Made by a program: the position numbers and the translations under genes | Notes under the pieces: model-generated | Seen by the model: only the letters and a program-made list of their open reading frames with translations | What the model was told of the DNA's origin: nothing | Databases searched by the model: none | NCBI RefSeq assembly: GCF_022014595.1 | Contig: NZ_CP091740.1 | Span: 434,001 to 498,000, forward strand | Direction: 5' to 3' | Length of the DNA: 64,000 bases | Source of the DNA: Solitalea lacus | Lineage (GTDB): Bacteria > Bacteroidota > Bacteroidia > Sphingobacteriales > Sphingobacteriaceae | In this document: one piece after another, positions 1-64,000 of the stretch | How positions within the stretch are numbered: position 1 is the first letter of the stretch | Layout: every line of letters begins with the position of its first letter

Positions 1-1522
1 GTGTATCAACGCTGCTTACGCAAAACATAGCCGTAAACTCTTTGCTATGTGTTTTGCGGGGGTGCTGCGCAATAATATAATCGGCAATTTTGCCTAATCG
101 TTGCGGGCTTTCTAAAAGTTCCTGCGTATCAATGTCCTCAACTTCAATATCTATTTCTGTTTGACTGCCTTCTTTCTCCCGGTACCGACCCACGTATTCA
201 ACTGAAAACTTCAGCACATTTTCGTCTTTAATGGCATCGGTAATTACATATTTATGCAGGCATTCATCAAATAATTCTTTGGTAGTGCGTTTTCCTTTTT
301 CATTTGCTACTGCATTTTCGGCAAAAATTGGAGTTCCGGTAAACCCAAATAGTTGATGATTATTGAAAAAAGATTTGATACGGGTATGCGTGTCGCCAAA
401 CTGGCTGCGGTGACATTCATCAAAAATAAAGACGATGCGTTTTTCTTGCAGCTTTTCCATACGCTCTAAAAAGCGTTGCTTACTAATAGCCGAATTTAGT
501 TTTTGAATGGTAGTGACAATGAGTTTGGTTGAATCTGAAAACTGTTTTACTAAGGCATGTGTATCATCAGTTCCGTCAATACTACCTTTAGAGAAGCTGT
601 TGAATTCCTTCGTAGTTTGATAATCTAAATCTTTACGATCGACCACAAAAACCACTTTATGCACCTGCGGCAAGTGCATTAAAATTTGGCTGGCTTTAAA
701 AGAAGTAAGCGTTTTACCTGATCCTGTTGTATGCCATATATAGCCGTTTTTGGTGCTGTTTTTTACTCTGTCTATCAATGCTTCGGTAGCATAATATTGA
801 TAGGGGCGGAGTATCATCAGTATTTTTTCGGTTTCATTTAATACGATGTACTTAGTGATCATTTTGGCCACATGGCAAGGTTCTAAGAAAACCTTGCTAA
901 ACTCCTCTAATTGGGTAATGTTTTTATTGAAGTGATCCGACCAGTAGAACGTTTGCTTAAAAGATTGAAAGCGGTTATTGGCATAATACTTCGTGTTTAC
1001 CCCATTACTAATGACAAAGAGTTGTACGAACTGAAATAAGCCATTGGAAGTCCCGAATGAATGACGGTGGTAACGATTAACCTGATTAAAGGCTTCTTTA
1101 AGCTCCAAGCCGCGACGTTTAAGTTCTATTTGCACCAGCGGTAAACCGTTAATGAGGATAGTTACATCATAACGGTTTTTGTAGGGCCCTTCCATGCTAA
1201 CCTGTTGTGTAACCTGAAACTCGTTTTTGCACCAATGCTCCTGATTGATAAACTCTATATAAGCGGTTTCAGCATTGTCTTTAGTGAACTGCATTTTGTC
1301 TCTCAATACTTTGGCCCGCTCAAATACATTGCCTTTGTTAAGATGGTTTACAACTTTCTCAAACTCATTGGCTGATAAGGTAGTGTTATTGTGTTTTTCT
1401 AATTGGGATTTTAGATTAGCCAGTAAAGCAGCTTCATCATTAATAGCAACGAAACGATGTCCTAATGCAACCAATTGCTTCACTAAGTTATCTTCTAACT
1501 CTTGTTCAGGTTGTTTTCCCAT
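1..1522 (-). CDS. hsdR: Type I restriction endonuclease subunit R (partial)
   Basis: This is the restriction and DNA-translocation subunit of a type I R-M system, cut by the left window edge after about 507 residues. From the ATG at 1522 the product shows a PD-(E/D)XK nuclease core (RYDVTIL near residue 117, then IELK near 132), a Walker A motif TTGSGKT near 265 and a DEAD-type box DECH near 366 (FIFDECHRSQFGD). These are the expected HsdR N-terminal order. Full family members are about 1000 residues, so the missing part is due to the window, not necessarily a lesion. It follows hsdM and hsdS on the same strand but is separated from hsdS by a three-gene toxin-antitoxin-chaperone-like cassette. 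Confidence 0.95.
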   Translation of the reverse strand, partial: MGKQPEQELEDNLVKQLVALGHRFVAINDEAALLANLKSQLEKHNNTTLSANEFEKVVNHLNKGNVFERAKVLRDKMQFTKDNAETAYIEFINQEHWCKNEFQVTQQVSMEGPYKNRYDVTILINGLPLVQIELKRRGLELKEAFNQVNRYHRHSFGTSNGLFQFVQLFVISNGVNTKYYANNRFQSFKQTFYWSDHFNKNITQLEEFSKVFLEPCHVAKMITKYIVLNETEKILMILRPYQYYATEALIDRVKNSTKNGYIWHTTGSGKTLTSFKASQILMHLPQVHKVVFVVDRKDLDYQTTKEFNSFSKGSIDGTDDTHALVKQFSDSTKLIVTTIQKLNSAISKQRFLERMEKLQEKRIVFIFDECHRSQFGDTHTRIKSFFNNHQLFGFTGTPIFAENAVANEKGKRTTKELFDECLHKYVITDAIKDENVLKFSVEYVGRYREKEGSQTEIDIEVEDIDTQELLESPQRLGKIADYIIAQHPRKTHSKEFTAMFCVSSVDT

Positions 1523-1580
1523 TTTATATTGATAAATGTTTAAAGTAGATGCTAGTAATTTGCGGTTGCTATTATACAAC

Positions 1581-1605
1581 AAAAGGCCAATATGATTGAC
1601 CTTTT
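1581..1605. terminator. Hairpin between the SecB-like gene and hsdR
   Basis: An 11-bp inverted repeat (AAAAGGCCAAT / ATTGACCTTTT, one G-T pair) with a 3-nt loop lies in the short gap between the SecB-like gene and hsdR. The T-run is short on both strands, so it may be a weak terminator or a processing/attenuation hairpin that separates the cassette from hsdR. Confidence 0.45.
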
Positions 1606-1624
1606 ATCTTAATAGCATTAATAA

Positions 1625-2077
1625 TTATTTAGATTCTTTTATTTCTTCTTTGAAAACAATATCCTCTTTTATGATTTCTGTAACATCAATTGTTGGAAGA
1701 ATAAAATTATTATACGGTGTATTTTCTGTTTTTGCGTGTAAAACACCTCTTGCTGTTCCAACTGTTATCATCGCTAAATGTGTCATGAAATTCTTTGGAA
1801 CTACAATGGCTGATGTTTCTTTGTTTTTAAAAGATTCCCATGCTTGGGGATGAATCTTAAATTGACAAAGTATTTCTATTAGAAGAAAAGGTTTACTCTT
1901 TATTTCAAATGCAAATTTGGCAAACAAACCAATTGTTTGATTTTCTTTATCAATACCAAAGTTTAACGCTGTCTCTAGTTTTACTTCTTCTGTTGTTTGA
2001 ACAGTTACTTCCAGCATCGCAAATTGTTTGGTTGCTATGTGTTGAAGGATAAAACCAATTTCTTTTTTCTCTACCAT
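1625..2077 (-). CDS. SecB-like chaperone of a predicted TAC module
   Basis: The 150-residue product has the general layout of SecB-family chaperones: an N-terminal strand region, a middle stretch LIEILCQFKIHPQAWESF resembling the SecB strand-and-linker, and a C-terminal segment (PKNFMTHLAMITVGTARGVL, then FILPTIDVTEII) resembling the SecB helix followed by the PPV/INF-type end. I chose the ATG at 2077, which shares an A with the antitoxin stop (TAATG), so translation is probably coupled; the TTG at 2083 is an alternative. Known SecB-like proteins in toxin-antitoxin-chaperone loci stabilise a tailed antitoxin. Assignment rests on pattern and context, not on a search; a general SecB is unlikely in this position. 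Confidence 0.62.
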   Translation of the reverse strand: MVEKKEIGFILQHIATKQFAMLEVTVQTTEEVKLETALNFGIDKENQTIGLFAKFAFEIKSKPFLLIEILCQFKIHPQAWESFKNKETSAIVVPKNFMTHLAMITVGTARGVLHAKTENTPYNNFILPTIDVTEIIKEDIVFKEEIKESK

Positions 2078-2532
2078 TAACAAGCCATTTTAAAAAGTGT
2101 AGTTGAAGTAAGTTCTGTATCAAAAGATTGTAATTCAGAGAAATCACTTTTAGCCTGATAGAATTGTTCTATCTTCATAATTTCAGTTCTTACAAATTGT
2201 TCTGGCGTATAAACTTTAGAGATTGTGTATTTAGGAACTGAAATTAATTCAATATTTAAAGCTTGTTCTATTTTAGCAATGGTTTCAAGGGTTAAATTCT
2301 CTTTGCCTTTAACTATTTTATTTACCTGCTGAGGAGATACACCCATTGCATTGGCTAAATCGAGCTGTGATTTTCTTTGTTCGCGAAGCGTTTTGGTGAT
2401 CATTATCGCAATTGCTTGTGAACGCTTTAACCAACTTTTGTTCTCTTCGCGGTATTGTACATCAGCGACCCATTGAGATGGCTCTTTTGAAACTAATCCC
2501 GCTAGTTTTTCTTTTAAATTATCTACTGCCAT
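2077..2532 (-). CDS. XRE-family antitoxin with C-terminal tail
   Basis: A 151-residue protein with a helix-turn-helix of the XRE/Cro type at about residues 53-93 (QLDLANAMGVSPQQVNKIVKG). An N-terminal extension of about 45 residues and a C-terminal tail of about 50 residues flank the HTH. In characterised TAC modules the antitoxin carries such a tail (chaperone-addiction region) that must be bound by the SecB-like partner; that role here is inference. The gene starts 4 nt after the putative toxin stop and its own stop overlaps the chaperone start, so the three genes form one unit, probably repressed by this protein. Confidence 0.75.
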   Translation of the reverse strand: MAVDNLKEKLAGLVSKEPSQWVADVQYREENKSWLKRSQAIAIMITKTLREQRKSQLDLANAMGVSPQQVNKIVKGKENLTLETIAKIEQALNIELISVPKYTISKVYTPEQFVRTEIMKIEQFYQAKSDFSELQSFDTELTSTTLFKMAC

Positions 2533-2536
2533 AGCC

Positions 2537-3097
2537 TTATAGTTCTAGTAGTTCATAATCATCTTGGTCGAGAACACCTTTTTCAGTTAAATAGTTTTTT
2601 AACATTTCTAACTTTCTCAATTCTACTTGTAGATGTTCTCTATTGTCCATCGTTTCTGTCAGCTTAATTGCCCCTCCACTAACAACAAACATATTAGGAC
2701 CTATACGTATAGCATAAATTCTGAGCCAACTTTTCCTATTTAAACCTGTTGCTTTACTTTTTTGAAGAGGGGTTATTTTATACGCTCCGTTGTCTAATGG
2801 TTTGAAAATACTTTGTAATGATGATGAACCTGAGGACGCAATTGATTTTATGGTATTTTCTAATTCTTCAGCTTCATCCAGGGTAATCTGGATTGCCTGC
2901 TCAATGGATATATCATCATATATATCTTTATAAAAGCCACTTTTTAAGTCAGTTTGATGTTTTTCGAAAAAATCATTCAAATATTCAACATCGTTCCAAT
3001 TGTTAAATAAGTCACTGAATTCATCGGTTGTTTTATCATCGAATGCTACTGAATATAAGCTTTCATTAATGACTGCAAAGATAGAGACTATTTTCAT
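2537..3097 (-). CDS. Putative toxin of the TAC-like cassette
   Basis: A 186-residue protein, first gene of the cassette. The N-terminal half (residues 1-95) is acidic and helical. The C-terminal half has a basic patch LQKSKATGLNRKSWLRIYAIRI followed by a strand-rich stretch FVVSGGAIKLTETM, reminiscent of the small beta-sheet core of HigB/RelE-type toxins. I do not recognise a named family with certainty. Toxin function is inferred from gene order (toxin, XRE antitoxin, SecB-like chaperone), tight spacing and the dedicated promoter upstream. An alternative is a non-toxic effector controlled by the XRE protein. Confidence 0.55.
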   Translation of the reverse strand: MKIVSIFAVINESLYSVAFDDKTTDEFSDLFNNWNDVEYLNDFFEKHQTDLKSGFYKDIYDDISIEQAIQITLDEAEELENTIKSIASSGSSSLQSIFKPLDNGAYKITPLQKSKATGLNRKSWLRIYAIRIGPNMFVVSGGAIKLTETMDNREHLQVELRKLEMLKNYLTEKGVLDQDDYELLEL

Positions 3098-3124
3098 TAA
3101 ATCAACTTATAGGTTTATTTTTCT

Positions 3125-3156
3125 CAATGTTACTTTTTTTAGACATATTATACAAA
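3125..3156 (-). promoter_or_regulatory. Bacteroidota-type promoter of the TAC-like cassette
   Basis: On the minus strand a TTTG box (3153-3156) is followed after 20 nt by TAACATTG (3125-3132), one mismatch from the Bacteroidota -7 consensus TAnnTTTG with consensus spacing. The TTTG box overlaps the last codons of hsdS. The start codon of the putative toxin is 28 nt further on. Confidence 0.55.
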
Positions 3157-4317
3157 CATTTGCTGCAATAATCCTTTTTTAAACGTTTGCTTTTTTTCTA
3201 ACTGAATGGTAACCAGTTTGATTTTATCATCTATTGCAGATAGGAAATTTGCGATTTTTTCCTGTTCATCAGGAGAAGGAATAAGTAATTTGAGACAATT
3301 AATATCTTTCTTTTGAATGTTCGGCAGTCCAGAACCAACCCTTAAACGCATGATCTCATTCTGATTAAATTTAAGAATTTGATATAGAAACGGCTTTTTA
3401 AGTCCTTCAACTAGATTTGAAAGGGAATAACAATGTCCGCCGCTCCAAAATTTGGTTTTCATGTAATTAACATAACCACAAGAGTTACCACCTTCACTAA
3501 TTGTAATAGTGTCTTCAATCGTATTCCATTCATCCGTGTAGCCAGATGGGTCAATTCCTCCATTAAGTGCTGGATATTTTCCTATTTCACGTAACTCACT
3601 CTTATTTAATTGCTCCCCTTTAACTATATTACATAATTCTCCTAACGTCTTTTCTTTCCATTTTGGAAAATCATTGCCGTTTTCATCTTTAAACCTGATT
3701 TGCTGGCTAAAGAGTTGCTGCATAACGCCTTTTTTGTATTGTTCTAAGAGTGCTTTTTTCTTAGTCAATTGTTGGATATTATCATCCACGGCGGTAAGGA
3801 AGGAAGCGATTTTTTGTTGCTCAGGAAGTGAAGGAATAATTATTCTCAATCTTTCAAACTCTTTCTGACCAAGTGTTTTGTTCCTCCCTGCTCCTCCAGG
3901 AGAAGCCATTTCTAATAAACCTTTACCCTTCTTAGTTAGAAATAAATAAAGTATATAATCAAGACTTAACTTATCATATATTGGTTGGTACATAGGGAAT
4001 CGATGGGATGCTATCATTCCAATTTCTTTCATTGTTGTTTTGGCTACAGCTTGCTCCCAGGCAAAAACAATATTTACTATAAAAACATTTTCCTTTATCC
4101 AGAAGACACGCTTATTACCTAAGGATGCCCCTGTTACATAATCCTTATGAAAGATTCCTTTACCATGTGAACGAATTCCTATTTGCTGATATAATTTAGT
4201 TTCATCTACTTCAACTGGAAGTGAAATCCTTTCAAATATATCACTCAGTTTTTTTTCTTCCCAGTCTCCGCTAAACTCAGAAAAACGTAGGGTAGGTGCT
4301 TTTTTAATGAATGACAT
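3148..4317 (-). CDS. hsdS: Type I R-M specificity subunit S
   Basis: A 389-residue DNA-recognition subunit with the usual two-fold plan: target-recognition domain 1 (about 1-160), conserved helix 1 (PEQQKIASFLTAVDDNIQQL near 165-195), target-recognition domain 2 (about 205-340) and conserved helix 2 (PDEQEKIANFLSAIDDKI near 350-370). Each helix is followed by a similar KKG(V/L)(M/L)QQ(L/M)F end, which are the internal repeats expected for a subunit that reads a bipartite site. Its start overlaps the hsdM 3' end by 14 nt, so the two are probably translationally coupled. It appears intact. Confidence 0.95.
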   Translation of the reverse strand: MSFIKKAPTLRFSEFSGDWEEKKLSDIFERISLPVEVDETKLYQQIGIRSHGKGIFHKDYVTGASLGNKRVFWIKENVFIVNIVFAWEQAVAKTTMKEIGMIASHRFPMYQPIYDKLSLDYILYLFLTKKGKGLLEMASPGGAGRNKTLGQKEFERLRIIIPSLPEQQKIASFLTAVDDNIQQLTKKKALLEQYKKGVMQQLFSQQIRFKDENGNDFPKWKEKTLGELCNIVKGEQLNKSELREIGKYPALNGGIDPSGYTDEWNTIEDTITISEGGNSCGYVNYMKTKFWSGGHCYSLSNLVEGLKKPFLYQILKFNQNEIMRLRVGSGLPNIQKKDINCLKLLIPSPDEQEKIANFLSAIDDKIKLVTIQLEKKQTFKKGLLQQMFV

Positions 4318-5917
4318 TACTTTCTAAGGTTAAAAATGGAGTTACAAGATTTAATTGTTTACAGAAATCTAAAATTGAGGCATCGGTAGCCTTTATGTCG
4401 TTTTCTAAATCGTTTAGCTTTTGAGCTATAGTCTGTAAATCAACCTTTTCCTCTTCTTCAAAGGTGTCTACATAACGTGGAATGTTGAGGTTAAAATCGT
4501 TTCCCTTTATTTCCTCCAGGCTGGCTACATAGCTGTATTTTTCCTCTGCCGAACGCTCGCGGTAAGTGGTAATGATTTTATCAATATCTTGTTCTCTTAA
4601 ATAATTTTGATTAGTCCCATTACCATAATGCTTGCTGGCATCAATAAATAAAATATCGCCTTCGTTTTCTCTACATTTTTTAAAAACTAAAATGCAGGTA
4701 GGTATGCTGGTGCCATAAAAAATATTGGCGGGTAAACCTATAACAGCATCCAGGTAATTGCGGTCCTCAATTAAATACCGGCGTATATGGCCTTCGGCTG
4801 CACTACGGAATAAAACGCCATGCGGTAATACTACAGCCATGGTTCCATTATCGGCCAGTTGGTGTATCATGTGCTGCACAAAAGCGAAATCGGCTTTGGT
4901 TGCCGGGGCTAGTTTGCCGTACTGGCTAAAACGGTCATCGCTCATGTGCAATGGGCTGGCACTCCAATGGGCAGAGAATGGTGGATTGGCCACAATGGCT
5001 TCAAAGCGTTCGTTGATGTGTTGCGGGTGTTCCAGCGTGTCTTCCTGTTTTATGTCGAACTTTTGATAATGCACATCATGTAAAATCATGTTCATGCGTG
5101 CCAGATTATAGGTAGTACGGTTTAATTCCTGTCCGTAAAAGTTAGAAACTTCATCCACTTCTTTGGCAACTCGTAATAACAATGAACCCGAACCGCAGGT
5201 GGGGTCGTACACTGATTTTAAGCGGGTTTTACGAGTAGTAACCAGTTTGGCCAATACTTTTGAAACCTGTTGCGGCGTATAAAACTCACCTGCTTTTTTG
5301 CCGGCGCCACTGGCAAATTGCCCGATCAGATATTCATAAGCATCGCCCAGTACATCTGAATTAACATCTTTTAACTGGAAGTCTATTTTATCCAGATGCG
5401 CAAGTACTTTGGCAATCAAACTGTTTTTAGCAGATTCTGTACGACCCAATTTTGTTGAGGTGAGGTCGAGATCTTCAAACAGATTATCGAAATCATCTTC
5501 ACTGTCGGTACCCATGGTACTTTGCTCAATGCTGTTGAGGATCTTGCCTAAATCTTCCAGTATGAAATTACTTTTCACATCAGCTTCTTCATCATCGGCT
5601 ATGGAGTTACCTCGTTTGGCAATTTCAGAGAAAAGCTCCGTCGGCTTTAAAAAATAACCCAGCTTTAAAAGTGATTCTTCTTTAATGGCGGCTAAGTATT
5701 CCAGGCCTTCATCCGTATTTTCATTGATATTATTGTACGTAATGCCATCTTCCTTTAAAATGTCGTTGGCATACATCAGCATTTTCTCAGAAAGATATTT
5801 ATAGAAGATGAAACCCAATATATAATCACGGAATTCATCAGCATCCATTTTGCCACGTAAAGTATTGGCAATATTCCATAATTGTTGTTCGAGTATTCGT
5901 TTTTGATCTTCAGACAT
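4304..5917 (-). CDS. hsdM: Type I R-M DNA methyltransferase subunit M
   Basis: A 537-residue adenine N6-methyltransferase. The N-terminal HsdM helical domain (residues 1-150) precedes the catalytic domain, where the SAM-binding motif DPTCGSG is at 238-244 and the catalytic NPPF motif at 311-314. HsdM with HsdS methylates host DNA; adding HsdR makes the nuclease. It is the first gene of the operon, and its last codons overlap hsdS. Confidence 0.97.
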   Translation of the reverse strand: MSEDQKRILEQQLWNIANTLRGKMDADEFRDYILGFIFYKYLSEKMLMYANDILKEDGITYNNINENTDEGLEYLAAIKEESLLKLGYFLKPTELFSEIAKRGNSIADDEEADVKSNFILEDLGKILNSIEQSTMGTDSEDDFDNLFEDLDLTSTKLGRTESAKNSLIAKVLAHLDKIDFQLKDVNSDVLGDAYEYLIGQFASGAGKKAGEFYTPQQVSKVLAKLVTTRKTRLKSVYDPTCGSGSLLLRVAKEVDEVSNFYGQELNRTTYNLARMNMILHDVHYQKFDIKQEDTLEHPQHINERFEAIVANPPFSAHWSASPLHMSDDRFSQYGKLAPATKADFAFVQHMIHQLADNGTMAVVLPHGVLFRSAAEGHIRRYLIEDRNYLDAVIGLPANIFYGTSIPTCILVFKKCRENEGDILFIDASKHYGNGTNQNYLREQDIDKIITTYRERSAEEKYSYVASLEEIKGNDFNLNIPRYVDTFEEEEKVDLQTIAQKLNDLENDIKATDASILDFCKQLNLVTPFLTLESNVIH

Positions 5918-6189
5918 TTGTAGAATAATTTTATAAGCAGAAATGATTTTGCTTCAGTGGAGCAAATTAGCGAAAACCGGGGAAACAATTCTATAGGTAA
6001 AATTACGTTTTCTGACGTTTGCAATTAGCAACGCACCTATATAGCCTTAGCACATTTGCAAAGGTTTTTAGACTCAAATTTGAGCCTCTTATGAGCTAGT
6101 GTCGGTATCATTAAAATTTCTTCGCTCATACAATACAGGTTTATGTATAAGTTTCAGGGCCTTATGCCTTGAGTAAGTGTAATAGGCGT
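5918..6189. other. Intergenic gap upstream of hsdM
   Basis: No convincing gene is present. This 272-nt stretch holds the hsdM promoter region on the minus strand and marks the boundary between the R-M operon and the 3' end of the mobilization genes. I saw no attachment site or terminal repeat that would define an element end here. Confidence 0.4.
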
Positions 6190-6732
6190 CTATTGTTGTT
6201 CACTATTGGAAATGGCCTCATCCATTAATCGCTTCACCCCCTTGCCATTTTTTTTATAGAGATAATCCCAAGCTTTTTGAATCCGTTCATTTTCCAATTG
6301 TTTAATTTTAATTGTTTGCTGGGCTTCACTCCAATGAATCCCCCACTTATAAAGATTGGTAATAAACAAAAGAAGTACGAGCCAAAGCAGCCAACGGCTG
6401 AAAACGACTTTATAAAAGAGTTTTGCGTCCTGTTCGGGAAATAATAAGATTTGAAATTTTTTAATGATACTCTTAGGCTGGGAGCCTACTATTAATTTCA
6501 TATCAACAATGCCGCTTTTTATAATTTCCTGGATAGGCATGATATCAATTTTTACAGCATTGTTTTCCGTGAGGGACCGCTTTTTCTGAAAACTGTCGAA
6601 TTTGCCATTCAGTTCATTAACAGCTGAAATCAAATCGTTTACAGTCTGATTAATTGTTTGCTGCTCTTTCGTGAATTCTTCCAACACTATTTCAAGGGTT
6701 TCTTTTGCAATTGTTTCGGTTTTCTTTTCCAT
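6190..6732 (-). CDS. Mobilization-associated membrane protein
   Basis: A 180-residue protein with a heptad-like N-terminal half (about 1-70, likely coiled coil) and one clear transmembrane segment (WLLWLVLLLFITNLY, about residues 118-136) followed by a charged C-terminal tail. It lies 26 nt downstream of the relaxase and is probably the last gene of that operon. Proteins of this size and shape often follow relaxases in mobilizable elements of Bacteroidota, but I do not recognise a specific family. A role in anchoring the relaxosome is inference only. Confidence 0.55.
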   Translation of the reverse strand: MEKKTETIAKETLEIVLEEFTKEQQTINQTVNDLISAVNELNGKFDSFQKKRSLTENNAVKIDIMPIQEIIKSGIVDMKLIVGSQPKSIIKKFQILLFPEQDAKLFYKVVFSRWLLWLVLLLFITNLYKWGIHWSEAQQTIKIKQLENERIQKAWDYLYKKNGKGVKRLMDEAISNSEQQ

Positions 6733-6758
6733 AATGCATCTTTTTAATCATCAAACAA

Positions 6759-7754
6759 TTATCTATTAATCTTTAATCCTTTCCTTCTGCGCTTAGTTTC
6801 TTTTAATAGTTGAGGATTGGTTTCTGCTACCTCTGGTTCATTTTTTAGAAGTTGGTGAAGTAAATTTGAAGAGCTGTTTTCCGTAAATCCACCCAACAAA
6901 ATACTTTTGTGATTCATTAAGTTGTTTTTCTCACTTAGTGTATGGTTGATAAATGATGTATCAGATTGTTTTGGTTCCAGTTGTTTCAATTTTTGATTCA
7001 TTAAGAGAGTATTTTCAATTTTTGATAGAGAATACCCCACTTCGCTGCCTTTGATCTTTACTTTCTTAGAATCAATGAACGAGATTCCCCGGCCTTTAAT
7101 AACGATATAGCCCTTTACTTTCATTTCTTTTTCAAATAAAGAATACTGAGAGACTTTAGACAGGGTCAATTTAATGTCCGCTTTTAGTTTTTCTTTACGC
7201 TGATCATATCTAGGAAGCATTCGATCCTTAGGAGATAAAAACGCTCGAGGATTTAAGACTTCTTTCAGTTGATATTGCTTTTCCAATCGACGGCAAAGGT
7301 TTGCCATGAGTTTATAGTTGTTGCTGTCAGAGGCAACCTTACCATCGAACCCTACGCGATTTGCTGCGATGTGTATATGCTGTTCTTTAGTGTCTTTATG
7401 CAATACACAGATGTATTGATGATCCTCTATGCCAAACTCTTTTGCGCAAGCCTGGCCGATTTCAATCAATTGGTTTTTAGTAAGGATTTCATCAGGAGCC
7501 AGTCGCAAGGATAAATGAAGAACCGGCTTTTCTACTCTTTTACTTAGCTTTTGCACATCCTTAAATTGACTAGCCAGTTCACGTTTGTTTCCAAAACAAT
7601 TGTTAAAGGCAAGTATTTCTGCACGGTCTATATGCTGCAAATGATCACTAAGCGATAAAGATTTTTTCTGCTGTTCAGAAAGTTCCTGTTTATCTTCCAA
7701 GCAATAACTGATGCAGTGATAAAAGGATTTTCCAATAGATACATGTCCGATCAT
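6759..7754 (-). CDS. Relaxase / mobilization nuclease (MobB/MbpB-like)
   Basis: A 331-residue relaxase that would nick oriT and lead the transferred strand. The histidine motif HIHIAANRVG is visible near residue 125, preceded by HKDTKEQ, and an N-terminal tyrosine (SFYHCISY, residues 11-18) is a candidate catalytic residue. The C-terminal 110 residues are basic and low in structure. Its start overlaps the stop of the upstream RHH gene by 4 nt. It is shorter than large conjugative relaxases, as expected for mobilizable elements of Bacteroidota. It appears intact, but no integrase or coupling protein is nearby. Confidence 0.9.
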   Translation of the reverse strand: MIGHVSIGKSFYHCISYCLEDKQELSEQQKKSLSLSDHLQHIDRAEILAFNNCFGNKRELASQFKDVQKLSKRVEKPVLHLSLRLAPDEILTKNQLIEIGQACAKEFGIEDHQYICVLHKDTKEQHIHIAANRVGFDGKVASDSNNYKLMANLCRRLEKQYQLKEVLNPRAFLSPKDRMLPRYDQRKEKLKADIKLTLSKVSQYSLFEKEMKVKGYIVIKGRGISFIDSKKVKIKGSEVGYSLSKIENTLLMNQKLKQLEPKQSDTSFINHTLSEKNNLMNHKSILLGGFTENSSSNLLHQLLKNEPEVAETNPQLLKETKRRRKGLKINR

Positions 7755-8131
7755 AATAAATACTGCTTTATTGCCGATGCCAATTCTTTAGCTTGGGTTG
7801 ATTGTACTTTTAATTCTGCCCGTTCCAATACGCTTAACTCTTCAATCCCATTCCGTTTCTTTGCAATCTGATTTAAATTGGCTGCTAAGTGATTCAGCGT
7901 TGCAGTAAATAAAAGCACTTCTTTGGGCAGTACTTTTAGCCGTTTATCAACTTTCCCATTAATTGCTATTTCTCGAAAGTATTCTGAAACAGAAAGGCTC
8001 ACACTATTGGCCTTAGCCTCAATAATCCTACGTTCATACAAGGTGCACCTGACTGCAAGCAACTGATCTTTTTTTACAGTCTTTTTAGGTCGACCACCCT
8101 TGTTTTTTCTGACAACAATCTGCGTTTGCAT
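7751..8131 (-). CDS. Relaxosome accessory DNA-binding protein (MobA/MobC-like)
   Basis: A 126-residue basic protein. The segment DQLLAVRCTLYERRIIEAKA followed by SVSEYFREIAI is the pattern of the ribbon-helix-helix relaxosome proteins that bind oriT and assist the relaxase. A lysine- and arginine-rich N-terminus (KNKGGRPKKTVKK) precedes it. The gene overlaps the relaxase start by 4 nt. Just upstream are two direct repeats and a hairpin that could be its binding site and the oriT. Confidence 0.85.
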   Translation of the reverse strand: MQTQIVVRKNKGGRPKKTVKKDQLLAVRCTLYERRIIEAKANSVSLSVSEYFREIAINGKVDKRLKVLPKEVLLFTATLNHLAANLNQIAKKRNGIEELSVLERAELKVQSTQAKELASAIKQYLL

Positions 8132-8152
8132 ATTATCCTCCCTCTAATTTTT

Positions 8153-8242
8153 TGAATGCGATAGCATGAAAAAAATCCTCTCTCTGAATGCGATAGCATG
8201 AAGAGAGCCAGCCGTTTTGGTTATACCAAAACATAGCTGGCT
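8153..8242. other. Candidate oriT: direct repeats plus hairpin
   Basis: Two exact 18-bp copies of TGAATGCGATAGCATGAA (8153-8170 and 8185-8202) lie 32 bp apart, about three helical turns. They are followed by an inverted repeat AGCCAGC...GCTGGCT (8206-8242) that encloses a second one, GTTTTGGT / ACCAAAAC. This sits directly upstream of the RHH relaxosome gene, the usual place for oriT and for autoregulation of mob genes. The nic site is not identified, and the hairpin could instead serve the primase gene that ends at 8254. Confidence 0.5.
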
Positions 8243-8253
8243 ACTGCTAATCG

Positions 8254-9165
8254 TTACAGTTTTCTTCCTATCCTTTGACTGTGTTTTATGTCTTGTTTTT
8301 TATGAATTAACCAATCGTTTAAATCATTGTGATTTTGGTATAAGAGACTTTGGTCGATGTACTTACGCTCATCTAATTTTAAGAGTTGCTGAGTATTTTG
8401 AATACCGTTTGGGTCTCGATCTAAATAAAGGTTTACTCTGTCATGTTTATCGATGATCGGAACTGCTTTTTTAAGGAAAGAAAGCGAGTTTAGAATTAGG
8501 AAGTTGGAAGACTGCATTTTTAACCTATGATTTATTGTTAAAAAAGACAGATAGTTGAAAAAGCCTTCGAAAACATTTATTTCTTTGCTGTTATTCTCAA
8601 AAAGGGTAAAATCCTTGGGTGAACAACAACCTTTGAAATCCTTGTTTCTGAATTCATATCCTCCTGAATTGTTTTGAAAACCAATTGCTGTGTGCATCTT
8701 GCCATATAGTAAAAAATCAACTTCCTTACAGGAAGAGCTTGCAAGTTGGAGAGGAATACAACGGGATTGTAGATAATCCGTTAAAGATCTATCCGCAAGC
8801 GAACGCGAATTGAGGATAACGATTTTACTTTCATCTGTGTTTTTCTTTTCATCAACTAGAGAAAGAGGCGGGTGAAAAGAAAAAGGGGTTAAGGATTTAT
8901 GCTGAGCCAAACGTTCAAGAAAGTCACTGACAGAACACTTAAAAAAGAGAATACCAAAATCAATCAGATTCCCTCCTTGACCGAGCCCATGATCATACCA
9001 CACAATAAGTTTGCGATTTATTTTAAATGAAGGCGTTTGCTCTGCTCTTAATGGTGAAAGATACCAATAATCCTGATTCCGGGTCTTTTGTGGTAGATGA
9101 TTTAATGAGGCTAAATAATCAACTAAATCAATTTGTTTCGCAGCCCTAATTTTTAGCTTTTTCAT
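8254..9165 (-). CDS. Mobile-element primase (CHC2-like/Toprim)
   Basis: A 303-residue primase-like protein. The N-terminal region contains YWYLSPLRAEQTPSFKIN and WYDHGLGQGGNLIDF, the signature of CHC2 primase zinc-finger domains, although the usual cysteines are mostly missing. The C-terminal half has a Toprim core: INVFEGFFNYLSFL near residue 198 and the acidic motif NLYLDRDPNG near 247. Such short primases accompany mobilization genes on Bacteroidota elements, where they would prime the complementary strand after transfer. It is on the same strand as the mob genes, upstream of the candidate oriT. Confidence 0.8.
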   Translation of the reverse strand: MKKLKIRAAKQIDLVDYLASLNHLPQKTRNQDYWYLSPLRAEQTPSFKINRKLIVWYDHGLGQGGNLIDFGILFFKCSVSDFLERLAQHKSLTPFSFHPPLSLVDEKKNTDESKIVILNSRSLADRSLTDYLQSRCIPLQLASSSCKEVDFLLYGKMHTAIGFQNNSGGYEFRNKDFKGCCSPKDFTLFENNSKEINVFEGFFNYLSFLTINHRLKMQSSNFLILNSLSFLKKAVPIIDKHDRVNLYLDRDPNGIQNTQQLLKLDERKYIDQSLLYQNHNDLNDWLIHKKQDIKHSQRIGRKL

Positions 9166-9195
9166 AGTCCTAGTTTTTAATTAATAGGAAATAAA

Positions 9196-9247
9196 AAAGC
9201 GATTAACAAACAACCATTATTAGACGGTTATACTTGCTAATCGCTTT
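9196..9247. repeat. Inverted repeat upstream of the primase gene
   Basis: A 10-bp perfect inverted repeat AAAGCGATTA / TAATCGCTTT with a 32-nt centre lies 30-80 nt upstream of the primase start. It could be an operator, a replication-related site or part of an element end; nothing in the sequence decides between these. Confidence 0.35.
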
Positions 9248-9298
9248 AAATCCAATAAGAAAAGGTTCGATATTTGTACTTTAAGGTCCGCTTAAATT

Positions 9299-9330
9299 CG
9301 CCCTTAGATTAGCTTCTAAGGGCGTTTTTG
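9299..9330 (+). terminator. Rho-independent terminator-like hairpin
   Basis: CGCCCTTAGA / TCTAAGGGCG form a perfect 10-bp stem with a 6-nt loop, followed by TTTTTG on the plus strand. There is no intact plus-strand gene just upstream, so it may be an orphan left by rearrangement or part of an IS boundary. Confidence 0.55.
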
Positions 9331-9364
9331 TTGCAAGTGTATATAGCTAACTGTATATACTTCC

Positions 9365-10646
9365 TTAGAGAGATACCCAACGGATCTGGATCAAAACCTG
9401 TGGACTAAGCATAAAGTTAGCAAGCCTGAAAGGGAAAAAATTGACATTTCCCACTCCTCTGTATTGTGCTCGAAAGGCCTTAATTTTCGCATTGAACGAT
9501 TCGGCAGAGGCATTGGTGCTTTTGTTGTCGAAATAATTGAGAATGTTCTTGTGGTGATTGATGATCGTTCGGGAGATGGTATTGAAGGACTTGAATCCAG
9601 ACTGTTCCGCCTGCTCATTCCATCGGGCTAATCTTGCAAACCCATAGAGCTTATCCCGATTGTCCTGAAAGATCCAGGATAGTTTCTGCGCTAAATCATA
9701 GGCTTTTCTTAGGGTAGGGTATTTTTCAAAGAGGAGTTGGGCCCGTTCGGTTTGTTCAGCAGTCCAGTTAGCCTCCTGCTTATATAAGAGGTACCGGCTC
9801 CTGGCCAGTAGTTGTTTTAAGGTATCTCCATTGGAAAGCACTGGAGGGTGGTAGGTTGCTTTGGATAGTTTAGCCGCTTCCAATGCTTGATATTCTGCCT
9901 CGATTGCCTCCCAGCGGTATTTAATCCGTATCTCTTGCAGGGCTTCTGTGGCCAGCTGTTGAACATGGAAGCGGTCGATCACCTGAGTGGCATTGGGAAA
10001 GCTTTTTTTAGCAATCAGGCTTTGTTGCCCGCTAAATCTAAAGTGATCTCTTGTACTTGCTTACGTTGCTTTAAGGGGATTTTCTGCAACAAAGGGATGA
10101 TATTCTCGGATTTGGTCCCTTCGCGGTATAGAGCTCCCCCTGGGAGAGGGAAGTTTCATCGATGGATAGAAAAGGGCCAATGTTCTGTTCAAAAATAAGT
10201 CCTTTGCGAGCCATATCCTTATTTTTCCAAACAGAGTAGTCACTAAGTTTGTCCCGGTAATACCGTTGCAATTTTTTACCGCTAATGCCGTAAAAAGAAC
10301 CGATTGTTTGCAGGCTGTGGGCTTTAGTATCGGCTGATTGCTTTTAAAAAAGCCGCAAAATCCTTCGTGATTCGCGTTCCCTTGGCTACTGCCTCCCAAT
10401 TGCGGTAAACTACCTTCTGGGTGTCCAGATTCATCCACCGGCGACGTTTAACATGCAAGAACACCTCCCGACCCCGGATGGGAAAATCCTGTAAAATAAT
10501 TTCATCGAAAAAACCTTAATGGTATTGAGTTCTTCCAGGTAAAAATGAAGGGCATTGGGCTGTTCTTTATGATCAACCAGTTTGAAATAGTCAGAAACAC
10601 CTTCGGGAATAATCAGATGAAGAAGGGCTTGAAAGGAGTCGTGCAT
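9365..10646 (-). pseudogene. Frameshifted ISAon1-like (ISL3-type) transposase
   Basis: Three collinear pieces in different frames make up one transposase: an N-terminal piece (10646-10431, starting MHDSFQALLHLIIPEG), a middle piece (10438-10061) and a C-terminal piece (9982-9365) with FHVQQLATEALQEIR and the region STNASAESFNAKIKAF, which is typical of ISL3-type DDE transposases. At least two frameshifts separate them, one near 10030-10050. The element is therefore inactive. I could not define both terminal inverted repeats; GTATATA/TATATAC at 9338-9360 is a possible relic near its 3' end. Confidence 0.8.
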
Positions 10647-10755
10647 AATAAGTTCTTACTCCACAAAAATCATCTTTTATCCTTAACTCCACAACTTTGA
10701 GTCTGATCCTACCCCGCCCGGTTGCTAAAACTCACTTCGGAGCTTGATGTGTATT

Positions 10756-11083
10756 AAATCAAAAATGTATTAGAGAAAATAAGGTACTATTTGAGTTTAG
10801 TAGGAGGCATGACAATTTCTCAAAAAATGCCAGTGCAAAAAAAGTTAACTTATATGATATCCTTGTTAACTCAACAGGAGTAGGAACTTTGGGACGCATT
10901 GCAATTGTAAAAAGGTTGCCCGAAGATTTAATAACTGTTGATTCGCACGCGACAATTGTTCGACCAAATTCCCAAAAAATTAATCCATTATATTTTGGAT
11001 TTTCAGTAATTAAAAAACAGAAAGTGATTGAGGGATTTAGCGTTGGCTCACCCGGACAAGTTGCGGAACCTAAAGCAAGCTAA
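10756..11083 (+). pseudogene. Orphan fragment of a type I R-M specificity gene
   Basis: An open frame reads ENKVLFEFSRRHDNFSK, then LYDILVNSTGVGTLGRIAIV, then VDSHATIVRP and GFSVGSPGQ, the second half of an HsdS target-recognition domain (the conserved NSTGxGTLGR ... DSHxTIVRP ... YFG ... GSxGQ pattern). There is a stop codon just upstream (near 10754) and the frame ends shortly after GSPGQ with unrelated residues, so both ends are lost. It is on the strand opposite to the intact hsdS and reads differently from it, so it is a relic of a second system or of a silent specificity cassette. Confidence 0.75.
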
Positions 11084-11113
11084 AATAAAGCATGAAGCCG
11101 TAAACAATTCAGT

Positions 11114-11164
11114 AAAATATTCACAAAATCGTGAATATTTTATAGTTATTTTTAGTTACTTTTG
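11114..11164 (+). promoter_or_regulatory. Operator and -7 box of the higBA-like operon
   Basis: A perfect 11-bp inverted repeat AAAATATTCAC / GTGAATATTTT with a 6-nt centre (11114-11141) is followed by TACTTTTG (11157-11164), an exact match to the Bacteroidota -7 box TAnnTTTG. The palindrome covers the expected -33 position, so binding there should block transcription. The antitoxin HTH encoded downstream is the obvious candidate ligand. Confidence 0.7.
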
Positions 11165-11190
11165 TTGCACATTTACCTTTCGAAAGTTTA

Positions 11191-11511
11191 ATGGAAATTA
11201 GTTTTAAGAAGCAAGTGTTGGCAGATTTATATGAAGGCAAGAAAATAACAGATAAAGCATATAAATCCAACCCCACACTAATAAAACAGTATATAAAAAC
11301 GATAGATAAGTTAAAGTCATTACAGAATATAGAACAAGCATTTCAATTTAAAACCCTTCGCTATGAAAAGTTAACAGGTAATTTAAGAGGCAAAAGTTCG
11401 GTAAGTGTAAATATGCAATACCGAATCATCTTTGAAGAAGTTACCGCTAATGAAGAGCCGTTTGAAATCATCTTGTTGGAGATTGAAGAATTAAGTAATC
11501 ATTACCAATAG
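11191..11511 (+). CDS. higB: HigB/RelE-like toxin
   Basis: A 106-residue protein of the size and layout of HigB-type mRNA interferases (plasmid maintenance killer family): two N-terminal helices, then the sheet core with LRYEKLTGNLRGKSSVSVN followed by YRIIFEEV, and a C-terminal strand FEIILLEIEEL. It would cleave mRNA at the ribosome when freed from its antitoxin. It is first in the operon, as usual for HigBA, with a palindromic operator and promoter immediately upstream, and is followed after 55 nt by a HigA-like gene. Confidence 0.85.
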   Translation: MEISFKKQVLADLYEGKKITDKAYKSNPTLIKQYIKTIDKLKSLQNIEQAFQFKTLRYEKLTGNLRGKSSVSVNMQYRIIFEEVTANEEPFEIILLEIEELSNHYQ

Positions 11512-11566
11512 GTTTTGTTAAACTTTAAAAAGGAAGGCTGCCTTGTAAAAAAACAGTCAAAACACT

Positions 11567-12670
11567 ATGACTATTCATATTAAAGAACTTGTTCCGGCAA
11601 ATGCCACTCACCCGGGCGAAGTTTTAAAGGAAGAACTCGAGGCAAACGCTATAAAACAAAAAGACTTTGCACTACAAACAGGTATTCCGCGCACCCAATT
11701 GAATGAAATCATCAAAGGCAAAAGAGGAATAAATGCCGATATTGCCCTCCGTATTGGTAAAGCGCTACAAATGGATGCGGATTTGTGGATGAATTTACAA
11801 AGTGGTTTTGATTTAGCTATTGCCCGCATTAAAGAAAAAAACAGGGCCCAACTGGAGGCCATGGACAGATGGGATATGATTAAAAATTATATCCCATTAA
11901 AGTTCTATAAAAAGCACAGTGTCATCAGTGGCAATCCGTTAAAAGATATAGAAACGGTGTTTACTATCTATGGAGCTAAAAATTCTGACGAATTAATCAG
12001 CGTGTACAGCAAAACGAGTTATGCCTGTTTTCGTAAATCAGAAAAATTAGAAATTGATAAAATTAACCTAATTGGCTGGGTAAAGTTAGTAAACTACAAG
12101 GCTACCCAACTAAGCGTAGCAGCATTTGATTGTAGCTCGAAGGAGCAGTTATTAGCAGAATTAAAGCAAATATTTAGAGCTAATAAAAATACGGTTGAAT
12201 TGACTCAGCTGACGCTCGGCAGGCACGGAATTAAACTCGTTGCTCAGCAAAAACCAGATAAATGTGCTATTGACGGTATCTCATTTTGGAGCAATGGCAA
12301 TCCTGCAGTCGGCATCAGTTTAAGGCACCTGCGTATTGATAATTTTGCATTTACCATTATGCATGAGTTAGGACACATTTTCTTGCACCTGGTAAATAAT
12401 AACACGGCCGAATTTATAGACTTAGAAGATAGTGATAACGGATATGGCAACAGTAAGGAGGAAATTGAAGCCAATCAGTTTTCTGCCGACGCATTAATAG
12501 ATAAGCATGCATGGCAAGATTTTACAGCCAAAAGCACCATTCATAATACAAAACACGTGTATGATTTTGCTAAAAAGGTAGGAGTTCATCCCGCATTAAT
12601 TTACGGGCGCTATTCAAAAGAAACCGGTAACTATAAAATTAAAACCTCGATTGACAGAGCACTGCAGTAA
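11567..12670 (+). CDS. higA: HigA-like antitoxin fused to M78 (ImmA/IrrE) peptidase
   Basis: A 367-residue two-domain protein. Residues 1-95 are a HigA/VapI-type XRE domain (HPGEVLKEELEANAIKQKDFA, then TGIPRTQLNEIIKGKRG). Residues about 190-340 form an ImmA/IrrE zinc-peptidase domain with HELGH at 266-270 and a downstream glutamate region EEIEANQFSADAL. In related fusions the antitoxin part binds the toxin and its operator, while the peptidase can sense damage or cleave a repressor. The combination suggests an antitoxin that regulates or destroys itself, which is inference. It appears intact. Confidence 0.9.
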   Translation: MTIHIKELVPANATHPGEVLKEELEANAIKQKDFALQTGIPRTQLNEIIKGKRGINADIALRIGKALQMDADLWMNLQSGFDLAIARIKEKNRAQLEAMDRWDMIKNYIPLKFYKKHSVISGNPLKDIETVFTIYGAKNSDELISVYSKTSYACFRKSEKLEIDKINLIGWVKLVNYKATQLSVAAFDCSSKEQLLAELKQIFRANKNTVELTQLTLGRHGIKLVAQQKPDKCAIDGISFWSNGNPAVGISLRHLRIDNFAFTIMHELGHIFLHLVNNNTAEFIDLEDSDNGYGNSKEEIEANQFSADALIDKHAWQDFTAKSTIHNTKHVYDFAKKVGVHPALIYGRYSKETGNYKIKTSIDRALQ

Positions 12671-12706
12671 ACATTTAGTAAAGCTTCCATAGTCTTGGTA
12701 GTACAT

Positions 12707-13025
12707 TTATCCGCCAGAGCTAATTTTATACACTGTACCTTTTTTCTGACCACTTTTAATGAGAATGTTTATTTCTACCAACTCTTCAAGATCACGTAGT
12801 GCAGTTCTTTCAGAAGTATTATAAAGCGTTTGATATCCACTATTAGTGATACTTTTATGCTCTGCTACATATAAGACCGCCTTTACTTGTCTATCATTTA
12901 ATCCTAGATTTTTAAGTTGATCTTCGGTATAGCGATTTCTATAAAGGGTGACTAAAATCCCGCCATCCTGTTCCTTAATGCCTTCCCTTTCTTTTTTATC
13001 GTTTAGGACGCTATTGATTTTTAAT
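12707..13025 (-). pseudogene. C-terminal fragment of an AlbA_2/RecG-like ATP-binding protein
   Basis: Read on the minus strand this stretch gives an open frame with NRYTEDQLKNLGLNDRQVKAV, HKSITNSGYQTLYN and TSERTALRDLEELVEINIL. That is the winged-helix end of the common AlbA_2-domain transcriptional regulators/putative DNA helicases. The frame is closed by an upstream stop and has no start codon, and the ATPase part is absent. It is a decayed remnant in the defence/mobile cluster. Confidence 0.65.
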
Positions 13026-13059
13026 TATTTAAAAATTGGTGATACACCCGTTCCCGTTG

Positions 13060-13702
13060 CCACTATGCGAAAACAGGATCTTTAGTGTTTCTGTAGCAAG
13101 ATCGGATTGCAATGCCGGCAGAGTGCTAGCGAAATTGGTAATGGCATTCCCTTGGTGCTTGTAAAGGTTGCTCTCGATTTGAAGTACCATTACATTTCTA
13201 CTCCAGCCGTTTTCAATAGTCTTTCGGATATAAAACAGACGTTCGTTGATATCCTTAACCCTTATCCAATAAAGAAATGTGATGGTACCAAGTTAATTGT
13301 GCAAGTTGCGCTTGCACTTTTTCTTGATCTTCAAATTGTGCAAGTGCCACTTGCACAATTGTTATAGATTTATTTTCATCGTTCTGTAATTGTGTAGCCT
13401 GGGGGTAGCACAATTTGTAAATCGGGATAGGCTTCTGCAAAAGCCCTCATGTATTTGAGATTTCTTATGGATAGGCCTTTAAAATCTGGAAATTCTGCTT
13501 TTAAGTCGGCTGCTAACCTATCAATGATTTTAGCTCCCCAACCTTCTGTTTGTTGCTGCTCTAATATTGTTTTGCCGATTTCCCAATACACACTTAGCAA
13601 TTCGGTATTTACAGCTACAGCTGCTTTTAGTCGGGCCTGTCTGATTTTTTCTTTCAGATCGGTTAATATCCGGCCATAATCATTGCTAGACAACAGGCTC
13701 AT
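13060..13702 (-). pseudogene. Broken YhcG-type (DUF1016) PDDEXK nuclease gene
   Basis: The N-terminal 100 residues from 13702 are intact (SNDYGRILTDLKEKI, TELLSVYWEIGKTI, GLSIRNLKYMRAFAEAYPD), typical of the YhcG N-terminal domain. After about 13380 the reading frame is lost, but later family pieces continue in other frames: QLAQLTWYHHISLLDK, then NERLFYIRKTIENGWSRNVM and QIESNLYKHQG. The join carries a partial local duplication of the text VQVALAQ / VQAQLAQL. The C-terminal nuclease domain is missing. YhcG proteins are frequent in phage-defence regions. Confidence 0.75.
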
Positions 13703-13766
13703 AATTAATTTTACTAAGGTTTAAGCTAATTCTTTCATTAAGTACAGCGATTAGCCCCATCGCAAC

Positions 13767-13973
13767 GTGCTTGTACTCGGCCGCATGATGCAGAACTTGG
13801 TAAAATTAGGTATTAGTCGGTCCAGGGCATGGGAGTTTTCAAACTCCCGAAAAGGCTATTGGCACATCGCCAATAGCTGGATACTGTCGACATCCTTTAC
13901 CAATAGTCGGCTAAAAGACGCCGGATATCCCTCTTTGACGAAAAGTTATTTGACTGCTCGAAAACTAAATTAA
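13767..13973 (+). pseudogene. C-terminal remnant of a group II intron reverse transcriptase
   Basis: The last about 65 residues of an intron-encoded protein remain: LVKLGISRSRAWEFSNSRKG, then GYWHIANSWILSTSFTN and LKDAGYPSL. This is the stereotyped end of maturases, where the text (K/G)GYW(R/H)IANSxIL is nearly invariant. No RT or YADD domain precedes it. The frame starts with GTG but this is not a real gene start. It is followed directly by the intron's RNA domains V and VI. Confidence 0.75.
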
Positions 13974-14051
13974 GGAACCGCCGTATACCGAACGGTACTT
14001 ATGGTGGTGTGAGAGGACAAGTAGCCAACTAATGGCCACTTTCCTATTCGT
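13974..14051 (+). ncRNA. Group II intron 3' end (domains V and VI), remnant
   Basis: ACCGCCGTA (from 13977) pairs with TATGGTGGT (to 14008) around a short internal loop, the domain V shape. It is followed by GTGAGAGG and a second stem AAGTAGCCA / TGGCCACTT ending near TTCCTATTCG, the domain VI shape. The same arrangement closes the intact intron at 31692-31768. The 5' domains are absent, so splicing is not possible. Confidence 0.7.
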
Positions 14052-14220
14052 ACTAATAACGTCATTAAAAACTATCTAAGCTTTATCAATCCCAAAACAG
14101 ACAAAATTTAAGTTGGGTTAAAAGCTTGGATTTTCTCGCCCCCCCTTCTTTCTTCTCCTTAATCAAAAAAATAATGCCTATGGCTCTAATAAAATCCTAA
14201 CCTTCAAATTATCTTAAAAT

Positions 14221-14260
14221 CAGGAAAACGTTTGAACCGACATCTTCAAACGTTTTCCTG
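14221..14260. promoter_or_regulatory. Paired LacI-type operator upstream of the glucuronate operon
   Basis: A perfect inverted repeat with two 16-bp arms (CAGGAAAACGTTTGAA and its complement) and an 8-nt centre. Each arm contains the self-complementary octamer AAACGTTT, typical of LacI-family half-site pairs with a central CG, and the two CG centres are 22 bp apart. The same 22-bp geometry recurs at three other sites in this window. The likely ligand is the LacI-family protein encoded at 23244-24251. Confidence 0.75.
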
Positions 14261-14366
14261 ACTTCTTAGAGGATTTATAAAAGTTTCATAGTTGTTTTAT
14301 AAACTTAACCATTCTATTTTCAGTCGTCATAAAGACATTAAAAATACTTTATACTTAAACCAAACT

Positions 14367-15674
14367 ATGCAAAATATTGGCAAATACAGGTGGTCAATTT
14401 GTGCGTTGCTTTTCTTCGCTACAACCATCAATTATATGGATAGGCAGATAATTGGCCTGTTAAAGCCTGTATTGGAAAAAGAGTTCAATTGGACGGAAAA
14501 GGATTATAGTTTTATTGTAATGGGATTTACTGCATCCTATGCACTAGGGCTTTTATTCTTTGGTCGTTTAGTCGACAAAATTGGATCTAAATTAGGGTAT
14601 GCCATATCAATTATATTATGGAGTCTGGCTGCTATGGGACATGCTTTGGCGCGCAGCACTTTCGGTTTTTTTGTAGCCAGAGCATCCTTGGGTGTTGGCG
14701 AAGCAGGTAATTTTCCATCGGCAATTAAGTCTGTGGCAGAATGGTTCCCCAAAAAAGAAAGGGCTGTAGCTACAGGAGTTTTTAATTCGGGAGCTAATAT
14801 CGGTGCAATTGTAGCGCCTGCTGTAATTCCTTTTATAGTGGCCAGTTTTGGTTGGCAGGAAGCATTTATTTATACAGGAGCTTTAGGGTTTATTTGGCTA
14901 TTGTTTTGGTGGTTTTTATATGAGATTCCGCAAAAACACAAACGTTTAAGTGAAAAAGAATTACATCATATACAACAAGACGATGGTAAAGTTGAAATGG
15001 TTTTTCAAACAGAAAAAATATCAATCGTAAGCTTATTAAAAATGCCACATACTTGGGCATTTGCAATTGGAAAGTTGCTTACTGATCCGGTTTGGTGGTT
15101 TTTTCTGTTTTGGCTGCCATCTTATTTTGCTTCTTCTTTTGGATTAGATCTTAAAAAAACAGGTCTGCCTTTGATAATTATATATACAGCCGCTAGTATA
15201 GGAAGCATTGTCGGAGGATATATATCGTCTTATCTGATAAAAAGAGGGTGGCAGGTTACTCAGGCCCGTAAAAGCACCATGTTGCTTCTTGCTTTTTGTG
15301 TATTTCCAATTGTAACTGCACAATTTACACATCAATTATGGGTGATAGTTGGATTGATTAGTTTGGCTTCAGCAGCACATCAAGGGTGGTCAGCAAATAT
15401 TTTCACTACTGTTTCTGATTTTTTTCCAAAGGAAGCAGTAAGCTCGGTTGTAGGTATAGGTGGAATGGCTGGAGCAATAGGCGGCATTGCATTCCCTCTC
15501 CTTGTCGGAAGTTTATTAGAATATTATAAATCAATAGGAGCAATGAATACGGGATACAATATCTTATTTGTTGTATGTGGATTCGCTTACCTATTGGCCT
15601 GGGTGGTTTTATTTGTTATTGCACCCAAGTTAAGCAACAAAAAAGAAACGACGCAAGTCTTAACAACGGCCTAA
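14367..15674 (+). CDS. exuT: MFS hexuronate transporter (ExuT-like)
   Basis: A 435-residue, 12-span major facilitator of the anion:cation symporter group. NYMDRQIIGLLKPVL near the start, GFTASYALGLLFFGRLVDKIG, and the stretch SLGVGEAGNFPSAIKSVAEWFPKKERA are hallmarks of ExuT/GudP-type sugar-acid carriers. I chose the ATG at 14367 because it gives the usual short N-terminus; the frame is open from 14292. It would import glucuronate or galacturonate across the inner membrane. It is the first gene behind the paired operator and precedes all five glucuronate catabolic genes. Confidence 0.9.
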   Translation: MQNIGKYRWSICALLFFATTINYMDRQIIGLLKPVLEKEFNWTEKDYSFIVMGFTASYALGLLFFGRLVDKIGSKLGYAISIILWSLAAMGHALARSTFGFFVARASLGVGEAGNFPSAIKSVAEWFPKKERAVATGVFNSGANIGAIVAPAVIPFIVASFGWQEAFIYTGALGFIWLLFWWFLYEIPQKHKRLSEKELHHIQQDDGKVEMVFQTEKISIVSLLKMPHTWAFAIGKLLTDPVWWFFLFWLPSYFASSFGLDLKKTGLPLIIIYTAASIGSIVGGYISSYLIKRGWQVTQARKSTMLLLAFCVFPIVTAQFTHQLWVIVGLISLASAAHQGWSANIFTTVSDFFPKEAVSSVVGIGGMAGAIGGIAFPLLVGSLLEYYKSIGAMNTGYNILFVVCGFAYLLAWVVLFVIAPKLSNKKETTQVLTTA

Positions 15675-15741
15675 TAAAAATATACAAACACAATTATTTA
15701 TCTGAATAGACTTTTTAGTCATTCGTCAAAACAAATTAAAA

Positions 15742-16503
15742 ATGACAATAAATCCTTTTGATTTAACAGGCAAATTGGCACTGATCACAGGTGGGGGCAC
15801 CGGCTTAGGTATTGGGATGGCGCAGGCCATGTGTAATGCTGGAGCCAAAGTAATAATTACTGGCAGAAGAGAACCTGTTTTATTAGAGGCAGTAAAAGAG
15901 TTAGGCGAAAATGCTCAATATATAGTTCACGATATAAATGAACTTAATACAATTCCTGCTCTTGTTGATAGGGTTGAGCAAGCTTATGGCCCGATTGATA
16001 TAGTAATAAATAACGCTGGAATTAATATGAAAAAACCCGCGATAGAGGTTACTGACGAAGATTTTAATCAAATTATTCATACAAATTTAAATGCAGTATT
16101 TGCCTTGACACGCGAATGCGCGAAAAGAATGTTGCCTCGTAAGCAAGGTTCTATCATCATGATTTCATCCATGACTGCTATGTATGGTATTGATCGCGTG
16201 GCTCCTTATTCAGCGTCAAAATCTGCAGTGAAGGGAATGATTATGGGCTTGGCATCTGAATTTTCACCATTCGGAGTACGAATTAATGCCATTGCTCCTG
16301 GATTCATAGAATCACCGATGATGTTGAAAGCAATGGATGGTGATCCACAAAGAAAAGCAAAGGTTTTAGGACGTACTCCTATGGCTGCTTTCGGAAAAGC
16401 GGAGGATATAGGCCATACTGCTGTATACCTGGCATCAAATGCGGCCCGATTTGTTACAGGAGTGACCATTCCCGTTGATGGAGGTAACTCTATTGGTTTT
16501 TAA
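15742..16503 (+). CDS. SDR oxidoreductase, probable fructuronate reductase (D-mannonate dehydrogenase)
   Basis: A 253-residue classical short-chain dehydrogenase: cofactor motif TGGGTGLGIG near 16-25, NNAG near 90, catalytic YSASK near 155-159. In this operon the step from D-fructuronate to D-mannonate has no other enzyme, and SDR proteins fill the UxuB role in several bacteria that lack the long-chain UxuB. Family members also include gluconate 5-dehydrogenases and 2-deoxy-gluconate dehydrogenases, so the assignment depends on position next to uxuA and uxaC. Confidence 0.8.
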   Translation: MTINPFDLTGKLALITGGGTGLGIGMAQAMCNAGAKVIITGRREPVLLEAVKELGENAQYIVHDINELNTIPALVDRVEQAYGPIDIVINNAGINMKKPAIEVTDEDFNQIIHTNLNAVFALTRECAKRMLPRKQGSIIMISSMTAMYGIDRVAPYSASKSAVKGMIMGLASEFSPFGVRINAIAPGFIESPMMLKAMDGDPQRKAKVLGRTPMAAFGKAEDIGHTAVYLASNAARFVTGVTIPVDGGNSIGF

Positions 16504-16589
16504 AATCTCCTTGGAATAATTTTTACAAAATGCACTTTTTAGAAAACAACAATATAAATATTGATACTTTAAATGTATCAGGATTAAAA

Positions 16590-17747
16590 ATGATGGAACA
16601 AACCTGGCGATGGTTTGGGCCACATGATTTGGTATCCTTACAGCATGTAAGGCAGGCAGGAGCTACAGGTGTTGTTACAGCTTTACATCATATCCCTCAC
16701 GGAGAAGTGTGGCCAGTGGATGAGATTATGAAGCGTAAGAAAGAAATTGAAGGTAGCGGGCTTCGGTGGTCAGTGGTAGAAAGTGTTACTGTTCACGAAA
16801 CTATTAAGACGCATAGCGGAAATTATCAGGAGTACATTGAAAAATATAAAACTACAATACGAAATCTGGCAAAATGTGGTGTCAATATAGTTACCTACAA
16901 TTTTATGCCGGTGCTTGATTGGACCCGCACATCTATAAATTATGAAATGCCTAATGGCGCTAAAGCGCTGTATTTTAATTGGCTTGATTTAATTGTATTT
17001 GATGTTCATATTCTGCAGCGAAAGGATGCAAAAAACGATTACAGTAGTGATTCACTTGATAAAGCTTCTGTACGTTTTGAGAATATGTCGACAGAAGAAA
17101 TTGAGCGATTGACTTCTGTTGTTTTACTTGGTATTCCTGGTGAGGAAGAACTGACTCTGGATCTCCTTCGAAAAGCACTTGCTACTTATGAGCATATTGG
17201 CCAAGCCGAACTTCGGGAAAATCTAAAATATTTCTTGCAAGAAATAGCTCCGATTGCTCAAGAGTGTGGAATTAAACTCGCTATTCACCCTGATGATCCT
17301 CCATTTGATATCCTAGGGCTTCCACGTGTGGTGAATTCTAAAGAAGATTTTGAATTTATTTTAAAGGAGGTAAATATTCCTGCAAACGGAATATGTTTTT
17401 GTTCCGGTTCATTAGGAGCTTCTTCTCAGAATAATCTACCTGAAATAGTTAAATCCATTGGCGATCGCATTCATTTTGTTCATCTGCGGAATGTAAGTAA
17501 GGACAAGGAAGGAAACTTTTTTGAAGCTGACCATTTGGGCGGTGATGTTAATATGTTTAGTGTGATGAAAGAGCTGCTAATGATTCAGCAAAAAGTACAG
17601 CATGCAATCCCTTATCGTTCTGATCATGGACATCAAATGCTTGATGACTTAAACAAGTTTACCAACCCCGGATATTCCGCAATTGGCCGATTAAAAGGAC
17701 TTGCCGAATTAAGAGGACTTGAGTTGGGCATTGTTAGTTCTATGTAG
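16590..17747 (+). CDS. uxuA: Mannonate dehydratase
   Basis: Converts D-mannonate to 2-keto-3-deoxy-D-gluconate. The start MEQTWRWFGPHDLVSLQHV and the run RQAGATGVVTALHHIPHGEVW match the UxuA N-terminus closely, so I place the start at the ATG pair 16590/16593; an in-frame ATG at 16530 would add 20 atypical residues. Metal-ligand motifs are visible: AIHPDDPPFDILGLPR, CSGSLGA, HFVHLRN and YRSDHGHQM. At about 385 residues it has the family's usual length. It lies between the SDR reductase and uronate isomerase. Confidence 0.95.
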   Translation: MMEQTWRWFGPHDLVSLQHVRQAGATGVVTALHHIPHGEVWPVDEIMKRKKEIEGSGLRWSVVESVTVHETIKTHSGNYQEYIEKYKTTIRNLAKCGVNIVTYNFMPVLDWTRTSINYEMPNGAKALYFNWLDLIVFDVHILQRKDAKNDYSSDSLDKASVRFENMSTEEIERLTSVVLLGIPGEEELTLDLLRKALATYEHIGQAELRENLKYFLQEIAPIAQECGIKLAIHPDDPPFDILGLPRVVNSKEDFEFILKEVNIPANGICFCSGSLGASSQNNLPEIVKSIGDRIHFVHLRNVSKDKEGNFFEADHLGGDVNMFSVMKELLMIQQKVQHAIPYRSDHGHQMLDDLNKFTNPGYSAIGRLKGLAELRGLELGIVSSM

Positions 17748-17792
17748 TCTTTTAAAATCGTTTTAATCGTCCTGGACATTTAGAATAAATCC

Positions 17793-19247
17793 ATGAAAAC
17801 ATTTTTGCACGAAGATTTTTTACTTACCAGTAAAACAGCTCAAATACTCTATCACCAGCATGCGGCAAATATGCCTATTGTCGATTATCATAATCACCTT
17901 TCTCCTGAAATTGCAGCAACTAATACCCCTTTTGCAAATATGACTGATATATGGCTAAAGGGAGATCATTACAAGTGGAGAGCTATGCGAACAATGGGTG
18001 TAGATGAAAAATATATAACAGGGAACGCAACTGATCAAGAGAAGTTTATTCAGTGGGCAAAGGTTGTGCCTCATACCATTCGTAACCCTTTGTACCACTG
18101 GTCGCACATGGAATTAAAAAATCCATTTGGGGTAAATGAATTATTAAATGAAGGAAATGCAGAGGCTATCTATCGACACTGCAACAATTTATTGCAGCAA
18201 CCGGAGTTTTCACCTCAAGGATTGCTAAATAAGTTTAAAGTTGAAGTGATTGTCACGACGGATGACCCAACGGATGATTTACAATGGCACAGGCAAATGG
18301 CAAGGGAGCAGAATAAAGTGTTAATGCTTCCAACCTTTAGGCCCGATAAAATTTTTCAGATAGATCAAGCTGATTTTCAGGTATATCTTCGAAAATTGGG
18401 AGACACGGCTGGTGTGTCTATACAATCTTTGAGTGATCTTTTACTTGCCCTCCAAAACCGTATCGATTTTTTTGCAGAACATGGTTGCAGTTTGGCCGAT
18501 TACGGTTTGAAAGCCATTCCTTTTTGTAAAGATTATTCATTTACCAAAGCTGATGTAATGTTGAAAAAGGCGATAGAAGGTACTTATATTCTCTCTGAAG
18601 AGGAAGTTCTAAACTATCAAATGGTTTTATTACTAGAGCTGTGCAAAATTTATCATCAAAAGCAATGGGTGCAACAATTTCATTTAGGAGCACTCAGAAA
18701 TGTGAATACCCGTTTACTAAACTTACTGGGAGCTGATGCAGGTGTTGATATTATAGGAAGCACTTCGCAGGTGGAAAGTTTAGCGTTTTTCCTAAATCAG
18801 TTAGATCAAAATAATCAACTTGCCAAAACAATCCTTTATAATCTTTCTCCTGCAGATAACGAAAGGTTTGCAGCGTTAGCCGGTTCCTTCCAAGGGGCTG
18901 GAATTAAAGGGAAGGTTCAATATGGGGCTGCGTGGTGGTTCATGGATCAAAAAGATGGCATTGAAAAACAGCTTGACGCCCTTTCTAATATAAGTCTTCT
19001 AAGTTGTTTTGTTGGCATGCTTACTGATTCTCGCAGCTTTCTCTCTTTTTCACGTCATGATTATTTCAGAAGAATTTTATGTGCCAAACTTGGCCAGGAA
19101 ATGGAGCAGGGAATATTGCCAAACGATATTCCTGGAATAGGAGAATTAATTGAGAATATCAGCTATTACAACGCAATAAACTATTTCAACTTTAAATGTC
19201 CAATACCCAAAACATACTCACCTTTGGAGAACTATTATTCAGAATAA
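17793..19247 (+). CDS. uxaC: Uronate isomerase
   Basis: A 484-residue amidohydrolase-fold isomerase that interconverts glucuronate and fructuronate (or galacturonate and tagaturonate). The N-terminal metal motif VDYHNHLSPE, TTDDPTDDL in the middle, HLGALRNVNTR and the C-terminal MLTDSRSFLSFSRHDYFRRIL are all characteristic. The gene is intact; its last 52 nt are also the first codons of the KDG kinase gene in another frame, a long overlap that probably couples their translation. Confidence 0.95.
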   Translation: MKTFLHEDFLLTSKTAQILYHQHAANMPIVDYHNHLSPEIAATNTPFANMTDIWLKGDHYKWRAMRTMGVDEKYITGNATDQEKFIQWAKVVPHTIRNPLYHWSHMELKNPFGVNELLNEGNAEAIYRHCNNLLQQPEFSPQGLLNKFKVEVIVTTDDPTDDLQWHRQMAREQNKVLMLPTFRPDKIFQIDQADFQVYLRKLGDTAGVSIQSLSDLLLALQNRIDFFAEHGCSLADYGLKAIPFCKDYSFTKADVMLKKAIEGTYILSEEEVLNYQMVLLLELCKIYHQKQWVQQFHLGALRNVNTRLLNLLGADAGVDIIGSTSQVESLAFFLNQLDQNNQLAKTILYNLSPADNERFAALAGSFQGAGIKGKVQYGAAWWFMDQKDGIEKQLDALSNISLLSCFVGMLTDSRSFLSFSRHDYFRRILCAKLGQEMEQGILPNDIPGIGELIENISYYNAINYFNFKCPIPKTYSPLENYYSE

Positions 19248-20209
19248 GTCCTGAGTTAGAGGAACAAAATGCTGGTTTTTTTATAGGAGGAGCGGAACTT
19301 AATGTAGCCTCTGCTTTAGGTCGCTGGGGGCAAAATGTTTCTTATTTGACCACTCTGCCTGATAATGATTTAACACAACTGGTCTTAGCTAAACTAAAAG
19401 AGCGCAGAGTCAAAACGGATTCAGTTATGTTGAGCGGAAATCGAATCGGAGCTTATTATCTTACTCAGGGAGCCGATCTAAAAAATCAGGGAGTGATCTA
19501 TGACCGGGCACATTCTTCTTTTTCAGAATTGAAACCAGGTCTAATCGATTGGGAAAAAGTCTTTCATAATGTAGATTGGTTTCATTGGAGCGCAATCACT
19601 CCGGCCTTGTCGCAAGCTCATGTAGATATTTGTAAAGAAGCTTTGGTCTATGCAAAGAGATTGGGGATCACAACTTCAGTTGATTTAAATTATCGTTCAA
19701 AGCTCTGGAACTATGGTGTTGAGCCTATTGAGGTGATGCCTGAGCTAGTGAGCTTTTGTGATATAGTAATGGGCAATATGTGGGCGGCTGAAAAAATGCT
19801 GGGTATTCCGGTTTGTTCAAGTGTTGGCGGTGAAAATCTAAACGACTCCGTTTATTTGAATGCGGGTGAGGAATCGGCTTTAAAACTAAAACAGCAATTC
19901 CCAAATTGCAAAGCTGTGGCTTATACGTATCGTTTTTCAGTGCATGAGAACACCATTCGTTATTTTTCCTCACTACATGCCGATCAATATTATATTTCGT
20001 CAGTTTACTCTTCTAATAAAATAGTTGATAAAGTTGGAACGGGCGATGCTTTTATGGCTGGATTAATCTTAGGTCTAAGAGATCAGCTTCCTTATTCGGT
20101 TACCTTAAAATTTGCCACTGCTTCAGCCTTTAGTAAACTTTTTGTCTTGGGAGATTGTAACACAACTCCCTTTGAAAACATTCAACAATTGGTATATGAA
20201 AATTCATAA
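19196..20209 (+). CDS. kdgK: 2-dehydro-3-deoxygluconokinase (PfkB family)
   Basis: A 337-residue PfkB-type sugar kinase that makes KDPG from KDG. The start MSNTQNILTFGELLFRISP fits the KdgK N-terminus, so the 52-nt overlap with uxaC seems real. FIGGAELNVASALGRWG near residue 26 is the substrate motif and VDKVGTGDAFMAGLILGL near 282 contains the ATP/anion-hole GTGD with the catalytic Asp. Its 3' end overlaps the aldolase gene by 14 nt. Confidence 0.9.
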   Translation: MSNTQNILTFGELLFRISPELEEQNAGFFIGGAELNVASALGRWGQNVSYLTTLPDNDLTQLVLAKLKERRVKTDSVMLSGNRIGAYYLTQGADLKNQGVIYDRAHSSFSELKPGLIDWEKVFHNVDWFHWSAITPALSQAHVDICKEALVYAKRLGITTSVDLNYRSKLWNYGVEPIEVMPELVSFCDIVMGNMWAAEKMLGIPVCSSVGGENLNDSVYLNAGEESALKLKQQFPNCKAVAYTYRFSVHENTIRYFSSLHADQYYISSVYSSNKIVDKVGTGDAFMAGLILGLRDQLPYSVTLKFATASAFSKLFVLGDCNTTPFENIQQLVYENS

Positions 20210-20849
20210 CAAACAAAAAAATACCATTCAGGAACTTACTAAATCAAAGATTTTGCCTTTGTTCTATCACGAAGACATAGAAGTGTGCCTTAAGTTGCTC
20301 AAAGCTTGTTATGATGGCGGAATTAGGGTTGTAGAGTTTACGAATAGAGGGGGAAATGCTTTACAGAACTTCTCTCAACTTCGAGTTCATGCATTGGAAC
20401 GTTATCCGGATATGATTCTTGGAATAGGAACCATTAAAAACAAAGCAGAAGCAGAATGCTTTTGGAAAGCAGGCGCCGCCTTTATTGTAAGTCCAGCAAT
20501 GGATGAAGAAACAGGTATTTTTTGTTTGGAAAAAGAACTATTGTGGGTTCCCGGTTGTATGACGCCAACAGAAATAAACAAAGCTGTTCAATTGGGTTGT
20601 AGTCTGATCAAGTTATTCCCAGCAAATGCATTGGGTGTTGGTTTCTCCAAAGCCATGAAAGATGTTTTTCCGGATACTAAATTTATAGTCACCGGCGGAA
20701 TCGAGGCTAAACAAGCTGAACTTGATAAATGGGTGGACAATAATGTTATTGCCATGGGCTTGGGGAGTAGTTTAATTAAAAACGACTGGATAGCTGCTAA
20801 TAAGTATGATGAGATTACACGTGTACTACAAGAGATTTGCGTTTATTAA
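20196..20849 (+). CDS. eda: KDPG aldolase
   Basis: A 217-residue class I aldolase that splits 2-keto-3-deoxy-6-phosphogluconate into pyruvate and glyceraldehyde 3-phosphate, the last step of the pathway. IRVVEFTNRGG carries the catalytic Glu, WVPGCMTPTEI the phosphate-binding turn, and GCSLIKLFPANALG the Schiff-base Lys. I start it at the ATG at 20196, which overlaps kdgK by 14 nt; an open frame from 20112 adds residues that do not look like the family. Confidence 0.93.
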   Translation: MKIHNKQKNTIQELTKSKILPLFYHEDIEVCLKLLKACYDGGIRVVEFTNRGGNALQNFSQLRVHALERYPDMILGIGTIKNKAEAECFWKAGAAFIVSPAMDEETGIFCLEKELLWVPGCMTPTEINKAVQLGCSLIKLFPANALGVGFSKAMKDVFPDTKFIVTGGIEAKQAELDKWVDNNVIAMGLGSSLIKNDWIAANKYDEITRVLQEICVY

Positions 20850-20892
20850 TTTGGTGTTGGCATAAAAAACGACCGATGACATTAAACAACAA

Positions 20893-23112
20893 ATGAACAA
20901 AAAAGAGATTTTCTATTTCCTCATCATATCAGTATTCCTTGTGCAAGCAGGTTTTGCTCAATCAAATACTACTGTTATCAATTGGCAAAAATTCCTTTCC
21001 CGCAATGATTTGGTGTTTGATACGCTTACTACCAAATGGGAAGAAGGAGTTTTTACCGGCAATGGTTTGCTTGGCGCTATGCTTTACATGAAGGATAGCA
21101 ATGCCTTGCGCCTGGAGGTTGGTCGTACGGATGTAGTAGATGGAAGAGAAGGTTCGCCGGCATTTCAAAAAGCTCGTTTACCCATCGGACATTTTGAGCT
21201 CAGACCGGAAGGAAAAATTATAAAGAATACCGCCCGGCTTTATTTATGGAATGCTGAAGCAAATGGAACGATTGTAACCGATAAAGGAACGATTCAATGG
21301 CGCACCTATACACTTTCACAGATGAACGTTATTGTTTTTGAAACGAAAGTGAGTGCCGGTGAAAGAAAATTTCAATGGCAGTTTCACCCCGAAGTTTCCA
21401 TTAGCGGCCGCACAAAATTCAGGAAGGCTCCTAATGGATATGTGGCTAATCCGCCCTCCATTCTTGAAACGGCTGGAGCTGTTGAATACTGTAAGCAGCC
21501 GATGCTTGCCGGCGGCGACTACACTACGGCATGGGCCGAAAACAATAAAGCGAACAGTAGAATATATTACCTTTCAGTTGCTATCAATAGAAAACAATCC
21601 TCCGCTGATGAAGCTGTACAAACCGTCAGCAATGCCGCAAAAGATAACTTGCAGCAATTATTGAATGTACACCGACAATGGTGGCATCATTATTATCCGC
21701 AGAGTTTTATATCGCTGCCCGATGCACGAATGGAAAGTTTTTATTGGATACAGCAATATAAACTGGCATCGGCCACCAGGGAAGGGAAACCAGCCTTAGA
21801 TTTGATGGGCCCTTGGTATCGGCATACACCATGGCCGGCTTATTGGTTTAACCTGAATATTCAGTTGACCTATTCGCCGCTTTACGCAGCCAATCAGTTG
21901 GAATTAGCCAATGGGCTTGTAAAAATGATTGATGAGGGCAAAGAGAACCTGAGCAGGAATGTGCCGGCAGTATACAGACACAATGCGCTGGCGCTGGGCC
22001 GCGCTGCTACGAGTGATTTGTCCAGTTCGATAAAAGTGAACCCAATACGAGATACAACTGCTTCAGAATCGGACCTCGAGTTGGGAAATCTTACCTGGTG
22101 TCTATATAATTACTGGTTGCAGTACCGATATTCTATGGACGAAAGTGTAAAAACAAAACTTTTTCCATTATTAAAGGGAAGTATCAACTATTACCTTGAT
22201 GTGATGAGGAAAGAAGAGGATGGTAAATGGCATTTGCCGCATACTTATTCGCCAGAATACCCCGGTGGTACCACCAGAGATTGTAATTATGATTTGTCAT
22301 TGTTTCGTTGGGGCTGTGAAACTTTATTAAAGCTAAATCCGAGTGATAGCCTTGCTTCACGATGGAAAGATGTATTGATCAATCTTACCGATTATCCTAC
22401 GGACACCAATGGCTTGCGGATAGGCCGGGATGTGGCATTTAATAAATCCCACCGTCATTATTCACACATGCTGATGATTCATCCTTTGTGCATCATGAAT
22501 TGGGAGCAACCAGAAAACAGGCCGCTGATAGAAAAATCATTGCAACATTGGCTTAGTCTTAAATCGGAATTTGCCGGATTTTCATTTACAGGCAGTGCAT
22601 CAATACATGCCGTAATGGGCCAAGGTGATAAAGCTCTTGACTATCTGAATCAATTATTCGGCTATACGAAACCTAATACAATGTATTTAGAAGAAGGGCC
22701 TGTAATTGAAACACCGCTGGCTGCCGCTACCTCTATTCAGGAGTTACTATTACAAAGCTGGGGTGATAAGATCAGGATCTTCCCTGCAGTTCCATCTTCA
22801 TGGAAGGATCTGTCATTTGAAAACTTAAGAACGGAAGGCGCATTTTTAATCAGTGCGGTTCGAAAAGACGGAGAAACAAAATGGGTAAAGATAAAAAGCT
22901 TGGCTGGTGAGCCTTGTATTATTCGTCCAAATATAGAGGGAAAGCTACAGATTAAAGGCCAGGTACAATTGAAGGATTTAGGGAATGACACTTATTCTTT
23001 GCAACTTAAGAAAGGCGAAGAAGTTGTTTTATATAGAAATGCTTCAGACTTATTGTTAAAGGCTGATGCTGTGAAGCAAGATGGAAGAAATAATTATTGG
23101 GGAAAACATTAA
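20893..23112 (+). CDS. Secreted glycoside hydrolase, GH95-like
   Basis: A 739-residue protein with a signal peptide (residues 1-22, ending GFAQ). The N-terminal domain has FTGNGLLGAMLYMKDSNALRLEVGRTDVVDGRE, like the beta-domain of GH95 enzymes, followed by an (alpha/alpha)-barrel-like region with WFNLNIQLTYSPLYAANQLE, RHNALALGRA and LPHTYSPEYPGG. GH95 members are alpha-L-fucosidases or alpha-L-galactosidases acting outside the cytoplasm. Sequence similarity is only partial, so substrate is open. It follows the aldolase by 43 nt and is probably the last gene of the glucuronate operon. Confidence 0.65.
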   Translation: MNKKEIFYFLIISVFLVQAGFAQSNTTVINWQKFLSRNDLVFDTLTTKWEEGVFTGNGLLGAMLYMKDSNALRLEVGRTDVVDGREGSPAFQKARLPIGHFELRPEGKIIKNTARLYLWNAEANGTIVTDKGTIQWRTYTLSQMNVIVFETKVSAGERKFQWQFHPEVSISGRTKFRKAPNGYVANPPSILETAGAVEYCKQPMLAGGDYTTAWAENNKANSRIYYLSVAINRKQSSADEAVQTVSNAAKDNLQQLLNVHRQWWHHYYPQSFISLPDARMESFYWIQQYKLASATREGKPALDLMGPWYRHTPWPAYWFNLNIQLTYSPLYAANQLELANGLVKMIDEGKENLSRNVPAVYRHNALALGRAATSDLSSSIKVNPIRDTTASESDLELGNLTWCLYNYWLQYRYSMDESVKTKLFPLLKGSINYYLDVMRKEEDGKWHLPHTYSPEYPGGTTRDCNYDLSLFRWGCETLLKLNPSDSLASRWKDVLINLTDYPTDTNGLRIGRDVAFNKSHRHYSHMLMIHPLCIMNWEQPENRPLIEKSLQHWLSLKSEFAGFSFTGSASIHAVMGQGDKALDYLNQLFGYTKPNTMYLEEGPVIETPLAAATSIQELLLQSWGDKIRIFPAVPSSWKDLSFENLRTEGAFLISAVRKDGETKWVKIKSLAGEPCIIRPNIEGKLQIKGQVQLKDLGNDTYSLQLKKGEEVVLYRNASDLLLKADAVKQDGRNNYWGKH

Positions 23113-23135
23113 ATTAACCAACCGCTAAAAATTGA

Positions 23136-23183
23136 AGCCCGGGCCATTTCAAAAACTTCTTTTTTCGAAGGGTGTACCGGGCT
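23136..23183. terminator. Possible bidirectional terminator between convergent genes
   Basis: AGCCCGG (23136-23142) pairs with CCGGGCT (23177-23183) across a loop containing a T-rich and an A-rich run. It lies between the GH95-like gene and the convergent lacI-type gene. The loop is long, so confidence is low. Confidence 0.35.
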
Positions 23184-23243
23184 ATTAGTGCTGAACATTT
23201 GATTTACCTCGAAGATGAATTCGAAGGCTTAAACTCCGAAGGT

Positions 23244-24251
23244 CTAATGCACAATAAGCTTGCATTCTAAATTAATATTTTGAATGCCTTCCTCAGTTGC
23301 ACCATTAATTAACTTTAATAAGAGAGAAATAGCTTTTTCACCTATTTCATATGGCCGTTCATCCAACGATGCTAGTGGTTTTTCATCAAAATATTCAAAC
23401 ATTGGCAAGTTTCCAAAACCAATGAACTCAATTTTCTTTTGATTGGTTTGTGATTGTTTCCTCAGAAACTGCATTGCATCAAGCACCATATAATCTTTAA
23501 AACAAAGAACTGCGGTAGGCGGTTCATCCACCTGTAGTAGTTCTTTCATTGCTTTTTGGGTTCCTGCTTTTGTTAGGTCACATATTTTTACCAGGTCTGC
23601 ATCATAGGCAATGTTGTTCCTTCCCAGGGCCTCCATATAACCATCATAACGATGCTTGCTGGTAAGCAAAGAATCAGGCCCTTTTAGATGGGCGATTCGA
23701 GTATGGCCCTGAGCAATCAAAAAATCAACTGCTTTACCTGCTGCCTCATAAACATTACTCGATACCCAGTTATGTAACATGGCTTCTTTAGGTTGTCGAA
23801 CGAAATACACTACGGGTATTCCTGCATTTTCTAAAGCATTAAAGTGATCGTACGACGTGGTTTCTTTTGAAACAGCAACGATGACGCCATCAACTTGGGC
23901 ACGTTGCATAATTGCAACGAGCTCCTTCTCCCTTGTTAAACTTTCATGCGATTGAGTAGTAAATACGTTGTAATTATTTTTCAATGCATAATCTTCAATT
24001 CCATTAACTGTAAGCGAAAAAAACTGGTCGATAAGCTTTGGTAAAATAACACCTATAACCGAGGACTTTTGATGCTTTAAATGTAGCGCTGCTTGGTTGG
24101 GTACATAATTAAGCTCCTTGGCAAGTTTCTGCACCCTCTCTTTAGTTGTTAAACCAATACTCGGGTGATTATGAATTGCCTTAGAAACGGTTGAAACGGA
24201 AATGTTTAACTTTTGGGCAATTTCTTTAATTGTGGGTGCAGACCTCTTCAT
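23244..24251 (-). CDS. LacI-family transcriptional regulator of the locus
   Basis: A 335-residue regulator: HTH and hinge at residues 1-60 (TIKEIAQKLNISVSTVSKAI, then LNYVPNQAALHLK), followed by a periplasmic-binding-protein-like sensor domain (VIGVILPKLIDQFFS, DGVIVAVSKE, FIGFGNLPMFEYFDEKPLASLD). It is convergent with the glucuronate operon and divergent from susC. Paired operators with the AACGTT core, expected for this family, occur before its own gene and before four other transcription units. The inducer is unknown; a glucuronate intermediate or a glycan fragment would fit. Confidence 0.9.
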   Translation of the reverse strand: MKRSAPTIKEIAQKLNISVSTVSKAIHNHPSIGLTTKERVQKLAKELNYVPNQAALHLKHQKSSVIGVILPKLIDQFFSLTVNGIEDYALKNNYNVFTTQSHESLTREKELVAIMQRAQVDGVIVAVSKETTSYDHFNALENAGIPVVYFVRQPKEAMLHNWVSSNVYEAAGKAVDFLIAQGHTRIAHLKGPDSLLTSKHRYDGYMEALGRNNIAYDADLVKICDLTKAGTQKAMKELLQVDEPPTAVLCFKDYMVLDAMQFLRKQSQTNQKKIEFIGFGNLPMFEYFDEKPLASLDERPYEIGEKAISLLLKLINGATEEGIQNINLECKLIVH

Positions 24252-24310
24252 ATTCGTGGTTTAGGGCTCGAAAGATAAAACAAATTACATCTCTTGTGTG
24301 AAAAAAAATA

Positions 24311-24347
24311 CGAAAACGTTTGAAAGAGCATTTTCAACCTTTTTCGT
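24311..24347. promoter_or_regulatory. Degenerate paired operator upstream of the LacI-family gene
   Basis: The left half GAAAACGTTTGAAA is intact, but the right half reads TTTCAACCTTTTTC and has lost the AACGTT core. Flanks GTGTGAAA and TTTCAC match the intact site at 24544-24581. It lies about 60 bp upstream of the lacI-type start, so it may mediate weak autoregulation or be a decaying copy. Confidence 0.6.
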
Positions 24348-24543
24348 AGCCTCATTTCACAAATTTCAGATTTTATTTACGCAACAATAATCCATAAGAT
24401 CCCAAGTATAATCCATTGTCTGCCAGTTTTAGAACTATAATTTTTGTTGCTCTAAAATCTTAAATAACATGACCTTATTAAAAAAGAAATGAATCAAAAA
24501 CGTTTACAATTAATACCCATTTACCTCGCTTGTGTGAAAAAAT

Positions 24544-24581
24544 ACGAAAACGTTTGAAAGGGTAATTTCAAACGTTTTCGT
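24544..24581. promoter_or_regulatory. Paired LacI-type operator upstream of susC
   Basis: ACGAAAACGTTTGAAA and TTTCAAACGTTTTCGT face each other around a short centre, with the two CG dyads 22 bp apart. An outer pair GTGAAA ... TTTCAC extends the symmetry to about 65 bp. The site is about 35 bp upstream of the -33 box of the susC promoter, so the regulator could act as an activator or by looping rather than by simple steric block. Confidence 0.75.
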
Positions 24582-24615
24582 AGCCTGGTTTCACTGGTTA
24601 CGGCTTTATCAGCTT

Positions 24616-24646
24616 TTTGATTTGCAATTAATCCACTTTAGTTTAA
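24616..24646 (+). promoter_or_regulatory. susC promoter
   Basis: TTTG (24616-24619) is followed after 19 nt by TAGTTTAA (24639-24646), a 6/8 match to the Bacteroidota -7 box. The same block with the intervening ATTAATCCACTT occurs before the genes at 38073 and 47082, each time downstream of a paired operator. Confidence 0.6.
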
Positions 24647-24696
24647 GGGAATTAATTGAGTGATACAACCATTTTAAATCAATTTTTAATTATTTT

Positions 24697-27600
24697 ATGA
24701 GAAAAACTCTACAATTTCTGATTGTGTGTATAATGCTCTGTAATTCAGCGCTTTTATTTGCACAAACTCAGGCAACCAAGACGGTTACCGGACAGGTAAG
24801 GGATGAAGTCGGATTGCCGATACCTGCTGTATCGGTATTTGAAAAAGGAACCTCCAATGGCACCACAACGGATGCTAATGGAGCTTTTTCAATTAAAGTA
24901 AATTCAGGAAAAATCCTGGTCTTTAAAAGTATCGGATTTATTCAAAAAGAAATCACGATAGGTTCAGCAACTGTTCTAGGTGTTGTGCTTAAAGAAGAAG
25001 CAACGAGCTTAAAGGACGTTGTGGTAGTGGCTTACGGTACCCAAAAGAAAGTAAATGTTACAGGCGCAGTCGATGTGATTACCTCCAAACAATTGGAAAA
25101 TCGCCCTGTAACCAGTCCCAGCGCCCTGTTGCAAGGCACGGCTCCCAGCTTGATGTTCAGCACACCGGCAGGCGGTAACACCCCGGGCTCAAGCCCCACC
25201 GTTCAAATCAGGGGACAAGCTCTTTTAAGTGGCGCAACTACACCATTGGTGGTGATTGATGGGATTCCTGCGGTTATGGGGGACTTCAATGCGATGAATC
25301 CAAATGATATCGAAAGTGTATCGGTATTGAAAGATGCCGCTGCCGCTGCCGTATATGGCGCCCGCGCCCCTTTCGGTGTACTGGTTGTTACTACCAAAAT
25401 GGGCAAGAAAAATGAAAAGCCTGTATTTACATATAGTGTAAACTTTGCAAATGTTTCTAATGTGAGAACGCCTCACACTGTTGACTCATATACTTTTGCG
25501 CTCTCCAGAAATCAGGCGTTTGCAAATAGTGGAAGTGCTCAATTGTTCACACCAGCCGTTTTGGATATGATTCAGGATAATGTAAATAATCCTGGAAAAT
25601 ATACCCTTGAACAACTGAATCCTAATAATGGACTTGCATGGAGTAATGCCGCCCAAACATATAACAACAATGATTGGTTTGATGTATTTTTTCGCACTTC
25701 ATTTCGTCAGCAGCATGATTTCTCTGTAAAAGGTGGAACTGATAAGGTCAACTACTTTGTTTCTGCCTCTTTTGTGGATCAACCGGGTGTTTTTAATTTT
25801 ATAGAAGATATAGACAAGTACAAACGGTATAATTTCAATGGAGGATTGGTTGCACAGGTAAATGACTGGATGAAGCTGACCTATCGTACCCGTTATTCAT
25901 TATCCAACACATTAGCCCCAACAGGGACAGATAATGATAGAAACAGGTTCTATCAATTTGCTTACGGAGCGTGGCCAACCATTCCGGTAAAAAATACTAC
26001 AGGACAATATAGCGCCCTGTCGCAGATTCTTGCGGCAAAGGAAGGTGGTAACTCTGATAATAAAAGCCATCTCCTGGATAATATATTAGGACTGGATCTT
26101 GATCTTGCAAAGGGATGGACGGCACATGTTGACGGTACCTGGCGTGTGGCCTTTAATGACAACCAGACGCTTCGTAAACCTGTTTATGAAATAGCACCTA
26201 ACGGAGCGCTCAACCCGGTTCAGTTTACAGATGTATCCCAGATAGCTAAAACAAATTCTTTGGGAACATACAGGACTCTTCAGGGCTATACAGCTTATGA
26301 ACATAACTTTGGAAAACATAACTTCAGAGTGCAAGGGGGCGCCCAAATTGAAGAGAATAATGCGAAATACTTGACTGGTTCTAACCTGAACCTTTACATT
26401 ATCGATATGCCTTCAATCGCTACTTCGTACGGAACAACTCCTTTCCTTACCGATGAGATTAACGATAATGCGGTTGCTGGTGTCTTTGGAAGGTTTAATT
26501 ACAATTATAACGATAGATACTTGCTTGAAGTGAATGGACGATACGATGGTTCCGGCCGTTATGCAGCTGATAAGCGTTGGGGCTTCTTCCCGTCGGTATC
26601 TGCGGGCTGGAATATGAGTAACGAAAATTTCTGGAAAGTGATCGAGCCGGTTGTCAATCGTGCGAAATTAAGAGCGTCCTATGGTACCGTGGGTAACCAG
26701 GGTCAGACGGGATTTCAGCACATATCTACCATGGCAGGCTCTCCCCAGTCAGCATGGATATTCGACGGCAAACGTCTGCCTTTTGTGAGTATGCCGGGCA
26801 TATTGAACTTTGAACGTACCTGGGAAAAGTTTACCACGGCTGACTTTGGCTTGGAATTAGGCTTCCTAAACAACCGCTTAACCACAGAGTTTGATTATTT
26901 CAATAGATTATCATGGGATATGATCGGTCCGCCTACTCCTCTGCCAAATGTATTAGGTGATACTGCTCCGCCAGTAAACAATGCTGCAATGGAAACCAAA
27001 GGTTGGGAAGCGCAAGTAAAATGGACAGATAAGATCACCAGCAGATGGGACTACAGTGTAGGTGTAAACCTGTCGGATGCGTTGTCGAAAGTAACCAAAT
27101 ACAATACGACAGTCAACTCTCTAAGTGGATGGTATGTTGGAAAAGAATTGGGTGAGATCTGGGGATACACTTCTAATCGCTTACTGAACGCAAATGACTT
27201 TGCAGCTCCCGTACCGACAGCTGGAGCACAACCAATTGTGAGTCAGAGTAAGATCCATCCACAATGGTATCCAGGTGACGTGAAGTATGAAGACCTTGAT
27301 GGTGATGGTTTAATATCAGCAGGTAATTTAACCCTTGAAAACCACGGTGACTTGCGCAAGATCGGAAACAGTACGCCTCGCTACCGTTTCGCATTCAACC
27401 TGGCTACCGGTTATAGCATTCCCAAAGCAGGACGTGTAGATGTGTCTGCATTCCTTGAAGGTGTAGGCAAGCGTGACTTGTTTATGTCAAGTAGTTACTT
27501 TTATTGGGGAAATATGTACACCGGCAGTACGATTGGAACGGGTATATATCAAGGAAAACAACTGGACTATTATAGAGATGCCAATAGCAACCCAAGACTT

Positions 27601-27927
27601 CTTGCACACTTAGGTGAAAATGTAGATGCTTATTTCCCAAGGCCTTATAGCAATGCAGGTGGTCAAGGTGCTAAAAACTTCGCGACCAATACCAGGTATA
27701 TGATGAGTGGTGCCTATATGCGCTTGAAAAACGTAATGGCAACCTATACTTTGCCGAATGAGTGGTTAAAACACGCGAAAATTCAGAACTGTCGCCTTTA
27801 TTTCTCGGCAGAGAACATCGGCGTGTTGTCGAAGCTGCCTAATTACATAGATCCTGAGTTCGTGAACGGAGGCCAAATGTATCCGGAACAGGCAACGTAC
27901 TCATTTGGTGTGAATCTTGGATTTTAA
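24697..27927 (+). CDS. susC: SusC-like TonB-dependent outer-membrane glycan transporter
   Basis: A 1076-residue TonB-linked outer-membrane protein. After the signal peptide (about 1-22) comes a carboxypeptidase-like regulatory domain (VTGQVRDEVGLPIPAVSVFE to about residue 105), a TonB box region VVVVAYGTQKK, the plug (about 120-235, with PLVVIDGIP and IESVSVLKDAAAAAVYGARA) and a 22-strand barrel. It imports oligosaccharides captured by its SusD partner, whose gene follows after 26 nt. It heads the first PUL transcription unit behind a paired operator. The substrate cannot be read from sequence. Confidence 0.95.
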   Translation: MRKTLQFLIVCIMLCNSALLFAQTQATKTVTGQVRDEVGLPIPAVSVFEKGTSNGTTTDANGAFSIKVNSGKILVFKSIGFIQKEITIGSATVLGVVLKEEATSLKDVVVVAYGTQKKVNVTGAVDVITSKQLENRPVTSPSALLQGTAPSLMFSTPAGGNTPGSSPTVQIRGQALLSGATTPLVVIDGIPAVMGDFNAMNPNDIESVSVLKDAAAAAVYGARAPFGVLVVTTKMGKKNEKPVFTYSVNFANVSNVRTPHTVDSYTFALSRNQAFANSGSAQLFTPAVLDMIQDNVNNPGKYTLEQLNPNNGLAWSNAAQTYNNNDWFDVFFRTSFRQQHDFSVKGGTDKVNYFVSASFVDQPGVFNFIEDIDKYKRYNFNGGLVAQVNDWMKLTYRTRYSLSNTLAPTGTDNDRNRFYQFAYGAWPTIPVKNTTGQYSALSQILAAKEGGNSDNKSHLLDNILGLDLDLAKGWTAHVDGTWRVAFNDNQTLRKPVYEIAPNGALNPVQFTDVSQIAKTNSLGTYRTLQGYTAYEHNFGKHNFRVQGGAQIEENNAKYLTGSNLNLYIIDMPSIATSYGTTPFLTDEINDNAVAGVFGRFNYNYNDRYLLEVNGRYDGSGRYAADKRWGFFPSVSAGWNMSNENFWKVIEPVVNRAKLRASYGTVGNQGQTGFQHISTMAGSPQSAWIFDGKRLPFVSMPGILNFERTWEKFTTADFGLELGFLNNRLTTEFDYFNRLSWDMIGPPTPLPNVLGDTAPPVNNAAMETKGWEAQVKWTDKITSRWDYSVGVNLSDALSKVTKYNTTVNSLSGWYVGKELGEIWGYTSNRLLNANDFAAPVPTAGAQPIVSQSKIHPQWYPGDVKYEDLDGDGLISAGNLTLENHGDLRKIGNSTPRYRFAFNLATGYSIPKAGRVDVSAFLEGVGKRDLFMSSSYFYWGNMYTGSTIGTGIYQGKQLDYYRDANSNPRLLAHLGENVDAYFPRPYSNAGGQGAKNFATNTRYMMSGAYMRLKNVMATYTLPNEWLKHAKIQNCRLYFSAENIGVLSKLPNYIDPEFVNGGQMYPEQATYSFGVNLGF

Positions 27928-27953
27928 TTGATAATATAAAAAAACGAACGATA

Positions 27954-29762
27954 ATGATAAATAAGTCCGTTAAGAAAATGATAAGGAGAACCATCATGTG
28001 GGGTGCTTCTTTCAGTATAATTGTTTCTATTTCTTCTTGTGTGGATGATTTTTTGGATAGAGCTCCGCTTGATAAGATATCTACAGCTGAATTTTGGAAA
28101 ACTCCTGGGGAACTGGAGGCCTATATAACAGGTTTATATGATTGGTTGCCGGGTCAACTATCTCCAACCGGGATGGGGTACTATACAGCCGACCAAACCT
28201 CAGACAATATGGTTCTTGCAACGAGCTACAACACGTATATGAATGGGCAAGTCTCCACTACCCCAGCTACCGGTGGTGGATGGAACTTTGCTGCTATACG
28301 ACAAATCAATACGTTTTTCGATAACTATCAACGTTGTCCGGAGCCATTCGCAAAGTATCAGCAAACTTATGGGGAAGCTTGCTTTTTGAAAGCAATGAGG
28401 TATCATGGACTGGTGGCTGCGTTTGGTGATGTGCCCTGGTATTCACACGTTATATCAGATAAAGATACCGAACAATTGTATAAGCCGAGAGATTCCAGGG
28501 CGTTGGTTGTAGACTCCATTATGTCGCTCATCGATAAAGCGATCGTTAACCTTAAACCAAGATCGGCGGTTGGCGTAAACAGGATAAACAAAGAAACGGC
28601 GCTGATTTATAAATCTCGTGTAGCATTGTATGAAGCAACCTGGGCTAAATATCACGCCGGAACACCTTCCGCTTCGGGCGTAGATGCCAATAAGATGTTC
28701 CAAAAAGCCATAGACGCATACACGCAGTTTAAAACAGATTGTGGCGGGTTTGCAGGTAAATTATATACCACCGGTGGAACACAACAGGCTTATTACAACC
28801 TGTTTGGTCAATTTGACTATAAAGCTATCCCAGAGGTTACTTTAAGCAAGAACTATTCGCAAGCATTGGGTGTAACCAATCAGGTGGGTTATATCGTATG
28901 GTTATATGGTTATGGTGGATGTTCATACTCTTTGGATTTAGTAAAGAGTTACCTAAAAAAAGATGGAACCTCAATAGATATTACAGATCCATCTGTGGTA
29001 AACACATCGGGTACTGCTTCTTTAACGCAGATGGCCGGCCTTCTTGACCCGCGATTCAAACAAAGTGTATTTATACCAGGTGATTTGATCAATAACAATA
29101 CTGGAGCTTATAATGGCATGTTATTTACTGTACCTACGATGAATAGCAGTGCTGACAGGAATACAATAACAGGATTTGCACCAAAGAAAGCGCATAACCC
29201 TAGTTCAACACTACAAGGCAACTATATCGATCCTGAGATTGCAGGTATTGCTTTCAGAATACCAGAGCTGATGCTCAACTATGTGGAAGCATATGTTGAG
29301 TTGAATGGAACATTCCCGGATCTTTCTGATAATATAGATTTAATTCGCGCCCGCGTTGGTATGCCTTCACTGACCAGTGTGAAACCGACAGTAACGGCAA
29401 GCTGGCCTGACTATGGCTATCCTGTATCAGACGCTTTGGCGATTGTGAGACAAGAGCGCAGGGTTGAATTGGCTGGAGAAGGTTTTAGAACGAGTGACTG
29501 GAAAAGATGGCGTGCACATAAATTATTTGATGGCAAACGTCCAAAAGGTTTTAAGTATAATGCAGCGGATTTTGCTAATATAATCCCTAAACCAACAAAT
29601 ATAAAGGTGGACGCAAATGGCTTTGTTGACCCATACCAGGCTACCTTGGCTAATGGGTACACATTTAATCCTAATAGGGATTACCTTTCTCCTCTTCCAA
29701 CGGATGATCTTTTACGCAACAAAAAGTTGACGCAAAATCCAGGATGGGATTCGCCAAAGTAA
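27954..29762 (+). CDS. susD: SusD/RagB-like glycan-binding lipoprotein
   Basis: A 602-residue surface lipoprotein with a lipobox SISSC near residue 29 and the typical start CVDDFLDRAPLDKISTAEFW. The helical TPR scaffold and C-terminal signature RVGMPSL ... VRQERRVELAGEGFRTSDWKRW are characteristic of the family. It forms the lid of the SusC transporter. A strong terminator follows its stop, into which a group II intron has inserted. A second in-frame ATG at 27978 is an alternative start. Confidence 0.95.
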   Translation: MINKSVKKMIRRTIMWGASFSIIVSISSCVDDFLDRAPLDKISTAEFWKTPGELEAYITGLYDWLPGQLSPTGMGYYTADQTSDNMVLATSYNTYMNGQVSTTPATGGGWNFAAIRQINTFFDNYQRCPEPFAKYQQTYGEACFLKAMRYHGLVAAFGDVPWYSHVISDKDTEQLYKPRDSRALVVDSIMSLIDKAIVNLKPRSAVGVNRINKETALIYKSRVALYEATWAKYHAGTPSASGVDANKMFQKAIDAYTQFKTDCGGFAGKLYTTGGTQQAYYNLFGQFDYKAIPEVTLSKNYSQALGVTNQVGYIVWLYGYGGCSYSLDLVKSYLKKDGTSIDITDPSVVNTSGTASLTQMAGLLDPRFKQSVFIPGDLINNNTGAYNGMLFTVPTMNSSADRNTITGFAPKKAHNPSSTLQGNYIDPEIAGIAFRIPELMLNYVEAYVELNGTFPDLSDNIDLIRARVGMPSLTSVKPTVTASWPDYGYPVSDALAIVRQERRVELAGEGFRTSDWKRWRAHKLFDGKRPKGFKYNAADFANIIPKPTNIKVDANGFVDPYQATLANGYTFNPNRDYLSPLPTDDLLRNKKLTQNPGWDSPK

Positions 29763-29796
29763 TCGATTTTTATTTATAGACCTATGATATTGTTTG

Positions 29797-29829
29797 AAGC
29801 TCCCCGCCCCAATGGCGGGGAGCTTTTCT
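29797..29829 (+). terminator. Rho-independent terminator after susD
   Basis: AGCTCCCCGCC and GGCGGGGAGCT form a GC-rich stem with a short loop, followed by TTTTCTT. It closes the susCD unit. The group II intron begins 3 nt after the end of this hairpin's T-tract, the placement expected for group IIC introns. Confidence 0.85.
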
Positions 29830-29831
29830 TA

Positions 29832-31768
29832 GTGCGTCAGGCATGTTTAATAGCTCTAGGGTGCAAGTCCCGAACACGCTTTGTAGTGGGAAGTGTTAGC
29901 CGACGGCAAGGGTGTCCTTCGCGAGAAGGAATCTGAAGGAAGCCCAAGGCAAACTCTCGAGCCTACGAACAGAAACTGTATAAGAGGCAGTCATGGCAGG
30001 ATAAGATTGCTAAAGAAATCAAAGTCCCACACTACACAGATGCCATGAATGTATATGCAGAGGCTACATGAGAGGAAAGCGATTAGACTTACCCTGAGAG
30101 ATCTGATAACAATCTGGCAGCGGGAGAAGCGCAACCTAAAGCGGAAACAGCTTGCAGGGATGCAAGCACTGGTGTTATCAGAAGTCAGCAGAAGCCATAG
30201 TATTCCAAGTAATGTTGGGAAAAGGGCTGAATGTTAAAATTGGCAAGGAAACAGCTAAATCATTTGAAGCGAAAAAAAAAAAAAGCCGAAACACGTAAGA
30301 GAACTGTCTGCATGAGGAAAGGTCGGAAACCGAAAGTAGACTGCAGAAGGAGCTTAGCAGAAAATGAAAGAAACTGACGGAATTGCCCGAATGCGCTATC
30401 GGTTAAAGTAATGCTAGAGAGAATATTCGACAGAAGAAACCTTGAAAGAGCCCTTGTTGCCGTAGAACGCAACCAAGGGGCAGCGGGTATTGACCATCTG
30501 CAGAGCGATGAACTTCGCCCCTATGTAAATGCCCACTATCAAGCCCTACTGAAAAGTATACTCCAAGGCACTTATGAGCCACAACCCGTGCGGAAAGTAG
30601 AAATACGCAAACCACAGGGCGGCAAAAGGATGCTAGGAATTCCTTGTGTAGTGGACAGGATGCTGCAACAAGCGGTCTCCCAATGGCTAATTCCGCAGTA
30701 CGAACAGGAATTTAACGAAAACAGCTTTGGTTTCAGGCCGGGTAAGAATGCCCATAAGGCAGTAATGACTGCCCAAAAGTACCTTAACACAGGCCGGGAA
30801 TGGATAATAGAGCTGGATGTGGAGAAATTCTTCGACAAGGTAAACCACCAGCAACTACTGGGTTTACTAAGTAAGAAGATTGCGGACAAACGCACCCTAA
30901 AACTAGTCAGCCTTTACCTGAAAAGCGGCATAATGGAAGGCGGAGTGCTAAGCCCTCGCAGCGAAGGTACCCCTCAAGGTAGCCCGTTAAGCCCATTGCT
31001 TTCCAACATCATTTTAAATGAGCTGGACAAGGAGTTGGTAAAGCGGGGACATAAATTTGTGCGTTATGCCGATGATTGCAGTATCTATGTACAAAGTAAG
31101 AAAGCAGCCCAAAGAGTAGCTGCCGGAATCATAGAATACATAGAAAAGGAGCTACTACTAAAGGTAAACAGGGTAAAGACGAAAATCAGCCGACCCTCCA
31201 ACAGCTACCTGCTTGGCTTCAGCTTTTATAAAACAAAGAAAGGCTGGCAGATTAGAATAGGAGAACAGCCCTTCCAAAGGGTGAAAGCGAAATGTAAAAG
31301 GATAACCCAATCAAGTAACCCCAGCCCAGAAGCAAACAAGCTTAAAAAGCTCGATGAAATCATCAGAGGCTGGGTAAACTACTTTAAAATCGCCAATGCG
31401 AGAAGTAAAATGGAGAAACTTGATGAATGGTTAAGAACCCGATTGCGAATCAACACCTGGAGGAGATGGAAACGGATACGAACCAAAGTCTCCAACCTAA
31501 TAAAACTCGAAGTAGGAAAATCATTGGCCTATCAGTGGGGCAACACAAGTAAAGGTGCAGCCAGAGTTGCACACAGCCCCATTTTACTTAGAACGCTGAA
31601 TATCAGCTACTGGAAAAAGAAAGGCTATTGGGGTTTTCAGCATTATTATTGTCAATGGCAAGCCGATGGGCAACCGTCGTTATTTTAACAAACCGCCGTA
31701 TACGAGAACCGTACGTACGGTGGTGTGAGAGGACAGATAGGGAAATAATCCCTATCTTCCTACTCGAT
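29832..31768 (+). mobile_element. Group IIC-like intron, apparently full length
   Basis: The element starts with the group II 5' consensus GTGCG (29832-29836), has about 580 nt of structured RNA before its reverse transcriptase gene, and ends with domain V (31692-31724: ACCGCCGTA pairs with TACGGTGGT) and domain VI (AGATAGGG / CCCTATCT) closing near CCTACTCGAT. Its length of about 1.94 kb and insertion right behind a terminator hairpin fit class C introns, which target terminator motifs. The exact 3' splice site (about 31768) is estimated from the domain VI end. All parts look intact. Confidence 0.85.
30411..31688 (+). CDS. ltrA: Group II intron reverse transcriptase/maturase
   Basis: A 425-residue intron-encoded protein. 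RT blocks are in order: NQGAAGIDHL (about 22), KPQGGKRMLGIPCVVDRMLQQA (about 69-90), SFGFRPGKNAHKA, ELDVEKFFDKVNH, EGTPQGSPLSPLLSNI and the catalytic YADD motif near residue 221. The maturase X domain follows (RGWVNYFKIAN ... SPILLRTL). No HNH endonuclease domain is present, as in class C proteins. It would assist splicing of its own intron and copy it into new terminator sites. Confidence 0.95.
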   Translation: MLERIFDRRNLERALVAVERNQGAAGIDHLQSDELRPYVNAHYQALLKSILQGTYEPQPVRKVEIRKPQGGKRMLGIPCVVDRMLQQAVSQWLIPQYEQEFNENSFGFRPGKNAHKAVMTAQKYLNTGREWIIELDVEKFFDKVNHQQLLGLLSKKIADKRTLKLVSLYLKSGIMEGGVLSPRSEGTPQGSPLSPLLSNIILNELDKELVKRGHKFVRYADDCSIYVQSKKAAQRVAAGIIEYIEKELLLKVNRVKTKISRPSNSYLLGFSFYKTKKGWQIRIGEQPFQRVKAKCKRITQSSNPSPEANKLKKLDEIIRGWVNYFKIANARSKMEKLDEWLRTRLRINTWRRWKRIRTKVSNLIKLEVGKSLAYQWGNTSKGAARVAHSPILLRTLNISYWKKKGYWGFQHYYCQWQADGQPSLF

Positions 31769-31884
31769 ATGACGGGTATATTACACCATTCTTGTCCATT
31801 TTTCAATATTTTTAGTATGGCACAGCTTTATCATAACCGATTTCGAATTTTTGAAACGGATCTAAGGACTTTATTATTACTCAA

Positions 31885-33954
31885 ATGAAAAGGTTGCTTC
31901 TTTTATTGTGTTTTATACCATTTATGGCGGAAGCTACAGATTTCACAATCGTCTCTCGGAGCGGACATCCAGCTGTTGCTTTCAGTATAGCTGAACTAAA
32001 GAATTTTCTGGACAAAAAGGATGATTTGCACTACACCAGTATGGGTAAATCAGTTGATTGGATCATTACTTTAAAAAAGAATTCCTCCTTAAAGGAAAGT
32101 GCTTTTGCCGTAAACTGCTTTGTCAGAAACAGAAAGCAATACATTGAATTGAGTGGGGCTGCAGATAAAGATATTCCCTGTGCGGTTTACACGCTGTTGG
32201 AGAAGCTAGGTTATACTTTTGAGTTCAACGGTTATTATCTTGATGGAAGGATCAATAAAGGAGCGATTAAAAACTATTCCGAAATTATTGTGCCTGCGGT
32301 GAAATATCGTGGTATCCGTCAGCACATTAATTTCCCCATGGACATTTCTTCTTATTCACTATCGGATGCAAAGCAATATATACGCAACCTTGCAAGGTTG
32401 CGTTTCAATTTTATTGCGTTTCATAGTTATCCGGGGCAGTGGTACGAAGTAAAAAGGAAAGACACAACAGTATATGCCGGCAATTTTTTTTACGGCGACA
32501 GGCATGATATTCCTGATCATGCACTGATAAAAAAGTATGTACATAACAACAAAACATACTGTATACCGGAGATAGAACCTTATTTTGATAACCGGCCCAG
32601 GCGAAGCAAAATGTCGGTGCAGTGGCTGCAGGAGGTGATGAAAGAAGCCAAACGGACAGGCATGACCGTACAGTTTTCGTTTGAGCCCAGAAACAAATCG
32701 ACTGATATACAGCCAACACTTGATGCACTGCAGCAAATATACCGGCAATACCCGATGGCCGATGCCATTGAAATGATCACCGAAGAAAGTGGTGGCTGGG
32801 GCCCCCGAAACACTGCTGAAGAATCCAAAACGATTCTTGGCTCATTCTTCGGCACAGAAATTTTAAAGGATAGTATCCTTACATCTCCTATTGAGCTGGT
32901 ACAGTCAGATCTTGGTTATGTCTATGGACAAATAGGACATGTTATTAAGGTAATAGAGGCCGCCAATCAACAACATATTTCATTGCCGCCACTGAAGTTG
33001 GGCATTTATTGTACCAACAAATACAATGCACCAGCCTATCATCTTGCAAGAAAATATTTAGCTGCCGGTAAGATTTGTCTCCTGCCTGCGCATGGCAGCG
33101 AGTATGTGGCCCGCAATGTTCCAAAAGTTCTGCCAGATACAAACGACAGGAAGAATTCCATCATCTACTCCTGGCTTGAGTTTGATGGTATGATGTATCT
33201 GCAGCAAAATGGTATAAAAGGTATTTATGAATTGCTCAATGAGCAGCATGGAGGATCGTTCGGAGGGATGAACACCGTAGCATTTAACCATTGGCGTACT
33301 TCTGAGAATAGTATCATAGCCCGTTATGCTGCACTGGCAACCATTTATGGCGCTGAAGCTCCCGAAGCTTTTTACAGAAGCTATGCGCAACGGCTGGGTA
33401 TATCGGATCCGGAAAAATTTAGCAAAGCCATGAGTTTGCTGCAAAAGGCCTTTAGTGCGTACACTTCTAATCTGGGTTTTGCCTGGATCGGATATTGGAG
33501 AAATGGATTTCAGTTTCAATCCGGTAAAGTAATGAAGGACATGCTTGAGCAATACGAAGAAGCAAGGCAGACTTTACTTAGTTGTGCAGCAGGAAATAAA
33601 AACAATTATGCTCAAACTGCCATTTCTTTTCTGGATAATCGGTTAAGAGCCACCAATATCTATCTTCAGGCATTTATTAAAGCCAATGAGTTGAACGCGC
33701 CGAACATCAGCAATGAACAATACAATTCAATCTGCAACGATGTATTGAATATGTTTAATGAATGTATGAAAGTGTATGCAGAAATGATGCCCGACAGAGG
33801 CTGCGAAGGAACACTGATCAACTTATACCTGGCGCCGGTAAAGGCAATCAAGGTATCACGACAAAAGAAAACCGGTGTTCCGCTGGATGAACCTTTAATA
33901 CCAACCTTACATTTTGATGCACCTGCTGCGCCAATTTATAAAGATGGTCATTAG
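31885..33954 (+). CDS. Secreted protein with alpha-glucuronidase-like layout, family unknown
   Basis: A 689-residue protein with a signal peptide (about 1-17). Residues about 20-115 resemble the small N-terminal domain of GH67/GH20-type enzymes (IELSGAADKDIPCAVYTLLEKLGYTFEF). The next 300 residues look like a TIM barrel (KYRGIRQHINFPM, RFNFIAFHSY, VQFSFEPRNKS, EMITEESGGWGPRN). Candidate acids are E in ITEESGG and the E/D in SWLEFDG. I do not recognise a named GH family. The context of a glucuronate operon in the same regulon makes an alpha-glucuronidase-type role reasonable, but this is inference. Confidence 0.5.
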   Translation: MKRLLLLLCFIPFMAEATDFTIVSRSGHPAVAFSIAELKNFLDKKDDLHYTSMGKSVDWIITLKKNSSLKESAFAVNCFVRNRKQYIELSGAADKDIPCAVYTLLEKLGYTFEFNGYYLDGRINKGAIKNYSEIIVPAVKYRGIRQHINFPMDISSYSLSDAKQYIRNLARLRFNFIAFHSYPGQWYEVKRKDTTVYAGNFFYGDRHDIPDHALIKKYVHNNKTYCIPEIEPYFDNRPRRSKMSVQWLQEVMKEAKRTGMTVQFSFEPRNKSTDIQPTLDALQQIYRQYPMADAIEMITEESGGWGPRNTAEESKTILGSFFGTEILKDSILTSPIELVQSDLGYVYGQIGHVIKVIEAANQQHISLPPLKLGIYCTNKYNAPAYHLARKYLAAGKICLLPAHGSEYVARNVPKVLPDTNDRKNSIIYSWLEFDGMMYLQQNGIKGIYELLNEQHGGSFGGMNTVAFNHWRTSENSIIARYAALATIYGAEAPEAFYRSYAQRLGISDPEKFSKAMSLLQKAFSAYTSNLGFAWIGYWRNGFQFQSGKVMKDMLEQYEEARQTLLSCAAGNKNNYAQTAISFLDNRLRATNIYLQAFIKANELNAPNISNEQYNSICNDVLNMFNECMKVYAEMMPDRGCEGTLINLYLAPVKAIKVSRQKKTGVPLDEPLIPTLHFDAPAAPIYKDGH

Positions 33955-34001
33955 GCGCATCCAATAATATTTAAGTGTTTTTTATTACAACTATTAATCA
34001 T

Positions 34002-36182
34002 ATGAATAGAAGAATCTGGAGTGGTATAGTTTATTTCCTGGTGATTTTTATGGGGCTTTCGGCCAATGTTTTTGGGATCAGTTTATATGTATCACCCAAT
34101 GGGAAAGATAGCAACAAGGGCAGCAAACAAAGTCCTTTACTTACGCTGAATGGTGCAAGGGACAGAATAAGGGAGCTCCGCAAAATTGGCCCTGTCAACG
34201 AGACCATTTATGTTATAATTGAAAATGGGGTTTATTATATGTCGCGACCGCTTGAACTCAGCAGCGACGATGGTGGCAGTGCAAAAGCGCCCGTAGTATA
34301 TAAAGCAGCAGATGGTGCATTCCCTGTTTTTTATGGAGGTATTGAAATAAAGGGTTTTACAAAAGTGAATGATCAGTTGTGGAAAGCCTTTGTTCCGCAA
34401 ACAGCCAGTTTCGGTTGGTATTTTGAACAGCTTTTTGTGAACGGTAAAAGAGCGCAGCGGGCAGTAAGTCCTAATACGGGATTTTATAATCTCAAGAGCG
34501 CCACTGAAACAATCCTGGATAATCAGGGAGCCAATGCCGGCTTTGCTGTTCAACAGGTTGGGCTTGACAGTGTGGGTGCTGCAAAGGAGCTGAGTACGGT
34601 TGATAGGAAGGAATGGAATGATGTAATATTTAACTTTTATCATAAATGGGATTATACGAGAAAGCGATTGCAGTATCCTAATACTGAAAGTACAGGCTTC
34701 TATGTTGAAGGTAAAAGCATGAAGCCTTGGAATAAGCTTGATGGGCACACCTTGGTTTCCATTGAAAACTATCGCCAGGCGCTGGATCATCCGGGTGAAT
34801 GGTTTTTGTCACGTAGCGGAGAATTGTTCTATATTCCCTTGCCAGGAGAAACCATTGAGAACACCCGTTTTATGGCGCCCATTGTGGACAAGTTTATTGT
34901 CATGCAAGGCAATGAGCAGACCTGCAAACAAGTTGAACATATCCGTTTTGAAAATCTCCGGTTTAAGGTTTCCCGGTTTCAAACCGGAGTAAACGGGATA
35001 GAGCCCCAGCAAGCTGCGGCACAGGTAGATGCAGTTATCCTGGCTGACTTTGCCAGCAATATATCTTTTGCAAATTGTGAAGTTGGGCATACAGGTACTT
35101 ATGCATTCTGGTTCAGAAAAGCTTGCAGCAACTGTGCCGTTCAGCATTGCCTGATGCAAGATCTGGGTGCTGGAGGTATTAAGATTGGCGATGTCATTCG
35201 TCCGCAGAAGGGAATTACGGTTTATAGCGACACTTTAAAAACCGATGCGGTTGATTCAATTGGGTATCAAAAATATCTGACCCGAAAAATAAAAATTGAT
35301 AATAATATTATTAGTGGGGGCGGAAAAATATTTCCCTGCGCAGTAGGCATTGGTATATTGAATGGATCGGATAATACAGTCAGTCATAATGAGATTTCTG
35401 ATCTGTACTATTCAGGTATTTCTGTTGGCTGGGTTTGGGGTTATTCTTATAGTGCGGCTAAGCGCAATACCATTTCTTTCAATCACATTCATCATTTGGG
35501 CTGGGGTGTTTTAAGTGATATGGGAGGCATTTATACTTTGGGGGCATCGGAAGGCACGGTAGTCCGAAATAACACCGTTCATGATATTTATGCCTATAGT
35601 TATGGTGGATGGGGCTTGTATACTGATGAGGGGTCAACTGGTATAGTGATGGAGAACAACCTGGTATACAACTGCAAGAGCCAGGGCTTTCACCAACACT
35701 TTGGAAGGAATAACATAATCCGTAATAATATTTTTGCTTTTAACGGGAAATCGCAGTTGGCTGCTACCAGGATTGAAAAGCATTTGTCATTCAGGTTTAC
35801 TAGCAATATTATCTATTTCACAAATGGAGAGCTGACTAATAGCAACTGGCCTAGGGTGAACATATTATCAGATAGCAATTGCTATTGGGATACCCGTACT
35901 CCAGACGTTAAAATCGATACGATCAGTTTTGACAAATGGCGACAATTGGGAAAGGATCAACATTCTCTGGTAGCGGATCCGATGTTTGTTGCACCTGAAT
36001 CCTTCAATTTTAATTTCAAAAATTTTGAACTATGCAAGAAGATAGGATTCAAACCATTCAACTATGCTGAGGCCGGCGTGTATGGTTCAGCTGAATGGAA
36101 GCAGAAAGCCGTAATGCAACCAGAGAGAATGAAGCAATTTTCGATGGCTCAATTTCCTATAAACCGAACGGGTAGAGATTAG
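34002..36182 (+). CDS. Secreted right-handed beta-helix enzyme, GH141-like
   Basis: A 726-residue secreted protein. The start of the mature part, LYVSPNGKDSNKGSKQSPLLTLNGARDRIR, is the typical opening of GH141-like and related beta-helix glycosidases. A central beta-sandwich-like insert (about 100-270) is followed by repeated helix turns with short asparagine-rich strands (NTVSHNEISDLYYSGISVGW, NTISFNHIHHLGWGVLSDMG, TVVRNNTVHDIYAYSYGGWG). Known GH141 members act on fucose or xylose linkages; substrate here is open. I use the ATG at 34002; a GTG at 33975 adds nine residues before the signal peptide. Confidence 0.6.
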   Translation: MNRRIWSGIVYFLVIFMGLSANVFGISLYVSPNGKDSNKGSKQSPLLTLNGARDRIRELRKIGPVNETIYVIIENGVYYMSRPLELSSDDGGSAKAPVVYKAADGAFPVFYGGIEIKGFTKVNDQLWKAFVPQTASFGWYFEQLFVNGKRAQRAVSPNTGFYNLKSATETILDNQGANAGFAVQQVGLDSVGAAKELSTVDRKEWNDVIFNFYHKWDYTRKRLQYPNTESTGFYVEGKSMKPWNKLDGHTLVSIENYRQALDHPGEWFLSRSGELFYIPLPGETIENTRFMAPIVDKFIVMQGNEQTCKQVEHIRFENLRFKVSRFQTGVNGIEPQQAAAQVDAVILADFASNISFANCEVGHTGTYAFWFRKACSNCAVQHCLMQDLGAGGIKIGDVIRPQKGITVYSDTLKTDAVDSIGYQKYLTRKIKIDNNIISGGGKIFPCAVGIGILNGSDNTVSHNEISDLYYSGISVGWVWGYSYSAAKRNTISFNHIHHLGWGVLSDMGGIYTLGASEGTVVRNNTVHDIYAYSYGGWGLYTDEGSTGIVMENNLVYNCKSQGFHQHFGRNNIIRNNIFAFNGKSQLAATRIEKHLSFRFTSNIIYFTNGELTNSNWPRVNILSDSNCYWDTRTPDVKIDTISFDKWRQLGKDQHSLVADPMFVAPESFNFNFKNFELCKKIGFKPFNYAEAGVYGSAEWKQKAVMQPERMKQFSMAQFPINRTGRD

Positions 36183-36278
36183 CTTATGAGGATGGTATAA
36201 GCGTTGTGGCGTTAGGGGCGATCTCAGGAAGAAGGGATAAAAATCCATTTGAAATAGCACCAACGGGTTGAATTGGTC

Positions 36279-36320
36279 AGAGTCCCCTGTCATGTATTGG
36301 CAGGGGACTCTTTTTTATTT
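36279..36320 (+). terminator. Rho-independent terminator after the GH141-like gene
   Basis: AGAGTCCCCTG and CAGGGGACTCT form an 11-bp perfect stem, followed by a long T-rich tract. It ends the transcription unit; the IS element starts only a few bases after the T-tract. Confidence 0.85.
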
Positions 36321-37791
36321 TTAACCCAAAAAAGTCATTAGGGATTTAAGTTTTTGTCAAGTCAAATGTTTTATTACAATTCCATAGGCCGGTAAACCAT
36401 TCTCTTCGTTTCATGGCCAGCGACAGTTTTAGGATTTTCTGGCTGCCGTTTTTTACCATATACCCGCCAATGGCAAACACCTTGTAGCGTAATGTTTTCA
36501 GGCGTTGTTCTACTTGGGTATTAAGCACGACCTGCCTGAAAAGGCTGATGAAGTTATAGGCCATCATCACCCAGTTCAGGGCCGCTTCGGTGGCATCAAA
36601 GTTTTTAAGATTGAAGCTGTCTGCCCCAAAATCGTATTTCAGTTCTTTGATCCGGTTTTCGCAATTGGCCCTTTGCCGGTACAGATTCCACACCTGAAGT
36701 GCCGGCAGGGTTAAATCGGTGACAAAACAACTGTAGCGGTAATTTTTATAAATGCCCTCGTCTTCAAATAGTTTCAGCGTTTTGCCCGTTGCACAGGGGC
36801 GTTCACTGACTTGCTGGCGGACCATGACCAGCCTTCTGGGTTGATCCCACAGGGGACTTTGATAAGTGCTTTCGGCCACTTCGATACCAGCAGTAACTTT
36901 TACCCACAGGTGTTGTGCGGCGAGTTTTTGTTGGATCGGTTTGTACTGCCGGGCGGCAATGATGTAGTTGCCCACTTGTGGACTTTGCTCCAGATACTCA
37001 AATACTTCTTTACCGTAAAATCCACTGTCGGCCCTGAATAAGCCTATTTTTTTACCGTTTAGTTTTTCGATCGTATCGGCTAAAAAGCCCTGAAAATTAT
37101 TGCTCGTATAGCTGTCGCCGCTTCGCAGCCAAAAGTTGGCGACCATTTTTGTTTCCTCTATAAAGGCGATTAAAGGATGATGACTGTTGCGGCCTGGCTT
37201 AAGGGGGTTGTATCCTTTTTTACTACCCTGTTGCCCGCCGTATCGGGTAAGGATGGTGGAGTCGACATCCAGCGTGTAATTATCATACTGCAGATTGCCA
37301 AAAAACCATTGGTATAAAGGGGTGAAGATCTGCTGGTTGGTGGCCAGGGTATGTTTATTAAAAAAGCGCTGGATGGCTTTACTGCCTGCCATTTGTTTGA
37401 AACCCCAGCATTGTTTCATGACCGCATCATGGCGCGTTACCTCGCAATGTTCAAACTTGTTGGCCCCACACCATATACTGGTCATAAACTGTTGGATGAG
37501 TTGATGCGGAGAATACCCCCGGTTTGACCCTGGGGCTGGCAATGGCAACTGATCCAATGCAGCTTCAAAATCCATCCTGTCCAACATTTTTTTCATCAAA
37601 ATAATACCCGACCAAGGAGTTATTTCTTTGTCTGTAAAGTCAATTTTCAGGTCCAAGTTCAAATAAGGTTTACTTACTGCAATTTCCTCCAATTTACATT
37701 GGTATAAAACCAATAGTTATCAACAAGTTAACACTCTTAATTTCTAATGGCGGTCATTAGAAATTGAGGCTAATGACTTTTTTGGGTTTAA
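36320..37791 (-). mobile_element. IS1380-family insertion sequence with target duplication
   Basis: Terminal inverted repeats CCCAAAAAAGTCATTAG (36325-36341) and their complement (37770-37786) bound a 1462-bp element. It is flanked by the 5-bp direct repeat TTTAA (36320-36324 and 37787-37791), the target-site duplication. A single transposase gene fills the element. Intact repeats and gene suggest recent insertion. It separates the terminator of one PUL unit from the operator/promoter of the next, so it probably does not break a gene. Confidence 0.9.
36346..37713 (-). CDS. IS1380-family transposase
   Basis: A 455-residue DDE transposase. The first catalytic Asp lies in YTLDVDSTILTRYGGQQG near residue 150, the second in LFRADSGFYGKEVFEYLE near 228, and the Glu region in RANCENRIKELKYDFGADSF near 358, with the Y-(2)-R-(3)-E-(6)-K-like arrangement of the IS4 superfamily. 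The IS1380 signature GYNPLKPGRNSHHPLIAF is present. It is full length and intact. Confidence 0.93.
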   Translation of the reverse strand: MVLYQCKLEEIAVSKPYLNLDLKIDFTDKEITPWSGIILMKKMLDRMDFEAALDQLPLPAPGSNRGYSPHQLIQQFMTSIWCGANKFEHCEVTRHDAVMKQCWGFKQMAGSKAIQRFFNKHTLATNQQIFTPLYQWFFGNLQYDNYTLDVDSTILTRYGGQQGSKKGYNPLKPGRNSHHPLIAFIEETKMVANFWLRSGDSYTSNNFQGFLADTIEKLNGKKIGLFRADSGFYGKEVFEYLEQSPQVGNYIIAARQYKPIQQKLAAQHLWVKVTAGIEVAESTYQSPLWDQPRRLVMVRQQVSERPCATGKTLKLFEDEGIYKNYRYSCFVTDLTLPALQVWNLYRQRANCENRIKELKYDFGADSFNLKNFDATEAALNWVMMAYNFISLFRQVVLNTQVEQRLKTLRYKVFAIGGYMVKNGSQKILKLSLAMKRREWFTGLWNCNKTFDLTKT

Positions 37792-37857
37792 ACTATTTAC
37801 TTTATGCCTTTTTAGGACTCGAAGGATAACAATTTACATCTCTAATGTGAAAAAAAA

Positions 37858-37894
37858 CGAAAACGTTTGAAAGAGTAATTTCAAACGTTTTCGT
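37858..37894. promoter_or_regulatory. Paired LacI-type operator upstream of the gene at 38073
   Basis: CGAAAACGTTTGAAA and TTTCAAACGTTTTCG around a short centre, CG dyads 22 bp apart. Outer arms GTGAAA and TTTTAC are almost symmetric. The site lies directly beyond the right end of the IS1380 element. Confidence 0.75.
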
Positions 37895-37927
37895 AACCTG
37901 ATTTTACAAGTAGCTGCCTATCATTTT

Positions 37928-37958
37928 TTTGATTTGTTATTATTCCACTTTAGTTTAA
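37928..37958 (+). promoter_or_regulatory. Promoter of the second PUL unit
   Basis: TTTG (37928-37931), 19 nt, then TAGTTTAA (37951-37958). This block is nearly identical to the susC promoter and to that at 46996-47026. About 35 nt further on (37985-38023) comes a copy of a roughly 40-bp leader repeat that also occurs at 46857-46895. Confidence 0.6.
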
Positions 37959-37984
37959 GCTTTTTCAACAAGGTTGTTATATAC

Positions 37985-38023
37985 AAAGTCCATCTTTAGT
38001 ATAGGATAATCCATTTTGGAAAG
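37985..38023. repeat. Leader repeat, copy 1 (partner at 46857-46895)
   Basis: This stretch and 46857-46895 share AAAGTCCAT, TTAGT and ATAATCCATTTT in the same order, about 80 per cent identical by eye. The core also resembles ATTAATCCACTTTAG inside the three promoters. Copy 1 is downstream of its promoter and copy 2 is upstream of its operator, so it may be a binding site rather than a promoter part. Confidence 0.5.
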
Positions 38024-38072
38024 AACTGGAAAAAGTAGGTTTGCTATTTATCAAAGTGAGAAAATCATTAAC

Positions 38073-39866
38073 ATGAACGCCCGATTGTTATTATTCCTGA
38101 CCCTGTGTATTTTTTCGTTGCAAGTTTTTTCACAAAAGAAAAATGAGGGTTATATTTTGGATATGGTTCACCATAACCCAGGTGAATCATTAACCCAATC
38201 AATTTTTAATGACCCGAAAGTATTGGCAGAACAAGGCTATACCGGGCAGGTTATGAATGATTTTACATTTGCTCATGCTGCTATTACTTTCAGGAAGCTA
38301 AGCCCAGCGATCTTTCCAGAGGGTTCCAAAGAATGGCAGTGGGTAATGAATGCTGCTGAGACGGTAAAAAAGAATATTAAAGCCGCTCATGCCGCGGGTA
38401 TCAAAGTATATTATTTTACCGACATCATTGTATTGCCCAAAAAGCTCGTGGAATTGTATCACGATGAAATATGCGACAGCCTGGGCCGCATATCGTTTGA
38501 GCGTCCCCGAACATTGGAGATCCATAAAATTATGTTGGAAGAATTGTTTGAAACTTTTCCAGACCTGGATGGGTTGGTAATCCGCACAGGGGAAACCTAC
38601 ACAAACAATGTTCCTTATCATACAGGCAATAACCCAATTACCAATAGAGAGCAAAGCCATATCAAACTAATTAACCTGTTACGGGAAGAAGTGTGTGTGA
38701 AAAGAAATAAGACCATATTTTATCGTACATGGTCTTTTGGTGGGATGCACGAGTCGCCAGACTATTACTTAAATGTGGTCAACAATATTACTCCTCACCC
38801 GCAGCTTATATTTTCTATTAAACATACAAAAGGTGATTACCTGAGAACCTTTAGTTTCAATCCTACCTTAACGCTCGGCAATCATTCCCAGATTGTTGAA
38901 GTGCAATGTCAGCGTGAGTACGAAGGAAAGGGAGCATACCCCAATTATGTAATGAATGGTGTGATCAATGGCTTTGAAGAGTATGAAACCAATACACCGC
39001 AAAAAGGTAATAAATCGCTAAATGATATTAAAAACAGCCCCAACTTTAAAGGTGTTTGGAGTTGGAGTCGTGGAGGAGGCTGGGTAGGCCCTTATATCAG
39101 CAACGAATTTTGGTGTAAGCTCAATGCCTATGTAATTGATCATTGGGCTTCCAATACAGCGCAAACCGAGGATGAGGTGTTTGACCGTTTTATGGATGAA
39201 AACGGTATCAGGGGTGCTTCGCGTAAAAGGTTTCGGCAATTGTGTTTGCTTTCGGCGAAAGCTGTTCTGAGAGGACATTTCAGTAGTGCGCTGCCGTTTG
39301 AAAACGGGTGGACATGGTGGATGAGAGACGAGTTTCTGGCTGGGATAGACTCTATTGTAGAAGTTGATAAACATAGTTCTGAAGGGCCGTTGTATCATGC
39401 ATTTTCCAAGTATTACAATCAGGGTCTGTTGCAAAAAGCCGTAGACGAAAAATATGAAGCGGTAAGGATGTGGCAGTCGATAGAGGCATTAAGCCGGAAG
39501 ATACAAATCAGCAATAAAGCTGACCAAGACTATGTTAGGGTGTCCAGCCAATACGGATTGTTGTTGCATAAGATCATTGCCGAAGGGTGGAATATCATGG
39601 CTATGGGGTTCGAAGGGGATAAAACGGGCATTTACAATAAAGCTAAGATTAAAACTTCCGTTGAAAAATATGATCGCTACTGGAAACAGTATGAAGATCT
39701 GAAGAATCAAAATCCTTCTTGCGCTACCCTTTACAAACCGTATGCTTTTGTGTTTATCGGTCCTAAATACCATTTAACAAAAGGCATGAGCGCTTCCGTT
39801 GATAAATATAGAAAGTTGGTCAAAAGCGTAGACTTATCCATGAAGGCTGATTCGTCAAAAAAATAA
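38073..39866 (+). CDS. Secreted TIM-barrel glycosidase-like protein, family unknown
   Basis: A 597-residue protein starting at the ATG at 38073, which gives a clean signal peptide (MNARLLLFLTLCIFSLQVFSQ); the frame is open from 38016. Recognisable barrel-like steps are VMNDFTFAH, AAGIKVYYFTDIIVLP, DGLVIRTGETYTNNVP, TIFYRTWSFGG and GVWSWSRGGGWVGPYI. The Glu in RTGETY and the acids in FSIKHTKGDY are candidate catalytic residues. It resembles alpha-glucuronidase-type enzymes in general plan, but I do not recognise a family. It leads an operon with a GH92 and a GH38-like enzyme. Confidence 0.5.
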   Translation: MNARLLLFLTLCIFSLQVFSQKKNEGYILDMVHHNPGESLTQSIFNDPKVLAEQGYTGQVMNDFTFAHAAITFRKLSPAIFPEGSKEWQWVMNAAETVKKNIKAAHAAGIKVYYFTDIIVLPKKLVELYHDEICDSLGRISFERPRTLEIHKIMLEELFETFPDLDGLVIRTGETYTNNVPYHTGNNPITNREQSHIKLINLLREEVCVKRNKTIFYRTWSFGGMHESPDYYLNVVNNITPHPQLIFSIKHTKGDYLRTFSFNPTLTLGNHSQIVEVQCQREYEGKGAYPNYVMNGVINGFEEYETNTPQKGNKSLNDIKNSPNFKGVWSWSRGGGWVGPYISNEFWCKLNAYVIDHWASNTAQTEDEVFDRFMDENGIRGASRKRFRQLCLLSAKAVLRGHFSSALPFENGWTWWMRDEFLAGIDSIVEVDKHSSEGPLYHAFSKYYNQGLLQKAVDEKYEAVRMWQSIEALSRKIQISNKADQDYVRVSSQYGLLLHKIIAEGWNIMAMGFEGDKTGIYNKAKIKTSVEKYDRYWKQYEDLKNQNPSCATLYKPYAFVFIGPKYHLTKGMSASVDKYRKLVKSVDLSMKADSSKK

Positions 39867-39905
39867 TTTCTTCTTGCTTAGACGGTAAATAAATACAGAC
39901 AATTA

Positions 39906-42293
39906 ATGATTAGAAAATACAATATGAGAGTTTTTTTGTTGGGATTATTTTTTTTCACATTCGCAAAAGCATTCGGCCAGAAGCCTGCTGACCTGGCGAA
40001 TCCGCTAGTGGCCACTGCAAAGCCTCGCTTTGATTTTTTTGCAGCCGCATCTTTGCCATATGGCATGGTGGCTTTAAGTCCCGATACCCATCACGGTGAT
40101 TTGTGGAATGCAGGATATCGCCATAACGATGAATATATTTTCAACTTCAGTCATATTCATAATACTCAAACGGCAGGGATTCCGGTAATGCCTGTTGTTG
40201 GTCCATGTAAGGCATTACAAGGTTTAGAAGCTACTAAATGCAAATTGAATCACCAGGGTGAAGTTGCAAAGCCTGGATATCATAAGCTTTTGCTTCCTGA
40301 TTATGGAATCACTGCAGAATTAACATCTTCTCAGCGTGCAGGCTTTCATTGTTATACATTTCCCGCTACCAAAGAAGCTCATATCATTATGGATCTGACT
40401 GCAGCCTTGGGACCGGTAAAAATGCTGAAGGGATATGCAAAAAAAATAAGCAACACTGAAATAGAAGGATACTCGGTAAACGCGCCCACCTTCAGGAGAA
40501 AGAAAAACTGTACGGTGTACTTTTATGCTAAGTTCAGTAAGCCCTTCGACAAAATAAACTTCTGGAAAGCTGCTGATCTAGATCCTGAAAAAAAAGTATT
40601 AGTTAATGGAAACCTAACCGATGATCCCAAAGCAGGTGCATATGCCAGCTACAATAATCTTAAACAGGGGGAGCAAATCATGATGCAGGTAGGGATTTCA
40701 TTTGTAAGCATGGAAAATGCGAAAATGAATCTCAACAAAGAAATTACTGATTGGGATTTTGAGGGAGCGGTTGTAAAGGCTAAGCAGGCATGGAACGATT
40801 ACCTTGGCCGGATTGAAGTGAGTGGTGGAACGAAGAAGCAGCAGGTGAAGTTTTACACCGATTTAATGCATACCGCTATTGGCCGCAGAATAAGTGAAGA
40901 TGTGAACGGTGCATATACCGACAACACCGGACCTGCACCCGTTGTTCGATATATTCCGCTAAATGCAAAGGGTGTTCCGTCGTATCATTTTCTGGATGCT
41001 GATGGTTTATGGGGCTCTCAATGGAACCTTAATATTTTATGGTCGATGGTATATCCCGAATATGGAAATGATTTGGCCTCCACTTTTCTTTCTTACTACA
41101 AGAATATGGGCTTGTTGGGCAGAACATCCTGGGGTGGACAAGAATGTTATGTGATGGTGGGCGATCAGACAGTGCCCCTGTTGTCAGCTTTGCTCCAGAC
41201 CGGACGGGCAACTTTTGATAAAGAACTAGCCTTTAAAGGTGCTTACAAGAATGCGTTTCCGGGCGGCACAAGGGACAGGGCAGGTTATGAAGCCGGTCCT
41301 ACTCCTGAGGGCGGCGGTATCGACTGGTATCTTAAATACGGCTATGTGCCTATTGAGATCAAGGATAGAGGTGATGGATATAACCGCGGAGGAGCTTCTA
41401 TGACTCTAGAATATGCTTACCAGGATTGGTGTATTGCTAATATGGCATCTACCTTGAATAAGAAAGAATATTGCCCGGAGTTTATGCAAAGGGCCGGGTA
41501 CTGGAAAAATATTTTTGATGCCTCCAAGGGCTATATAAGACCCAAAGACACTTTGGGTAACTGGCTTACTAACTTCGAACCGGTAGGAACAAAAAAAGGC
41601 ACTAATCATGCCACCCCAGGTTTCATTGAATCAAATGCATCTATTTACAGTTATTATGTTCCCCAGGATGTGAAAGGATTAATACAAGCCATGGGTGGAA
41701 ATGATGCTTTTGTAAATAGATTAAATGCTGATTTTGAAAGTGGAGTTAATAAAGGTTTCGCGGCAGAGCATGGTGAACACTACGCTGCCCGTGTTGATTA
41801 CGACAATCAACCTGGCTGCCACATGGGCCATTTGTTCAGTCACGCCGGCGCACCATGGTTGACGCAGTACTGGGTAAGACAAGTGAAAGAGGCAACTTTT
41901 GGCGATACCACTGCTACAACAGGTTACAGGGGCGATGAAGACCAGGGACAAATGGGTGCTTTAAGTACTTTGATGGCCGTGGGTCTATTTGATGTACAAG
42001 GCCTAGTTGATGTAAATCCAACTTTGGAAATCACTTCGCCCATCTTCGATAAAATCACGTTTAAACTGCCAGGTAAGAAACAGTTCGTTATACAAACATC
42101 ATCACCTGCCGGAAAAGATAATACCTACATACAATCGGTAGAATTGAATGGGAAATCCTGGAACAGTTTCGAGTTTCCTTTTAAAGAATTTGCAGGTGGT
42201 GGTTCAATGAAAATAAAGCTTGGATCTGAACCCAACAAAGCATGGGGCTCTAAGCCGATTTTCAAAGATGGTAAGGAAAATTTAGTAAAGTAA
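39906..42293 (+). CDS. GH92 alpha-mannosidase
   Basis: A 795-residue secreted exo-alpha-mannosidase of the calcium-dependent inverting family GH92. The N-terminal beta-sandwich begins VATAKPRFDFFAAASLPYGMVALSPDTHHGDLWNAGY, and the (alpha/alpha)6 domain includes DGLWGSQWNLNILWSMVYPEYGNDL, WGGQECYVMVGDQTVPLL, and the terminal GDEDQGQMGALSTLMAVGLFDV, the place of the catalytic acids and metal site in the family. The first ATG (39906) is used, although the ATG at 39924 gives a better signal peptide. It lies 39 nt after the preceding gene. Confidence 0.85.
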   Translation: MIRKYNMRVFLLGLFFFTFAKAFGQKPADLANPLVATAKPRFDFFAAASLPYGMVALSPDTHHGDLWNAGYRHNDEYIFNFSHIHNTQTAGIPVMPVVGPCKALQGLEATKCKLNHQGEVAKPGYHKLLLPDYGITAELTSSQRAGFHCYTFPATKEAHIIMDLTAALGPVKMLKGYAKKISNTEIEGYSVNAPTFRRKKNCTVYFYAKFSKPFDKINFWKAADLDPEKKVLVNGNLTDDPKAGAYASYNNLKQGEQIMMQVGISFVSMENAKMNLNKEITDWDFEGAVVKAKQAWNDYLGRIEVSGGTKKQQVKFYTDLMHTAIGRRISEDVNGAYTDNTGPAPVVRYIPLNAKGVPSYHFLDADGLWGSQWNLNILWSMVYPEYGNDLASTFLSYYKNMGLLGRTSWGGQECYVMVGDQTVPLLSALLQTGRATFDKELAFKGAYKNAFPGGTRDRAGYEAGPTPEGGGIDWYLKYGYVPIEIKDRGDGYNRGGASMTLEYAYQDWCIANMASTLNKKEYCPEFMQRAGYWKNIFDASKGYIRPKDTLGNWLTNFEPVGTKKGTNHATPGFIESNASIYSYYVPQDVKGLIQAMGGNDAFVNRLNADFESGVNKGFAAEHGEHYAARVDYDNQPGCHMGHLFSHAGAPWLTQYWVRQVKEATFGDTTATTGYRGDEDQGQMGALSTLMAVGLFDVQGLVDVNPTLEITSPIFDKITFKLPGKKQFVIQTSSPAGKDNTYIQSVELNGKSWNSFEFPFKEFAGGGSMKIKLGSEPNKAWGSKPIFKDGKENLVK

Positions 42294-42353
42294 TTTGCAA
42301 GCATAAGACCAACAAACAGCTTATACTGTTTCATATAGTCGAATTGTATAACA

Positions 42354-45089
42354 ATGAAAAAAATAAAATTAGTTTTCCTTTTAATGTTAATGCTTCCTTT
42401 ACTGTTGAAGGCACAGATTAGCGCTGTTGATGCAGGCAAAGGGTCGGCAAATAATACGGTTACAGATATTGTAATCGCGTTCAAAATGCATGTTGATATT
42501 GGTTATACAGATTGGGCAGAAGGCGTGCTTCAAAAATACAGCGGGCCCATGCTTGAAAAAACGTTAGACTATATTGATCAAACCGCTTCGTTGCCAAAAC
42601 AAGAACGGTTTGTGTGGACGATTCCCGCCTGGCCACTCCAGTACATGCTCGATAATTGTTCTCCCCGTAACAAAGTGCGACTGGAAAAGGCGATTAAAGA
42701 ACAAAGGATAGTTTCTCATGCCCTGCCATTTACAGTAGAAACGGAATCGAGCGACATGGAAAATCTTGTGCGTGGGCTTTCAATTGGCGATAACCTTAAT
42801 CGTCGTTTGGGTTTAAAACCTGCCCGCGATGCCAAGTTTACTGATGTGCCTGAGCATTCCTGGGTTATCCCCACCTTGCTAAAAAACGCTGGTGTCGATA
42901 TTTTACATATTGGCTGTAATTCAGGTTCCGCATCGCCTGATGTACCTACCTTGTTTTGGTGGCAAGGGCCTGATGGTTCAAAATTACTTACCTTTTATTG
43001 GGCACAATATTATGGATCAGGAATTTTACCGCCGAAAGACTGGCCTCACAAAACCTGGCTGGCCATGATTCATACGCACGAAAATACAGGGGCGCCAGAT
43101 CCTAAAGAGGTAGCAGCCTTGTTAAAAGAGGCCCGTGAGAAAATGCCTAATGCGCGGATACATATCGGCAGAATCGCTGACTTTTATGATTTGTTGATGA
43201 AGGAAAAACCGCAATTGCCAACGATTAAAGGCGATATGCCGGATACCTGGATTCATGGATTTATGTCGATGCCTGAAGAGGTGAAAACGAATAAAAAGTT
43301 TCAGCGTGAAACCTATGTGACCGAGCAGTTGAATACTCATATGAATTTTTGGAAGGGGAAAGACGTTTCTATTGATAGGTATGTGAATGCAGCTGCAGAA
43401 AACATGTTGCTTTTTGATGAACACACTTTTGGGGGAGCACTGTCACATGGCCATCAACTTTTTTGGAAATATGGTGACGATTTCAAGATTAACAAAGCTG
43501 AAGGGAATTATTATTTCCTGGAAAAGTCTTGGGAGGAGAAGTCGGCTTACACACGAAAAGCAGAAAAAATGATCTGGCCTATAAAGCGGAATCTTCTTTT
43601 TGAGTTGACCAAATCAGTGAAAGAGAAAACTTCGCATGTAACCGTTTATAACCCTTTGCCATGGACAAGAAACGGTCGCGTAAGTCTATTTCAAAGCTAT
43701 TATGAAAATCCGTCCCACCAGGTACCGCCCATTAAAGCGGTGAAAGACATGGAAACCGGTAAAGTGATACCTGTTTACCAGGATCACAACTTGCTTTCTT
43801 TCGATGCAACCGAAATCCCGGCAGGCGGTTACAAAACTTTTGTTGCGATGGAAAATGCTGAAGAAATGTCATCAACGCTTTCAGTCAATGAGCAAAAAAA
43901 TGTGTTGGAAAACAAATTCTTCAAAATAACAATCAATCCTTCAACGGGAACTTTGCTTTCAGTTCTTGATAAACAAAACAAGCGCGAATTGATCGATGCT
44001 AAAAGCAATTATGCTTTTGGTGAATACGTGTACCAACAACTGGGACAGGAACAAGTGGAGACCTATAACACGAGTTACGCAAAACCTAGCAGCCTTGTAT
44101 GGTCAGGACAGGAATTTATAAGGTTAAAGGGCCAGTTGCCTAACCAAACTGCCCTAAGGACCTCTGGAAAATGTAATAAAATAGAATGGCTTAATAATAA
44201 TAGCATCATACGTGCTACGGCCATGTGCCAGTTAAATGACAGCTCTGCACAACAATACCTGGTGAGCTATACATTGTACGAAAACCAACCGTATATCGAA
44301 ATTACAATTGGGCTGGATGGAAAGAAAGGAATACCTAACCCCGAAGCCGGCTGGATAGCATTCCCATTTGCTTTAGATAAACCTGAATACCGGTTGTTAC
44401 GTACAGGCGGCATTGTGGATCCCCAAAGGGATCTGGTGAACAATACCAATCACGACTTTTATTTTCTGAACACCTCGATGGCCATGTATGATCAGAAGGG
44501 TGGCATTGGCCTGAATTGCCCAAATACACCCGGCATAAGCATAGATCAACCCGGCATTGGCGTGTATTCCAAAACAAAAGCACTTACAACAGGAACCGTA
44601 CTGTCCAATTTGTACAATAATGTTTGGGGGACCAATTTCACTGAGTGGGTAGAAGGTTCGCATGCGGCTAAGTTTTATATCTGGAGTTATAAAAACTATG
44701 ATGCCGAATCTGCATTGGTTACACCCGCGGAAGAAACTCGCACGCCATTAAGCGCCGCTTTTTATGCTCCTTCAGGCAATGCCTATGCTTATAATTACGC
44801 AACAACAGGTGAACTGCCCAATATGCAAAGGGGACTCGAATTGGATCGTAAAGGTGTGCTGGTAACTTCTTTTAACAAAAAAGGAAATAGCGCAGTTATT
44901 CGTTTCTGGGAACAGGCAGGTAGCCCAGGTAAATGCACGGTAAAGCTTCCGGGAAATACCTCATACAAAAAGGCATACTTGTGTAATTTAAGAGGTGATC
45001 AACTGGATGAAAAGGGGATCTCAATTCTTAATAATGCTTTTTCATTTGAGGTCGGCGCCAACCAGCCATTGACATTTATGCTGAAATAA
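42354..45089 (+). CDS. Secreted GH38-like protein, alpha-mannosidase candidate (copy A)
   Basis: A 911-residue secreted protein. IAFKMHVDIGYTDW (H46, D48) corresponds to the metal-binding HxD at the start of the GH38 catalytic domain, and HALPFTVETESSDMENL, DVPEHSWVIPTLLKNAGVD, IKGDMPDTWIHG and EHTFGGALSHG follow in the expected order. The C-terminal half is beta-sandwich, as in GH38 (GGIVDPQRDLVNNTNHDF, GIGLNCPNTPG). GH38 enzymes are retaining alpha-mannosidases. The family text is divergent from classical members, so activity is predicted, not certain. A paralog is at 55406-58096. Confidence 0.7.
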   Translation: MKKIKLVFLLMLMLPLLLKAQISAVDAGKGSANNTVTDIVIAFKMHVDIGYTDWAEGVLQKYSGPMLEKTLDYIDQTASLPKQERFVWTIPAWPLQYMLDNCSPRNKVRLEKAIKEQRIVSHALPFTVETESSDMENLVRGLSIGDNLNRRLGLKPARDAKFTDVPEHSWVIPTLLKNAGVDILHIGCNSGSASPDVPTLFWWQGPDGSKLLTFYWAQYYGSGILPPKDWPHKTWLAMIHTHENTGAPDPKEVAALLKEAREKMPNARIHIGRIADFYDLLMKEKPQLPTIKGDMPDTWIHGFMSMPEEVKTNKKFQRETYVTEQLNTHMNFWKGKDVSIDRYVNAAAENMLLFDEHTFGGALSHGHQLFWKYGDDFKINKAEGNYYFLEKSWEEKSAYTRKAEKMIWPIKRNLLFELTKSVKEKTSHVTVYNPLPWTRNGRVSLFQSYYENPSHQVPPIKAVKDMETGKVIPVYQDHNLLSFDATEIPAGGYKTFVAMENAEEMSSTLSVNEQKNVLENKFFKITINPSTGTLLSVLDKQNKRELIDAKSNYAFGEYVYQQLGQEQVETYNTSYAKPSSLVWSGQEFIRLKGQLPNQTALRTSGKCNKIEWLNNNSIIRATAMCQLNDSSAQQYLVSYTLYENQPYIEITIGLDGKKGIPNPEAGWIAFPFALDKPEYRLLRTGGIVDPQRDLVNNTNHDFYFLNTSMAMYDQKGGIGLNCPNTPGISIDQPGIGVYSKTKALTTGTVLSNLYNNVWGTNFTEWVEGSHAAKFYIWSYKNYDAESALVTPAEETRTPLSAAFYAPSGNAYAYNYATTGELPNMQRGLELDRKGVLVTSFNKKGNSAVIRFWEQAGSPGKCTVKLPGNTSYKKAYLCNLRGDQLDEKGISILNNAFSFEVGANQPLTFMLK

Positions 45090-45219
45090 AGGAACCTTTA
45101 GTGTTGTTTAATCTTTGCATAAGAGCGCAAGAAGATGCAAAGGCATATGACAGTTTGCAAATTCGTAAGCGCGCGTTTTTTGATACGAAGGGCCCTAGTT
45201 ATCCAAAGTAATTTTAACA

Positions 45220-46668
45220 ATGAAATTAAAAACATTATTCACTCTTATTCTTCTTTTGACTTCTTCTGTTTGTATTCAAGCACAAGTCAGACTCCCAAAA
45301 GTATTGGGAAGTAATATGGTATTACAACGCGAAAAGCCGGTGCCTGTATGGGGATGGGCTGCTCCCGGCGAAAGTGTTACTGTATCTTTTTCGGGCCAGC
45401 AAAAAACGACGAAAACCGATATAGCTGGAAATTGGAAAGTAATGTTATCTCCTTTAAAAGCTTCGGATAAGCCCCAGGTATTGACAATAACTGCCAGCAA
45501 TACCATTACGCTTTCAAATATTCTTGTGGGTGAAGTATGGTTATGTTCAGGACAGTCGAATATGGAATATCCGATGAAGTTGAAGTCCAATTATGCAAAG
45601 CCTAAGAAAGGCGTGGACAGTTCCGCCCTGGAGTTAACCAAAACTTATCCCAATATTCGCATATTTAAAGTAGAAAAAGTACTAAGTACTCCTGACGTAA
45701 CAACTACCGGCTGGAATGAATGCGGTGGTACGGCCTTAGAGCAGTTTTCAGCGGCTGGTTTTTATTTCGCAAAATCTATTCAGGCAGAGCTGAACATACC
45801 AATTGGTGTCATTTCATCATCATGGGGTGGCAGCCGCATTGAGCCGTGGACACCTTCTGAGGCTTATGAAGTTTTACCCGCATTTGCAGCAGAGCGCGAT
45901 AAGACGCCTTTTATGGTTGATAAGGTTGTTCCTGGAATGAATTATAAAAGCATGATACAGCCTTTAGCCCCCTTTGCAATACGTGGCTTTCTATGGTACC
46001 AGGGCGAGTCAAATTGCCTGATCAATGATGGAATACGTTATGCCGATAAAATGCAGGCTTTGATTGATGGTTGGCGCAAGCAATGGGGAAATAACAAACT
46101 CCCTTTCTATTCAGTATTGATTGCTCCTTACTATTATTCCAAATACAAAAATGACATACTGCACATGCCGGAAACACTTCCAGAGCTTTGGGAAGGACAG
46201 ACACAAGCGTTAAAGATACCACATACAGGGATGGCTGTTGTGACTGACCTGGTGGATACCCTTACTGATATTCACCCATCTTATAAATGGGAAGTGGGCA
46301 GGAGGCTTGCTTTACTTTCAATGGCTAATGATTATAATAAAAAGGTGGTATGCAGTGGACCTGTTTTTAAGAGCATGAAGGTGAAAAATGATAAAGCCAT
46401 CTTGTCCTTCATTTATTCAGATGGATTAAAAACTATTGATAGTAAGCCTTTAAACTGGTTTACCATAGCTGGAAAGGATGGCAAATTTGTACCTGCAACA
46501 GCTAAAATTCAGGGTAATAAGATTATTGTTTCTGCTCCTGAAATTACCAAGCCTACCACAGTGCGTTTTGCATGGAACGAAGCAGCTATGCCAAATCTGT
46601 ATAACGGAGCAGGACTTCCTGCAGCTCCTTTTCGTACAGATGCCGCTGATTGGAATTATAAAAATTAA
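45220..46668 (+). CDS. Sialate O-acetylesterase-like (SASA) carbohydrate esterase
   Basis: A 482-residue secreted SGNH-type esterase. The nucleophile motif is WLCSGQSNMEYPM (Ser113), block III is RGFLWYQGESNC and the acid/base pair appears late (VTDLVDTLTDIHPSYKWEVGRRLA). Family members remove O-acetyl groups from sialic acids, xylans and other plant or fungal glycans. Sialic acid genes are absent here, so deacetylation of the PUL's polysaccharide is more likely. It is the last gene of the operon that starts at 38073 and is followed by a terminator. Confidence 0.85.
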   Translation: MKLKTLFTLILLLTSSVCIQAQVRLPKVLGSNMVLQREKPVPVWGWAAPGESVTVSFSGQQKTTKTDIAGNWKVMLSPLKASDKPQVLTITASNTITLSNILVGEVWLCSGQSNMEYPMKLKSNYAKPKKGVDSSALELTKTYPNIRIFKVEKVLSTPDVTTTGWNECGGTALEQFSAAGFYFAKSIQAELNIPIGVISSSWGGSRIEPWTPSEAYEVLPAFAAERDKTPFMVDKVVPGMNYKSMIQPLAPFAIRGFLWYQGESNCLINDGIRYADKMQALIDGWRKQWGNNKLPFYSVLIAPYYYSKYKNDILHMPETLPELWEGQTQALKIPHTGMAVVTDLVDTLTDIHPSYKWEVGRRLALLSMANDYNKKVVCSGPVFKSMKVKNDKAILSFIYSDGLKTIDSKPLNWFTIAGKDGKFVPATAKIQGNKIIVSAPEITKPTTVRFAWNEAAMPNLYNGAGLPAAPFRTDAADWNYKN

Positions 46669-46765
46669 TAAACCCGTAGCTCTCCTAAGTCTCCTTTATG
46701 AGAGACTTAAAAAACAAAAAAATTAGATCGAATCGTCTTGAAATAAGATAATGTTTTTAATGATC

Positions 46766-46798
46766 ATCCCAGTTTCCGAGGAGGCTGGGATTTTTTTT
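46766..46798 (+). terminator. Rho-independent terminator after the esterase gene
   Basis: ATCCCAG and CTGGGAT pair, with an additional short TCC/GGA stem inside, followed by eight T residues. It ends the 38-46.7 kb operon. Confidence 0.75.
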
Positions 46799-46856
46799 GT
46801 TTTCATCTCAAAGATTAAATGCTGTCGTTTTTCAAAGTATCAAGGTTTGTCCTATT

Positions 46857-46895
46857 AAAGTCCATTCTTAGTGTGGATTAATCCATTTTAGAAAC
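46857..46895. repeat. Leader repeat, copy 2 (partner at 37985-38023)
   Basis: AAAGTCCAT, TTAGT and TTAATCCATTTTAGAAA follow in the same order as in copy 1. It sits about 30 bp upstream of the paired operator of the third PUL unit. The ATTAATCCATTTTAG core also resembles the promoter segment ATTAATCCACTTTAG. Confidence 0.5.
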
Positions 46896-46924
46896 GGCTG
46901 GGATTTCTCTTATTGTGAAAAAAT

Positions 46925-46961
46925 ACGAAAACGTTTGAAAGGGTATTTTCAAACGTTTTCC
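46925..46961. promoter_or_regulatory. Paired LacI-type operator upstream of the oxygenase operon
   Basis: CGAAAACGTTTGAAA and TTTCAAACGTTTTC around a 4-nt core, CG dyads 22 bp apart, with outer GTGAAA / TTTCAC arms. It is the fourth good copy of the site. Confidence 0.75.
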
Positions 46962-46995
46962 TAGCCTGGTTTCACTTTTACTGCTTTGGCAAATT

Positions 46996-47026
46996 TTTGA
47001 TTTGTGATTAATCCACTTTAGCTTAA
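46996..47026 (+). promoter_or_regulatory. Promoter of the oxygenase operon
   Basis: TTTG (46996-46999), 19 nt, then TAGCTTAA (47019-47026). Same block and spacing as at 24616 and 37928. Confidence 0.6.
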
Positions 47027-47081
47027 GTGCCTCAATTGATAATATGTAATTATAACCTAAATCATTATAAAAAAATTGGCT

Positions 47082-48074
47082 ATGAAAAATAATGAAACCA
47101 CTTCTATTGACCTGTCAAATTTCAGCAACCCGATTGCCAATATATTTGAACAGCCGAAATGCGCCGCTGAATGGGAACAATATGTCTTAACAGAGGAACA
47201 AATTCGTTCATTTCACGAAAACGGCTATCTCTCGGGTATTAAGATATTAAGCGAGGAACAGGTAGATCGGCTGAATGAAGAATTGACAAAGCTGCAATCC
47301 GTAACGGGCGAAGAAAAACAATTGTTTTATTATTATGAGAGCAACGAATCGGAAGACCCCAATAAAGTGCTTTTTCATGCAATTGGAGCATGGCGTATTA
47401 CACCAGGCTTTCATGACCTTATTTGGTCTCCAGCCTATCGCATGGCGGCATACCAGCTAATGGGACAATCGTTCAGGCTTTTTCACGATCAGTTATTTTG
47501 TAAGCCAGCCAAGCATGGTGGCGTGGTGGCATGGCACCAGGACTTTTCTTACTGGACTTTTACCAAACCGATGCAACACCTTACCTGCTGGATCGGCCTG
47601 GATGATGCCAGTGTAGAAAATGGTTGCCTTTACTATGTTCCGGGGAGTCACAAATGGGGTTTACTGCCAATCACAGGTCTTGCCGGCGATATGGATTCAG
47701 TTAAGCAGGTTCTGACCGAAGATCAATGTGTTGCATTTGAAAAGAAAGTGGCCAATGAACTGCCTAAGGGTTATGCAAGTTTTCATCATCCGCTGACAAT
47801 GCACGGCTCCTATGCCAATTATTCTGAAAGATCTCGCAGAGCCATAGTTATTAATGCAATGGGACATGAAACGATGGGCAACACGGCAGGATATGAACGA
47901 ATGGACGCTTTATCCAGCTTTCCGCCTATGGAACAAGATTTGGTGCTTAACAGCCAGTTTTTCCCTTTATTGTTCGATGATAAAGATCCCGAAATCAAAG
48001 ACCTTTTAAGTAGTATTCCAGTTCTTAAAAATGGTTCCATAGTGAATGCATCACATTCAGTGGAGCTTAAATAG
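47082..48074 (+). CDS. Fe(II)/2-oxoglutarate oxygenase, PhyH family (copy 1)
   Basis: A 330-residue phytanoyl-CoA dioxygenase-like protein, probably cytoplasmic (no signal peptide). The iron facial triad is H152 and D154 in AWHQDFSYWTF and H241 in PLTMHGSYANYSE, with the 2-oxoglutarate arginine near 250-253. I start it at the ATG at 47082; the frame also opens at a TTG six bases upstream. Substrate is unknown: PhyH enzymes hydroxylate many small molecules. Its place as first gene of a sugar-transport operon suggests action on an imported sugar or sugar ether. Confidence 0.85.
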   Translation: MKNNETTSIDLSNFSNPIANIFEQPKCAAEWEQYVLTEEQIRSFHENGYLSGIKILSEEQVDRLNEELTKLQSVTGEEKQLFYYYESNESEDPNKVLFHAIGAWRITPGFHDLIWSPAYRMAAYQLMGQSFRLFHDQLFCKPAKHGGVVAWHQDFSYWTFTKPMQHLTCWIGLDDASVENGCLYYVPGSHKWGLLPITGLAGDMDSVKQVLTEDQCVAFEKKVANELPKGYASFHHPLTMHGSYANYSERSRRAIVINAMGHETMGNTAGYERMDALSSFPPMEQDLVLNSQFFPLLFDDKDPEIKDLLSSIPVLKNGSIVNASHSVELK

Positions 48075-48110
48075 AAACCTACGATCCATTCACTTTTTAA
48101 ATTCTTTATC

Positions 48111-49511
48111 TTGAATACCTCAACCAAAAATACCGTTGCCTTCGAAATTGATGAGGCAACGATGCCAGGCAAAGCAAGCACCAAGTCCAATATGTGGTTC
48201 ATTATGCTTGTTAGTGGCGTAGCTGCATTAGGTGGACTATTGTTTGGGTTTGATACAGCCATCATTTCCGGCGCGATCCCTTATATAAAAGACTACTTTG
48301 TCATGGATGAATACATATTAGGGTGGTCGGTAAGTTCCATTCTGGTAGGATGTGCTATAGGGGCAATGTTTGCCGGATATTTCGCCGACAAATATGGAAG
48401 ACGACTCATCCTGATTGTGTGTGCTTTACTGTTTGCGGTTTCAGGTATAGGAGCAGGAATTTCACATCAGTTATTTGTGTTTATCCTGTTTCGTCTGATT
48501 GGCGGCTTGGGAGTAGGTGCAGCAGCTATGGTGTCACCCATGTACATTGCGGAAATGTCGCCGGCAAAATGGCGGGGAAGGCTCGTTGCCTGTTACCAAA
48601 TGGCTATTGTGATCGGGATCCTTGTGGCCTACTTTGCCAACTATGTTTTCGATGGAATGGGTGATAATAGCTGGAGATGGATGTTTGCTTCGCAGGCAGC
48701 ACCGTCATTATTGTTTTTTCTGTTGTTGCTATTGGTGCCTGAAACGCCCAGATGGCTTATCATGAAAGGAAAGAAGGCTGCCGCAACAGCCATTCTTGAA
48801 AAGATTTCGGAGACTGAATCAATCGAAAAAGAGGTGGCCGAAATTGAAAACAGTTTTCACGCTAAGCATAGTGTTTCCATCAAACAGCTGTTCATCAAAA
48901 CCTATAGACCAGTTGTATTGATCGGAATAATAGTGGCTGTATTTCAGCAGGTAACGGGTATCAATTCGATCATATACTATGCGCCTGTTATTTTTAAGGA
49001 GACAGGTATTAGTAGCTCCTCGTCCCTATTACAAACCATTGCGATCGGTGTCGTTAATATCATATCAACTTTTATAGCTATTGGATTGGTAGATAAAGTG
49101 GGCAGGAAGAAACTGCTGTTAATAGGCAGCGTGTTGATGGGAGTCTCATTGGTAGCAGTGGGGCTTTGTTTTCGCTACAGTTATTTTGATCATTATATCG
49201 TACTCATCTTCATGTTGCTATATGTTGCTTCGTTCGGGGCTACAATGGGCGCAGTGGTTTGGGTATATATCTCCGAAATTTTTCCTAACCTTATTCGCAG
49301 CCTGGCATTATCAGTGGCAACATTATCCTTGTGGCTGGCCGACTTTGCCGTAACCCTTAGCTTCCCGGTAATGACAAAACATTTAGGTGTGGCTTACACC
49401 ATGTTTACTTATGCTGTATTCTGTGCTTTGGCCTTTGTTTATATGTTCTATAATGTGAAGGAAACCAAAAGTAAATCATTGGAAGAAATTGAGACGTTAT
49501 TCATCTCATAA
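48111..49511 (+). CDS. MFS sugar:proton symporter (XylE/GLUT type)
   Basis: A 466-residue, 12-span sugar porter. Family marks are GGLLFGFDTAIISGAI, ADKYGRR between spans 2 and 3, PETPRWLIMKGK before span 7, QQVTGINSIIYYAPVIF in span 7, and DKVGRKKLLLIG. It should import a neutral monosaccharide such as xylose, glucose, galactose or a methylated variant. The first usable start is TTG at 48111; ATG at 48162 is the more usual codon and gives a 449-residue protein. It lies between the two PhyH genes. Confidence 0.9.
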   Translation: MNTSTKNTVAFEIDEATMPGKASTKSNMWFIMLVSGVAALGGLLFGFDTAIISGAIPYIKDYFVMDEYILGWSVSSILVGCAIGAMFAGYFADKYGRRLILIVCALLFAVSGIGAGISHQLFVFILFRLIGGLGVGAAAMVSPMYIAEMSPAKWRGRLVACYQMAIVIGILVAYFANYVFDGMGDNSWRWMFASQAAPSLLFFLLLLLVPETPRWLIMKGKKAAATAILEKISETESIEKEVAEIENSFHAKHSVSIKQLFIKTYRPVVLIGIIVAVFQQVTGINSIIYYAPVIFKETGISSSSSLLQTIAIGVVNIISTFIAIGLVDKVGRKKLLLIGSVLMGVSLVAVGLCFRYSYFDHYIVLIFMLLYVASFGATMGAVVWVYISEIFPNLIRSLALSVATLSLWLADFAVTLSFPVMTKHLGVAYTMFTYAVFCALAFVYMFYNVKETKSKSLEEIETLFIS

Positions 49512-49524
49512 AACATTTTACACT

Positions 49525-50400
49525 ATGAACAGAGAACATTCTTATATAAAAAACGGAAGTATCAGTAAAGAAAACATCGCTTTCTATGCTGAATATGGAT
49601 ACCTGGTTGCATCTGATCTTTTGTCGCCTTTTGAAACTGAAGAGTTAAAAAAGGAAACTGCAGCTATTTTCCGTGGAAATCGCGGTGATGTAGATGGTCT
49701 GCTGCCTGTTGACGAGCATGAAATGGATGCCGAAGTATTGAAAAAATATGTGGCCATTCATTTTCCACATAAGATTTCCCCGGTGATTTATAAGTATTTG
49801 TTTCACCAAAAGATCATTAGTGTATTGGTGAATGTTATTAGTCCCAATGTGAAGTGCATGCAATCCATGTTGTTTGTGAAGGGACCTGGCAAAGCGGGGC
49901 AGGCATGGCACCAGGATGAGTTTTATATTCCTACTCGCGACCAATCACTTACCGGCGTTTGGATCGCTATTGACGACGCTTCCATCGAAAATGGTTGTCT
50001 CTGGATCATTCCAGGTCGGCCCGGGCATATGATGAGGAGAGTGAAGAATGATTCCAATGAATATGCTGATGTGGATACCATTGATGTATCTCCTTACAGT
50101 TCTGATCAGGTGATTCCGGTAGAAGTCAAAAAAGGTTCGGTAGTATTCTTTAATGGATATACCCTGCACAGCTCACGTCGTAATAAAACAAGTGATTGTT
50201 TCCGCACCGCCTTGGTCAATCATTATATGAGTGCCGAGTCAATGTTGCCTTGGGATCAGGATGGAAAGTTACCGTCTACCGAAGATTTGCGAGACATTGT
50301 GATGGTAGCCGGAGACGATCCTTATGCCTGGAAAGGATTAGAAGATGCCAATAAGCCTTATTTACGCCCTGAAGTATTACAAATTAAAACCGAATTATAA
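49525..50400 (+). CDS. Fe(II)/2-oxoglutarate oxygenase, PhyH family (copy 2)
   Basis: A 291-residue PhyH-type oxygenase without signal peptide. The triad is H129 and D131 in QAWHQDEFYIPT and H215 in NGYTLHSSRRN, with an arginine near 227. It is only distantly like copy 1, so the two probably use different substrates or steps. The ATG at 49525 starts 13 nt after the transporter stop; the frame is open further upstream only inside the transporter gene. It is followed after 3 nt by the isomerase-like gene. Confidence 0.87.
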   Translation: MNREHSYIKNGSISKENIAFYAEYGYLVASDLLSPFETEELKKETAAIFRGNRGDVDGLLPVDEHEMDAEVLKKYVAIHFPHKISPVIYKYLFHQKIISVLVNVISPNVKCMQSMLFVKGPGKAGQAWHQDEFYIPTRDQSLTGVWIAIDDASIENGCLWIIPGRPGHMMRRVKNDSNEYADVDTIDVSPYSSDQVIPVEVKKGSVVFFNGYTLHSSRRNKTSDCFRTALVNHYMSAESMLPWDQDGKLPSTEDLRDIVMVAGDDPYAWKGLEDANKPYLRPEVLQIKTEL

Positions 50401-50403
50401 CCT

Positions 50404-51219
50404 ATGGAGATTCAATTTTATTGCCCCCGTTGGGGAAGTGAAGCCTTAAGTTGGGCAGCTTTTGGTCAAAAAGTAAGTGAGGCCGGTTATGACGGCTTTG
50501 AATATGGCATGGCTCATAATGCCAGCGAACAAGAAATGCACCAAGTTCTAAGCGTCGCCGAAAAAAATAAGCTGAAGATTATTGTACAACACTACGATAC
50601 TGTCGAAGCGGAATTTTCAAAACATATCGAACTATATAGTGCCTGGCTTGAAAAAGTAAAGTCTTTTCCGTGCGTAAAGATTAATTCCCAGACCGGTCGC
50701 GACTTTTTTAACATGGAGCAGAATAGCGCTCTGATAGCGACTGCAACACTGTTTACTCGTCAAACAGGGGTGAATGTAGTGCATGAAACCCATCGTAATA
50801 AATTCTCCTTTGCGGCTCATACAACCAAAGAATATCTCCACAAAATACCGGATCTGAAGCTTACACTCGACGCATCACATTGGGTATGTGTGGCAGAATC
50901 ATTCTTAGAAGATCAGGCTGAAACAATGGAGCTGGCTATTCAGCGTACCGAGCATATCCATGCAAGAGTAGGTTATCTTTGTGGACCGCAGATTCCGGAT
51001 CCGCGCATGCCCGAATGGCAGCATGCATTGAATGCGCATCTGAGCTGGTGGGATAAGGTGGTTGAAAGAAAGAAAAAAGAAAACACTTTATTAACGATCG
51101 CACCGGAGTTTGGTCCATATCCTTATATGGTGCACCTGCCGGCTAATTCATCGCCCATCTGCAATCAATGGGATGTGAATGTTCATATGATGGAATTGTT
51201 GAGAAACCGATACAACTAA
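50404..51219 (+). CDS. Sugar phosphate isomerase/epimerase-like TIM barrel
   Basis: A 271-residue protein of the xylose-isomerase-like TIM-barrel superfamily. Visible metal-site regions are AGYDGFEYGMA, VNVVHETHRNKFSF (Glu and His), LKLTLDASHWVCVAES (Asp and His), HIHARVGYLCGPQ and LTIAPEFGPYPYM (Glu). These fit the E, D, H, E metal set of the family. No exact reaction can be read out. Its position 3 nt after an oxygenase gene suggests that it acts on the oxygenase product or a related sugar. Confidence 0.8.
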   Translation: MEIQFYCPRWGSEALSWAAFGQKVSEAGYDGFEYGMAHNASEQEMHQVLSVAEKNKLKIIVQHYDTVEAEFSKHIELYSAWLEKVKSFPCVKINSQTGRDFFNMEQNSALIATATLFTRQTGVNVVHETHRNKFSFAAHTTKEYLHKIPDLKLTLDASHWVCVAESFLEDQAETMELAIQRTEHIHARVGYLCGPQIPDPRMPEWQHALNAHLSWWDKVVERKKKENTLLTIAPEFGPYPYMVHLPANSSPICNQWDVNVHMMELLRNRYN

Positions 51220-51235
51220 CAAATCCGGCTTTTAA

Positions 51236-53173
51236 ATGAAAAGAGTCTTTATTTTATTACTATCATTAAGTAGCATTTCTGCTTTTGCAAAAGACAAATC
51301 AACTAATGATAAACTTCCTCACGCTAAGGAATACCATGTTTCGGTGAATGGAAGTGATAAGAATGACGGGTCCGTAACGAAGCCTTTTAAAACCATTATG
51401 GCTGCGTCGAACGCGGCCATGCCGGGCGATGTAATTACCGTACATGCGGGTATTTATCGTGAACAGATCACACCACCAAGGGGAGGCAATTCCGATCAGG
51501 AAAGAATCGTATACCAGGCTGCCAAAGGCGAGAAAGTAGAGATCAAAGGCTCCGAAATCATCAAAGGTTGGAAGAAACTGGAAAACGATACCTGGGAAGC
51601 AAAGATCCCGAACAGTTTTTTTGGAACATTTAATCCTTATAGCGACCTGATCCGTGGCGATTGGTTTTTGCCTACACCTAAAGAACGGAAATATCACACA
51701 GGTGCAGTGTATTTAAACGGCGACTGGTTGATGGAAGCTGCTTCACAACCGGAAGTAATGAAAGCTGCTGATGAAAAAAATCAACTGTGGTGGGCCGAAG
51801 TGGATGCAACCACTACTACCATTTGGGCACAATTTAAAAATGTAGATCCCAACAAGGAAACCACCGAGATCAATGTACGACAAACTGTTTTTTATCCCAA
51901 GAAACCTTTTGTCAATTTCATTACCGTAAGAGGGTTTTTGATGCAACATGCCGCCACCAACTGGGCGCCACCAACTGCAGAGCAAATGGGCTTGATCGGC
52001 ACCAACTGGAGCCGTGGTTGGATCATCGAAAACAATACGGTTCAATATTCAAAATGTTCAGGTATTGCCTTGGGCAAGCATGGAGATGAATGGGACAACA
52101 AGAATACTGAATCCGCCGAAGGTTATGAAGGCACAATCAGGCGGGCATTGGCTTTTGGATGGAATAAGGGGACAGTCGGAGGACACCTGGTGCGAAACAA
52201 TCAAATTGCCTATTGTGAGCAAACTGGTATCGTTGGCAGCATGGGCTGTGCGTTCAGCCGGGTTGAAAACAACCAGATCCATGATATTCATGTTCGTAAA
52301 TTATTTGCAGGCTGGGAACAGGCTGCCATAAAATTCCATGGGGCGGTGGATGTAGTCATCAGTGGCAATCATATTTACCGGTCGGTTATGGGCATGTGGC
52401 TGGATTGGATGGCGCAAGGGCTACAGGTAAAAGGCAATCTGATGCATGATAATGGGCGGGACCTTTTTATCGAAGTTAGTCATGGCCCTGCTTTGGTAAG
52501 TAACAATATTTCGCTTTCTGAGAATAGCGTTTTAATGAACTCCCAGGGTACAGCTTTCGTCCATAATCTTTTTGGCGGCAAGTTCAGCATTGTATATTAT
52601 GATAGCCGCCTGACGCCTTATCTTTTGCCCCATTCCACACATGTGGTAGCCACTCATGATAATCCAAGTGGAGAAGCACAGTTTATTAATAACCTGTTTG
52701 TAAATGGAAGTGATGTAAGCAATTATAGTAGTGCGTTATTGCCGGTATCATTTGATGGAAATGTGTACACGAAGGGATCTGTTCGGGCCATTGGTGTAAA
52801 GGAGAAAAGGGGAATGGGGGAATTGAAAAAGGATGCGGCCGAGACAATGAAAAAATATAAAGAGCAGTTGGCAACAGAAACAAATGCGTTGGTGAAAAAT
52901 GAATTTGACGCTGCAGATACTTTGTTGCTGCAGGAAAATGGTGTGTACCTGGAAATAGCGTTGGATAAAGATTGGTTGGCCCAAAAGAGAAATTTGGTAA
53001 CCTCATCGATTTTAGGCAAAGCCCGCATCTCTAACGCCCAATTTGAAAACCCTGATGGTTCACCATTGAAAATAGATACTGATTATTTCGGCAATAAGCG
53101 CAATACAGCCAATCCTTCACCGGGTGCTTTTGAAATAAAGGAAAACGGAAAACAAAAGATAAAAGTGTGGTAA
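51236..53173 (+). CDS. Secreted beta-helix protein, paralog 1
   Basis: A 645-residue secreted protein (signal peptide about 1-18). HVSVNGSDKNDGSVTKPFKT begins a DUF1565-like beta-helix opening, followed by an insert domain (GWKKLENDTWEAKIPN to about 210) and the parallel helix with NNTVQYSKCSGIALGKHGD, RNNQIAYCEQTGIVGSMG and ENNQIHDIHVRKLFAGWEQAAIKFHG. Such proteins are glycosidases or polysaccharide lyases; GH141-like is the nearest idea. Its first 115 residues are almost identical to paralog 2, while the rest is closer to paralog 3. It is 16 nt after the isomerase-like gene. Confidence 0.65.
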   Translation: MKRVFILLLSLSSISAFAKDKSTNDKLPHAKEYHVSVNGSDKNDGSVTKPFKTIMAASNAAMPGDVITVHAGIYREQITPPRGGNSDQERIVYQAAKGEKVEIKGSEIIKGWKKLENDTWEAKIPNSFFGTFNPYSDLIRGDWFLPTPKERKYHTGAVYLNGDWLMEAASQPEVMKAADEKNQLWWAEVDATTTTIWAQFKNVDPNKETTEINVRQTVFYPKKPFVNFITVRGFLMQHAATNWAPPTAEQMGLIGTNWSRGWIIENNTVQYSKCSGIALGKHGDEWDNKNTESAEGYEGTIRRALAFGWNKGTVGGHLVRNNQIAYCEQTGIVGSMGCAFSRVENNQIHDIHVRKLFAGWEQAAIKFHGAVDVVISGNHIYRSVMGMWLDWMAQGLQVKGNLMHDNGRDLFIEVSHGPALVSNNISLSENSVLMNSQGTAFVHNLFGGKFSIVYYDSRLTPYLLPHSTHVVATHDNPSGEAQFINNLFVNGSDVSNYSSALLPVSFDGNVYTKGSVRAIGVKEKRGMGELKKDAAETMKKYKEQLATETNALVKNEFDAADTLLLQENGVYLEIALDKDWLAQKRNLVTSSILGKARISNAQFENPDGSPLKIDTDYFGNKRNTANPSPGAFEIKENGKQKIKVW

Positions 53174-53191
53174 CCCGTCAGTAAATTAAAA

Positions 53192-55126
53192 ATGAAAAAA
53201 ATATTAATTGCAGTATTTGCATTAAGCAGCTTTTCTGCTTTTGCAAAAGACAAGTCAAATAATGATAAACTTCCTCACGCCAAGGAGTACCATGTGTCAG
53301 TGAATGGAAGTGATAAGAATGACGGATCATTAAGCAAACCCTTTAAAACCATTACGGCGGCGTCGAACGTGGCGGTGCCCGGCGATGTAATTACCGTACA
53401 TGCTGGTATTTACCGTGAACAAATCACACCCCCAAGAGGAGGCAATTCCGATCAGGAAAGAATCGTATACCAAGCCGCCAAAGGCGAGAAAGTAGAGATT
53501 AAAGGCTCCGAGATCATCAAAGGTTGGAAGAAACTGGAAAACGATACTTGGGTGGTAAAGATACCCAATAGTTTTTTTGGCAAATTCAACCCCTATAGCG
53601 ACACTATACATGGTGATTGGTTTTGGCCAAAGCCGAAAGAAAGAAAATACCATACAGGAGCTGTATATCTAAAAGGTGACTGGCTGATGGAGGCTGAAAA
53701 CAAAGATGAAGTGATGCAGCATGCTGATCTGAAAAATCCGCTCTGGTGGGCTGAAGTGGATTCAACTACTACAACCCTATTTGCTCAGTTCAAGTATGCT
53801 GATCCCAACAGGGAGACTGTTGAAATAAACGTACGGCAAACCGTATTTTATCCTAAGGTACCTTATATCAATTTTATCACCGTTCGTGGCTTTACTATGG
53901 AGCATGCGGCCACCAACTGGGCTTCCTGTACAGCAGAACAAAAGGGATTACTGGGAACACATTGGAGCAAGGGGTGGATTATTGAAGACAATATTATTCA
54001 GTACTCCATGTGCGCTGGGATTACTTTGGGTAAATACGGTGACAAATGGGATAATACCTGTGAAGAACGGGCGGAAAGTTATGTGGCAACTGTTGAGCGG
54101 GCCCAGGCAAATGGCTGGAATAAAAGTACTGTTGGCAGCCATGTTGTTCGAAATAACCAAATAGCTTATTGTGAACAGGTAGGTATCGTTGGCAGCATGG
54201 GCTGTTCTTTTAGCACCATTGAAGGCAATCTAATTCACGATATTTTTACGAGAGGCATGTTCAGTGGTGCAGAGATGGCAGGAATCAAGTTTCACGGAGC
54301 GATTGATACCCGAATTTGCAATAATCATATTTATCATACCTATTTCGGTATTTGGCTCGATTGGATGGCGCAAGGAGCACAGGTGAGCAATAACTTATTA
54401 CATGAAAATTCCTGGGATCTGTTTACGGAGGTAACGCACGGTCCTATTTTAATTAGCAATAATGTAATGCTGTCGCCCACTAATTTAAAGATGAATGCAA
54501 GTGGTGTGGCTTTTGTTCACAATCTTTTTGCAGGGAGGATGGATGTAATTACCTATGAAAAGCGATTAACGCCTTATCATAAGCCTCATTCTACAGATAT
54601 TGCAGGATTTCATGATAACCCCGGCGGAGGCCTGCAGTTTATCAATAATTTATTCGTCGATGGTGGAAACGCCAGACCGTGCGACAGCATGTTGTTGCCG
54701 GTAAAATTTGCTGGAAATGTGTACGTCAAGGGTGCTAACATATTGCAGCCCATTGATTATCACAGGAAAAGCAGTCGAAAAATGCTCGAGCTGCCTGCTC
54801 TGCAATGCAAAACAGAAATAGATGCTCTAATGAAACCAGAGTTTGATGCAGCTGTTGGGTTGGTCAATGAGAATGGCAATGCCTATTTGAATATCTGTTT
54901 TGATAATAGCTGGTTGGTTGAGCAAAAAAGAAAATTGGTTACAACTTCGGTGCTCGGCAGTGCGATAATTCCCAATCAGCCTTTTGAGGACCGGGATGGG
55001 AAGGTGTTGAGCATTGATACCGATTATTTGGGCAACAAGCGTAATTCGGACAATCCTTCTCCAGGGCCTTTTGAAATAAAGAATAGTGGGAAACAAAGAA
55101 TTAAACTATGGGCGGAAGGCCGGTAA
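53192..55126 (+). CDS. Secreted beta-helix protein, paralog 2
   Basis: A 644-residue paralog of the preceding gene, 18 nt downstream. Residues 18-115 match paralog 1 at more than 90 per cent by eye; immediately after ENDTW the text becomes VVKIPNSFFGKFNPYS...IHGDWFWP, identical in large part to paralog 3, and later parts diverge from both (WASCTAEQKGLLG, ERAESYVATVERAQANGW). The C-terminus ends in KLWAEGR, where the other paralogs end in KVW or RVWSVK, and overlaps the scar of another copy. Function as for paralog 1. Confidence 0.65.
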   Translation: MKKILIAVFALSSFSAFAKDKSNNDKLPHAKEYHVSVNGSDKNDGSLSKPFKTITAASNVAVPGDVITVHAGIYREQITPPRGGNSDQERIVYQAAKGEKVEIKGSEIIKGWKKLENDTWVVKIPNSFFGKFNPYSDTIHGDWFWPKPKERKYHTGAVYLKGDWLMEAENKDEVMQHADLKNPLWWAEVDSTTTTLFAQFKYADPNRETVEINVRQTVFYPKVPYINFITVRGFTMEHAATNWASCTAEQKGLLGTHWSKGWIIEDNIIQYSMCAGITLGKYGDKWDNTCEERAESYVATVERAQANGWNKSTVGSHVVRNNQIAYCEQVGIVGSMGCSFSTIEGNLIHDIFTRGMFSGAEMAGIKFHGAIDTRICNNHIYHTYFGIWLDWMAQGAQVSNNLLHENSWDLFTEVTHGPILISNNVMLSPTNLKMNASGVAFVHNLFAGRMDVITYEKRLTPYHKPHSTDIAGFHDNPGGGLQFINNLFVDGGNARPCDSMLLPVKFAGNVYVKGANILQPIDYHRKSSRKMLELPALQCKTEIDALMKPEFDAAVGLVNENGNAYLNICFDNSWLVEQKRKLVTTSVLGSAIIPNQPFEDRDGKVLSIDTDYLGNKRNSDNPSPGPFEIKNSGKQRIKLWAEGR

Positions 55127-55175
55127 TGATGCTTGGGAGGTGAAAATACCTAATCAGATTTTCGGAAAGTTCAAT
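55125..55175 (+). pseudogene. Scar of a fourth beta-helix paralog, internal piece
   Basis: In the frame one base away from paralog 2's stop, the DNA reads NDAWEVKIPNQIFGKFN. This matches NDTWVVKIPNSFFGKFN (residues about 115-131 of paralogs 2 and 3) at 13 of 17 positions. The matching text ends abruptly. It begins at the same point of the protein at which paralog 2 switches its similarity from paralog 1 to paralog 3. Confidence 0.7.
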
Positions 55176-55405
55176 CTAGGGAGTTTCGCCGTAACCTCTA
55201 CCTGAGGACAGGCAAGCTCCTTCCTTTTTTGGCAACGACATCTAAGGAGTTCATCAGTTTAAACTTTGGTAAAACACACATATTTTGTGTTCAGGAGTTG
55301 TTGAACAAGCTTCACCTGCGCCTTGTGAAGGACGGTATCCTTGCGGTAGCCTGGTTTATAACAATATTTGGTACTACATAACGTCAAACGCATTAATAAG
55401 ATAAT
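55176..55405. other. Unexplained spacer before the second GH38-like gene
   Basis: No gene recognised. From about 55236 to 55379 one plus frame is open and protein-like (KEFISLNFGKTHIFC, then QELLNKLHLRLVKDGILAVA), but it has no start codon and no family I know. It may be a relic of a gene lost during the rearrangements here, or chance. The promoter or leader of the GH38-like gene must also lie in this stretch. Confidence 0.3.
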
Positions 55406-58096
55406 ATGAACAAGTTCTGCATTGGGATACTCTCCCTGTTGTCGCTAAATCTTACAGCAACAACAGTTTGTGCACAAACCTCATCTCTAAAGGACAAACA
55501 AACGGAAAGTTTTACACCCAGCAAAGCCGTGAAAGAGATTATTGTGGTGTTTAAAACACACTTCGATATTGGCTACACCCATCGGGTAAAGGATCTTGTG
55601 CAGTATTACCGTACCGACATGATCGATAAGGCCCTCAAAGTAATGGACGAATCGAAGTCACTGCCTGCCGAACAGCAATTCAAATGGACCGCTCCGGGTT
55701 GGGTGATGTCCAAAGTGATGGAGCCCTGGCCAGGACAGACAGCGGAGCGGCGACAGAAACTTGATGAAGCTTTTCGAACCGGAAAATTTATTACCCATGC
55801 CATGCCCTTTACTGTTGAAACGGATCTATGCGGACCGGAATTGGTGACACGTGGACTGGGTTTTGCTTCCCGACTCACAAGGCAATACCAACTTCCTCTT
55901 CCGAATTCAGCGAAAGTGACCGATATGCCTTCTCATTCACGTGAGCTGGCTACCGTTCTCAGCAATGCGGGTGTGAAGTTTTTACATATAGGGTGCAATT
56001 GGCCAAGCGGGTTTGTACAAACACCGGGACTGTTTTGGTGGGAAGGACCTGATGGTACACGGTTGCTGACCTTCTATTCAAGTGTTTACGGTACAACAAC
56101 AGGGCTTCGTTGGCCAAATGAGTGGGGAGGTGGTGAGCATTTTGTTGGACGTGGATTATTGCCTCCATCTGACTGGCCTTATGCAGTTTGGCCTGCCATT
56201 TTTGTAACATTGGATAATAGCGGCCCTCCTACGGCATCGCAGGTAAAAGCATTGTTTGATGAAGCAATGAAAAAGATGCCGGGCGTGAAAATTAAAGTTG
56301 GTACGATGGATGAGTTTGCCAACGCCTTGCTGGCGACACACCCTGATTTACCAGTGGTGAAAGGCGATATGCCAGATACCTGGGTGCATGGCAGTATGTG
56401 CGACCCGGGCGGAATGAGCATGGCCCGCCAATCGGCTCCATTGATCGCAACAGATGCTACGTTCAATACACAATTGAAAACATGGGGGCTGCATGTACCT
56501 GCTGTTGCCGATTCTGTTGCCAAGGCTTATGAACTGATGGCTTTGTATGCAGAGCATACCTGGGGAGGCAGCAAATCGGTTAACAAATACGGCGAGGCAT
56601 TTAAACAATTGCCGCCTTCCCAATATGCTGATCTGGAAGCATCATGGGAAGATAAAACAGATTATAGCCGTGGCGCATGGAGTATCGCTAATCGTTTGAA
56701 ACAGAACAATCTCGCCTTGCTTGCAAAATCTGTAAAATCTGCTCCCAACAGTATCATCGTGTATAATCCTCTTCCCTGGCAGCGAAGTGGCCTGATAGAG
56801 GTAAATGGGCAACAGGTGTTTGTCAAGGATATACCTCCCAGTGGGTACAAAACTATTCCTGCGCCGGATAAGCAGATTGTGCAAATTTCTGCCAACAAAT
56901 TCATCGAGAATCAATTCTATAAGATAACATTCGATGCCAACAAAGGGACCATATCATCATTGATTGACAAACATACCGGCCGCGATTGGGCCGCTAATAT
57001 CTCAGGACGCCAGACTGGTCAATATTTTAACGAACGGTTTACCTATGAGCAGGCGGCAAGCTATACGGCCGCTTACCAGCAGGGACGTGGAGAGCAAGCC
57101 GTGGGGGAAAAGAAAGGTTGGCTGCATCCCGGCATTAACAAGCCTGGTATGATCTCAGAAAATGTTGTTCCTTATCGCATGGCGTCTCCAGCCGGAGGAA
57201 AACTGGTTATCAACGTCAATGGATTACAGCAAACCGCCATCCTTGAAATGCCCGCTGATACAGCCAGACATTTACCCGGCTCACGATTAAAAGTAACCCT
57301 TACCGAGGGACAGCCTTATATCGATCTGGAGATAACCATTCTCAACAAGGCGAAAGATAACTGGCCCGAGGCTGACTGGCTCGCTTTGCCGTTCAATATA
57401 AAGGATCCTGTTTTTAAAGTGTATCGCCCGCTGGGGATCATGAATCCGGCTACTGATATTTTGAAAGGCGCCAACAAAGACCTTTATTCGGTAGGTCAGG
57501 GTGTTACTCTAACCGATGCTGCCGGTAACGGCATTGCTGTGTGCCCGATCGATCATCCGCTGATTAGTTTGGATACGCCGGGCTGCTGGAAATTCTCTCT
57601 CGATTTTGTTCCTAAAAAACCTGTTGTATATCTCAACCTCTACAATAACCAGTGGAATACAAATTATCGGTACTGGTATCCGGGCTCCTGGAGTTCCCGT
57701 GTAAGGATCTGGTCATTAGACAAATATAAAACACAGCCTGAAAGCATGACTGTTCCGGCATTGGAAACAAGTTATCCGCTACAGGCAGTAGTGGCAGGAA
57801 ACGGCGATGGCACATTACCTGTATCCCAAAAGGGAGTAGAGTTGTCTCGCAAAGGCATACTGGTTACAGCATTTGGTGATGATCCCGATGGCAACAAGGG
57901 TACGTTGCTGCGTTTATGGGAAATGGCTGGAAAGTCGGGAGAGGTTGCTATTGCCCTGTCGGGACAAAAACATTTTACCATGGCCACACCTGTTAATCTT
58001 CGTGGCGAAGTAAATGGAAAGACGATAAAAATTATCAACGGAAAATTCAGTTGCCCTATCAATGGGTTTGGGCCCGCAAGTTTTATTCTGGAATAA
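55406..58096 (+). CDS. Secreted GH38-like protein, alpha-mannosidase candidate (copy B)
   Basis: An 896-residue secreted paralog of the protein at 42354-45089, with the same order of marks: VVFKTHFDIGYTHR (H52, D54), HAMPFTVETDLCGPELVTRG, VTDMPSHSRELATVLSNAGV, VVKGDMPDTWVHGSM and EHTWGGSKSVNKYG, then a beta-rich C-terminal half ending PASFILE. The two copies are clearly diverged, which suggests different linkages rather than recent duplication. A short duplicate of its last codons occurs at 60527-60550. Confidence 0.7.
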   Translation: MNKFCIGILSLLSLNLTATTVCAQTSSLKDKQTESFTPSKAVKEIIVVFKTHFDIGYTHRVKDLVQYYRTDMIDKALKVMDESKSLPAEQQFKWTAPGWVMSKVMEPWPGQTAERRQKLDEAFRTGKFITHAMPFTVETDLCGPELVTRGLGFASRLTRQYQLPLPNSAKVTDMPSHSRELATVLSNAGVKFLHIGCNWPSGFVQTPGLFWWEGPDGTRLLTFYSSVYGTTTGLRWPNEWGGGEHFVGRGLLPPSDWPYAVWPAIFVTLDNSGPPTASQVKALFDEAMKKMPGVKIKVGTMDEFANALLATHPDLPVVKGDMPDTWVHGSMCDPGGMSMARQSAPLIATDATFNTQLKTWGLHVPAVADSVAKAYELMALYAEHTWGGSKSVNKYGEAFKQLPPSQYADLEASWEDKTDYSRGAWSIANRLKQNNLALLAKSVKSAPNSIIVYNPLPWQRSGLIEVNGQQVFVKDIPPSGYKTIPAPDKQIVQISANKFIENQFYKITFDANKGTISSLIDKHTGRDWAANISGRQTGQYFNERFTYEQAASYTAAYQQGRGEQAVGEKKGWLHPGINKPGMISENVVPYRMASPAGGKLVINVNGLQQTAILEMPADTARHLPGSRLKVTLTEGQPYIDLEITILNKAKDNWPEADWLALPFNIKDPVFKVYRPLGIMNPATDILKGANKDLYSVGQGVTLTDAAGNGIAVCPIDHPLISLDTPGCWKFSLDFVPKKPVVYLNLYNNQWNTNYRYWYPGSWSSRVRIWSLDKYKTQPESMTVPALETSYPLQAVVAGNGDGTLPVSQKGVELSRKGILVTAFGDDPDGNKGTLLRLWEMAGKSGEVAIALSGQKHFTMATPVNLRGEVNGKTIKIINGKFSCPINGFGPASFILE

Positions 58097-58104
58097 TTGA
58101 GTAT

Positions 58105-58144
58105 ACTGATTTACTTAGGCAACAAACGTAATGCGGCCAATCCA
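58105..58144 (+). pseudogene. Scar of a beta-helix paralog, C-terminal piece
   Basis: Eight nt after the GH38-like stop the DNA reads TDYLGNKRNAANP, matching TDYLGNKRNSDNPSP and TDYFGNKRNTANPSP near the C-termini of paralogs 2 and 1. It is closed by TGA at once. Together with 55125-55175 it brackets the GH38-like gene with pieces of a lost beta-helix gene. Confidence 0.75.
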
Positions 58145-58247
58145 TGACTGACCCTGTTTGCATGAAGTAGTCTTACTGTATTTGCGCAAAAAAACTGCTA
58201 GCACTAAGTCATCCAGTTATAAAGAATATATATAAATATGTTTTGTA

Positions 58248-60452
58248 ATGATTTCAGATAAACTAACTTCTTTACGGTTTTTGGTATTACTGACTATTCC
58301 GCTTCTTATTTCTCTTTCAGCGGCTTGTCAATTGAATCAAATCGTCCAGAATTATATTCCGGCGTTTGACAATATAAACCATCCGCAGATAGCTTATTGG
58401 TTTTTCTCAAAAGACCAATTAGACGAAACCAAATACAAAAACAAAATTGACAGTCTCTCCGCTTTCAGCAAATACACACTTATTTTTCTGACAGCAAGAA
58501 ATGGGGTTAATTTCTATGATTCGAAAACTATGCACCCCATTTTTGATAACATAGTTAAGTATGCACATGCTAAGGGTTTAAAAATAGGGCTTCAGTTATG
58601 GGCCCCGGAAGATACCGTGCCAATCGCTAATACAGCACGGATGGTGCAGGAGGGAGAAATACTACTGGATGATAATGGCAAAGGCAAATTCACATCCACT
58701 GCTAAGCATGTAAGACGACTTACGCAATTATTGTTAAAAAGCGAATTATTCAGGGTATATGCTTTTAAAAAATCGGGAGATGGGTTTTATATACCAGGCA
58801 GCTTAAAGGATATTACTTCACAGGTACAAAAAACAGAAACAAGAAATAGCGTATCCGTTTCAATTGATCAAAGCCCTGCCATGAAAGGTTACACCGTTTA
58901 TGTACTAACTCAGCATTACTACAATTACTGGAGTAATTACAATCCCGAAGCTGTAGCCAGGCTTACGAATACTTTAAAAATATATTCTGAAATACCGTTC
59001 GATGGTGTAGGTCTTGATGAGTACACCAATTTGCCTGTTATCCCTGCATGGGAATTAAAAAATGGAAATGTTTTCAGGGAACGACCCTATTCACTGTCCA
59101 TGGATTCTGTTTTTAAAGCCAAAACAGGCTTAAACCTGGTGCAAACATTTTTTGACATGCGTTATGCACCAGTCGGCAATCCAGGCATAAGGGCTAAAGC
59201 AATTAATAATTATATGGCCGTTATGCGTAGCGGTACTATGGGCCTGGAAACGGAAATTTACCGTGCCGGCAAACTTTATTTTGGCCAAAATACGTTCATT
59301 GGCTTGCATGATACACACCATAACACGTTAGATGGCGATGAAATATGGCAAACAGGGCTGAACTGGTGGAACATTAAAAGGGACTATGGCCACACTGATG
59401 AAGGAACTTCAAAACCTACCCAAATTGGAATTGGTTTTAGCTATCCAATGAATGCGATGTATAACATGTATTATAACAAAAGCCTTGACAGAATATGGAC
59501 AAAAGCATTAACCGATTTAAGATATGGCATTCGTACCCATTACCATGCAATCAATGATGTGCAGAGCTGGGGAGTAAGTATAGAGCAACCTTCAGCACAA
59601 GCCCAAATCAATAAAGTAGAAAATTGTGCCCGGTTATTAAACAGGTTTAATCCTTCTTTCCCGAAAATAAAATTATTGGTATTGTTTGGGATGGAGGCGC
59701 TTTCTAACTGGTACCCTGATACGCTGTCAAGAAACGCCTACGATATAAATGGTAAATTAAAAATAGAAGAAAAGGCAAGCCAGCTATGGGATGCGGGCTA
59801 TTTTAATGCATTGGTTCCTACCGATGAAATTGCTGATGGCAGGTTGCGCATTGGCGCCAATGGCAAGCCGGTTTTACAAGGACACGAATTTGATGCAATT
59901 GTTTTTTTATATCCACAGTTTGCAAGGGAAAGCACTACAAAATTTATACAGGAGTACCTTAAAAAGGGTGGTAAACTATTAGTAGAAGGAAACTGTACCA
60001 CCGACTTTAACGGCAATGATATTACAGAAGAATGGAAGAAGATTTTAGAGAAATCGGTTGCTGCTTCTTTTTCATTGGAGGCAATGTCAAAGCTGGGTGT
60101 CAAAAAAAACGAATTACAAAATGGTGTATTAAACGAAGATAACTCCTATGTATTTACCGATACAAAATCCCTCAGGGACGGTGCTTTAACAAGCTTTACT
60201 TTTACACATAATAACTTGACATTTTCTGGTAATTATATAGGCCTGGCAGCTGTAAAAATTGATAAGAAAAACAACATTGAAAAGATGGCTGTCACTGGGT
60301 TTTCATCCTTGAAAAAAAACGGCAACACCATTTTTGCGCTGAATAAACCTGCAGATGTTTTCATAGAAGTAAAATACAAAAAAGTGTATATAACAATTGC
60401 TGGCAATGAAAATGAATCACGAATTATCGCCAGCGAAATTTTAAACCCATAG
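58248..60452 (+). CDS. Putative lipoprotein TIM-barrel glycosidase, family unknown
   Basis: A 734-residue protein with a hydrophobic N-terminus and a possible lipobox LSAAC near residue 26. Residues about 45-420 look like a TIM barrel (HPQIAYWFFSKDQLD, GLKIGLQLWAPEDT, EIPFDGVGLDEYTNLP with candidate acids D and E, TFIGLHDTHHNTLDGDE). Residues about 480-600 resemble a GATase-like domain as found after the barrel of GH42-type enzymes (IKLLVLFGMEALSNWY, FDAIVFLYPQFA, YLKKGGKLLVEGNC). I do not recognise a named family. It sits between two copies of the GH38 3' end. Confidence 0.5.
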   Translation: MISDKLTSLRFLVLLTIPLLISLSAACQLNQIVQNYIPAFDNINHPQIAYWFFSKDQLDETKYKNKIDSLSAFSKYTLIFLTARNGVNFYDSKTMHPIFDNIVKYAHAKGLKIGLQLWAPEDTVPIANTARMVQEGEILLDDNGKGKFTSTAKHVRRLTQLLLKSELFRVYAFKKSGDGFYIPGSLKDITSQVQKTETRNSVSVSIDQSPAMKGYTVYVLTQHYYNYWSNYNPEAVARLTNTLKIYSEIPFDGVGLDEYTNLPVIPAWELKNGNVFRERPYSLSMDSVFKAKTGLNLVQTFFDMRYAPVGNPGIRAKAINNYMAVMRSGTMGLETEIYRAGKLYFGQNTFIGLHDTHHNTLDGDEIWQTGLNWWNIKRDYGHTDEGTSKPTQIGIGFSYPMNAMYNMYYNKSLDRIWTKALTDLRYGIRTHYHAINDVQSWGVSIEQPSAQAQINKVENCARLLNRFNPSFPKIKLLVLFGMEALSNWYPDTLSRNAYDINGKLKIEEKASQLWDAGYFNALVPTDEIADGRLRIGANGKPVLQGHEFDAIVFLYPQFARESTTKFIQEYLKKGGKLLVEGNCTTDFNGNDITEEWKKILEKSVAASFSLEAMSKLGVKKNELQNGVLNEDNSYVFTDTKSLRDGALTSFTFTHNNLTFSGNYIGLAAVKIDKKNNIEKMAVTGFSSLKKNGNTIFALNKPADVFIEVKYKKVYITIAGNENESRIIASEILNP

Positions 60453-60526
60453 CACAAAAACATGAAGTTTATTGTCGGTTTCATCAACTCATATTAATTT
60501 TATTTCAAGCTATCAGTAGGCATGAG

Positions 60527-60550
60527 CCGGCAAGTTTTATTCTGGAATGA
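60527..60550 (+). pseudogene. Scar of a GH38-like gene, last codons
   Basis: CCGGCAAGTTTTATTCTGGAATGA encodes PASFILE and a stop, as at the end of the gene at 55406-58096. A 19-nt run (GCAAGTTTTATTCTGGAAT) is identical at 58076-58094 and 60530-60548. No other part of a GH38 gene precedes it. Confidence 0.75.
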
Positions 60551-60646
60551 TTGTGATTCAGTACTCGTCGCTGACCATTGATGCCGTTTATGTTGAAAAC
60601 AAAACAAAAAAACAATAATTTGGACTAAATGATACACCCGAATTCA

Positions 60647-62599
60647 ATGAAAAGACTTTTTATTGTCCTGCTTACAATCAGCAGTGTTGCAGTTTTTGCG
60701 AATGATAAACCTGGAATTATTAAGCCTTCCAATTATAGAGAATATCATGTGTCGGAGAAAGGGAATGATCAAAATGATGGCAGCGGGCCAAAACCGCTTA
60801 AAACCATTATGGCGGCAGCCAACAAAGCTATGCCAGGGGATGTAATTACAGTTCATGCTGGTGTGTACCGTGAAGAAATTGTACCACCGCATGGAGGATC
60901 CTCCGAAAAAGAAAGAATCGTTTACCAGGCTGCTAAAGGAGAAAAAGTAACAATTAAAGGTTCGGAGGTTGTTAAAGGTTGGAAGAAACAAGAAAATGAT
61001 ACTTGGGTGGTTAAGATACCCAATAGTTTTTTTGGTAAATTCAATCCGTATAAAGAAGTCATTCATGGCGATTGGTTTTGGCCTCAACCTAAGGACAGAA
61101 AATACCTGCGTGGTGCTGTGTACCTGAATGGCGATTGGCTGATGGAGGCCGAAAAAAAAGAACAAGTGATCAACGCTGTCACCGATGCAAAAAATCCACT
61201 TTGGTGTGCCTCTGTTGATGCTGATACAACCACCATTTGGGCACAGTTCAAGAATGTGAATCCCAATGAAGCGTTAGTAGAAATAAATGTTCGTCAAACT
61301 GTTTTTTATCCCGATAAACCTTTTATAAATTTTATCACGGTGCGTGGGTTTACTATGGAGCAAGCTGCTACCAACTGGGCACCGCCAACTGCTGAGCAAA
61401 TGGGATTGATTGGTACGCATTGGAGTCGTGGTTGGATCATCGAAAATAATACCATTCAGTATTCAAAATGCGTGGGCATTGCATTGGGTAAATACGGCGA
61501 TAATTATGATAATAAAGATACCGAGTCAGCAGAAGGTTATGTAGGCACCATCAAAAGAGCATTGGCTTTCGGCTGGAGTAAGGGAACCGTTGGTGGGCAT
61601 ATTGTTCGCAACAATACCATTGCTTATTGTGAACAAACAGGTATTGTAGGCAGTATGGGTTGTGCCTTCAGTACTATTGAGGGTAACACTATCCATGATA
61701 TTTTTATTCGCCGCCTTTTTAGTGGGGCCGAACAGGCTGCAATTAAATTCCATGGTGCAGTAGATGTACAAATAGCTAAAAACCATATTTATCGTAGTAA
61801 CATAGGCGTATGGCTCGATTGGATGGCCCAAGGTGCGCAGATAAAGAATAACCTAATGCATGACAACCTCACCGATATTTTTCTGGAAGTGAATCATGGG
61901 CCTATGCTGGTAAGCAATAATTTGCTATTGTCCAAAGTCAATATTTCAATGAATTCAAGCGGGGCCGCTTTTGTGCATAATATTTTTGGAGGGGAAATCA
62001 GCTCTATTAATTACGATGGTCGGTTAACGCCATTTCATCCGCCGCACTCCACTTATATTGCTGCATTACATGATAACCCCGGAGGGGATGTCCAGTTTAT
62101 AAATAATCTTTTTGTAAATGGAGGTAATGCCAGCCAATACAGTAAAGCGCTCCTTCCGGTAAGCTTTGATGGGAATGTGTATACTAAAGGTGCTGTAAGG
62201 GCCATTAGCAATGATAAGCCAATGCGATTTGGCGAAATGGGAAAGGAAGCGCAAGAACAATTGAAAAAATATAAAGAACAGAATGCACAAGAACGCAACG
62301 CTGTAGTTAAAGAGGATTTTGATGCCATGACTCGTTTATTGACTCAAAAAGAGGGCATTTACCTGGAAATTAACCTCGATAAAGGTTGGCTGACCGAACA
62401 GCCAAGAAAACTGGTGACAACACAATCGTTGCGTCCGGCTGTTGTTCCTAATTTACTATTTGAAAATACCGATAGATCAGCCTTAAAAATTGATACCGAT
62501 TATTTTGGTAATATCCGCAACACGACCAATCCATCGCCGGGAGCGTTTGAGATTCAGATGAGTGGAAAACAGCTGATAAGAGTGTGGTCAGTAAAATAA
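60647..62599 (+). CDS. Secreted beta-helix protein, paralog 3
   Basis: A 650-residue paralog of the genes at 51236 and 53192, starting at the ATG at 60647 by comparison with their MK(R/K) starts (an ATG at 60629 would add six residues). Signal peptide about 1-18 (SSVAVFAND). It shares the DUF1565-like opening, the GWKKQENDTWVVKIPN insert and the helix turns NNTIQYSKCVGIALGKYGD and NNTIAYCEQTGIVGSMG. Its last two thirds are closer to paralog 1 than paralog 2 is. It is the last PUL gene and is followed by a terminator. Confidence 0.65.
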   Translation: MKRLFIVLLTISSVAVFANDKPGIIKPSNYREYHVSEKGNDQNDGSGPKPLKTIMAAANKAMPGDVITVHAGVYREEIVPPHGGSSEKERIVYQAAKGEKVTIKGSEVVKGWKKQENDTWVVKIPNSFFGKFNPYKEVIHGDWFWPQPKDRKYLRGAVYLNGDWLMEAEKKEQVINAVTDAKNPLWCASVDADTTTIWAQFKNVNPNEALVEINVRQTVFYPDKPFINFITVRGFTMEQAATNWAPPTAEQMGLIGTHWSRGWIIENNTIQYSKCVGIALGKYGDNYDNKDTESAEGYVGTIKRALAFGWSKGTVGGHIVRNNTIAYCEQTGIVGSMGCAFSTIEGNTIHDIFIRRLFSGAEQAAIKFHGAVDVQIAKNHIYRSNIGVWLDWMAQGAQIKNNLMHDNLTDIFLEVNHGPMLVSNNLLLSKVNISMNSSGAAFVHNIFGGEISSINYDGRLTPFHPPHSTYIAALHDNPGGDVQFINNLFVNGGNASQYSKALLPVSFDGNVYTKGAVRAISNDKPMRFGEMGKEAQEQLKKYKEQNAQERNAVVKEDFDAMTRLLTQKEGIYLEINLDKGWLTEQPRKLVTTQSLRPAVVPNLLFENTDRSALKIDTDYFGNIRNTTNPSPGAFEIQMSGKQLIRVWSVK

Positions 62600-62633
62600 T
62601 TCAGAGATTTAGATGTTAAATTAATGAGGTCCG

Positions 62634-62670
62634 AAAAAGAGCCCTTAGAGATTTTTCTGAGGGCTCTTTT
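62634..62670 (+). terminator. Rho-independent terminator at the end of the PUL
   Basis: AAAAGAGCCCTTAGA and CTGAGGGCTCTTTT form a long stem that ends in a T-run. It closes the last PUL transcription unit and separates it from the membrane-protein gene. Confidence 0.8.
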
Positions 62671-62782
62671 GATAGTCTATTAAAAAGTCGCTGATTTACC
62701 TGCCCACTAATCACCATAGTTGCTTTCTTGAAAAATTTTATTTACTATAGATTAAACTGTTATAGTAGGAACTCTTAATTAA

Positions 62783-63997
62783 ATGGAGAATAGCAAATTA
62801 GTGCCATGGGCCAAGTTGAGTTTACTCAGCATTGTAATTGTTGCACTTTACGGCATGATTATGCGATATAAAATCGCTTTTGATTTTCCGTATTTGAACC
62901 AGAAAAATTTACTTATTGCTCATTTTCATTTTGCAATAATTGGCTGGGTTAGTCATTTGTTGTATAGCAACCTGCTTTTAGGGATCCAGCCCTATTTGCC
63001 TTCAAAGAATGTGAAAAAATACAATAGGCTTATTGTGGCCAACCTGCTTAGTGCATTTGGGATGTTGGGGGCATTTACTATTAAGGGATACGGGCCAGTG
63101 TCCTTTACATTTTATACCTTTTCCGTTGTAATTGCTTTAGTATTTACCGTGTTCTATATAAAAGAAGTGGGGAATTTTCCCATTGCCTACAAAAAATCAA
63201 GGCCATGGGCCGTTACAGGCTTGTTGCTTAATGTGGTCTCTTCTGTGGGGCCACTAACTTTAGTTTACATGATGGTGACAAAACACATCCATCAGGAGCT
63301 CTACCTTGCATCGGTTTATTATTATCTGCATTTTCAATATAGTGGATGGTTCTTTTTTGGAACGATGGCCATTGTTTTGAGTAATTTACCAGTTGAAAAT
63401 TTACCAATTAAAAAATATTTTCAACTGTTTGCCTTCACTGTTTTTCCTACCTACTTTTTGTCGACCCTTTGGGCAAAAATACCACTATGGCTTTACGTGG
63501 TTACCGTAATAGCCACTTTACTTCAATTGGCTGCATGGATTTCGTTGCTTGTTAAACTAATGCCAATTTTTAGCCAAATGAAACAAAAGTTGCAGTATAG
63601 ATGGCTTAATGTGTTTTTCTATGTGGCAGCATTGGCTCTCACCATCAAGTTTATACTGCAAACGATTTCCATTATACCACAGCTTAGTCAATTGGTGTTT
63701 GGTTTCCGTCCTATTGTGATTGCTTACCTCCATCTTGTTTTCCTGGGAGTTTATAGTCTCTTTTTTGTCGGCTATTTATTTGCTAAAGGATTTATTTATC
63801 CTTCCAAAATAGCCATGATAACAGCTTTTGCTTTTCTAACAGGTGTATTTCTCAATGAGCTTTTGCTCGCCATTCAGGGATTTGCAGCCTTTGCCTATAT
63901 TCCCATACCTTTTGTGAATGAAATGCTGTTTGGGATTGCTGTTTTACTTTGGGGCAGTGCATTAGGATTGCTCTTATCCCAATTTAAAGAACAATGA
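62783..63997 (+). CDS. Polytopic membrane protein with heme-copper-oxidase-like His motifs
   Basis: A 404-residue protein with about twelve transmembrane spans. Histidines cluster as in cytochrome c oxidase or NO reductase subunit I and NnrS-like proteins: LIAHFHFAIIGWVSH (H47, H49, H58), KHIHQELYLASVYYYLHFQYSGW (H168, H170, H183), and YLHLVFLGVYSLFFVG near 316. Heme or copper binding is possible but inferred from pattern only. It has its own upstream region after the PUL terminator and is probably unrelated to glycan use. The stop codon is inside the window. Confidence 0.55.
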   Translation: MENSKLVPWAKLSLLSIVIVALYGMIMRYKIAFDFPYLNQKNLLIAHFHFAIIGWVSHLLYSNLLLGIQPYLPSKNVKKYNRLIVANLLSAFGMLGAFTIKGYGPVSFTFYTFSVVIALVFTVFYIKEVGNFPIAYKKSRPWAVTGLLLNVVSSVGPLTLVYMMVTKHIHQELYLASVYYYLHFQYSGWFFFGTMAIVLSNLPVENLPIKKYFQLFAFTVFPTYFLSTLWAKIPLWLYVVTVIATLLQLAAWISLLVKLMPIFSQMKQKLQYRWLNVFFYVAALALTIKFILQTISIIPQLSQLVFGFRPIVIAYLHLVFLGVYSLFFVGYLFAKGFIYPSKIAMITAFAFLTGVFLNELLLAIQGFAAFAYIPIPFVNEMLFGIAVLLWGSALGLLLSQFKEQ

Positions 63998-64000
63998 TAC

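Follow-up and report, generated by a model that had tools for sequence, protein, structure and literature searches.

The window analysed here is a 64,000-nt stretch of Solitalea lacus (GCF_022014595.1, contig NZ_CP091740.1, positions 434,001-498,000, forward strand), and within it lie four consecutive genes encoding two PhyH-type oxygenases (PhyH1 and PhyH2), a sugar porter between them and a TIM-barrel protein (Table 1). The gene arrangement described in an earlier note on this DNA is confirmed: the four ORFs are in frame, share a strand and are tightly packed, with spacers of 36 nt (PhyH1 to porter), 13 nt (porter to PhyH2) and 3 nt (PhyH2 to TIM barrel); for PhyH2 the mechanical TTG start is at 49489, and the ATG at 49525 was taken. 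Against the Pfam PhyH cut-off of 22 bits, PhyH1 scores 118.3 and PhyH2 124.2. The HxD...H triad that the note had read in both oxygenases is intact: H152, D154 and H241 of PhyH1, together with R252, are invariant in 30 of 30 aligned PhyH1 rows, and H129, D131 and H215 of PhyH2, together with R227, in 6 of 6 aligned PhyH2 rows. The arginine that follows the triad in each we take to be the 2-oxoglutarate residue. No signal peptide was seen in PhyH1 on inspection by eye, and its AF2 model (mean pLDDT 88.6) contains the double-stranded beta-helix fold and has PhyH-type oxygenases as its best PDB matches (RESC14, SnoK, MysH, SnoN and PHYHD1 among them). The porter matches Pfam Sugar_tr at 422 bits and the NCBIfam sugar porter model TIGR00879 at 403.6 bits (cut-off 237.8), and scores 417 bits against the XylE model, below that model's cut-off of 608.

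Table 1. Features of the window around the PhyH1 transcription unit and the glucuronate operon.
Feature	Position	Strand	Remark
Operator-like copy before glucuronate operon	14222..14259		half-sites at 14222 and 14244, 2 mismatches each
MFS transporter	14292..15674	+	first gene of glucuronate operon 14292-20849
SDR oxidoreductase	15742..16503	+	profile search
UxuA mannonate dehydratase	16530..17747	+	509.7 bits, cut-off 199.6
UxaC glucuronate isomerase	17793..19247	+	585.8 bits, cut-off 387
PfkB sugar kinase	19196..20209	+	profile search
KDPG/KHG aldolase family	20112..20849	+	profile search
LacI-family regulator	23244..24251	-	divergent from susC
Operator copy before susC	24310..24347		one half-site with 2 mismatches
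Second operator copy before susC	24544..24581		half-site search
susC and susD	24697..29762	+	annotated
Operator copy before hypB	37857..37894		half-site search
GH92	39906..42293	+	same cluster as PhyH1
GH38-like protein	42354..45089	+	annotated
SASA-type acetylesterase	45220..46668	+	profile search
Terminator-like hairpin between SASA gene and PhyH1	46766..46791	+	hairpin search
Palindromic LacI-type operator before PhyH1	46925..46962		full 34-nt palindrome at 46927-46960
PhyH1	47082..48074	+	ATG start, 330 aa; PF05721 Fe(II)/2-oxoglutarate oxygenase
Sugar porter family MFS transporter, XylE-like	48111..49511	+	TTG start as listed
PhyH2	49525..50400	+	ATG start, 291 aa; second PF05721 oxygenase
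TIM barrel, AP_endonuc_2-like	50404..51219	+	271 aa
Two GH120-insertion beta-helix proteins	51236..55126	+	downstream of TIM barrel, same direction
Second GH38-like protein	55406..58096	+	annotated

The PUL operator that had been placed upstream of the four genes is real, and the palindrome occurs also before susC and hypB and, less perfectly, before the glucuronate operon. Its half-site, ACGAAAACGTTTGAAA, was found 10 times in the window against 0.06 expected, the pattern having been derived from these same sites, and the LacI-family regulator presumably reads it. The hairpin upstream of PhyH1 suggests that PhyH1 probably starts a transcription unit, a hairpin that is weak by itself because 18 terminator-like sites were found against 13.9 in shuffles; since the next same-strand genes, of the GH120-insertion type, begin 16 nt past 51219, the unit need not stop there.

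The glycoside hydrolase mix of the surrounding cluster comprises GH92, GH38-like, GH120-insertion and GH95 proteins with an acetylesterase, and 13 of the 27 close loci likewise have a GH38-like gene in the vicinity of PhyH1 (in three of them at 24% identity). Together with the glucuronate genes, this mix would presumably suit a glucuronoxylomannan-like polymer. The hypothetical proteins at 31885-33954, 38016-39866 and 58248-60452 had no Pfam match over the cut-off, at E up to 1, and no P450, ferredoxin or reductase is present among the annotated genes of the window. In the glucuronate operon, the SDR oxidoreductase is presumably a fructuronate reductase and the PfkB protein presumably a KDG kinase; six PhyH1 loci in the Chitinophaga family hold transporters with 58-60% identity to the MFS transporter of this operon. 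The operator-like half-sites suggest that this operon and the PhyH1 unit may belong to one regulon.

The earlier note had treated the four genes as an operonic set. Adjacent and packed here, they are found together (on one strand, with flanks of up to 10 kb taken on either side) in only 3 of 27 close PhyH1 loci, and a fixed four-gene operon as a general statement is thereby rejected, although four of the 27 (L017, L020, L022 and L025) have one flank shorter than 4 kb. Single components recur more often, a same-strand sugar porter (38-75% identity) lying within about 10 kb of PhyH1 in 14 of the 27 close loci and the TIM barrel near it in 13. That the oxygenases act off-glycan, on nucleosides, a lipid, a siderophore or a secondary metabolite, and owe their position to regulation or chance, would accord with the functional breadth of the PhyH family and with PhyH1 relatives in several Verrucomicrobia and one planctomycete whose neighbours are DUF1501, DUF1549/1553 or planctomycete-cytochrome genes and not genes recognisably for sugars; however, the PUL operator that the PhyH1 unit shares and the recurrence of porter and TIM barrel argue against this explanation, which we consider very improbable. 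One further PhyH1 locus that was looked at closely (L179) carries MurQ and NagB/NagP-like amino-sugar genes. As to sampling, the tree was built leaving out the distant loci L063-L070 and the duplicates L128, L129, L133 and L136, the PhyH1 rows lack L035, whose PhyH1 ORF was dropped at ORF picking, one genome search covered 22 of 23 genomes (all except that of L006), and of 40 lower-identity PhyH1 matches in the Chitinophaga family 10, mostly the best-scoring, were taken.

The strongest indication of function came from the company that PhyH1 relatives keep in 397 Seonamhaeicola-family genomes. Here a FoADH/ZoADH-type dehydrogenase was found at 40 loci, with an esterase alongside in all 40 and a P450 nearby in 27 (accompanied by a reductase in 27 of 27 and a ferredoxin in 26 of 27); the P450 of one of these loci, L153, has as its best PDB match 6g5o (768 bits), which we take to be the Zobellia demethylase. 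A PhyH1 homologue lies within the 19 kb region taken at 11 of the 40 dehydrogenase loci, 8 of these 11 being without P450, and 5 of the 40 have neither. The same genomes contain 41 PhyH1 homologues. Both genes are present in 19 genomes against 4.0 expected, and 11 PhyH1-dehydrogenase pairs are less than 10 kb apart against 0.09 expected (neither figure corrected for phylogeny), ten of them within 2.2 kb; the other 30 of the 41 PhyH1 matches are not near the dehydrogenase. In L027, L028 and L032 the dehydrogenase comes first, then the esterase and then PhyH1, the last two separated by 11-13 nt, and in L009 a PhyH1 homologue 77% identical to ours is followed by a regulator, a SASA-type esterase, the dehydrogenase, the esterase, FdhD, an FdhF/YdeP-family (formate-dehydrogenase-like) oxidoreductase and the TIM barrel, FdhD and the oxidoreductase both scoring over their cut-offs. 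On the PhyH1 tree, loci with the dehydrogenase do not form one group but fall in several places (4 changes); because the flavobacterial rows L144-L169 were picked through the dehydrogenase, the tree counts are biased towards it, and the count free of this bias is 11 of 41.

In the PDB, the L009 dehydrogenase is matched best by 8H2A/8H2B, that is, FoADH/ZoADH, which are encoded beside the 6-O-methylgalactose P450 (PMC10033563). In the assays described there, neither FoADH nor ZoADH acted on formaldehyde, whether or not any of several thiols was added, so the pair is tied to demethylation genetically and not yet chemically, and we dropped the dehydrogenase-esterase pair as a proven formaldehyde detoxification. 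Neither the dehydrogenase nor the esterase has a close relative in the S. lacus genome (best identities 31% and 28%), in which FdhD was not found either, nor HxlA over its cut-off; for want of HxlA we also rejected RuMP-type formaldehyde fixation in this genome. Among 85 PhyH1 rows the TIM barrel is present in 22, the dehydrogenase in 14 and both in 1 (about 3.6 expected), a contrast too weak, and too confounded by ancestry and locus choice, to treat the two as mutually exclusive alternatives with the TIM barrel as another formaldehyde handler.

It could be supposed that PhyH1 and PhyH2 do not act on O-methyl groups but hydroxylate sugar carbons, for instance the methyl group at C6 of a deoxy sugar. 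PhyH enzymes of known task include many C-H hydroxylases, and in some marine PhyH1 loci (L145, L164 and L169) there is in addition a fucose permease, an alpha-L-fucosidase or an amidohydrolase, the last presumably of the lactonase type. We regard this as improbable, because it would leave unexplained both the dehydrogenase-esterase pair common to the P450 O-demethylase and the formate-dehydrogenase-like gene in L009.

Removal of O-methyl groups has a precedent within the family itself: in 2025, PHYHD1 and bacterial PhyH proteins were shown to demethylate 2'-O-methyl nucleosides with release of formaldehyde (PMC12709175). Human PHYHD1 is the closest solved protein to PhyH2 by sequence (best PDB match). 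PHYHD1 contacts ribose through K102, H105, Q139 and W277 (PMC12709175); the contact compared, Gln139, aligns with Gln113 of PhyH2, invariant in 6 of 6 rows, and PhyH1, aligned by way of PhyH2, has His135 opposite it. The proven enzymes (PHYHD1 and FJS) resemble ours in belonging to PF05721, in the HxD...H triad and in the proposed conversion of a sugar O-methyl group to formaldehyde, but they act on free nucleosides (PMC12709175), whereas PhyH1 and PhyH2 would act on imported glycan sugars.

For the TIM barrel, Pfam AP_endonuc_2 gave 27.9 bits, under the gathering cut-off of 31.1; no credible sequence match was obtained in the PDB set, and it fits no NCBIfam family. Its best fold matches are D-tagatose/D-allulose 3-epimerases (TMq about 0.65), with only 12-16% identity in the top 20, and E128, D156, H159, H186 and E235 are invariant in 10 of 10 rows. 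This fold-level match to D-tagatose 3-epimerase is the sole basis for the isomerisation that the note had put after the oxygenase step.

The partners of the TIM barrel bear on a different division of labour, in which only PhyH1 would be an O-demethylase, PhyH2 would hydroxylate or oxidise a sugar carbon, the TIM barrel would epimerise or isomerise the product, and porter, PhyH2 and TIM barrel would form a cassette of their own. These three genes stand alone in L175, whose genome has no PhyH1 at E <= 1e-60; only PhyH1 homologues, and not PhyH2, showed the link to the dehydrogenase-esterase pair, and the two oxygenases are only 26% identical. Against this, the TIM barrel lies less than 100 nt from PhyH1 in nine loci with no PhyH2 (>= 60% identity) within 10 kb (L014, L015, L018, L179, L181, L184, L185, L192 and L193) and is thus no private partner of PhyH2, and the match to PHYHD1, the proven demethylase, is stronger for PhyH2 (66.5 bits) than for PhyH1 (48.6 bits). 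We think this division unlikely, if less so than carbon hydroxylation by both enzymes.

The best explanation, to which we give a probability of about 55%, is that PhyH1, and probably PhyH2, are 2-oxoglutarate-dependent O-demethylases of imported methyl-sugars at the intracellular end of the PUL. What follows on the reaction and its substrate, on the sequence of steps and on the roles of PhyH2 and the TIM barrel is inferred. The operon would serve the intracellular end of a PUL for a methyl-capped, uronate-containing glycan, from which secreted glycosidases would free monosaccharides, and the porter would import an O-methyl sugar. PhyH1, with Fe(II), O2 and 2-oxoglutarate, would hydroxylate the O-CH3 carbon, PhyH2 probably acting likewise on a second position or a second methyl sugar, and the hemiacetal would collapse to the free sugar and formaldehyde. 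The TIM barrel may be an isomerase or epimerase acting on the freed sugar, which would enter ordinary catabolism, the candidate being glucuronate passing through UxaC, the SDR oxidoreductase, UxuA, KDG kinase and KDPG aldolase. The methyl-sugar here is plausibly a methylated uronate feeding UxaC/UxuA. Several of the observations given above speak against this explanation: FoADH and ZoADH were inactive on formaldehyde, 30 of 41 PhyH1 matches lie away from the dehydrogenase, the S. lacus genome lacks the dehydrogenase-esterase pair, FdhD and an HxlA over its cut-off, some PhyH1 relatives adjoin no recognised sugar genes, L179 carries amino-sugar genes, PhyH1 has His135 opposite Gln139 of PHYHD1, and the link to the pair concerns PhyH1 and not PhyH2.

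Of the earlier note's proposal, oxidative O-methyl removal has gained indirect support from the PhyH1 homologues that replace or adjoin the P450 demethylase by the same dehydrogenase-esterase pair and from the PhyH ribose-O-demethylases (PMC12709175), and its guess of 4-O-methyl-glucuronate fits the glucuronate operon behind imperfect operator copies; the substrate, however, is only a candidate. More tentatively, PhyH1 may be a dedicated demethylase of O-methyl-uronates (4-O-methyl-glucuronate, as found in the xylans and gums of plants, or a related compound) that provides the missing way into UxaC/UxuA; PhyH proteins would then be portable modules that replace or stand beside the P450 across PULs for very different glycans, with a TIM barrel as the partner that keeps recurring.

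Sugars of plants, algae and fungi commonly carry methyl ether caps, and bacteria have to take these off to use the carbon. In the open-licence literature we found only the P450 route for 6-O-methylgalactose as a PUL sugar demethylation. The Zobellia/Formosa system (PMC10033563) resembles ours in its proposed oxidative O-demethylation within a PUL and in the dehydrogenase-esterase pair that PhyH1 relatives adjoin, a pair carried by L009, L027, L028 and L032 and missing from the S. lacus genome; it differs in using a P450 with ferredoxin and reductase where a single Fe/2-oxoglutarate protein would act here. If our reading is true, PUL demethylation would have a second enzyme class, free of redox partners, widening what can be predicted and used; the dehydrogenase-esterase pair would offer a fresh handle, because it would track the product, formaldehyde, and not the P450; and two oxygenase subfamilies would gain a testable substrate class.

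The locus is best read as a predicted system for 2-oxoglutarate (2OG)-dependent methyl-sugar demethylation, in which PhyH1 and probably PhyH2 would strip O-methyl groups from imported sugars, giving formaldehyde. The four-gene locus is real and apparently under PUL regulation: the order set out in the earlier note (PhyH1, MFS sugar porter, PhyH2, TIM barrel protein) was borne out, with intergenic gaps of 36, 13 and 3 nt, as was the PUL operator ahead of it, a palindrome of which two further copies stand upstream of susC (one of them with 2 mismatches) and another upstream of hypB. The window spans 434001-498000 of a single-contig, 4.40-Mb genome. Because similar operator sites, here half-sites with 2 mismatches each, also precede a glucuronate gene run whose UxuA and UxaC both score above curated cut-offs, PhyH1 and the glucuronate pathway may form one shared regulon, and a LacI protein would be the reader of these sites. 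A reverse transcriptase/maturase of the group II intron type separates susD from the PUL gene that follows, and a DDE transposase interrupts the PUL directly before an operator copy.

Positions of the PhyH locus, its putative regulatory elements and other features in the window
Feature	Position	Strand	Remark
Operator-like half-sites	14222 and 14244		ahead of glucuronate gene run
Glucuronate gene run			MFS, SDR, UxuA, UxaC, PfkB kinase, KDPG-type aldolase, GH95
LacI protein	23244-24251		candidate operator reader
Reverse transcriptase/maturase	30411-31688		group II intron type
DDE transposase	36346-37713	-	
Terminator-like hairpin	46766-46791		before PhyH1
Palindrome	46927-46960		34 nt; before PhyH1
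PhyH1	47082-48074	+	
MFS	48111-49511	+	sugar porter
PhyH2	49525-50400	+	
TIM	50404-51219	+	

Both oxygenases belong to PF05721 and, as previously claimed, have an intact iron triad. The closest structure to the predicted model of PhyH1 (pLDDT 88.6) is RESC14, from trypanosome RNA editing (TM 0.78/0.82); SnoK, MysH, a proline hydroxylase and SnoN come next, and PHYHD1 ranks 29th. For PhyH2, human PHYHD1 is the top solved match by sequence. RESC14, the solved protein nearest to PhyH1, is a subunit with a PhyH fold in the mitochondrial RNA-editing complex and has 29% identity to PhyH1 at a TM of about 0.8; since PhyH enzymes demethylate ribose, its ancestry is possibly worth a look. For TIM, the model (pLDDT 84.2, from 10 sequences) has D-tagatose 3-epimerase as its nearest fold (TMq 0.65), identity being 12–16% across the top 20 matches.

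There is precedent for demethylation by this family: a metagenomic PhyH protein and PHYHD1 have been shown to remove 2'-O-methyl groups from free nucleosides with 2OG dependence and formaldehyde release, an activity termed widespread in PF05721 and lacking in human PHYH itself (PMC12709175, NAR, December 2025). The substrates there are free nucleosides, and glycans are not dealt with in the portions of that article consulted; in the open-licence literature we found no PUL credited with an O-demethylase of the PhyH or 2OG class.

Conservation of the four genes as a set, which the earlier note had proposed to survey, held only in part. A PhyH1 query of the genome collection returned 66 loci, and in the 27 of the close set (L005-L029, L032 and L054; same strand, flanks of up to 10 kb) PhyH1 was accompanied by MFS in 14, TIM in 13, PhyH2 in 5, a GH38-like gene in 13 (three at 24% identity) and all of MFS, PhyH2 and TIM in 3. 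PhyH1 and TIM are adjacent (<100 nt) in L014, L015, L018, L177, L179, L181, L184, L185, L192 and L193. Among 234 genomes of the Chitinophaga family (E ≤ 1e-60), PhyH1 occurs in 43 and PhyH2 in 5, three of which carry PhyH2 in one cluster with PhyH1, at distances of up to about 10 kb; the remaining two have no PhyH1 passing that threshold, one (L175) retaining MFS-PhyH2-TIM and the other (L176) being a contig of only 5.5 kb. PhyH1 is accessory, because sequence search gave no match in 3 other listed genomes of the genus and it is present (E ≤ 1e-60) in 20 of 301 genomes of the window's family, its own genome counted. Within L033-L061, several verrucomicrobial relatives of PhyH1, along with planctomycete L046, adjoin DUF1501, DUF1549/DUF1553 or planctomycete-cytochrome genes.

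A further link to demethylation comes from a zinc alcohol dehydrogenase (ADH) and an esterase that accompany PhyH1 in 4 of the 27 close loci (L009, L027, L028 and L032). The dehydrogenase scores below the cut-offs of named formaldehyde dehydrogenase models and groups with FoADH and ZoADH (PDB 8H2A, 8H2B), described beside a P450 that demethylates 6-O-methyl-galactose (PMC10033563). In L009 the pair starts 2.7 kb past PhyH1, after a regulator and a SASA-type esterase, and there are two extras: FdhD at 301 bits (cut-off 269) and, at 903 bits (cut-off 582), an oxidoreductase of the FdhF/YdeP family. The close relatives L009 and L023 have upstream genes, PhyH1, regulator and TIM in common; one has PhyH2 where the other has the dehydrogenase and esterase together with FdhD and FdhF/YdeP, and a desaturase-like protein follows TIM.

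Of 397 genomes searched from the Seonamhaeicola family, 40 contain the dehydrogenase (E ≤ 1e-100). Its neighbourhoods, where Pfam matches of one member each confirmed P450, ferredoxin, reductase, PhyH and esterase, had the esterase in 40/40, a P450 in 27 (reductase in all 27, ferredoxin in 26), a PhyH1 homologue in 11 (8 without P450, 3 with it) and neither oxygenase in 5. A third kind of demethylase may hide in those five marine loci (L141, L152, L161, L165, L170). The reverse search of the same sample gave 41 PhyH1 matches in 40 genomes; both genes occur in 19 genomes, with 11 pairs within 10 kb against 0.09 expected by position (related genomes, not independent), and the other 30 matches lie away from the dehydrogenase. 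The dehydrogenase trait requires 4 changes on the PhyH1 tree, under biased sampling. From these neighbourhood counts, the dehydrogenase-esterase pair accompanies two unrelated oxygenases, P450 and PhyH1, and the factor common to both kinds of locus would be the demethylation product. Negative published assays of FoADH and ZoADH, however, count against the simplest shared-product form.

As to the substrate, 10 of 40 lower-identity PhyH1 matches in the Chitinophaga family were fetched as loci, and a transporter 58–60% identical to the window's 14292 gene occurs in 6 (L179, L181, L182, L184-L186) and UxuA at 54–55% in 2 (L179, L181). UxaA/GarD-type dehydratases are present in 8 of 9 marine subfamily-B loci with ADH versus 1 of 24 with P450 alone (L160); the one member scanned reached 257 bits against the galactarate dehydratase model (cut-off 731), and its adjoining gene is a tagaturonate reductase, above cut-off. 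With the glucuronate operon, these transporters, UxuA and dehydratases mean that uronate-type breakdown recurs around PhyH1 loci. Against this stand MurQ, above cut-off, and NagB/NagP-like genes in L179, and a fucose permease, above cut-off, in L145. Within L179:8546-14554, the PhyH1-TIM pair sits between the NagB-like deaminase and the MurNAc-6-phosphate etherase (MurQ), followed by NagP-like and hexuronate-type transporters. A methylated uronate is the leading but weak guess for the window's substrate. PhyH demethylation in a PUL, if so, would be a new enzyme route to an already known PUL function.
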